Source: Sinomonas humi | Lineage (GTDB): Bacteria > Actinomycetota > Actinomycetes > Actinomycetales > Micrococcaceae | NCBI RefSeq assembly: GCF_000802235.1 | Contig: NZ_JTDL01000078.1 | Span: 1-32,294 of the forward strand | DNA length: 32,294 bases | Direction of reading: 5' to 3' | Shown here: one piece after another, positions 1-32,294 of the stretch | How positions within the stretch are numbered: position 1 is the first letter of the stretch | Layout of the letters: the number at the start of each line of letters is the position of its first letter | Notes under the pieces: generated by a model | Told to the model about the DNA's origin: nothing | Databases searched by the model: none | What the model saw: the letters and a program-made list of their open reading frames with translations, nothing else | Program-made: the position numbers and the translations under genes

Positions 1-508
1 CCATCTCCCCGGCGACCTTCTCGGTGATCCTGCTGACCGTGTCCTTGGACACGGCGGCCCCGTAGACCTCGTCGAAGTGCGCGGCGATCTCCCCTGTGGT
101 GAGCCCTCGGGCGGACAGGGACAGCACGATCTCGTCGATCCCATCCAGGCGGCGGGCGCGCTTGGGCACGATCACCGGGTCGAAGGAGCCGTCGCGGTCC
201 CTGGGGACTTCGATCTGCACCGGCCCGATCTGGGTCAGCACAGTCTTGGGCCGGGTCCCGTTGTGGATGTTCGACCCCAACGGGGTCTGCCCGTGCTCGT
301 GCCCGAGGCGCTCGGTGAGCTCGGCCTCCAGAGCGGTCTCGAGCGCTGTCTTCGTCAGCCCGGCCAGCAGCCCGCCCGGTCCGACCAGGGACAGGCCCTG
401 CGCCTTGGCCTGCGCGAGCAGCCGCTCGGCGAGTTCTTTCTGATCGATGATCTCTCCGGTCACGGGATCGATCATCTGGTCTTCGTACTGCTCGGTCGTG
501 TTCGACAT
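1..508 (-). CDS. IS256-family transposase, N-terminal part (cut by window edge)
   Basis: The protein runs off the left edge of the window, so only the first 169 codons are seen. They hold the usual opening of IS256/mutator-type DDE transposases: a segment with alternating helices ending in LEAELTEHLGHE, then the TGEIAAHFDEVYG stretch that precedes the catalytic core. The catalytic Asp and Glu residues lie outside the window. The start is the ATG at 508, with a GAAAGG ribosome site 8 bases upstream that sits in a hairpin loop. The IS end should lie at about 540-590, but I cannot define the terminal repeat because the other end is missing. Confident on family; whether the element is intact is unknown. 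Confidence 0.85.
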   Translation of the reverse strand, partial: MSNTTEQYEDQMIDPVTGEIIDQKELAERLLAQAKAQGLSLVGPGGLLAGLTKTALETALEAELTERLGHEHGQTPLGSNIHNGTRPKTVLTQIGPVQIEVPRDRDGSFDPVIVPKRARRLDGIDEIVLSLSARGLTTGEIAAHFDEVYGAAVSKDTVSRITEKVAGEM

Positions 509-531
509 GGCCTGATCCTTTCAATCAGGCC
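509..531 (-). promoter_or_regulatory. Hairpin presenting the transposase ribosome binding site
   Basis: A perfect 8-bp inverted repeat, GGCCTGAT and ATCAGGCC, flanks a 7-base loop. In the mRNA (minus strand) the loop reads TGAAAGG, which is the Shine-Dalgarno sequence, and the ATG follows directly after the stem. The structure is seen directly. That it tunes or limits transposase translation is inference. Confidence 0.55.
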
Positions 532-586
532 GAACCCAAACACCGTTCAAGCGACAGTCCCCCCGTACACGGTCCTGTTCAGTCAT

Positions 587-859
587 CTAGTTAAGCGGGA
601 GCAAACTGTGCAAGCCCGGAATCACCGGGATAAACCAGGATGCGGGCCCAAGCCAGAGATGAGGAGCAAGACGGAGAAGGAACACAACCGCCCTGAATGC
701 GATCGTGTCCGGAGCGTCGACTGCCAGGATCACTTTCGTTGCCAGCGATCGTCCCGCGAGGTGGTCGATGGCCCACTGGTAGTCTCCCCAGGAGGGTGGG
801 TGAAAGGCGAGCCGACGAGCGAGGTCGAGGTCACTGAATGGGTGGTCCTGGAGGCTGTC
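587..859 (-). pseudogene. Orphan coding remnant directly after the recombinase stop
   Basis: Starting right after the recombinase TGA and in the same reading frame, 90 codons stay open to a TAG at 587-589. The translation looks protein-like: it contains SWGDYQWAIDHLAG, then AVDAPDTIAFR, then a hydrophobic end rich in Leu, Trp and Pro. No start codon with a ribosome site is present near its beginning. I do not recognise the family. It may be the C-terminal end of a gene destroyed by insertion of the neighbouring IS or recombinase, or a chance open frame. The rest of the 509-859 stretch holds only the presumed IS end. Confidence 0.3.
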
Positions 860-1462
860 TCAGTCGAGATCGAGGCTCAGGTAACGGTAGACGGTGGCCC
901 GGCCGACGCCGATGACCCTTCCGATGTCTGCGGGTTTGAGTCCTTGGGCCTTGAGCTCGTGTGCGCGTTTGACGTTGGGGTGGCCAGCGGTGACCTCGCG
1001 GCGTCCGGCCTTTCGGCCGTTGGCGGCTGCTGCGGCCATGCCGGCCCGGGTGCGTTCGGATAGCTGGTCGCGTTCGAGCTGGGCGAAGGCGGAGATGATG
1101 GTGATCATGGCCTGGGCCATGGCCCCGCCGAGCTCGGTGTCGGGGTCGGTGGTGATGCCGTCGCGCAGCGAGCGGAACTTGATGCCGCGTTCCTTGAAGG
1201 CGTCGAGGAGCTCGAGCAGGTTGCGCGTGTTGCGGCCGAGCCGGTCCAGCTTCCACACGACGACCTCGTCGCCGCGGCTGAGGCGGTCCAGCATCCTGTC
1301 CAGCTCTGGCCGGCTGGCCCTGGCCCCACTGACTCCATGGTCGCGGTAGATCCGCTCGCACCCGGCCGCCTCGAGGTCGCGGATCTGCAGGGAGGTGTCC
1401 TGCTCCGCCGAGCTCACCCGCGCGTAGCCAAGTCGCGCCATTCGCCGCCTCATTCCAGTCAA
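860..1462 (-). CDS. Serine recombinase (resolvase/invertase family)
   Basis: This 200-aa protein has the full layout of a small Tn3-resolvase/Hin-type serine recombinase. The N-terminal catalytic domain has YARVSSAEQD (nucleophile Ser17), DHGVSGARASRPELDRML, and VVWKLDRLGRN. The long dimerization helix contains AQLERD, and a C-terminal helix-turn-helix ends in RATVYRYL. Length fits the family (about 180-200 aa). The start is uncertain: TTG at 1462 has GAGGAAAG 8 bases upstream, while ATG codons at 1453 and 1441 have no good site. Next to an IS, it is probably a resolvase of a transposon or a DNA invertase. I did not find paired crossover sites in the flanks, so the substrate is unknown. Confidence 0.9.
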   Translation of the reverse strand: MTGMRRRMARLGYARVSSAEQDTSLQIRDLEAAGCERIYRDHGVSGARASRPELDRMLDRLSRGDEVVVWKLDRLGRNTRNLLELLDAFKERGIKFRSLRDGITTDPDTELGGAMAQAMITIISAFAQLERDQLSERTRAGMAAAAANGRKAGRREVTAGHPNVKRAHELKAQGLKPADIGRVIGVGRATVYRYLSLDLD

Positions 1463-1695
1463 AGGTCAAACTTTCCTCGATGTTGAGAATATCGAAGTGA
1501 GACACATTGCTGGGACAACTAGGACCGAGACGCTCCGTTGAGATTTCAAGGAAGTCACCTATGTGTGGGGGAGGACCGGCTGGCCTGCCCGGAAGTCTCG
1601 CTAAAGGAACCTTAGTTTGGACACGGGGTGGGGCCAGAGGGCCGACGGGGAGGCTGGGTCTTCTGCCCTCGCATCCGCAGTCAAGATTTATGCAG

Positions 1696-1743
1696 CGACC
1701 GGCTGGCGTCGGTCGGGGGAGTCTGCGCCGGCCGGAAGGCCGG
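1696..1743. terminator. Two GC hairpins downstream of the SDR gene
   Basis: Two stem-loops lie 43-90 bases past the SDR stop on the minus strand: CGACCG/CGGTCG (1696-1715, 8-base loop) and CCGGCC/GGCCGG with a GGAA loop (1728-1743). Neither has a clear T-run. They are candidate terminators for the minus-strand operon that ends at 1786. I see nothing else convincing in the 1463-1785 gap apart from the likely recombinase promoter region. Confidence 0.4.
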
Positions 1744-1785
1744 AGGCGGTTGTGTGATTCTCTTCGCCCCCGGACTTCCCTCGGG

Positions 1786-2586
1786 TCAGTCGCAGCGTGC
1801 GGTCATGCCGCCGTCGACGATGATCTCGGTGCCGGTGACGAAGCGGGCTTCGTCGGAGGCGAGAAAGAGGGCCGCGTGGGCCGTGTCCCTGCCGTCGCCC
1901 TCGTAGGGGAGGGGGATGCGTGATTGGCGCTGTGCGATGAGTGTCTCGACGTCGCCGCCGGCGCGCTGCCGGGCGAGGCGTGCCTCGACCATGGGGGTGT
2001 GGAGCTGGCCGGGCACAACGGTGTTGGCCCGGATCCTGTTCGGCGCGTACTGGACGGCTGTGACGCGGGAGAAGGAGATGACTGCGGCCTTGGAGGAGGC
2101 GTAGGCGATCTGTGCGGACCCGGTCCAGCGGATTCCGGAGGTGGAGGCGATGTTCACGATGGATCCGCCGCCGTCTTCGATCATGTGCGGGATCACCTCG
2201 TGGCAGGTGCGGTAGACGCTGGTGAGGTTCGTGTCGAGCTGGCGGGCCCATTCCTCCTCGGAGAGTTCGGCGGCACCTCCCTTGCGGGATCCGCCGACGA
2301 CGTTGACGAGGACGTCTATCCGTCCGAAGCGGTCGATGCACGCTGTTACCAAGTCCTTGACCGAGCCGCTGTCGGTGACGTCGGCGAGCTGGCCTTCTAC
2401 GGTGTCCCCGGCGGAGCGGATGAGGTCGAGGGTCGGGTCCAGCGCTTCCTGGCTGATGTCTGCAGCGAAGACGTTGGCCCCTTGTGCGGCGAAGATCGTG
2501 GCGCACGCGCGTCCGTTGCCCCAGCCGGGTCCTACGCTGCCGGCGCCGACGATGAGGGCGACCTTGTCTTTGAGGCGTTCTGCCAT
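1786..2586 (-). CDS. SDR-family NAD(P)-dependent oxidoreductase
   Basis: A classical short-chain dehydrogenase/reductase of 266 aa. The Rossmann glycine motif is a long form, GAGSVGPGWGNGRA (residues 14-27). DVLVNVVGG stands for the NNAG motif, and the catalytic set is Asn120, Ser148, Tyr162 and Lys166 (YASSK). The C-terminus has TGTEIIVDGG, typical of the family. It probably oxidises or reduces a hydroxyl/keto group on a catabolic intermediate in the cytosol; the substrate cannot be read from sequence. The start is ATG 2586, with GGAGAAGAAGG immediately upstream. It lies 41 bp behind the EthD-like gene on the same strand, so the two probably form one transcript divergent from the IclR regulator. 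Confidence 0.9.
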   Translation of the reverse strand: MAERLKDKVALIVGAGSVGPGWGNGRACATIFAAQGANVFAADISQEALDPTLDLIRSAGDTVEGQLADVTDSGSVKDLVTACIDRFGRIDVLVNVVGGSRKGGAAELSEEEWARQLDTNLTSVYRTCHEVIPHMIEDGGGSIVNIASTSGIRWTGSAQIAYASSKAAVISFSRVTAVQYAPNRIRANTVVPGQLHTPMVEARLARQRAGGDVETLIAQRQSRIPLPYEGDGRDTAHAALFLASDEARFVTGTEIIVDGGMTARCD

Positions 2587-2627
2587 CCTTCTTCTCCTGC
2601 TGTGGGGTGATGGGTAGGGCCGTGGGA

Positions 2628-3251
2628 TCAGCGGCCCGAGTTGTGGAAGGCGAAGACCCTGCGCGTCGCCGACGTCACCGAAGCCATGGCTTCTGTGCGC
2701 CAGGGCGTCGAGGTGGCGTGCTTCCACTCCGGGGTATCGCAGAGGGAGGGGTGCTCGATGTCGTGGACGGTCAGCAGCGCCTCGCCTGCTCCCTCCCGGA
2801 GGCGGAACTGGCGCACCCTGTTCCAGCCCTCGATCGAGGTTAGGAGGGGGATGTGCTCGTCTCGGTACCACTTGATCAGGCCATCGTGGTCGTTGGAGGT
2901 GAGCCCGACGAGGATCAGGTAGCGGGGCTCCCCTTCAAGGCGGCCAGCCTCGTAGTCGAGGGAGTAGATGCGGCGGTCGAGAGTGGCCAGCCGCTGTACC
3001 AGGGCCTGTTCGCGTTGGCTGCGGTGCGCGCGCAGGGCGTTGTAGGCGGTGGTGTCTAGGAATCCGGGGTCGACGTCGTAGGTGGCGAGCCAGCCGGGCG
3101 TGCGGTGGTCGGCCGCTCGGAAGCGGAAGCCGTTCCTGAACTGCTGGAACTGCATGCGCAGGGGCACGTGCTCGTGGTCGTACCAGTCGTGGAATTCCTC
3201 GGTTGGCACTTGGCCGGGGTCCGAGTAGACGACGAGGAAGTCCTGGTCCAT
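2628..3251 (-). CDS. EthD-like dimeric alpha-beta barrel protein with duplicated domain
   Basis: A 207-aa protein made of two related halves. The first has HDWYDHEHVPLRM and the second KWYRDEHIPLLTS, each followed by a strand ending in FRFRA or RQFRL. WY-x-x-EH-(V/I)-PL is a hallmark of EthD-type ferredoxin-like folds, which normally dimerise to build one barrel. Here the duplication could build the barrel within one chain. Members of this group are often small accessory enzymes or lactone/muconate-handling proteins, and the exact reaction is unknown. I chose ATG 3251 because GAAAGGA lies 7 bases upstream. ATG 3257 is in frame but sits almost on top of that site. It is the first gene of the minus-strand unit that continues with the SDR. 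Confidence 0.75.
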   Translation of the reverse strand: MDQDFLVVYSDPGQVPTEEFHDWYDHEHVPLRMQFQQFRNGFRFRAADHRTPGWLATYDVDPGFLDTTAYNALRAHRSQREQALVQRLATLDRRIYSLDYEAGRLEGEPRYLILVGLTSNDHDGLIKWYRDEHIPLLTSIEGWNRVRQFRLREGAGEALLTVHDIEHPSLCDTPEWKHATSTPWRTEAMASVTSATRRVFAFHNSGR

Positions 3252-3358
3252 GGTCATTTCCTTTCAGCTTCCGAGAGGTGGGAAGGGGCACTCGGTACAC
3301 TGGCGGTCAGTGCCCAGGGGCGAGCGACGCGCCGACGTGCAGGTGAGAGGGAGCGGCA
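3252..3358. promoter_or_regulatory. Divergent promoter/operator region of the iclR-type gene
   Basis: The 107-bp gap separates the divergent EthD-like gene and the IclR regulator. It holds a perfect 7-bp inverted repeat, GGGCACT (3286-3292) and AGTGCCC (3309-3315), 16 bp apart. Inside it is a smaller repeat, CACTG (3298-3302) and CAGTG (3308-3312). IclR proteins usually bind between divergent genes and autoregulate, so this is a natural operator candidate. It does not match the half-sites upstream of dctA. Confidence 0.4.
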
Positions 3359-4138
3359 GTGTCTCGTGAGAATCCGGATGTGATCGATTCGCTCGAGAAG
3401 GCTTTCCGCCTCCTGCAGGTCTTCTCCCACGAACACCCTTCCCTCACGATCAGCGAGGCCGCCGAGCTGTCCGGACTGACGCGGCCGACGGCCCGGAGGA
3501 TCCTGCTGACGATGGTCAGCCTCGGGTTCGCCGAAGCCGATGGCAAGCGCTTCAGCCTCACTCCCAAGGTCATGCGGCTCGGCTTCGCCTACCTTTCTGC
3601 GCTGCCCTACTGGGAGACCGCCCAGCCTCATATGCGCAGGCTGGCCGCAGAGCTGAACGAATCGTGCTCCATGGCCACCTTGGACGGGAACGAGATCGTC
3701 TACCTGACGCGTGTCCCCGGCAACCGCAGCATGGTGACCACCCTGAACACGGGGTCGCGGCTTCCTGCCTATGCGACCTCCATGGGGAAGGTGCTGCTGG
3801 CTCATCTGAAGCCCGCCGCCCTGGACCGGTACCTGGCCGAGGTCGAGCTGGTGCCGTTGACTCCGAGCACGATCACTGACCCCGAGGAGCTCCGCAGCGT
3901 CCTGGCAGAGGCGCGCGCGAGGGGATACGCCACGGCGGACGGCGAGCGGGAGGAGGGGATCCGTTCCGCGGCCGCACCGGTGTTCGCCCGGGGCGGGAGT
4001 GTCGTGGCGGCCGTCAACGTCTCCGCCAACGCCGCCCGGGTCTCGCACGAGAGGCTGGTCAGCGAGTACGTGCCTGCTCTGGTCGAGACGGCGCGGACGA
4101 TCTCCGACGAGATCGGTGCGGTCACGGTCATGCATTAG
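3359..4138 (+). CDS. IclR-family transcriptional regulator
   Basis: A 259-aa regulator with the standard two-domain plan. An N-terminal winged helix (about residues 8-70) contains SEAAELSGLTRPTARRILLTM, and the C-terminal effector-binding domain carries LTRVPG, YATSMGKVLLA and GYATADGEREEGIRSAAAPVF, all typical of the PcaR/PobR/PcaU branch. Such proteins bind aromatic acids or their ring-cleavage products and activate or repress catabolic genes. The start is GTG 3359 with a purine-rich GAGAGGGAG upstream. It sits between two minus-strand units that look catabolic, so it probably controls both. Its last 11 bp overlap tail-to-tail with the amidohydrolase gene, which could cause transcriptional interference. 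Confidence 0.93.
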   Translation: MSRENPDVIDSLEKAFRLLQVFSHEHPSLTISEAAELSGLTRPTARRILLTMVSLGFAEADGKRFSLTPKVMRLGFAYLSALPYWETAQPHMRRLAAELNESCSMATLDGNEIVYLTRVPGNRSMVTTLNTGSRLPAYATSMGKVLLAHLKPAALDRYLAEVELVPLTPSTITDPEELRSVLAEARARGYATADGEREEGIRSAAAPVFARGGSVVAAVNVSANAARVSHERLVSEYVPALVETARTISDEIGAVTVMH

Positions 4139-5021
4139 GGGCGAAGTCGAAGCAGGCCTCGGGGTTGGCCACCAGGAGGAGCTCGAGTTCGTCCTGGGTG
4201 GGCGCGATGCCGCACAGGGTGTCGACGAGGTCGCCGTCGTTGGGCATGAAGCCGTGGGTGTTCGGGTGCGGGAAGTCGGTGCCCCAGACGCATCGGTCGG
4301 GCCGGGTGGTGAAGAGTTCGCGGGCGAGGGCGATGGCGTCGTCCAGCTGTGGCGGGTGGCTGGCGATCCGGTCGGCGCCGCTGAGCTTGACCCAGACGTC
4401 GTCGTTCTCGACGAGGAGCCGCTTGAGGGCCTCCCGCTCGCGCTGGGGGCGGCTGGGGGAGATGTCGAAGCGCCCCATGTGGTCGAAGACGATGCGCAGG
4501 GGGATCTCGTGGACCCGCTCGGCGAAGTCGAGGATGGACGGGCCCATGACGTGGACGGCGAGGTGCCATCCGAAGGGCCCGACCAGGTCCACGATCCGCG
4601 CGATCTCGGAACGGGTGGGCGGTGCGCCGAGGTGCGCGGCGAAGTGGATCCTTGCCCCTCGCATGCCGGCCTCGTGCCAGCGCCCGATCTCCCGGGCGGT
4701 CGTCTCGGGGCCGACCAGGGCCACGCCGCGGTACCTGCCCGCGCCCCGTTCGAGTGCGTCGAGCACTGCGCTGTGGTCGGATCCGTGGCAGGCCGACTGG
4801 ACGAGGACGGACCGCTGGAACCCGAGGAACCGGTGGAGTTCTTCGAGGTCCTCCAGTGGGACGTCCTCTGGGGTGAAGGTGCGTTCCTCGGCGTACGGGA
4901 ACCGGTCGTGGGGCCCGAAGATGTGCACGTGCGCGTCGCAGGCGTTCGGCGGCAGCTCGAGCTGGGGCTTGTGGGGGTGCCGGTTGGGCCCGGGGGTGGT
5001 GGCCTCGAGGGTGTCCGTCAT
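4128..5021 (-). CDS. Amidohydrolase-2 family lactonase (LigI-like)
   Basis: A 297-aa TIM-barrel metal-dependent hydrolase resembling 2-pyrone-4,6-dicarboxylate lactonase (LigI) and related sugar- or muconolactone hydrolases. Visible active-site elements are CDAHVHIFGP (His31, His33), LAVHVMGP (His157), VFDHMGR (His181) and VWGTDFPHPN (Asp249); the spacing of His31/33/181/Asp249 is close to that of LigI. Likely reaction: hydrolysis of a carboxylated lactone ring from aromatic-acid breakdown. ATG 5021 has AGGAGG 4 bases upstream; ATG 5024 is in frame one codon earlier. It is followed upstream on the same strand by the CMD-family gene only 12 bp away, so these are co-transcribed. Substrate is inferred only from family. 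Confidence 0.87.
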   Translation of the reverse strand: MTDTLEATTPGPNRHPHKPQLELPPNACDAHVHIFGPHDRFPYAEERTFTPEDVPLEDLEELHRFLGFQRSVLVQSACHGSDHSAVLDALERGAGRYRGVALVGPETTAREIGRWHEAGMRGARIHFAAHLGAPPTRSEIARIVDLVGPFGWHLAVHVMGPSILDFAERVHEIPLRIVFDHMGRFDISPSRPQREREALKRLLVENDDVWVKLSGADRIASHPPQLDDAIALARELFTTRPDRCVWGTDFPHPNTHGFMPNDGDLVDTLCGIAPTQDELELLLVANPEACFDFAPNA

Positions 5022-5033
5022 CATTCCTCCTTC

Positions 5034-5570
5034 CTAGGCGTTGCCAGACAGCAGGGGCTCGCGGTCCGCCGCGGTGACGCCCAGGGCCACGAGGAACCTC
5101 GAGACCATGTTGTAGGAGGCCACTGTCGCGGTCAGCTCGACGATCTCTGTCTCGGTGAAGAGACCTCGGAGCCGCCCGAAGGTCTCGTCGGACACAGCGA
5201 CCCCGCGGGTCATCGCATCGGTGTAGGCGAGCACGGCGTCGTACCGGTCATCGCCTGTGGTCACTGGCCCCTCGACCCTGATTGCCTCGATGGTCGCCTC
5301 CGGGATGCCGTTGGCGCGGCCCAGCCCGACATGTGCTGCCCATTCGTAGTCTGCGCTGTTCAGGACGGCAACCCGCAGGATGATCAGTTCGCGCAGGTCG
5401 CCCGGGACGGAGAAGCTCTGCCTCACCGCGCCGAGGAGCGAGTTCCAGCCGGAGGCGAGCCCGTCGTTGTGGGCGAGCAGCCGGTCCAGCGGGGTGAGGA
5501 ACCCGCCGCGCCGTTCGATAATCCTTTCGGCGGTGGTCCCGGTGGGCGTGGTGAAGGAGATGCGGGGCAT
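5034..5570 (-). CDS. Carboxymuconolactone decarboxylase (CMD) family protein
   Basis: A 178-aa all-helical protein of the CMD/AhpD superfamily. The family motif is visible as ELIILRVAVLNSADYEWAAHV, with the conserved Glu and the E-W-x-x-H pattern. There is no CxxC pair, so it is the decarboxylase-like rather than the peroxidase-like (AhpD) branch. Such proteins often act on carboxymuconolactone-type acids, or are uncharacterised accessory enzymes of aromatic or lactone catabolism. It lies between dctA (60 bp upstream) and the LigI-like hydrolase (12 bp downstream) on the same strand, which fits one uptake-and-degradation transcript. The ribosome site before ATG 5570 is weak (GAAACAGAG). Confidence 0.85.
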   Translation of the reverse strand: MPRISFTTPTGTTAERIIERRGGFLTPLDRLLAHNDGLASGWNSLLGAVRQSFSVPGDLRELIILRVAVLNSADYEWAAHVGLGRANGIPEATIEAIRVEGPVTTGDDRYDAVLAYTDAMTRGVAVSDETFGRLRGLFTETEIVELTATVASYNMVSRFLVALGVTAADREPLLSGNA

Positions 5571-5630
5571 GGTCTCTGTTTCTCTGTATCTCTTGGTTCG
5601 CGGTTGGATCGCTGCGGAGCGGGCCGCGGG

Positions 5631-7001
5631 TCAGTGCGCGCTCGGCACCGGCGCTGGCTCGCCGTGGTGGGAAGCGACCGTCGGGGACGCGGGAGCGGCC
5701 GCGGTCGGGAGGGGAATCTGCACGAGCGGGGCTTCGAGGCCGCGCATGATCCGCAGGGCGCGCGGCCGGTCGAGCTGGCGTTCCCAGACGCTGACGACGA
5801 GGCTGCCCATCATCTGGCCTGCGAGGCTGACCAGTCCGCGCATCGTGGAGAGGAAGCGGTCGATGCCGAGGATCAGCATGATGCCCACCACGGGGACGGT
5901 GCCGGTGGACGAGAGGGTCGCGGCGAGGATGACGAAGCCTGCCCCGGCTACCCCGGCGCTGCCCTTGGACGTGAGCATGAAGACGGCAAGGAGCGCGATC
6001 TGCTGCCAGATGCTGAGGTTGATGTCGAAGGCCTGGGCGATGTACAGGGAGGCGAACCCGAGGTACAGGCACACGCCGTCACCGTTGAAGGCGTAGCCGG
6101 AGGGCACCACGAGGCCCACGATCGGCTTCGGGCAGCCCACGGCCTCGAGCTTGCGCATCAGCTGCGGCATGACGGCCTCGTAGTTCGAGGTGCCCAGGGT
6201 GATGAGGATTTCGTCCTTGAAGTACCGGTAGACGGGGAGTACCCGGAGGCCGCAGATCCGCGCGACCGCACCGAAGGCGAGGACGCAGAAGAGGATGCCG
6301 ACGACCCAGAAGAGCACCACGATCGAACCCAGGCTCACCAGCGTCGACACCCCGAACTTGCCCGTCGTGTAGGCCATGGCGCCGAACGCGCCCAGCGGGG
6401 CGAGGTACATGATGAGCTTGATGATGCCGAAGATCGCGTCGTTGATCCTGCCGACCGCGGCCACCACCGGCTCGCCCTTGGCGCCGAGCATCTTGAGCGC
6501 GACGGCGAACAGGACGGCGATGAGCAGGACCTGCAGCACGTTGCCGTCGGTGAACGCGCCGACAAAGCTCTTCGGGATGATGTTCAGGATGAAGTCGTAC
6601 CAGTTCTGGTGCTGGCCCGTGCTCACGTAGCCCTTCGCCGCCTCGTTCAGCTTGAGCTCGCTGGCCTTGGCGTGTATCCCGGCTCCGGGCTTCAGGATGT
6701 TCATGACCACGAGGCCGACCGCGAGGGCGACGGTGGTCATGATCTCGAAGTAGGCCAGCGCCTTGACGCCGATCCGCCCCACGGAGGTCAGCTTCCCCGC
6801 CCCCGCGATGCCCGTGACGATCGTGCAGAACACCACGGGGGCGATCAGCATCTGGATCAGCTGGATGAATCCCGTGCCGACCGGGGCGAGGGAAGCCCCG
6901 AAGGAGGGGAAGATGAATCCGACTGCGGCGCCGAGGATGATCGCCACCGCGACGGTGATGTACAGGCGCGGGCCCAACGCCGACTTCAGGGCTCTTCTCA
7001 T
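5631..7001 (-). CDS. dctA: DctA-type dicarboxylate:cation symporter
   Basis: A 456-aa membrane protein of the dicarboxylate/amino acid:cation symporter (DAACS) family, the usual length for DctA. It has the multi-helix hydrophobic plan and family landmarks EILITLGTSNYEA (about 264-276), GYAFNGDG (302-309), TSKGSAGVAGAGF (344-356) and LGIDRFLS. It imports an organic acid with protons or sodium. Two substrate-site motifs differ from E. coli DctA: the Ser-rich SSSE is SNYE (272-275), and NLDGT is NGDGV (306-310), so the substrate may not be succinate or malate. Start ATG 7001 has CGGAG 8 bases upstream; the longer open frame to 7163 crosses the operator and is unlikely. It is the first gene of the dctA-CMD-hydrolase unit. 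Confidence 0.9.
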   Translation of the reverse strand: MRRALKSALGPRLYITVAVAIILGAAVGFIFPSFGASLAPVGTGFIQLIQMLIAPVVFCTIVTGIAGAGKLTSVGRIGVKALAYFEIMTTVALAVGLVVMNILKPGAGIHAKASELKLNEAAKGYVSTGQHQNWYDFILNIIPKSFVGAFTDGNVLQVLLIAVLFAVALKMLGAKGEPVVAAVGRINDAIFGIIKLIMYLAPLGAFGAMAYTTGKFGVSTLVSLGSIVVLFWVVGILFCVLAFGAVARICGLRVLPVYRYFKDEILITLGTSNYEAVMPQLMRKLEAVGCPKPIVGLVVPSGYAFNGDGVCLYLGFASLYIAQAFDINLSIWQQIALLAVFMLTSKGSAGVAGAGFVILAATLSSTGTVPVVGIMLILGIDRFLSTMRGLVSLAGQMMGSLVVSVWERQLDRPRALRIMRGLEAPLVQIPLPTAAAPASPTVASHHGEPAPVPSAH

Positions 7002-7019
7002 GAGATCCACTCCGTTATG

Positions 7020-7067
7020 AACCTGTGTACGTAGGACGTACAGTTGTTTGACAGACGTACAATTGTT
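7020..7067. promoter_or_regulatory. Three-half-site operator upstream of dctA
   Basis: Three copies of ACGTACA-N3-GTT occur: one on the minus strand (7020-7032) and two on the plus strand (7036-7048 and 7055-7067). The first two form an inverted repeat with a 3-bp gap; the third is a direct repeat 19 bp on. This palindrome-plus-direct-repeat plan is known for operators of the IclR-family regulators PcaU and PobR. The block starts 19 bp upstream of the dctA ATG, so it probably overlaps the promoter. The regulator encoded at 3359-4138 is the obvious candidate binder; that link is inference. Confidence 0.6.
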
Positions 7068-7291
7068 GCTCACGTCACGTCCGGGTGTCAAAAAGGCCTG
7101 AAAAGGCGCTGGCCCTCTGTCCTTGAGCTGTCGCCCCGGTTCAGAGCCCTCTCCGCAGACCAAGACCGGCAGCCCTCAGCCCCTTGAGGAACCGCCTGAT
7201 GTGACAAGCCCACGATGGGGGAGTCGACGCGACCCGCTCGACTTCGCTTCAGGCTCTGGGTGGTCGGGGCAGCGCGCCCTCAAGTGGAATT

Positions 7292-7319
7292 TTGGTGGTT
7301 TTTCAGTGTTGTCTACGGT
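7292..7319 (+). promoter_or_regulatory. Possible promoter of the Xre/RES operon
   Basis: TTGGTG (7292-7297) and TACGGT (7314-7319) are spaced 16 bp apart and would give a short leader to ATG 7349. An imperfect palindrome, ACGGTAACGT, follows at once and could be an autoregulatory site. The rest of the gap from 7068 to 7291 shows nothing I can name. Confidence 0.35.
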
Positions 7320-7348
7320 AACGTGGCGTGGGTAAGGTGGTGTTGGTC

Positions 7349-7732
7349 ATGAGCATCGATTCGATCGTCGGAGCGGCGTACGGCCGTACGGCCCGGCTGG
7401 GGATCCGCGAGATCGTCCGGCAGCTGAACGGCTCGCTGGGTCCGACCCTGGTCGCGGCCCTTGCCGGGGCGAAGGACCCGAAGATCTCCTACCGCTGGGC
7501 CAGGACCGACGGCCCCGAGCCCCGGGACGAGGCACAGGCGTGCCTCGTGCTCGCGCACCGGGCCTGGCAGCTTGTCGCCGACGTCGAAGGCGACCATGTG
7601 GCCCGGCTGTGGTTCGTGGGGGCGAATCCCTACCTCGGCGAGGTGTCCCCGGTCGAGGCGATCAGCCAGAACCGTGCGGCCGAGGTGATGGCGGCGGCCA
7701 AGGCGATGGTCGAGGACGGCTTCGCCGGATGA
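7349..7732 (+). CDS. Xre/MbcA/ParS-type antitoxin (DUF2384-like)
   Basis: A 127-aa protein with the layout of RES-partner antitoxins: an N-terminal helix-turn-helix region (about residues 15-55) and a C-terminal toxin-binding domain with RLWFVGANPYLGEVSPVEAI, the N-P-x-L-G pattern of this group. It would bind and block the RES toxin encoded next and repress its own operon. ATG 7349 is preferred because AAGGTGG lies 8 bases upstream; GTG 7328 is in frame but has no ribosome site. Its stop overlaps the toxin start as ATGA, so the two genes are translationally coupled in the usual antitoxin-first order. Confidence 0.8.
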   Translation: MSIDSIVGAAYGRTARLGIREIVRQLNGSLGPTLVAALAGAKDPKISYRWARTDGPEPRDEAQACLVLAHRAWQLVADVEGDHVARLWFVGANPYLGEVSPVEAISQNRAAEVMAAAKAMVEDGFAG

Positions 7733-8499
7733 CGCCGGGGGTCTGTTCGAGGACTGGCCTGGCGTACACCGAGGGGGCGGTCGAGGGCTGGCGGATCGCC
7801 AAGACCTCCTATGGCCCGCTCAGCCCTGTGGCCCGCGAGGCGGGTGAAGACCCTTCGGGCTGGTACCGATTCGACACGCTCGGGTCGACCGTCTACTTAG
7901 CCGAGACCCGCAGGACGGCGTTCGCCGAGACCCTTGCCATGGCTCGCAACGTGGCCGGGTACAGGACTGCCACGGTGTTCGCCGCCGAGCACTTCGGCAT
8001 CGGCCTCGAGGAGGCCGAGCGGATGGTTCGCAAGGACTGGGAGCGGATCGGGCTGATGGCGCCGGGGTGGATCCCGGCGATCTGGCGGGACAGCCGGCTG
8101 ATGTACCGCATCCGGGTCGAGTCCCCACGGCGGTGGATAGACCTCACTGCGGCTGAATCCATCGCCGTGCTCAACAATGAGCTCGGCCCGCAGCTCGCGA
8201 CGATCACGGATCCGCCGCTCGAGCAGGTCACCCTCAGCACCCTCACCGGCGAGAACCGCCGGGCCACGACCATGGTCGCCGGCTGGCTCCGGGGCCTCCT
8301 GCTCGACGACGGCTCGTACCCGGCCGGGGTCCGCTTCGCGAGCAAGTACGGCTCCGGTGTCTGCTGGGCCCACTGGCTCCGGCGCCGCGACACAGGAGTG
8401 GGCCCTGATCCCGTGGCCGTCATGTCGAGCACTCACATCAGCCACGACGATCCGGACCTCGAAGCCGTGCTTCAGCTCTACCGGCTCAAGACCCGCTGA
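7729..8499 (+). CDS. RES-domain toxin
   Basis: A 256-aa RES-family protein. Visible family features are an N-terminal GWRIAKTSYGP (Arg22), WYRFDTLGSTVYLAETRRTAFAETL with conserved Tyr and Glu residues, and a C-terminal AGVRFASKYGSGVC that carries the Ser. RES toxins such as MbcT degrade NAD+ by phosphorolysis or hydrolysis and stop growth when the antitoxin is lost. At 256 aa it is somewhat longer than many RES toxins. ATG 7729 overlaps the antitoxin stop by 4 bp. The following gap of about 266 bp before the GNAT gene has no further gene that I can see. Confidence 0.85.
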   Translation: MTPGVCSRTGLAYTEGAVEGWRIAKTSYGPLSPVAREAGEDPSGWYRFDTLGSTVYLAETRRTAFAETLAMARNVAGYRTATVFAAEHFGIGLEEAERMVRKDWERIGLMAPGWIPAIWRDSRLMYRIRVESPRRWIDLTAAESIAVLNNELGPQLATITDPPLEQVTLSTLTGENRRATTMVAGWLRGLLLDDGSYPAGVRFASKYGSGVCWAHWLRRRDTGVGPDPVAVMSSTHISHDDPDLEAVLQLYRLKTR

Positions 8500-8765
8500 G
8501 GCAGACGGGAGCCGACGCCGCGGGCGCGTGAAGCATCTGCGAAATGGCGCGGACGACCCTCTCAGTCCCCGTCAATAGGCCCGCCGCCCAGGTCCCCAAG
8601 CAATCATTTGCGTACGTGCTGTGGGGTCGGATTGATGCGGCACCGTGGTGAGGGGCCGCATCCACGGTGATGGGCCGGCTTACGGGCACAAGCTGAGAGG
8701 TGACCAGGCTGCCACCCGCTCAGACAGGTCCCGGAACGGCCATTCATCGTTGATAGCGTTCGTGT

Positions 8766-9326
8766 ATGTTCGTTCCATCCTCCCCGTACCGCGAACCAGG
8801 GTTCGGCGCATGGAAGCAAGGGTTGGAGGCTTTGCCGCCTTCGGAGGTCTTGATCCGCGAGGCGGAGGAGACGGCGCAGGACGGTCGCTGGATGCGTTGG
8901 ATACAGGCAGGCTGCGAGTCAACCTACATTCAGTCTGTCGAATACAACGTGTCGAAGATTGCGCAGCAGTTCGTCTTGTTGGCAGAGATCGCTGATTGTC
9001 CTGTCGGTCTTTGTTGTGTGGCCGCGGGTCGAACCGATTCCGACCCGATCTTCATTCAGCTGGTTGCAGTAGTTCCCTCTGCGCGGCGACGAGGGGTAGG
9101 ACTGGCGCTCCTCAGCGCGGCCGCCGGGTGGCAACCGCAACGCGACATCGCGATGGCCACTCTTGACGACAACGTCGCCGCGCGAAGGCTGAATAAGCGT
9201 TTCGCTCAATCGATCGGTGGGGACATCCAGCGTGTTCCCGTCCGCCGGTTCCGGCCGTTCGATCTAGGAATCGCTCCAGGCGAGCATCACCGTCCCTGGA
9301 TGATCGACCGTCAGAAGCATGCGTGA
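8766..9326 (+). CDS. GNAT-family N-acetyltransferase
   Basis: A 186-aa protein with a recognisable acetyl-CoA-binding motif A: IQLVAVVPSARRRGVGLALLS, the R/Q-x-x-G-x-G/A loop. It is followed by ATLDDNVAARRLNKRF, as in GNAT enzymes where the substrate helix follows. The acceptor is unknown. No ribosome site precedes ATG 8766. A TAGCGT box at 8754-8759 would place transcription start at or near the ATG, so a leaderless mRNA, common in Actinomycetota, is possible. Base composition from here through the SIR2 gene is visibly less GC-rich than the flanks, a sign of separate origin. The gene stands alone and converges on herA. Confidence 0.75.
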   Translation: MFVPSSPYREPGFGAWKQGLEALPPSEVLIREAEETAQDGRWMRWIQAGCESTYIQSVEYNVSKIAQQFVLLAEIADCPVGLCCVAAGRTDSDPIFIQLVAVVPSARRRGVGLALLSAAAGWQPQRDIAMATLDDNVAARRLNKRFAQSIGGDIQRVPVRRFRPFDLGIAPGEHHRPWMIDRQKHA

Positions 9327-9438
9327 GCGATCCCTCACGGGACGAAATGTCGAGGTTCCCGGTCGACGTCCGAGAGGTGGATGCGGACTGGATGGCGGAG
9401 TCACCGGGACTTGACCGAAGTCAGCACAAAAGGACGCG

Positions 9439-11433
9439 TCAGAAGGGTGGATCGTCGTCGCTTTCTGGGGTTGTGCCGATGATCCACCAGGGATCGTCCG
9501 GGTCCTCGTCGGGTTCCTCTGGCGGGAGCGGCTTCAGCCACTCATCCGTGACTGACATTGTCCTGCTGTTCGGCTCCGACTCTGGCGGGAGCGAACTGAT
9601 CTTCACGATCACGGGCACCTGTGCGGAGACTCCGGCGACCACGCAGACGCCCCTCGGGAGGATTGGGAGTTGCTCAAAGGAGACCCGGTCGAGGTAGGCG
9701 ACAGCCTTCTCGATAGCCTGGACATCGAGGTTGTTCACGAGCCGGTGGAGGAAGTAGTTGTGAAGCTGGGAGATGATCGTTGGCGAGATGTCGTGGGGCC
9801 GCTGGCTCGCGAGCGTGAGGAAGACGCCGAACTTACGGCCTTCCTTGACGATCTCTTCGAAGGTCTCTAGGCGGTAGTCCCGCCACGCCTCGCTTTCGCG
9901 CGACGACTCCAGTGACAGGATGTTGTGAGCCTCATCGATGATCAGGTTCAAGTACCGCTGATTCGTCGGATCCTTCTCCTTCTTTCGGTCATACAGGTGT
10001 TTGCAGAGGAGCATCGGGATGACCTTGCGCATCGAGAGGTTCACGTCGCGGAGCGATACGACGATCAGCGGCTCGTTGTATGTCTCGTTGTCGTCGGCGA
10101 CGATGAGCTTCTTGATATCCGGGACTCGCGTTTCGAGGCGTTTGATTAGTGGCGAGAGATGCTCGCGGTTCGAGAATCCGCTGATGATGTCGTTGTAGTA
10201 CTGGAGGACGATCTTAAACCGGATCAGGTCGACGCCGGGCTCGATCGCCGAGAAATCAATCGGCAGCTGAACGACCTTGTCCTTCGTGAGCGATTCCCAA
10301 GCGGCATGGTCCGGGTCGATGTAGTTGGACCACGGTCCCCAGAAGAACTTCCCCATCGTTGCGTTGTAGTGCAGGTTCGTCTGGAAGTCGTCGATCAAGT
10401 CGGCCAACTCTTGTGGGGCGGCCGATCCCAGGCAACTCTGCACCTCGGCGAGAAGGTTGAGCACCGTCTGGCGATCGAGAGACTTATCGTTGCTCTTGGT
10501 CGCCCGAAGGACCATGTCGCCGAGCACCGCGAGAAGGTCGGAGGGATCCCCTATCCGACGGTCCCAGTAGTCGCTGTTGAGCACGCGACCGAGGAAGGGG
10601 GCCTGGGTCTTCTCTGTGGCGTCCAACAGGACCGTCCAGAACGCAAGGTCGTGCATTGCACTCGAAGGGAGCGGCAACTTCGGTGCATCGGCGGAGCGCG
10701 TGCTGAGGGCGTACTCGCGCTTGTTCGCCTCACCAGTCACGGCCTTGGTCGAGCGTCGGTCACTGCCAGCGCTGTCGCTGTTGCGGTTGAGGTACTCACC
10801 ATTGAAGTCGATCAACACGAACTGCGACCGCTCTCGGAAGCTCGCGACTCCTCCGTAGAGCTCAAACAATTCGTGGTACAGCTTGGCGAGGGTGTAGGAC
10901 TTGCCACTGCCGGTGTTTCCGAAGATCCCTACGTGACTGGCAAAGATGGCGTTGACGCCGACCGAAACAGCCTGGGTTGGCTCCATCGCGAGCACGCCGA
11001 TCTCGATAGGAATGTCGGATTCGTCGACGAAGGCGTGGATGAGACCGAACTCGGCCTCGGTGAGAATGAAGCACTCGTTGTCGAGCAGAGGCATCTCGCG
11101 GATGCCGCGCTCGAAGCGACCCCTCTCGATGTAGCCGACGAGGCTGACTTGGAGTTGGCGGGACATCGGGTCGACGCCGCGTCGGTAGACCGCCGATGCA
11201 CCGCGGTCTTCCTCGATAACCTCGCCGTCGACCTTGGCGATCAGCTCCGAGAAGCCTTTGACGATCTTGAGGTAGCCGCCCACAGCCACGTTGCGGACGA
11301 TGCCGCCTTGGAAGAGCAGGTGTGAGTTGTTCTTGAGCTTGTCGACGGAGACACGGACCTGCCGACCCTCCACAGAGACGACTCGACCGACCCGAAATAC
11401 CGTGTCTTGCTCCAAGGAGTCGCCCTCAAACAA
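9439..11433 (-). CDS. herA: HerA-like ATPase of a SIR2-HerA defence system
   Basis: A 664-aa HerA/FtsK-type hexameric ATPase. The N-terminal HAS-barrel is seen as VFRVGRVVSVEGRQVRV (12-28). Walker A is GNTGSGKS (172-179), Walker B LNLIIDEAH (495-503), and SQRPHDIS (543-550) carries a likely arginine finger. The C-terminus is acidic (PEEPDEDPDDPWW). HerA proteins next to SIR2 genes assemble with SIR2 into large complexes that abort phage infection by NAD+ depletion and/or DNA cleavage (the family called SIR2-HerA or Nezha). I chose TTG 11433, with GAAGAGGG 5 bases upstream and an 8-bp overlap with the SIR2 stop; the longer frame to 11517 would overlap SIR2 by 92 bp. Confidence 0.88.
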   Translation of the reverse strand: MFEGDSLEQDTVFRVGRVVSVEGRQVRVSVDKLKNNSHLLFQGGIVRNVAVGGYLKIVKGFSELIAKVDGEVIEEDRGASAVYRRGVDPMSRQLQVSLVGYIERGRFERGIREMPLLDNECFILTEAEFGLIHAFVDESDIPIEIGVLAMEPTQAVSVGVNAIFASHVGIFGNTGSGKSYTLAKLYHELFELYGGVASFRERSQFVLIDFNGEYLNRNSDSAGSDRRSTKAVTGEANKREYALSTRSADAPKLPLPSSAMHDLAFWTVLLDATEKTQAPFLGRVLNSDYWDRRIGDPSDLLAVLGDMVLRATKSNDKSLDRQTVLNLLAEVQSCLGSAAPQELADLIDDFQTNLHYNATMGKFFWGPWSNYIDPDHAAWESLTKDKVVQLPIDFSAIEPGVDLIRFKIVLQYYNDIISGFSNREHLSPLIKRLETRVPDIKKLIVADDNETYNEPLIVVSLRDVNLSMRKVIPMLLCKHLYDRKKEKDPTNQRYLNLIIDEAHNILSLESSRESEAWRDYRLETFEEIVKEGRKFGVFLTLASQRPHDISPTIISQLHNYFLHRLVNNLDVQAIEKAVAYLDRVSFEQLPILPRGVCVVAGVSAQVPVIVKISSLPPESEPNSRTMSVTDEWLKPLPPEEPDEDPDDPWWIIGTTPESDDDPPF

Positions 11434-12691
11434 CCGTGCCCTCTTCCCTGGGGATTCGGATGTCCAACTCGATGCGCTGATCTGTTGAGGGAAACTTGTC
11501 CGCAATGATCGGAACAAAGTAGTCGCTCGTCACGACGTCGAGTGATGCCTTCATCTCCGCTGCGCCATCCTCCGGCTCCGGGGGCACGACGAAGAGGATG
11601 TTGGTGTTCTTGACGTCGGTGTCAGGGATCAGCTTCTGATACTCGGCGAGGTCCGTCCGCGAGTAGCAAAAGACGATCACCTGAAGCGTCGGGTTGGACC
11701 TCGCTGCCCGGACGACGACGTCGCGAAGGTGTTCGTCGCGGAACGAAAAACCATGGACAAACAGGACGCTGTTTTCCTTTTCCAGCTCGTTGGCGAACCG
11801 GCGGATCAGCTCGTAATAGGTCTCGTTGAGAACAGTGGTGGCGAACTTGCGCTTGTCAGGATTGACGATGCCGAGTCTGTCGTACGCATCGGTGAACCGG
11901 GCAACCGTCGCCGGGACTGCGCTTGTCGGCGCCTTCGGGATCAGTGCAGCTGCATCAACTTGGTCCCCGTCGGTGATTGCGATGAGGTCGCCTCGCGCTG
12001 CATCGAGCGCCCGCTGGACCTCGGACACCAGTGAGAGTCCGTGGTCGAAGATGATCTCGGTCCGCTCCGGCGAACGGTGCTCTTGTAGCCAACCCACTGA
12101 GCCGTGGATCTTGACCAGGTTGAACACCGGAACCTCTGAGCGCTGCTCGAACCTACTTGCCATGCGCAGCCGGATCGTGTTGAAGTCCCCTAGGTCGAAG
12201 CGCGGACGGATCTTGCCGCTGAACCCGTCGCTGAAGTCGATGCCCATTTGCTCCAGCGCAACCTCGAAGACCATGTCGACGTTGGTCGTGAAGATGTTCG
12301 CCTGCTTTGCGAGGATCGAGCTGTGCCGCTTGAGGAGGATGCGGTTGAGGGTCCGAAGGAACTTGGCGTAAGAGGTCAGGACGTCTTCGGTGTCCGCGTG
12401 GCGCTCGACCACTTTGAGGTTGGGGGTGAGCACCGAGTCGAAGAAGTAGGCCTGGATAGAGGCCTTCACGACTGCCTTGACGTCATCGGCGGCCGTCGAC
12501 TCTGCGACCTGCGTCAGGGCGTCCTCGACGTTGCCGAGCAGACCGAAGAACGACGAGGGCGTCCCTGCCCCGATGAGGAAGTTCAGGTGGGAGTCCTGGA
12601 CTATGGTGCGCAGCCTGTCCGGGCTGATCCCGTTGGCAAGACTGCCTGGCACCGGTTTGTGCGGGACGCCGTTGATGCTGACCTCGGCCAT
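11426..12691 (-). CDS. SIR2-family NADase of a SIR2-HerA defence system
   Basis: A 421-aa protein with an N-terminal SIR2 fold. NAD-binding motif NFLIGAGTPSSFFG (37-50), catalytic Asn in FTTNVDMVFE (Asn137) and catalytic His in VKIHGSVGW (His196) are all present; FVHGFSFRDEH (311-321) matches the GxSxxDxH element seen in defence SIR2 proteins. No zinc-ribbon cysteines of deacetylase sirtuins are visible, which fits an NADase role. The start ATG 12691 has AAGGAG 4 bases upstream, and its A is shared with the stop codon of the preceding 30-aa ORF. The order SIR2 then HerA, with overlapping ends, is the standard one for this system. Confidence 0.88.
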   Translation of the reverse strand: MAEVSINGVPHKPVPGSLANGISPDRLRTIVQDSHLNFLIGAGTPSSFFGLLGNVEDALTQVAESTAADDVKAVVKASIQAYFFDSVLTPNLKVVERHADTEDVLTSYAKFLRTLNRILLKRHSSILAKQANIFTTNVDMVFEVALEQMGIDFSDGFSGKIRPRFDLGDFNTIRLRMASRFEQRSEVPVFNLVKIHGSVGWLQEHRSPERTEIIFDHGLSLVSEVQRALDAARGDLIAITDGDQVDAAALIPKAPTSAVPATVARFTDAYDRLGIVNPDKRKFATTVLNETYYELIRRFANELEKENSVLFVHGFSFRDEHLRDVVVRAARSNPTLQVIVFCYSRTDLAEYQKLIPDTDVKNTNILFVVPPEPEDGAAEMKASLDVVTSDYFVPIIADKFPSTDQRIELDIRIPREEGTVV

Positions 12692-12783
12692 CAGGCTCCT
12701 TTGCCTTCGCGGATAGAGGTGGCCTCGAAGTCTACGATCGGCTGCTGGAAGTCCCGGTTGTTCTTCTTAGCCACGAACTTCAC
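12691..12783 (-). CDS. Short 30-residue ORF coupled to SIR2
   Basis: A GTG-initiated ORF of 30 codons, starting MKFVAKKNNRDFQQP and ending IREGKGA. Its start overlaps the stop of the 96-aa gene as GTGA, and its stop overlaps the SIR2 start as TGATG. Such tight coupling on both sides argues that it is translated, or at least that ribosomes pass through it to reach the SIR2 start. The ribosome site for SIR2 (AAGGAG) lies inside its last codons. The peptide is basic at its N-terminus. I recognise no family. It might be a real microprotein, or a coupling device left after a longer gene was trimmed. Confidence 0.5.
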   Translation of the reverse strand: MKFVAKKNNRDFQQPIVDFEATSIREGKGA

Positions 12784-13070
12784 TCTTCGGACGTGCGCTG
12801 GCGGGGTGCTGTGCGCGCCTTGCGGGGCCGTCCTCCGAGCTTCTTTGCGGGAGGCTCGATGCCGAAGCCCTTTAGGTCTGAGTCAGTCCAGCCCTGTCGC
12901 AGGGCGGCGCGGTATTTGGCGAGGTGCTCATTGTCGGCTGCGGAGAGTTCGACGCGTGCGTCGGCGCTTCGTTTAGCGGCGTTGGCGTACTCCCGGACGG
13001 CGGCGATGCGCTCGTTGCGGTCCTGCTCGATTCTGCGGTGCGCGGCCTCTTCGATCTGCTGGATGTCCAT
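12780..13070 (-). CDS. Small AT-hook-like protein, mobilization accessory or defence operon leader
   Basis: A 96-aa protein, helical and charged over residues 1-60 (likely coiled coil: EEAAHRRIEQDRNERIAAVREY), followed by a basic tail with LGGRPRKAR (78-86). The Gly-Arg-Pro core flanked by basic residues is an AT-hook-type minor-groove DNA-binding motif. Position gives two readings: it is divergent from mobC across the probable oriT, as relaxosome accessory proteins often are, yet it is coupled by overlaps to the 30-aa ORF and SIR2, which would make it part of the defence transcript. The upstream ribosome site is weak. I cannot assign a named family. Confidence 0.6.
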   Translation of the reverse strand: MDIQQIEEAAHRRIEQDRNERIAAVREYANAAKRSADARVELSAADNEHLAKYRAALRQGWTDSDLKGFGIEPPAKKLGGRPRKARTAPRQRTSEE

Positions 13071-13337
13071 GCCGCCAGACTACGGGCGGCGACCCTCTCC
13101 GCCCTGCCGCGCCACGGTGTTTGTGCGAGCGTTGTACATCCGCGGAGCGGACTCTTGGACGGAAGCCGCGCATGAGGTTTCGAAAACCGCACAACTACTC
13201 ATCGGAGGAGCAAGCTATACATTTACCCGGGGGTAAATGGCGTGTCGTCCCCGGGGCGGTGCCCGGGTCCTTGGCAGACTGGGGTCTGGTTCCCCGAGGT
13301 TTCGGGGTCGCTGCGCTGGGCGGGGGAGGGAGTGGTC
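13071..13337. other. Probable oriT / divergent regulatory region
   Basis: The 267-bp gap between the AT-hook-like gene and mobC is where a mobilizable element normally carries its transfer origin. It contains a perfect 20-bp palindromic hairpin (13220-13239), a smaller one, GGTTT-CGA-AAACC (13176-13188), and several CCCGGG-rich repeats. No nic consensus that I know well is visible, so the nick site is not assigned. The same region must hold the promoters for both divergent operons. Confidence 0.45.
13220..13239. repeat. Perfect inverted repeat in the mob intergenic region
   Basis: CATTTACCC and GGGTAAATG are perfect complements around a 2-bp GG centre, in an otherwise GC-rich gap. It lies about 100 bp before mobC, directly after TATAC. 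It could be the relaxase recognition hairpin of oriT or an operator controlling the mob genes. Confidence 0.6.
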
Positions 13338-13727
13338 GTGGCCGAGCCGAAGGCAGCTCGTCTTGGGAAGTCGCGGCGCGACAGCACCCCGGGTGGGCGG
13401 ACCAGGAGGGTCGAGGTGTACGTCACGGAGGCGGAGAAGGCGGCTCTGGTTGTGCGTGCTTCGCAGGCGAACGTGAGCGTGCCGCGGCTGCTGTTCGAAG
13501 GCGCGTTCGCGGCGGCGGGGGAGGCCGCTCATGACCGGCGCAATCTGGCCGCGGAGCTGCTGGGGATCCGGACCCTGCTGGGTGCGGTGTCGAACAATGT
13601 GAACCAGATCGCCCGGCACGCGAACGCGACCGGGGAATTCCCGGACGACGCTGCCGCTGCCGTGGCCGTGGCGCGCCGGCTCATGGCGCGGATCGACGAG
13701 GCCGTGGTGGCGGTGATGCGTCCATGA
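13338..13727 (+). CDS. mobC: MobC-type relaxosome accessory protein
   Basis: A 129-aa protein of the plasmid mobilization relaxosome (MobC) family. It opens with a basic segment and a predicted ribbon-helix-helix-like strand, RRVEVYVTEAEKAAL, then RASQANVSVPRLLFEGA. The family core, LLGIRTLLGAVSNNVNQIARHANATGEFP, is clear. MobC helps separate the strands at oriT and guides the relaxase. GTG 13338 is chosen because GGAGG lies about 7 bases upstream; the open frame continues further up without a better site. It overlaps the relaxase start by 4 bp (ATGA), so the two are coupled. Confidence 0.85.
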   Translation: MAEPKAARLGKSRRDSTPGGRTRRVEVYVTEAEKAALVVRASQANVSVPRLLFEGAFAAAGEAAHDRRNLAAELLGIRTLLGAVSNNVNQIARHANATGEFPDDAAAAVAVARRLMARIDEAVVAVMRP

Positions 13728-15334
13728 TGCCGAACGTGACCAAGGGCGAGCGGATGATCGGGCTGATCAACTACCTCGTGGGCCCGGGCCGGGCGAACGA
13801 GCACAGGGACCAGCGCCTGGTCGCCGCCTCCGACATCATCGTCGACGCCGAGGCCGGGGAGCGGCTCGATGCAGAGTCGGCCCTGAAGCTGGGCAGGGAG
13901 ATGGATATCCCAAGGGCCGTCTTCGGTGCCGGGAAACTGGGTGCCAAGCACGTCCTGCACGTCTCGCTGAGCCTGCCCGCCGACGAGGGCCAGATCAGCG
14001 ACGAGGCGTGGGCGAAGGTCGCCCACGGCTTCGCGGAGAGGATGGGCTTCACCGGTGCCGACGGCAAGCCGCCGTGCCGGTGGATCGCGATCCACCACGG
14101 CCCCAGCAAGGCCGGCAACGACCACATCCACCTGGCCGTGTCGATGGTCCGCGAGGACGGCACCCGGTGGAGCCAGCACAACGACTTCAGACGCGCCCAG
14201 GCCGCCTGCGCCGAGCTCGAAGCCGAGCACGGGCTGCGCGTCGTCCGGGGTGTCCATTCCGAGCGCGGCTACCACCCCAAGGAGCGCGAACGCGCCACCG
14301 CCAAGGGCGCACCCGGGCTGGACCGCGAGACGCTCCAGCGCGCCCTCCGGGCCTCGTCCACCGCGAGCCTGGACGAGGCCGAGTTCGTCCGCCGCCTGCG
14401 CCGCACCGGGATCCTCGTCCGCCCCCGCTTCGCCCACGGGGACACCGCCACGGTCACCGGCTACTCGGTCGCACTCCGCCCCCAGAGCAGGGCGGAGAGG
14501 CCCGTGTGGTTCGGCGGCGGTAGGATCGCCCGCGACCTGGCCCTCCCGCAGCTGCGCAAGGGCTGGACCCTCACCGAGGAGACCACCACGGCTGCGAGGG
14601 CCGAATGGCAGGCCGCCGCCAACGGCAAGCGCCCGACCACCCAGGGGCGCGAGGCCCGGGTGCCGACCGCTGCCGAGTGGGAGAAGGCCACAGCAGAGGT
14701 CGGGGAACTGTTCGAGCGGATGAAGACGATCCCGCTGACCGACGATGCCCTGTGGGCGCAGTTCGCCCGCGAGACCTCCGGGGCGTTCGCGGCCTGGAGC
14801 CTGCGCACCGAACCTGTCCCCGGGCCCTTGGCCGAGACCGCCAAGGCCCTCTCCCGCACCGCCCAGCTGCGCCGCTTCCCGCCCCGCACCGAGCACGCCC
14901 CGATGCCCAGTGCGAAGGGCGCCGGCATGCTGCTCATGCAGACGGCCGTGGGTCCCTCCACCGCCGCGGGGCACGCCCTGCTCCTGGCCCAGCTGCGCAA
15001 CACCATGCGCGCCCTCCACGACATGCACAAGGCCTCCGGCAGGCTGCAGGACGCCGAACGCATCAGGACCGCAGCCATGGACAGGCTCACCGCCGTACGC
15101 GGGAACCTCCAGACCCTCCAGGAACAGCACCTCGCCGCCCAGGCTACGGCGTCGGGAGCGTCACGGTGGCTTGCCGCCGCCCCGATCGTCGAGAGCGAGC
15201 AGGACCACGCCCGGCGCCTCGCCGCCCAGTCATTCCCCACCACCCCGGCAAGGGTCCCCGGCACCGCACCGGAGAGGGCCCCCAGCAGCACAGTCCGGCC
15301 AGGCGGGGACAAGGACCGGGGGAGGGGCCGCTAG
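13724..15334 (+). CDS. Relaxase / mobilization nuclease
   Basis: A 536-aa relaxase. The N-terminal third holds the nuclease: INYLVG with candidate catalytic Tyr17, KHVLHVSLSLPADEG (motif with the first conserved strand), and the metal-binding histidine triad region IAIHHGPSKAGNDHIHLAVS (His124, His125, His134, His136). The rest is helical and ends in a basic, Gly-rich tail. It would nick oriT, stay bound to the 5' end and lead the strand into a recipient; no type IV secretion genes are in the window, so the element looks mobilizable rather than self-transmissible. Length is moderate for the family, and the gene appears intact. Confidence 0.87.
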   Translation: MMPNVTKGERMIGLINYLVGPGRANEHRDQRLVAASDIIVDAEAGERLDAESALKLGREMDIPRAVFGAGKLGAKHVLHVSLSLPADEGQISDEAWAKVAHGFAERMGFTGADGKPPCRWIAIHHGPSKAGNDHIHLAVSMVREDGTRWSQHNDFRRAQAACAELEAEHGLRVVRGVHSERGYHPKERERATAKGAPGLDRETLQRALRASSTASLDEAEFVRRLRRTGILVRPRFAHGDTATVTGYSVALRPQSRAERPVWFGGGRIARDLALPQLRKGWTLTEETTTAARAEWQAAANGKRPTTQGREARVPTAAEWEKATAEVGELFERMKTIPLTDDALWAQFARETSGAFAAWSLRTEPVPGPLAETAKALSRTAQLRRFPPRTEHAPMPSAKGAGMLLMQTAVGPSTAAGHALLLAQLRNTMRALHDMHKASGRLQDAERIRTAAMDRLTAVRGNLQTLQEQHLAAQATASGASRWLAAAPIVESEQDHARRLAAQSFPTTPARVPGTAPERAPSSTVRPGGDKDRGRGR

Positions 15335-15499
15335 CTCCCGTGAGACCGGGGCAGCGGGCCTGGCGAACCGCGGCGCGTCGGTGCAGCGGGGCTAGATCCT
15401 CGCATGGAACCGGGGGAGGCGGCCCTGGGCTTGTACACGAGACTCGGCCTTAACGACGGGACGGGCGGCGCTTGCATGGGTCTGGCCCTTCTGGCCGTG

Positions 15500-16151
15500 C
15501 TGGCCGCACTCTGAGCGAGGCCGAAGGGCACTACCAGCGGGGCCGCGCCGCCTACCTCGTCCAGGGCCTGGCCCAGGACGCAGCCTGGGCCGACAGCCGC
15601 TACGCCCGCGCCCTGCATCAGGGCGGCCGAGCCGGCCCAACGGGCCTTCGAACTGGCGCTGCCTCCGCGCTGCACAGGGACGCAGTCCGGTTCCAGTTCC
15701 GAACGGCTCCCGAGCGCATTCGCCTGGGCGGGACGGGCGTCGGCAGCTCTGGATCTGGCCTTTGCCCTCGCCGCCGAGGCCGGGGACCCGGCCCTGGTCG
15801 CAGACCTGGTCGAGACCCGCCTGAACGGGACCGCCCACACCACCCCAGCCGACCAGAACACCATGGACCTGGCCTTCGCCCACCGCGCCTTCGGGATCGA
15901 AGCCGCCGAAGCTGCACCCACCTGCAGGCCCACACCCTTCGCCACCTCCGACCCGGACGAAGGCCTGGCGCTCACCGCTGCGGGCCCCGCCGCCCTCCTA
16001 GCCACCGCCACTCTGCCGGTGGTACCCCCACCCCCGCTCCTGGCAACCGGCCCACAACCCACCAGCCCGTCTGGTTCTGGCCCGCTTCGCTGCCGCACTC
16101 GCTCCTACCGGCCGCCTCTGGAGAACCGGATGGCCCATCCGGACCTGGTGA
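15500..16151 (+). pseudogene. Decayed C-terminal part of a CHAT-associated TPR protein
   Basis: Pieces of one protein appear in shifting frames. LVQGLAQDAAWADSRYARAL matches the region before the C-terminal motif of the TPR protein at 17513-21034 (YRSQGLHLDTAW-type). Next come AEPAQRAFELALP, DAVRFQFRTAPERI, and then AALDLAFALAAEAGDPALVADLVETRLN, matching the DLIExxxN module of both TPR proteins. A Pro-rich linker with LPVVPPPPLL follows. In yet another frame the end reads ARLVLARF ... PIRTW-stop (TGA 16149-16151), the same terminal residues as the intact copies. At least three frameshifts are needed and the N-terminal TPR array is absent. About 165 bp between the relaxase and this remnant hold nothing recognisable. 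Confidence 0.75.
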
Positions 16152-16173
16152 TAACAACGGCCGGTCAATCGTC

Positions 16174-17035
16174 CTAATCGTCGCGGGAAACGGCAGGCGC
16201 GGCGCCCAGCAACAACCCGGATCAGCCGGGTCGGCTACCACTTCCACTTCGGACGGCGAGACGTAGCGCGAGTGGTCGAACCGGTCGATGTTGGGCCAAG
16301 ATCCGATTCGGGGGCCTTTTCCCGCAGCGAGTTCCATCCCGAGCCGCTCCAGGTCCACTGGGTTGAGCCGGGCCAGCCGTGCAGGGGGCGGCACCACTCG
16401 AACGGCACCGCGGAGATACCGTAGCCGGCTCCGAGGAGGCCGCCGGTGATGGCGGCGACGGTATCGGTGTCGTTCCCGCCGCGCGCTGCCTCCTCGAGCG
16501 CGGCCCGGAGGTGCGCGGGGCCCTTGCGCCTGGCAGCGGTGGAGGCGATTGCGCTTCAGGCTCCTTGGAATGCCTCGACTACCCCGCCGTTGTTCGAGAA
16601 GTCCCGCGGCCGGGACGCCTCGGCCACAGTGATGCGCTGCTCCCATAGCCGGACCCGGTCGGTATCCAGAAACGCCAGCCCTGCACGGACGTTGAGCCGA
16701 CTCGTGAGGACGGCGTGGCGAATGGCGAGGCACCACAGGCGAAGGACGTCGGCTCTTCAGACACGCTCCGTGATCTCCGGGTCGCGTCGCGCCTCGCCGC
16801 GGGAACGGACGACGGCGAGTCGACCGCCGCGCCCTTCGTCGCCCATTCCGTGGCTCAGCTCTAGCGGGCTGGACCGGGTGCCGGGAACAGCTCGCTCATG
16901 CGCACCGCGGGCAGGGGAGCGCCGAACTCGTAGCCGGCGCCTGCAGGCATGTGCAACCCTGCGCGGATAGGATTCAACTCCGGCGTACCGCGGATGGCCG
17001 CAAGCCAGAAGAACACGTTGGAGAGGTAGCGTTCA
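16174..17035 (-). pseudogene. ADP-ribosylglycohydrolase-family pseudogene
   Basis: The minus strand carries clear pieces of the ADP-ribosylglycohydrolase (DraG/MacroD-independent ARH) family: NNGGVVEAFQGA, then after an in-frame TGA (16556-16558) SAIAST, then RGGNDTDTVAAITGGLLGA, the family's metal-binding GGDTDT-like signature, then AVPFEW and LHGWPG. One base is missing after HGWPG; the shifted frame continues LNPVDLERLGMELAAG. Another shift leads to LLLGAAPAVSRDD-stop at 16174. The TGA sits where a Trp (TGG) is usual, so it is probably a point nonsense mutation. An upstream segment with NVFFWLAAIRGTPELNPIRAGL is in frame with the start region but is of unclear origin. Several lesions make function unlikely. 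Confidence 0.7.
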
Positions 17036-17066
17036 CGACAAATTCGGTGGGGAAGGCTTGTTGGGA

Positions 17067-17360
17067 ATGGGCATGTTTGGAAATGGCAGGAAGCGACTTT
17101 CGATGATCTGCGTGTACACCCAGCGGGAGAGGGACAACCCCGTCCTGCATGAGCAGGGAAGCTACTTCACTGCCCTCTTGAGGGAAGAATTCAACTCGAC
17201 GGATCGAACCAGTCCCGACAACGGCGGGAGCGCCTACTTCCTGGAGTCCTTCGAACTGGCCGACGGTGGTGACCTTGGGGTCTTCAGGTTGAATGAAAGG
17301 AATCCCTGGAGCGGTCCGGCCTTCGCCCTCGCACCAGGGAACCGGGGCATTTTGGCCTAG
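17067..17360 (+). CDS. Small hypothetical protein
   Basis: A 97-aa open frame whose third codon positions are GC-rich in the middle (CVYTQRERDNPVLHEQGSYF), unlike the longer opposite-strand frame. I recognise no domain. ATG 17067 has GGAAGG about 10 bases upstream; ATG 17073 and TTG codons at 17058 and 17061 are alternatives. It lies in a region of broken genes, so it may itself be a fragment. The gap to 17513 contains a perfect 14-bp palindrome, GCACGGATCCGTGC (17417-17430), of unknown role. Confidence 0.35.
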   Translation: MGMFGNGRKRLSMICVYTQRERDNPVLHEQGSYFTALLREEFNSTDRTSPDNGGSAYFLESFELADGGDLGVFRLNERNPWSGPAFALAPGNRGILA

Positions 17361-17512
17361 TCGGCTCCCTCGCTCTAGGCCCACCCTCAACATCGCCTGA
17401 CCGAATCCTCCGTACGGCACGGATCCGTGCTAAGTCGACCGGGGTTGCCTTCGTTCAGAGACCAGGCAATGCGTGAGGTGAGCTAGCCCGCCTTGCTTGT
17501 GCTGCTTCTTCT

Positions 17513-20500
17513 TCACCAGGTCCGCACGGGTTGCGGGGCTGTGTCGAGTGTGGGGTAGTCATCGGAGCCCCAGGTGTTGAGGGCCGTTCGAGGCCGATGG
17601 TGCGTGGGGATGAGGAGGGGCGGCGGGGGCGAGGCCGGCAGTTCGGCGTCTGCAAGGAGCGAGCCCGTTCCGGCCGTGGCCGGGACGGGGGGCGCTAGTT
17701 CTCTGTGGGCTTGCTCTGTACCTGGCAGGAGGTCCGCGCCGGGTCTGTGGTGTTCGTGGTCACCGGGTGCGGTTTTGTCGATGCCGGCGGTGCTGCGGTG
17801 GCTGGTGGAGTTGATGTGGGCTTCGATCAGGTCCGCGAGGGTGGAGTGCTGTGCGGCTGACGCGGCGAGGTCGAGGGCCACGATCGATGCTTCGCGTGCT
17901 TGGGCTGCCCATTGGATCCGATCGGATGCGCTGCTGAATTGGAATCGCCTGGATTGCAGATACTGAGCCGCTGGTATTGCGAGTTCGAGAGCGGTTTGGA
18001 GAATTTTTGATTTCTTGTCGGGGACGGCTTTCTTGGCACTGTGGTGGTGGAGCAGAAAAGCCCACCGGCTTGAGGTCCAGGCCGTGTCCAAGTGCAGTCC
18101 TTGGCTTCGGTAGAGCTTCACGGCGGTAGTGAACGCGTCCCAGCCGCGGTCCTGTTCCCCGTTGAGGTACAGGACCATGCTGAGGGAACGGTAGGTTCTG
18201 GCTTGATGTTCGACAAGGCCCAGAGCGGCGAATTCGGCGAGGGCGTTGTAGAGCATGGTCTGGGCGGTGCCGTAATGGCCTTGCGCGGCGTCCATGTCGG
18301 CGATGTTGAGCCGTGCTTGCGCGAGCGGTCGTTTCAAGCCTAATTGCATGTAGATAGCGAAGGCGTCGTAGTAGGCGTCCTCGGCTTGTTTCCATCGTCG
18401 TGAGCTTTGGTAGAGGGCGCCCAGGTTGTTCAGGGTGGCTGCAACCTCCGTCTTGCGGTCGAGGTTCCGGAATATGGCCAGGGCCTGCTGGTAGGTCGCT
18501 TCTGCCTCTTGCAGCCTCCGGGAATTCTGGTAGAGGCCGGCCAGGTTGACCATCGTTTGTCCGGCCGATTCGTCCAGGCCCAGCGAACGTCTGGTCTTGA
18601 TGGCCTGAAGGTAGGTGGTTTCGGCGTCCTGCCAGCGTCCTGTTTCCCGCTGTAGGACACCTAGGTTGTTCTGGATGGCTGCGACCTCCTGGCGTAGGCC
18701 CAGGCTTTGGTAGCCTTCGATGGCTTGTCGATGGTGGTATTCGGAGCCTTTCCACCGCCCGGTTTCCCTCAAGAGGTTGCCTAGTTGTGCGTGCGTGCGC
18801 GCGCTGCCTGCCGCCAGGTCGAGCCGTTCGTATACCGCAAGGTTTTTTTGCAAGAGGTCCTCGGCCTCCGGCCAACGTCCGGTGGTCAGGAACAGGGACG
18901 CGAGGTTTCCGCAGTTCAGGGCTGCGTTTTCGTGCAGGTCAAGTCTCTGAAAGAGGTCGATCGCCGACGTGTAGGCAGCTTCGGCTTCTTCCCATCGCTC
19001 GGTCCGGTGGTAGAGATCACCCATGTTGGCGCGTGTGCTGGCCGCGTCCTTGCTGAGGCCAAGTCTTTCGAATTCTCTCCAGGCGTATGCGTAGGCCTCT
19101 TCTGCCTTCTTCCACTGCCCGGCTTCGGAGTAAAGGATGCCCAGGTTCTCCCAGGCCACCGCAGTTTCCTGGGGCAGCCCCAGGCGTTCGAAGCCTTCCC
19201 GCGCCAGCACGAGCACTTGTTCGGCATCTGCCCGGCGTTCTGAATTCCGGTAGAGAGTGCCGAGGTTCAGCCGGGCCCGGGCGATATTCTCGAGAAGCCC
19301 GAGTTGTTGGTAGTCCTCCAGTGTCTGCAGGTAGGCGGCCTCGGCGTCCTGCCACCGCCCCGCGGTCTGGTAGGTTCTGGCCAACGTCTCCCGGGCCAGG
19401 GCTTGTTCGCCGGCTCTGTCGGAGCCGGCGAGGCCATCCACTGCTTCGATGAGAGCCGTCTCCGCCTCATCCCATCGTTCCAAGTGGGTATGGATCCCGC
19501 TGAGGTTCACCTGCACCCTGGCCGCGTCCAGGCCCATGCCGAGGCTTCGGTAGGAATCAAGAGCCTTGCGAAAGGCTGCTTCGGCATCACGCCAACGTCC
19601 GGATCTGGCACGAAGGATGCCCAGATCGTTATGGATGACGGCTTCCTCCGCTGTGGGTCCGACCGGGTTGCATCGTTGCAGGGCTTCTGCGAATTTTTGC
19701 TGCGCTTCCTCCCACCGCCCGGAGTCCCGGTAAAAATTCGCCAGCCTGCCCAACCCGCCAACACTCTCACCGGAGCGCTCTGGACCCTCCAGGGAAAACA
19801 GTTCGAGGTAGGTCTCCTCCGCTTCCTCCCACCGCGCCAGCCGGGTCTGCACATCCGCGAGGCTTCCCAATACCCGGCATGTCGCGTCCATGAGTTCCAG
19901 GCCTTTGAACCCGGCCACGGCTTGAATGATGACGGCTTCGGCGTCGCTCCATCGTCCGCACTCAATGTACAGGTCGCCAAGGTTGTTCAGGGTCTTCGCT
20001 GTGCCCTCGGCAGCGCCCGAACTTTGATACCCTGCGATGGCTTCGCGGTACGCGGTTTCGCTTTTCTCCCAGTTCCCGGCTTTCTTGTGAAGGTTGCCCA
20101 GGTTGTTCCTGGCGCTTGCCTGCTCTTGGGCGAGGCCGAGGTCCTCGAATGCGTCAATGGCCCGTTGATAGGTTTCTACGGCTTCGTCCGTCGCGCCGGC
20201 TTTCGCGTGGAGGTCCGCCAGACGTGTCAGTGTCACGGCCGCGTTCCGCCGGTAGCCGTTGACCTCGTACAGCGAACTCAGCTCGGCGAGGGTGCCGGCG
20301 GCCGCGGACAATTCTTCCGTTTGCTCATACAGGGCAGCCACGTTCTTCATCGCGTCGGCGAGGGCTTGCACATTGTCGGCGGACACCCTCTTGCCCGGGC
20401 TCCACCCGCCAGCGCGCATGTTGAGGTCAAGGCACTGCAGCCACAGGTTGAGCTTCTCTTCGGCATTTCGGCTTGCCTCTGCACTGGTGCGGGCGAGCTG

Positions 20501-21034
20501 CGCAGCCTGGCTATAGTCTCCGTCGTCCCGGAGGCTGCCCGTGACCTCCCGGAGTTCGTCCAATGCCTCATCGATGCGACCCTGCATCCTGAGCGCCGTT
20601 GCGAGAAACGTGCAGGTCAAGGCAGTCACTTCGGGATCTTCAAGGGCAACGGCATGGACCGCTGCGTCCCGCAGGAGCAGCTCCGCTGCTCCGGCGTCGC
20701 CCAGCATCATGTGAGCCAGAGCCAGATTGTGCCCGGCCGCAGCAGATTCACGGTGGAAGCCCTTTGACCCGGTCCAGGGCGCGATCGGCGCCAGAAGCTC
20801 CAGCGCAGCTTGGGGGTTCCTGTCTCTCAAATGCATAACCGTGGCGCTGTTGAAGCATTGAGCGGCGAGGACTTCATATTCAGGGCAGCCGAGGAACTCG
20901 TCACCTGCCGCCTTGTACGTTCGCGCCGCCTCCTGGCAGTCGTCGACGCGGGATAGTCTTGACGCCTCACTCCGCAGCCGGTCAGCCCGCTCGAATATCG
21001 CCTTCCCGTCCAAAGACGCATCCTTCCTCGCCAT
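17513..21034 (-). CDS. Large TPR-repeat protein of the CHAT locus (left copy)
   Basis: A 1173-aa soluble protein. Residues 1-260 are helical without a regular period. From about 265 to 990 there are about 18 tetratricopeptide units of 40 residues with a consensus like NNLG-x-LY-x-x-x-GRW-x-x-AE-x-x-Y-x-x-AI and LGL between units, as in kinesin-light-chain-type TPRs. A C-terminal helical module follows, with RRFQFSSASDRIQWA, ALDLAAS and LADLIEAHINST (about 1067-1077). Then come a His/Pro-rich linker and a 42-residue tail (1132-1173) with LPASPPPPLLIP and the terminal RTW. TPR arrays of this kind sense or scaffold partners of CHAT proteases. The start ATG 21034 has no strong ribosome site; the frame stays open further upstream through a TPR remnant, but that part is not TPR-like. 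Base composition is lower in GC than in the CHAT operon. Confidence 0.85.
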   Translation of the reverse strand: MARKDASLDGKAIFERADRLRSEASRLSRVDDCQEAARTYKAAGDEFLGCPEYEVLAAQCFNSATVMHLRDRNPQAALELLAPIAPWTGSKGFHRESAAAGHNLALAHMMLGDAGAAELLLRDAAVHAVALEDPEVTALTCTFLATALRMQGRIDEALDELREVTGSLRDDGDYSQAAQLARTSAEASRNAEEKLNLWLQCLDLNMRAGGWSPGKRVSADNVQALADAMKNVAALYEQTEELSAAAGTLAELSSLYEVNGYRRNAAVTLTRLADLHAKAGATDEAVETYQRAIDAFEDLGLAQEQASARNNLGNLHKKAGNWEKSETAYREAIAGYQSSGAAEGTAKTLNNLGDLYIECGRWSDAEAVIIQAVAGFKGLELMDATCRVLGSLADVQTRLARWEEAEETYLELFSLEGPERSGESVGGLGRLANFYRDSGRWEEAQQKFAEALQRCNPVGPTAEEAVIHNDLGILRARSGRWRDAEAAFRKALDSYRSLGMGLDAARVQVNLSGIHTHLERWDEAETALIEAVDGLAGSDRAGEQALARETLARTYQTAGRWQDAEAAYLQTLEDYQQLGLLENIARARLNLGTLYRNSERRADAEQVLVLAREGFERLGLPQETAVAWENLGILYSEAGQWKKAEEAYAYAWREFERLGLSKDAASTRANMGDLYHRTERWEEAEAAYTSAIDLFQRLDLHENAALNCGNLASLFLTTGRWPEAEDLLQKNLAVYERLDLAAGSARTHAQLGNLLRETGRWKGSEYHHRQAIEGYQSLGLRQEVAAIQNNLGVLQRETGRWQDAETTYLQAIKTRRSLGLDESAGQTMVNLAGLYQNSRRLQEAEATYQQALAIFRNLDRKTEVAATLNNLGALYQSSRRWKQAEDAYYDAFAIYMQLGLKRPLAQARLNIADMDAAQGHYGTAQTMLYNALAEFAALGLVEHQARTYRSLSMVLYLNGEQDRGWDAFTTAVKLYRSQGLHLDTAWTSSRWAFLLHHHSAKKAVPDKKSKILQTALELAIPAAQYLQSRRFQFSSASDRIQWAAQAREASIVALDLAASAAQHSTLADLIEAHINSTSHRSTAGIDKTAPGDHEHHRPGADLLPGTEQAHRELAPPVPATAGTGSLLADAELPASPPPPLLIPTHHRPRTALNTWGSDDYPTLDTAPQPVRTW

Positions 21035-21384
21035 GGTGAGCCGAGCATACCGGTGGAGGCGTGCCTCGTGTTCGAGGTGGCCGGCCTTCTGGGCCAGAGC
21101 CGGGCGCGGGCGTCCCGTCGCCCTTCCCGGAATCCGCGAGCGGGACCAGAGGGCGTAGCGGGTGGGTGTTCCAGGGGACCCGGAGACCGTGGGCCGATCC
21201 CGTCTGGACAGCAGGGCCGTGGTCCCGGCGGCGGTGGGGCCGGGGCATCGGCAGGGCCCAGGGGTGGTTAAGGGGTGGGGGTGCGGGCCCAGGCGGCTTC
21301 GGCGCCCTCGATCCAATAGCGCGCGCCACAGCCAGAGGGCCTTCCGGTGCTGTCCCGGCGGCGTCGCCCTCTCGTGCTGGGGTG

Positions 21385-21849
21385 GGGTGCTGTTGAGGTG
21401 GGCTTCGACCAGGTCCGCCACCATGATCCTGTGACACATCTGTGGGACGTGAGGCACGGCGTCTTCAGAGATCGAGTTGCCGCGGACTAGGCCGAGTTGC
21501 TTGAGGCCGCGGCCTCCTCCAACCGCCCCGCCTCCTGGTGCACGATCCCGAGGTTCCTGCGGACCGTGGCCTGGTCCGCGGGCAGGCCCAGCTGGGTGTA
21601 CAGGTCCAGGGCGGCCCCGTACTCGGTCCGTGCCTCCGCCCACCGCCCCGCCATTTCGAACAGGTCGCCGATTCCTTCGTGCACGTCGGCGGCGAGGCGG
21701 AGGACCGCAGCCCCCTCGGGGGTATCTGGCACAGCCCTCAGCACCTGAATGATGGTTCGGAGCTCCCCCCTGATTTGCTCTGGGGCCATGATGCTGTCTG
21801 CGAGGCTGTCAAGGAGGCGTTGCAGGCGGTCGGACGGGTCGTCTTCCAC
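21385..21849 (-). pseudogene. Internally deleted TPR gene remnant
   Basis: A GTG start at 21849 with AAGGAGG 7 bases upstream opens a 120-codon frame (to TAG 21487-21489). It contains a TPR-like segment, GDLFEMAGRWAEARTEYGAAL and LGLPADQATVRRNLGIVHQEAG, equivalent to the N-terminal units of the TPR family. Past the stop, another frame resumes with VADLVEAHLNST (about 21385-21420), the C-terminal module motif of the same family. So the middle of the gene was lost. Downstream to 21035 the Pro-rich linker may persist in degraded form (PAPPPL). The 120-aa piece could still be translated as a short TPR peptide. Confidence 0.65.
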
Positions 21850-21883
21850 GGATAGGCCTCCTTCCTTCCATTCTCTTCCGCAA

Positions 21884-21903
21884 GGCCCGCAAGTGCACGG
21901 GCC
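21884..21903. terminator. Hairpin after the 613-aa gene
   Basis: GGCCCG and CGGGCC flank an 8-base loop, 116 bp downstream of the stop of the minus-strand gene ending at 22019. There is no T-run. It is a weak terminator candidate. Confidence 0.3.
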
Positions 21904-22018
21904 GAGGCGGCCTGCCACTTTCTCGGGGGCGAAGCCGGCGGCGGAGTGGCCGTTCCTTGAGGAGTGGCTCGCACAAGGGGAGGCCCAGCAGCGGGCTGAT
22001 GCGGGCAGTGCGGGCCCG

Positions 22019-23860
22019 TCAGGGGACCAGGCGGCCAGGTGATCCGGAGGCGGAGTTCGGGTAGTCGTCGTGGATGTTCACAGTCGAGATCTCGAACGAC
22101 CCGTCGGGCAGGCTCCAGTAGTGCAGCCTGAGGGCCGCGGGGGTGTTGTTCTCGATTCTTGCCCGCCAGGCCAGGGCGCCGTCCCAGCGCTGGAGCTGCT
22201 TCTGCTTGGTCTTCTTCGTGCACAGGGGCTTGATGCTCAGGGTTCGCCATCGTTCCTCTCGGCGGATGAGGATGTCGACAATGGTCTCGAGGGCCTTGCT
22301 GCGGCGGTCACCGGCGACTGCGGAGGCATCGAGGGTGGCTGGCAGGTCGGGGCCGATCCAGTAGCGGGACGGAGCGGGGTAGCGGTCCTTGTCGGTGGCT
22401 AGGACGTAGCGGGCCCAGGTCGTGTAGATCTCGTGTCTGAGGCCTTCGAAGGGGTCGGCGAAGAGCTCCCGCTGAGGCTCGGCTGCGGCCGTTCTGGCGA
22501 GGGCCTTGAGCTTCTTCTTCAGCCCTCCGACTTCGGTCCGCAGGCGCCGGATCTCCTGATCGGCCCTGTCCAGCTGGTGTTTGAGCTCGGTGCCCTCCTG
22601 GAGTGCCGTGGCAAGCTGGGAGGCCATCCGGGCCCGGGCCGCCTCGGTGGGCTGGGCGTCATGGGCCGTGTGCACGCGGCCGGCTTGCGGGGCGGGCACC
22701 GGGCCCGGGGCCTCCCGGCGGTCTGATGCTGCCTCGGTCGAAGGGACTTCTGGCACCGCAGGGTCCTCGGCCTCCGGCGGCTGGGCCGCTCCGACTGAGG
22801 GGGAGGTGGGCGACGAATCCGGGTCTCGGGTTCCCGGGGCTTCCGGTTCCGCTGCGGCTGCTGGGGGGGCGTCAGCGGCACGGGTTGGGGCCGGCGCGTC
22901 AGGGGGGGCGGCGTCCGGCTCTGTGTCGGGCGGGCTCATCTGGCCTTGGGCTGCAGGGAGGGGCTTGGGGAGCGATCGGCCGAGAGCGAGCCATGGCGGG
23001 CCCTCGGCGAGGAGCGGTGGGGCCTCGGCGGTGGGATGCTCGGCTGCCTCGGTCAGGGAGAGCCGGACTGCTCCGGATTCGTGGTAGTAGAGGGCGCACA
23101 CGACCTCGCCCTCCTCGGCGACCCCCTCGGGGACGGGGACGGTCCAGGTCGATCCGGGGAAGAGGGTGAGTTCGGCTGTGCTGGCGGTGATGTTCCGGGC
23201 CAGGGCCAGGACGGTGCTGCCGGGCCGGTAGACGAGGCTGAGGCGGTGGCGGATGAGCGCTGGTGCGATGTCGATCATTCCCTCGGGCAGCGGGATGCCG
23301 GTGACGCGCTGCCCTACTGCGAGATACCACTCGGGCGGGATCCCGGGCAGTGTGTTGTCTGCGTTGATGGTGACCAGTGCGCCGTCCTCGGCGGTGGCCA
23401 GGGCGTGCCCGTCCGGGATGAAGCCGCGCACGGTGACGGTGCGGGGACCCGGATCCGGGGTGGTGCCCGTTCCTGCGGCCTTCTTGGCAGCGCACCCCAG
23501 GGCGTCGTCCATTGCCCTGAGGGCGGCGGCCTCGGCCGAGCGGCGGTCGAAGGCGACGCGGGGCCTGAACCGTGGAGGGGCGCCGCCTGCGAGGGCGTGG
23601 GGCTCGTAGACGCGCGCCGCGTTGCCGTATACGCCGGCCTGGGGGGGCAGGAGTCCTGCGAGCCCGTGCGCGGCCGTGTCGTCCAGGACGAGGACGGCGG
23701 CGATGCCCTTCAGGTCGCGTTCGAGGCCCTTGGCGTCGATGACGGCCTCGGGGGCGTGGCGGTTCTGGGAGACGACCACGACCGGGTCACGCCGTCCCGC
23801 GCGGAGGATCTCCTTGGCCACCGTGTCGCCGGCCATCGTCGCGGTCGCGGTGGGTGCCAT
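22019..23860 (-). CDS. Unknown multidomain protein of the CHAT locus (613 aa)
   Basis: I do not recognise the family. Visible layout: an N-terminal alpha/beta part (1-125) with DPVVVVSQNRHAPEAVIDAKG, a VLVLDD strand and VYGNAARVYEP; a beta-rich part (about 138-275) with VTVRGFIPDGHALAT that could be small barrels; a disordered Pro/Ala/Glu-rich linker (about 300-400); a coiled coil (405-460) with LKHQLDRADQEIRRLRTEV; and a C-terminal domain (465-613) with PSRYWIGPDLPATLDAS, VDILIRREERW and LHYWSLPDGSFEIS. ATG 23860 has a perfect GAGGAGG 5 bases upstream and is preferred over ATG 23902 or TTG 23923. It is divergent from the CHAT operon across 172 bp, so it may be co-regulated with it. No catalytic motif is evident; an adaptor or sensor role is possible. 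Confidence 0.75.
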   Translation of the reverse strand: MAPTATATMAGDTVAKEILRAGRRDPVVVVSQNRHAPEAVIDAKGLERDLKGIAAVLVLDDTAAHGLAGLLPPQAGVYGNAARVYEPHALAGGAPPRFRPRVAFDRRSAEAAALRAMDDALGCAAKKAAGTGTTPDPGPRTVTVRGFIPDGHALATAEDGALVTINADNTLPGIPPEWYLAVGQRVTGIPLPEGMIDIAPALIRHRLSLVYRPGSTVLALARNITASTAELTLFPGSTWTVPVPEGVAEEGEVVCALYYHESGAVRLSLTEAAEHPTAEAPPLLAEGPPWLALGRSLPKPLPAAQGQMSPPDTEPDAAPPDAPAPTRAADAPPAAAAEPEAPGTRDPDSSPTSPSVGAAQPPEAEDPAVPEVPSTEAASDRREAPGPVPAPQAGRVHTAHDAQPTEAARARMASQLATALQEGTELKHQLDRADQEIRRLRTEVGGLKKKLKALARTAAAEPQRELFADPFEGLRHEIYTTWARYVLATDKDRYPAPSRYWIGPDLPATLDASAVAGDRRSKALETIVDILIRREERWRTLSIKPLCTKKTKQKQLQRWDGALAWRARIENNTPAALRLHYWSLPDGSFEISTVNIHDDYPNSASGSPGRLVP

Positions 23861-24032
23861 GAGGACCTCCTCGGTGGTGTGTTCTCCAAGACAGTCCACC
23901 ATGGCCGGGGCCTCTGCCGCCAACAGTGCCCTGCTCTACACAGGTAATGCATCCCGGGAAGATGGCCGACGGCAGCGGGAGGGGTTAGTCTTCCGACAAC
24001 GGATCCAGCGGGCAAGGGGGAACCAGCGCACC
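23861..24032. promoter_or_regulatory. Divergent promoter region of the CHAT locus
   Basis: This 172-bp gap must hold promoters for the 613-aa gene and for the three-gene + strand operon. TAGTCT at 23986-23991 is a possible -10 element for the + operon, placing a start about 35 bp before ATG 24033. No convincing -35 element or operator repeat was found. Confidence 0.35.
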
Positions 24033-26168
24033 ATGACTTCCTATCTCGACATCGCGCGCGGGTTCTACGGCGAACGGCCCAAGCTCGTGGAGGGCATGCC
24101 CGACGGGATCGAGGCTCTCGCGCACAGCCTGGCCCGCCAGCTCGCCGGCGACCTGGCAAGGAAGGGCCCGGAGTACAGGGCGGCCACCACCGAGGACCTG
24201 CCCCCTGCGGCGGCGGAGGCCATCACCGCCGGCCAGGTCAGCGCCGCCTTCCGCAGGTGCGGCAGCACGATGCAGGACCGCCTGGGCCTCCTGCGCGAGG
24301 AGATCCGCGCGATGCTCGACTCCCCCGAGGCTCTGCCCCCGGGCCTCTCCGCCGAACGGATCCGGGAGGCCGAGACCCACCTGCGCAATCATGAACGGCG
24401 CGACGTAGCGGCCGCCCGGAAGATGGTCCTGACCATCAGCGAGGCCGCGGACGAGTACTGGAACAGCGTCATCGACTATGCCCGGCTGAATGCCACCGCG
24501 CCCGCACCCGATCTCGCCGCGCTCATCGAAGAGGCCCGCGAGGCCGAGTGGGAAGCGGCTGCAGCAGTGCGCGAGGGCCTGCACGAGGCACTGGCCTTCG
24601 CCCCCGTGGTCGACGGGGATTCGTACACCCTCGCCTCCGACCACGACCCCGAGAACCCGCGGCTCCGAGGCGAACCGGCTGGGGGCAGGAGCCTGCTCGA
24701 TTGGCGTCCGCAGGAGCTCGGCGTGCACTACCCGCCGGCGACCGACCTGGCGGCGCGTGCCCGGGAGGTCGCCTCCAGGATGGCCTACCCCTTCGGGCTC
24801 AAGGACCGTCAGTCCGTCGTCACGATGGTCTCGGCCGCCCTCCTCGTCCACGGCGTCGCTTCCAGTGGGCGGATCCGGAAGAAGGCAGCCCAGGTGCGTC
24901 AGGAGGCCGGCGGCAACCCCATGACGGCAGCTGCCCTAGCCCACGGACGGCACCGCGAGAGCACCGCGGTGTTCTCCGGCCTTGACTTCCTCCGCGTCCT
25001 CGGAGGCGCCCTCGTGTCCCGTGCGGCAGACCCCGGTGAATCCGGCGCGGGATGGCCCGAGGGCGCCCTCAAGGAGCTCCTCCGGGGCGGGGCCCAGACG
25101 GATGAGGGCCGGCAGCTGATCGCGTCCGCGGCACCCCTCGTAGAGGAGCCCGCCTGGACCGACAATGCCTGGGACTCGGTGGGGCACCAGATCGAAGAGA
25201 TCCTCCGCCGGGACCTCCTCGCCCAGCGGGGAGGCGAGCCCGTCCCGCGCGACGGGGAAGACGCTGCCGAGGGCGCTCCCATGGACGACGGCACCGGACA
25301 CTTCTACTCCGCCCACGCCGACCACGCGCGATCGAGCATCAGGATGCGGTGCCTCCACGACTTCCGGAACGTCCTGGTGAACACTGAGACCGGAAAGACC
25401 GCGGCAGCCGCTGGAGAGGACCCCGACGACGGAGAGGAGCCGGGGGCCTTCGAGCGCCGGTCGCTGTTGGAGACCAACAGCTTCCTGGGCTCCAAGGTGC
25501 ACCATATCGGCGGCCAGGAGCTGGGCCGATTCCGCAGGATCAACGAGAAAGTCCTGACCAGGATCCGTATGGAGCACCGGTCCCGCACCCATCCCGGCGC
25601 GGCGGTCCCCTCCGCCCGGGGGCACTCGTTCCATGAGGACACCGCCCCGGAGCGGCTCACCAAGGCCCTCCACGACCAGTCCCGGAACGCATTGCGCGAG
25701 GCTGGCCTGGAACCGGGCCTGTGGCTGGAACAGGGCGTGGACTCCGCCCTGGTGCCCCTGCCGGTCCTCCACAACCGCGGCCTCGCCGGGGTCGAGTCGC
25801 CCGAAACGGTCGACGAGGCCCACACCCTCGACCCGCTCTGGCTCATCGCCCTGCGCTCGGCCACGGTGGACAGGCGTCTGGCCGCGCTCTCGACAGCCCC
25901 CGGGACGGCCGCCTACCATCCTGTGACTGAGGCGGCCCGCGCGGCCGTCGCCATCCCCCTCGGCGGACGGCTCCTGCGCGAGGCTGCCCAGACCCTCCGG
26001 GCCTTCGCAGCGCATCCAGGGGCGAAAGCCTCCGCTGCGGAGACCCTGGACTCCGCCCTGGCCCAGTACGCTGGAAGGGTGTGGAAGGACTCCCCCGAGC
26101 GGGCCGAGGCCTGCCTGCACCTGGCGGCTGGCCTCATCCTCGACGCCTACACCCCCCAGGAAGCCTGA
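24033..26168 (+). CDS. Unknown 711-aa protein, first gene of the CHAT operon
   Basis: A 711-aa, mostly helical, Ala/Glu/Arg-rich soluble protein with no signal peptide, membrane segment or motif that I know. Segments such as EYWNSVIDYARLN, EVASRMAYPFGLKDRQSVVTMV, VHGVASSGRIRKKAAQVRQEAGGNPMTA (split here only for description) and FERRSLLETNSFLGSKVHHIGG look conserved in style but match no catalytic signature. GC-rich third positions and a 34-bp gap to the next gene support a real gene and co-transcription. AAGGGGG lies 12 bases before ATG 24033, a long spacing. Position suggests a partner or target of the CHAT protease; helical partner proteins are known in CHAT/TPR-associated conflict systems, but I cannot confirm homology. 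Confidence 0.8.
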   Translation: MTSYLDIARGFYGERPKLVEGMPDGIEALAHSLARQLAGDLARKGPEYRAATTEDLPPAAAEAITAGQVSAAFRRCGSTMQDRLGLLREEIRAMLDSPEALPPGLSAERIREAETHLRNHERRDVAAARKMVLTISEAADEYWNSVIDYARLNATAPAPDLAALIEEAREAEWEAAAAVREGLHEALAFAPVVDGDSYTLASDHDPENPRLRGEPAGGRSLLDWRPQELGVHYPPATDLAARAREVASRMAYPFGLKDRQSVVTMVSAALLVHGVASSGRIRKKAAQVRQEAGGNPMTAAALAHGRHRESTAVFSGLDFLRVLGGALVSRAADPGESGAGWPEGALKELLRGGAQTDEGRQLIASAAPLVEEPAWTDNAWDSVGHQIEEILRRDLLAQRGGEPVPRDGEDAAEGAPMDDGTGHFYSAHADHARSSIRMRCLHDFRNVLVNTETGKTAAAAGEDPDDGEEPGAFERRSLLETNSFLGSKVHHIGGQELGRFRRINEKVLTRIRMEHRSRTHPGAAVPSARGHSFHEDTAPERLTKALHDQSRNALREAGLEPGLWLEQGVDSALVPLPVLHNRGLAGVESPETVDEAHTLDPLWLIALRSATVDRRLAALSTAPGTAAYHPVTEAARAAVAIPLGGRLLREAAQTLRAFAAHPGAKASAAETLDSALAQYAGRVWKDSPERAEACLHLAAGLILDAYTPQEA

Positions 26169-26202
26169 TGGAACCAGCGACCCCGCGAAGGAAGGCCGCC
26201 AG

Positions 26203-27651
26203 ATGACCGATGCCCCTCCCACCCTGCGGGTCGTCCGCGAAGGGCCCCGGGTACGCTTGGCCGGCCCCGCCGCCGGGCCCGTCCCCACAGCCACGGTCGA
26301 GGCGGGCGAGTGGGTCCGCGTCGAAGTGGACCCCACCGACGTCCGGGCCCCCGTCGCAGTGGACATCCTCGACCTCGACGCAGGCGACCTCGACCTGCGC
26401 GACCTCCTGGGCTCGCCGGCCGTGGACCTCCTCGCCGACCCGGGCACGGGCGAGATCCCGTTCGTTCCCGGCCCCTTCTGGGAGGCCTTGGCGGCGTGCG
26501 CGTTCCAGCGGTGGACCCTGCACTGGAACTGCTTCCCCCTCGACCCGGAGCTGATGGCCGTCGACCGTCTCGCCGCCGCCGCCGGCGCCGGCCCGTTCGG
26601 CCTCGTCACCGTCCGCGAAGCCCGTCCGATGGCACTGGGCGCGCTGCGCCGGCTCTCCGCGCTGGAACGCGGCGGGTCCCTCTCGCCGGCGGCAGCGCAC
26701 ACCGTCGCCGCCGCGGCCGCCGCCGGGCCGCAGCCCGTACAGCCGGAGCTCGTCGGGGAGGATGCCGCCGATGCCGGGGAGGACCCGGCCGATGTGGAGA
26801 CCGTGGTGGACTCCCGTCTGGGCTACCTGCGCCGGGGCGCGCCGGTGGCGCACACTCCCTACCTGAGCGCCGACGGGCAGGTCGAGCGGCTCGTAGACTC
26901 TCCGGACTGGCGCCTGACCGGCATCGGCATGGCTTCGACCGCCGAAGACATGATCCTCGCCGCCTACACCGACGCCTCCCGCGAGGAGATCCTCATCCGC
27001 GTCCCGATCCAAGGGGCCGAGGCCCGTCCGGGGGCAGGTACATTCGACCCGGCCGATGTGCCGTACTACCACGGCATCATCACTGACGCCGTCGAGGGGG
27101 AAGTCCTGGCGTTCTTCCCGCTCGCGCCCAACGCCGACGGGAACGCGTTCGAAGGCCGCGGCCCCCTCGCCCGCCCGCTGGTCCCCACTGACGTCCTGGA
27201 CATCCGTCACCCGGACTCCGCCCAGACCGTCCAGACCGACATGGCCCAGCGCGGGGTCGACCGGGTCCGCCGCTGCGCGGCGCGGGCCTTCTCCGTCCAC
27301 CGGCTCCGCACCGTTGCCGAGGCCGGGGGGGCCCAGGAAGAGGTACAGGGCCGCCTCGCCGAGACCGCGTCCTTGGCCTGGAAGGAGACCGCCCAGGCCG
27401 CAGCGGCCCTGGCCGACTTCCTGGCCTCCAGGGACGCAGGCACGGCGTACGCGTTGAGCTGGGTCAAGGAGGCCCGCAACCGGCAGCGCCAGGCCCTGGC
27501 CGAATCGCCCCTCCAGTGGCACCGCACCAGCGCCAAGGCGATCCGCGTCGAGCCCATGCCCGCCCTGCAGGGCCAGCGGACCGTCCCGCCCACGGTGGCG
27601 GAGCTGGACCTCGCGGGCGCTCTGGCCGTGCCCCAGGCCCTGTCCGTATGA
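26203..27651 (+). CDS. Unknown 482-aa protein, second gene of the CHAT operon
   Basis: A 482-aa protein of unknown family. Residues 1-85 look beta-rich and acidic (LRVVREGPRVRLAGPAAG, then WVRVEVDP and VAVDILDLDAGD). The centre has WTLHWNCFPLDPELMAVDRL and YYHGIITDAVEGEVLAFFPL, and the C-terminal 130 residues are helical (VDRVRRCAARAFSVHRLRTV). No active-site signature is visible. AAGGAAGG lies 7 bases before ATG 26203. Its stop overlaps the CHAT start as ATGA, so it is translationally coupled to the protease, which suggests fixed stoichiometry and perhaps a direct complex, such as an inhibitor or zymogen partner. Confidence 0.8.
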   Translation: MTDAPPTLRVVREGPRVRLAGPAAGPVPTATVEAGEWVRVEVDPTDVRAPVAVDILDLDAGDLDLRDLLGSPAVDLLADPGTGEIPFVPGPFWEALAACAFQRWTLHWNCFPLDPELMAVDRLAAAAGAGPFGLVTVREARPMALGALRRLSALERGGSLSPAAAHTVAAAAAAGPQPVQPELVGEDAADAGEDPADVETVVDSRLGYLRRGAPVAHTPYLSADGQVERLVDSPDWRLTGIGMASTAEDMILAAYTDASREEILIRVPIQGAEARPGAGTFDPADVPYYHGIITDAVEGEVLAFFPLAPNADGNAFEGRGPLARPLVPTDVLDIRHPDSAQTVQTDMAQRGVDRVRRCAARAFSVHRLRTVAEAGGAQEEVQGRLAETASLAWKETAQAAAALADFLASRDAGTAYALSWVKEARNRQRQALAESPLQWHRTSAKAIRVEPMPALQGQRTVPPTVAELDLAGALAVPQALSV

Positions 27652-29048
27652 GCGGGGCCACGCGGACCGAGGTCCTCTTCCGCATGGCCGACAGCGGCAG
27701 CACCTACAGCTACTGGCGCTGGCTGGACGACCCCGACAATCCCCGCCATAGGGTCATCCCCCGCGGGGCCGTCGCCGAGGCCGAGGCGCTCATCGCGGCC
27801 GCTATGGTCGACCGGGCCGAGGAGGATGGGCCCGACCGGTACGACCCGACCCGCCGGGCGCTGGGGGACGGGCCCCTCTCGAGCCCCGAACGCGAAGCCC
27901 CCTGGTCCGCCCAGCTGGCCGATTGGCTCCTCCCCCCGGATCTGGCCCGGGATCTGGACCGCCGCAGCGCCGCGGGGGAGGACATCCTCCTGCGCATCAT
28001 CCCCAGCCCCAGCCTGGCCCGGGTGCCCTGGGACCTGCTGCCGCTGCCGTCGGGGCGCCGCATCCTCGAGGCGGTCACCGTCCGACTCGATGCCCCGGCC
28101 GTGGTCAACGCCAACCGCGGCCGCTTCCCCCAGCCCTGGAACCCGCAGGCACCGGACCGGCCCCTGTACATCCTCGAACCCCCCCACCGGCCCGGCCGCC
28201 ACGCGGGAAACGAGGTCATCGGCCCCGACGCGAGGGCGCGACTGGCCGAGCAGCTCGCCCACCACGGTGCAGTGCCCGGCGCCGAACTGGACCGCACCAT
28301 GCTCGGGCGCCTGCTCCGGGGCGAGCCCACCGACGAGTACACGGCAGACACGACAGGCTTCGCCCCGGGCGAACTGCCCACCAGGCTGTTCTACTACGGT
28401 CACGCGGACTCGACCCCGAACGAGCCGGGATCCGCCGCCATCCACCTCACCGACGGCCCCGCCACCTTCGGGAACGCCTCCTCCTCGGACGGGCACACCC
28501 CTTTCACCGCCCTAGACCTCCTCCGCGGCACGATGGACGTCTTCCGCCGGGACGGCGACGGACTCGCCTACCCCTACCCCGGGAACGTCCCGGGACACGC
28601 GATCTGGCCCGTTCCCGCCCGCGTGGCACTGATCGGATGCGAGAGCGGCGCCGACCACCGGGCCCTGGAGACCTTCGGCCTGGTCGTCGCCCTCCTCAAC
28701 GCCGGTGCCGAGACCGTCACATCCACCCGGTGGACCCTGCCCACCGACAGCGCCTTCCACGACGCCTGTGGCACTTCCAGGCTGGTCACCACCGAGACGG
28801 CCCTCGCAGTCGACTCAGCCCACACCGAACCCGACCCAGTCCAGGCCCTGCGGCGGTGGCAGCTCCAGCAGCTCCATGCCTGGACCAGCGGTACCGGCGG
28901 CCCGGCCTCCAGCCCCCTGGTCTGGGCAGCCCTCACAACCCACTACTCACCCACCCCAGAACCCCTCACCGAGGAGGAGATCCAGGCCGGGCGCGCCCTC
29001 TACACGGACACCGGCACGGATCCCGAGGCGGCCCCGCCGACCGAATGA
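27648..29048 (+). CDS. CHAT-domain caspase-like protease
   Basis: A 466-aa protein whose C-terminal two thirds form a CHAT (caspase HetF associated with TPRs) peptidase domain. The family signatures are visible: SLARVPWDLLPLP (122-134), the His motif RLFYYGHAD (His252) and the Cys motif VALIGCESGADHRALETFGL (Cys331), followed by VVALLNAGAETVTSTRW, the usual AG-x-x-x-V-x-(S/T)-x-W strand. Most CHAT proteins carry TPRs in the same chain; here the domain is separate and the TPR proteins are encoded on both sides. The N-terminal 100 residues are unassigned. It is the third gene of the operon and starts inside the stop of the second. Likely role: cysteine protease effector or processing enzyme of a conflict system. 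Substrate unknown. Confidence 0.88.
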   Translation: MSGATRTEVLFRMADSGSTYSYWRWLDDPDNPRHRVIPRGAVAEAEALIAAAMVDRAEEDGPDRYDPTRRALGDGPLSSPEREAPWSAQLADWLLPPDLARDLDRRSAAGEDILLRIIPSPSLARVPWDLLPLPSGRRILEAVTVRLDAPAVVNANRGRFPQPWNPQAPDRPLYILEPPHRPGRHAGNEVIGPDARARLAEQLAHHGAVPGAELDRTMLGRLLRGEPTDEYTADTTGFAPGELPTRLFYYGHADSTPNEPGSAAIHLTDGPATFGNASSSDGHTPFTALDLLRGTMDVFRRDGDGLAYPYPGNVPGHAIWPVPARVALIGCESGADHRALETFGLVVALLNAGAETVTSTRWTLPTDSAFHDACGTSRLVTTETALAVDSAHTEPDPVQALRRWQLQQLHAWTSGTGGPASSPLVWAALTTHYSPTPEPLTEEEIQAGRALYTDTGTDPEAAPPTE

Positions 29049-29084
29049 AAGGAGCTTGGCAGGGCGTCTCTGCGTGTGCGGCCT

Positions 29085-29101
29085 CCGGAACCCCTTTCCG
29101 G
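29085..29101. terminator. Small hairpin between convergent CHAT and TPR genes
   Basis: CCGGAA and TTCCGG surround a 5-base loop in the 75-bp gap between the CHAT stop and the convergent TPR stop. It could serve as a two-way terminator, but the stem is short and has no T-run. Confidence 0.35.
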
Positions 29102-29123
29102 CACGTCGCCCGGGTTGAGCTGC

Positions 29124-32100
29124 TCACCAGGTTCGGATGCACGACGCCACCGCGGGCAGCAGGAGGTCTCCGTCCGACCGGAAGCGGGCCAGGGCCACAC
29201 GGGCTCCCAGCGCCGAGGGAACGAGCAGGTTCGGCGGAGGAGACACAGGCAGCGGTGCATTCGTCGGCATCGCAGTGACCCCGCCTGCGGTAGCTGCCAG
29301 GCTCGCCTCGGCGATCGGCCCGATCCTCGCGGTGACCTTTCCCTTTCCGTTTTCAACGGCGGGGCCGGAGGCCATCCGGTGCAAGGCTCCGTCTGACCCG
29401 CTGACCCCGAAGACGGCCGCGTTGATCTGGACCTCGATCAGGTCCGAGACCGTCTGGGGGTCTCCCGTTCCCGCAGCGACATCGAACACGAGTCGTCGGC
29501 CCCACCAATAGGTGCGCTGCCATGCGACTCTCTGAGCGGCCGAGATGAAGTCGAAGCGGACGCTGTCCAGGAACCTGAGAGCGGGCAGCACGGCAGCGAG
29601 GAGTCCCCGGCCCTTTTCACGCCGGTCGCCTTCGTCCTCCTTCTTCCACAGCTCATCGACCACGTCGAGCTTGAGCAGCGCGATCTCCTGGGGCAGCCCT
29701 GCTCGGCGGTAGGCGCGTTCCGCGGAATCAGCGATGAGCAGCGCTTCGCGGGAGGCTCCCGGCTGCTCTGCAGTCTCGCTCGCCAGTTCGCGGAGAGAGT
29801 CGCCGAGCCGCTCGAACTGCCCCTGGGCCTCGGCCGATGCGGCCGCCTCGCGCAGAGCGGCGAGATATCCTTCGGGATCGCCGAGCGGCTTCAGGCACCA
29901 AGCCTTCATCATCAGAAGTGCGGGCCTGCATCCGGGCATGTCGTGGCGCTGGGCATATCCCAAGGCGAAATCCACAATCTCGAGGGCGGACTGGGACTTG
30001 TCGAGTGCTAGGTACGCAAGGGCGCGGAGGGTCTCGGCTTCGACGGCCAAGGCAGAAAGGTCCAATTCCATAGCCTGCTTCGCTGCGTCGTACAGGAACT
30101 GTGCTGCGCGCCTGAGCCCGTATTCAGTGACCCAGGGGTGGCTGATCATTCCCTGAGCCATCAGAGTCAGCCCTGAAATCTTCTGCACTGGGGAGGAGAC
30201 CTTCTGTGCGGAAGCGGCCGCCGCATTGAAGTGGTCGTATGCTTCACGTTCTCTTCCCGTAGAGAGGCAGACCATACCGAGCAGGGATTCCGCCCCACTC
30301 TGGACTTCCCATTTCGTCTGCCCTTCGGGCAGGCCAGCCGCAAGCCGGAGAGCCTCTTCGGCGCAGGCCTCGCCCTCCCGCCACCGGTCCCGGGCGAAGT
30401 ATCCTGTCCCCGCGAATCGGATGAGCAGCGCCAATGCGGCATTGCTCAGCCCGTTTCGGGCGACGAAATCAGACATGACATTGCGGTGTATCTCGATCAG
30501 GCCCTCCCAGTCCTGGCGGTAGAGGGCCTCCATTGCCAATATGAGGGCAGAGGCACCTGTGTCTCCGGTCCGCGAGGCCCTCTGCCGGGGTCGCCCGGAT
30601 CCGTCCAGACTGAAGTCGTTCATCATACCAAGGGTCGTTCGGGCGAGCCTGAGCTCGGGGATCTCCTCGGACGCAGCCGGATCAGAGTCCACACCGTCGA
30701 GGATGTCCCGTGCAGCTGCAATTTCACCGTACTGGACGAGCAGCGCTGCGAAGGTCCCTGCGGCCTTGAGGGCGGACTTCCTGTCGGAGCCCGCCGCTGC
30801 CTTTGCCATGGCACCGAAGTACCTGGCTTTGGCTGCGTTCTGATGGCTGTGGAGCAGGTTGCGGGCAAGGAGAACTTGGCTTTCGACGGCGTCTTCGAGG
30901 CGCCCAGCACGGGTGTACTCGAAGATTGCCCGCTCGAAGGCCTCCGTGGACCTCGTGGTCTCGCCGGCCCCCCAGAGGATCCGCGCGATTTTATCGTATG
31001 CGTCTCCTCTGGTTCCGCCAGCCTCGGGGAGAGAGCGCAGCTGCCGCAGTGCCCCTCGCACGACATCCACCGCCTCGTGTGCACGGTTCTCGCGGTCGAG
31101 GTTATCTGCCAGCCTGAGCTTGGATCGGGCAGCCTCTTGCGCGTCGCCGTTGCTGGCGTAGAGGCGGGAGGCGAGGCGGTAGGCGGAGGACGAGTCCCTG
31201 TACCGCCCGAGGCTTTGGAGGCTGATCCCGATGCCCCAGTGGGCTCCGGCGACCGTTCCCCATTCGGCCTCGGCCCCCCGGGCGAGGACCTCCTCGTAGA
31301 CCGCGACAGCGTCCCCGTGCCGGCCCTGAGAGCGGATGGAATCCGCTGCCCGGGCCAGAATCCGGACCGCGTCCGCGGCCCGGCCGAGCCGCTCGTACAT
31401 GTCTGCGGCGGTGCGGCGGCTGTCCTCGGCCTCGGCGTGCCGGTCACGAGCCTGGAAGGTGTCGGCGATCCACTCCAAGGCGAGAGCGGCGTCTGCCTGG
31501 CTCTCGTGCCCGGTGTACTGGGCCAGGGCCGAGCGGAACGATGCCTCGGCCTCCTCGTACCGTCCGAGGCGGTACAGGCTGATCCCGATGCCCCAGTGGG
31601 CTCCGGCGACCGTTCCCCATTCGGCCTCGGCCCCCCGGGCGAGGACCTCCTCGTAGACCGCGACAGCGTCCCCGTGCCGTCCCTGCGAGCGGATGGACGC
31701 CGCTGCCCGGGCCAGAATCCGGACCGCGTCCGCGGCCCGGCCGAGCCGCTCGTACATGTCTGCGGCGGTGCGGCGGCTGTCCTCGGCCTCGGCGTGCCGG
31801 TCACGAGCCTGGAAGGTGTCGGCGATCCACTCCAAGGCTAGAGCGGCGCTTCTCTGGCTCTCGTGCTCGGTGTACTGGGCCAGGGCCGAGCGGAACGATG
31901 TCTCGGCCTCCTCGTACCGTCCGAGGCGGTACAGGCTGACCCCCATGCCGAAGCGGGCCTCGGCGACCGTTCCCCATTCGGCCTCGGCCCCCCGGGCGAG
32001 GACCTCCTCGTAGACCGCGACAGCGTCCCCGTGCCGTCCCTGCGAGCGGATGGATGCCGCGGCCTTCTGGAGGTTCCGGAGAACATCCGCGGCCCGGCCG

Positions 32101-32294
32101 AGCCGCTTGTGCATGTCTGCGGCGGTGCGGCGGCTGTCCTCGGCCTCGGCGTGCCGGTCACGAGCCTGGAAGGTGTCGGCGATCCACTCCCAGGCGGCAG
32201 CGGGGTTAGCCTGGCTCTCGTGCCCGGTGCACTGGGCCAGGGCCGAGCGGAGCGATGCCTCGGCCTCCTCGTACCGCCCGAGATGGTACAGGCT
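29124..32294 (-). CDS. Large TPR-repeat protein of the CHAT locus (right copy, N-terminus outside window)
   Basis: At least 1056 aa; the frame is open to the window edge, so the start is outside. The visible N-terminal part is an array of three near-identical 119-residue blocks (each about three TPR helices pairs, with GRYEEAE, DTFQARDRHAEAEDSRRTAA and RSQGRHGDAVAVYEEVL). It is followed by more divergent TPR-like helices, and then by VRFDFISAAQRVAWQ and VSDLIEVQIN, the same C-terminal module as in the left copy. A linker leads to a 42-residue tail with LPVSPPPNLLVP, VALARF and the terminal RTW. It converges on the CHAT gene. Presumably a sensor/scaffold partner of the protease, with different recognition surface from the left copy. 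Confidence 0.85.
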   Translation of the reverse strand, partial: SLYHLGRYEEAEASLRSALAQCTGHESQANPAAAWEWIADTFQARDRHAEAEDSRRTAADMHKRLGRAADVLRNLQKAAASIRSQGRHGDAVAVYEEVLARGAEAEWGTVAEARFGMGVSLYRLGRYEEAETSFRSALAQYTEHESQRSAALALEWIADTFQARDRHAEAEDSRRTAADMYERLGRAADAVRILARAAASIRSQGRHGDAVAVYEEVLARGAEAEWGTVAGAHWGIGISLYRLGRYEEAEASFRSALAQYTGHESQADAALALEWIADTFQARDRHAEAEDSRRTAADMYERLGRAADAVRILARAADSIRSQGRHGDAVAVYEEVLARGAEAEWGTVAGAHWGIGISLQSLGRYRDSSSAYRLASRLYASNGDAQEAARSKLRLADNLDRENRAHEAVDVVRGALRQLRSLPEAGGTRGDAYDKIARILWGAGETTRSTEAFERAIFEYTRAGRLEDAVESQVLLARNLLHSHQNAAKARYFGAMAKAAAGSDRKSALKAAGTFAALLVQYGEIAAARDILDGVDSDPAASEEIPELRLARTTLGMMNDFSLDGSGRPRQRASRTGDTGASALILAMEALYRQDWEGLIEIHRNVMSDFVARNGLSNAALALLIRFAGTGYFARDRWREGEACAEEALRLAAGLPEGQTKWEVQSGAESLLGMVCLSTGREREAYDHFNAAAASAQKVSSPVQKISGLTLMAQGMISHPWVTEYGLRRAAQFLYDAAKQAMELDLSALAVEAETLRALAYLALDKSQSALEIVDFALGYAQRHDMPGCRPALLMMKAWCLKPLGDPEGYLAALREAAASAEAQGQFERLGDSLRELASETAEQPGASREALLIADSAERAYRRAGLPQEIALLKLDVVDELWKKEDEGDRREKGRGLLAAVLPALRFLDSVRFDFISAAQRVAWQRTYWWGRRLVFDVAAGTGDPQTVSDLIEVQINAAVFGVSGSDGALHRMASGPAVENGKGKVTARIGPIAEASLAATAGGVTAMPTNAPLPVSPPPNLLVPSALGARVALARFRSDGDLLLPAVASCIRTW
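31214..32284. repeat. Tandem 357-bp repeats inside the right TPR gene
   Basis: Three consecutive 357-bp units (about 31214-31570, 31571-31927 and 31928-32284) are almost identical at the DNA level; the array runs into the window edge. Marker words such as CTCGTACATGTCTGCGG recur with exactly this spacing. The unit is a multiple of three and encodes 119 residues, so copy number can change without breaking the frame. Confidence 0.85.

Follow-up and report, generated by a model that had tools for sequence, protein, structure and literature searches.

The window, one whole contig of 32,294 bp within a 4.4-Mb genome, very probably encodes a TPR–CHAT protease made in pieces. As judged from sequence, the best evidence for this split module comes from relatives in which both parts are fused in one open reading frame (ORF), together with the like ends of the window TPR proteins. 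Three close genes on the forward strand, spanning 24033 to 29048, form an operon in which CHAT is last. The A-slot gene (24033–26168; 711 aa) occupies the position of the A genes of relatives and has no detected family, and it is followed by a B gene (26203–27651; 482 aa) whose product is a relative of the B proteins found at other CHAT loci. The start of the CHAT gene (27648–29048; 466 aa) overlaps the B stop by 4 bases, and of the operon's products CHAT alone falls in a Pfam family (2.2e-11).

Two large TPR genes on the reverse strand flank this operon. TPR protein 1 (17513–21034) comprises about 1173 aa from an ATG at 21034, with Pfam TPR matches from 21007 on. TPR protein 2 (29124 to beyond 32294) comprises at least 1056 aa, also with Pfam TPR matches, and its 5′ end lies beyond the contig; its gene faces CHAT from the downstream side and is cut off by the contig end within a 357-bp tandem repeat (31200–32294, reverse strand; 3.1 copies, 92% match). 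Between TPR protein 1 and the operon sits a gene for a 613-aa protein (22019–23860, reverse strand), which is divergent from the operon. The first-pass annotation had described a free CHAT protease with 711-aa and 482-aa operon partners that it could not assign and a divergent 613-aa gene, and all of these are present in the window. It had also placed SIR2–HerA beside mobilization genes; here SIR2 and HerA genes on the reverse strand (9439–12691) gave strong PADLOC matches (HerA 1.5e-165, SIR2 6.2e-51), and NikA/MobC and relaxase genes (13242–15334, forward strand) lie upstream of the CHAT operon. A RES toxin gene, named in the same annotation, could not be recovered, as no RES family was found among the window ORFs scanned, which were part of all ORFs. 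At 3–1462 on the reverse strand there are a Mutator-family transposase gene, truncated where the contig starts, and a resolvase gene. On the hydropathy scale the limit for a 19-residue stretch is 1.6; no such stretch in the CHAT, A, B, TPR and 613-aa proteins of the window reached this value (maximum 1.54), so there is no evident membrane protein among them.

An alignment search of genome contigs with CHAT kept the best 80 of 202 relatives. These, with five of the nine plasmid records that carry CHAT relatives, 20 stretches from a survey of the window's class and the window itself, made up the 106 loci compared. The proposed catalytic pair, His252 and Cys331, was borne out, being kept in 106 of 106 CHAT ORFs with the window's own counted. 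Among the best 80 of the 202 relatives, the closest CHAT was that of Sinomonas cellulolyticus (76% identical). No relatives were found in viral contigs.

The two large window TPR proteins, both longer than 1000 aa, had been reported to have a C-terminal module in common, and a profile of this module of about 240 aa (hereafter TC) confirmed it at 17561–18286 in TPR protein 1 (frame residues 1175–1416) and at 29163–29888 in TPR protein 2 (frame residues 803–1044), both on the reverse strand. The profile matched 107 ORFs, 101 of them over at least 150 aa; the six shorter matches cover the TPR part only or a fragment. Within the window it also detected a remnant of a further TPR/TC gene at about 15.5–16.2 kb (15515–16177, forward strand; in two frames, with a match of 157 aa) and, weakly, a TPR stub at about 21.5 kb, upstream of TPR protein 1 (21487–22077, reverse strand). 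The ORF that overlaps the remnant (15472–16266) has no Pfam match; the stub has TPR matches within 21487–21918, and its TC-profile match extends over just 55 aa and covers the TPR part only. A broken TC-like stretch was also seen by eye in the translation, in frame just upstream of TPR protein 1. These copies and remnants suggest turnover of sensors.

In 92 of the 106 loci, CHAT has a TC of at least 150 aa no more than 8 kb away. Such a TC was not found in the fetched DNA of eight of the 25 mobile-type loci, three of which are short or end near CHAT and five of which have about 10 kb on either side. In nine of the 106 loci TC and CHAT are fused in one ORF, and it is on these fusions that we read the separate TPR and CHAT genes of the window as one protease in pieces; the first-pass annotation's split TPR/CHAT interpretation is thereby supported. 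In six of the nine fused ORFs the TPR part ends in ...EVPFW before CHAT begins, and in one it reads ...VQRW; the junction tryptophan is present in these seven and absent in the other two. Both window TPR proteins end in a similar way (...VRTW and ...CIRTW, matched by eye). Between the two Sinomonas-kind loci conservation is lowest in the TPR protein: TPR protein 2 and its Sinomonas counterpart are 48% identical over 818 columns, compared with 76% for CHAT and 65–68% for A and B. The S. cellulolyticus gene that resembles TPR protein 1 is 31.5% identical over the best stretch and has the opposite orientation.

Neither A nor B of the window matched a family in Pfam, PADLOC, NCBIfam or PHROG. For window B, NCBIfam gave only two rows far below the cut-off (E 0.12 and 0.18). 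A further NCBIfam comparison covered six proteins of the set, including five A or B proteins, and for these five there was no match at 0.1. Pfam searches with members of the A and B families returned scattered weak matches alone. Iterated profiles resolved A and B into three kinds, and A and B of one kind occur together in 69 (chromosomal kind), 20 (second kind) and 2 (Sinomonas kind) of the 106 loci. The second kind is hosted by Rhodococcus, Nocardia, Gordonia and Mycobacterium. A is followed by B on one strand in 91 loci, and for 90 of them the gap from one profile end to the other is below 500 bases; B without detected A was found in seven loci and neither gene in eight. In one of the loci (L061), a 285-aa frame with a hydrophobic stretch, noted by eye, and no Pfam family stands directly before CHAT in place of A and B (9104–9961). 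In a CHAT tree from which one of the 106 rows was left out as too short, the window and Sinomonas fall within a group of 31 rows (SH-aLRT 98). The remainder of this group comprises every one of the 23 second-kind rows, two chromosomal-kind rows on long branches and four rows that lack both A and B; outside it are the remaining 71 chromosomal-kind rows and three more that lack both genes.

The three kinds of B probably represent one family, a reading based on profile comparison with hhalign and on column shuffles. Window and Sinomonas B matched second-kind B over most of the length (residues 10–373; hhalign 94.6%, E 7e-8), and window B still did so after cleaning (89%, E 2.4e-6), these E-values being those of single comparisons; the score was reached by none of 200 column shuffles. 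The relation of window B to chromosomal B is weak (score 29.8, shuffle maximum 24.0), and that between second-kind and chromosomal B is weaker still (23.6, shuffle maximum 23.1 in 100). A length filter reduced the profile rows from 69 to 52 for A and from 73 to 63 for B, and the second-kind rows from 20 to 18 for A and from 24 to 20 for B. The kinds of A showed no significant relation to each other by hhalign or shuffles, and window A matched its Sinomonas counterpart alone (66% identical). A model of B, predicted from an alignment of 16 of the 20 second-kind rows and the two Sinomonas-kind rows, was of modest quality (pLDDT 61.8) and is composed of a small beta domain, helices, a beta sandwich and long helices. 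The model of chromosomal A, from 30 of 52 rows, was confident (pLDDT 83.3) and almost wholly helical. No PDB match was found for either model at E 0.001, nor a match of chromosomal A to viral models at the same threshold.

The gene set is present in Nocardia, Streptomyces, Rhodococcus, Gordonia and other actinobacteria. CHAT was detected in 37 of 394 genomes of the window's class and in one of 395 of its family, which is the window's own. Three of the nine plasmid records with CHAT relatives come from Rhodococcus, and in each a pair of hypothetical genes directly precedes CHAT. The S. cellulolyticus contig also bears A, B, the 613-aa protein (65%) and two TPR relatives. A profile of chromosomal A, searched independently of CHAT, detected 33 of the 394 genomes. 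The only one of these with A and no CHAT (G215) carries A as a short fragment with a stop, and five CHAT genomes, the window's included, have no detected chromosomal A. The window-kind B profile matched two of the 394 genomes, the window's own and one weak case. When two genera were sampled separately, chromosomal A was present in 53 of 78 genomes of the first and in 64 of 78 of the second; tree neighbours and gene content lead us to infer a Mycobacterium-like and a Nocardia-like genus. A lipoprotein gene was observed near the module in 42 of the 69 chromosomal A-bearing loci, within 2 kb in 40 of the 42, and identical counts were obtained for a membrane-protein gene; examples of such genes lie at L109:5373–6110 and L085:4349–5191, and one of the lipoproteins belongs to Pfam Myco_19_kDa (2.4e-21).

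That the genes are mere chance neighbours on an island is very improbable. A and CHAT share 32 genomes and are no more than 6 kb apart in 31 of them (Fisher p about 1e-40, relatedness ignored), and the order A-B-TC-CHAT occurs as four separate genes in 55 of the 106 loci, so that chance is already contradicted for CHAT, TC and B; as far as tested, it does hold for the 613-aa gene. Conserved co-occurrence in other genomes was seen for CHAT, TPR/TC, B and an A gene, and not for the 613-aa gene. Relatives of the latter were detected in nine of 98 genomes searched, the window's included. Of the eight others, seven match along most of the 613-aa length (two in two pieces) and the eighth over residues 14–102 only; CHAT was found in none of the eight with a query that does match the window's own genome. 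Profile scans of the neighbourhoods of two of these relatives detected neither CHAT nor TC, A or B, and among the 106 CHAT loci the gene is confined to the window and Sinomonas. It is therefore probably not a core part of the module, and its proposed membership of the system is not supported.

For the 613-aa protein, Pfam gave coiled-coil-type matches below the cut-off alone, mostly near residues 410–460, and its C-terminal part was found on 11 plasmid records. It does not match the PADLOC candidate HEC-07 at full length: the match (E 1.4e-10) links only residues 16–88 to positions 181–256 of 553. The relatives L145 (G043) and L146 (G033) are 31–33% identical and have endings like the LHYWSLPDG of the window protein, and G043 carries two copies about 11 kb apart.

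Among known systems, the module resembles Csx29 of type III-E (Craspase/CASP) in combining TPRs with a CHAT domain bearing a His/Cys pair and in having co-encoded partners. It differs in that TPR and CHAT are encoded apart, a single CHAT is accompanied by more than one TPR protein, and the partners match no named family. A type III-E Craspase was rejected for the window: among the 31 of its ORFs compared with Pfam, neither a Cas nor a sigma family was found at E 0.001, and there was no sign of Cas7-11/gRAMP and Csx30, Csx31 or a sigma factor in them. Pfam CATRA-C (PF20270) was detected in none of seven genomes or records and likewise in none of 14 control genomes. CATRA stands for caspase and TPR-repeat associated. 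These are caspase-dependent ternary conflict systems, and the module is like them in being a caspase-dependent multi-gene set, as far as the part of the source used here describes them (PMC8195603). VMAP, EACC1 and EACC2 are predicted conflict systems, also of actinobacteria, that likewise include a caspase-superfamily peptidase as a system part; unlike the window, they are not described with TPR, CHAT and a two-gene set of this kind in the parts of the two papers drawn on here (PMC7159879, PMC8195603), and the word CHAT is absent from the main text of PMC7159879.

Taken as a whole, the locus is rather probably a mobile-type actinobacterial split TPR–CHAT module in which the TPR proteins sense through TC and CHAT cuts a partner. 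Several results weigh against this: window A shows no detected relation to the A families elsewhere, eight mobile-type loci gave no TC of at least 150 aa, two fused ORFs lack the junction tryptophan, most sampled genomes of two genera carry the chromosomal type, and viral contigs gave no relative. Sensing through TC is itself somewhat better than an even prospect. TC, as the fusions predict, would dock in trans, placing the TPR superhelix against CHAT and keeping CHAT inactive, and the TPR arrays (two large proteins, remnants and repeat growth) may act as exchangeable sensors for one protease. Binding of a trigger to TPR would free CHAT, which might then cut a co-encoded partner, A and/or B, and the cleavage would start growth arrest or another programmed response. 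The choice of A or B as substrate is tentative, with perhaps one chance in three, and follows the analogy with Csx29, a TPR-CHAT protease that is switched on when target RNA binds and that has the co-encoded Csx30 as its substrate (PMC10028731). The same precedent, a substrate coded in the same locus, speaks against A and B being regulatory subunits or inhibitors of CHAT, with some host protein encoded outside the locus as the actual substrate. That arrangement is consistent with both genes accompanying CHAT in 91 of 106 loci, with no toxin family having been seen and with the hydropathy maximum of 1.54, and we consider it rather unlikely.

A defence role for the window module is plausible, given the SIR2–HerA and relaxase genes that adjoin it. 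SIR2–HerA is a known type of anti-phage defence. In addition to these genes and MobC upstream, a TPR gene with repeat growth and the lowest conservation is a trait in favour of defence, and we put action of the window copy against phages or plasmids at a little under an even chance. Presence of chromosomal A in most sampled genomes of two genera is unusual for defence, unlike the patchy spread of defence genes, and would be explained no less well by a stable cell programme. Instead of defence, the module could serve regulated proteolysis in a stress or development programme conserved on actinobacterial chromosomes, with a possible link to the cell envelope; a mobile element would then have picked up the window copy. 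The counts of 53/78 and 64/78 and the lipoprotein and membrane-protein genes near 42 of 69 chromosomal A-bearing loci point in this direction; rarity in the window's family (1/395), presence on Rhodococcus plasmids and the several TPR copies and remnants, with the sensor turnover they suggest, argue against it. On balance such a programme has perhaps one chance in three.

The split TPR–CHAT reading draws attention to TC as a recognisable CHAT-linked module and to two protein families that neither Pfam nor NCBIfam names. The nine natural fusions lead to the direct prediction that TC binds CHAT, and with this gene set a naturally split caspase-like protease can be studied. We further raise, as an unlikely elaboration, a plug-in protease alarm in which interchangeable TPR sensors with a common TC plug would fit one CHAT, the changeable A would supply lineage-specific substrates or effectors and B would be an adaptor. 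If true, this alarm would be a bacterial parallel to receptors that have one caspase in common.
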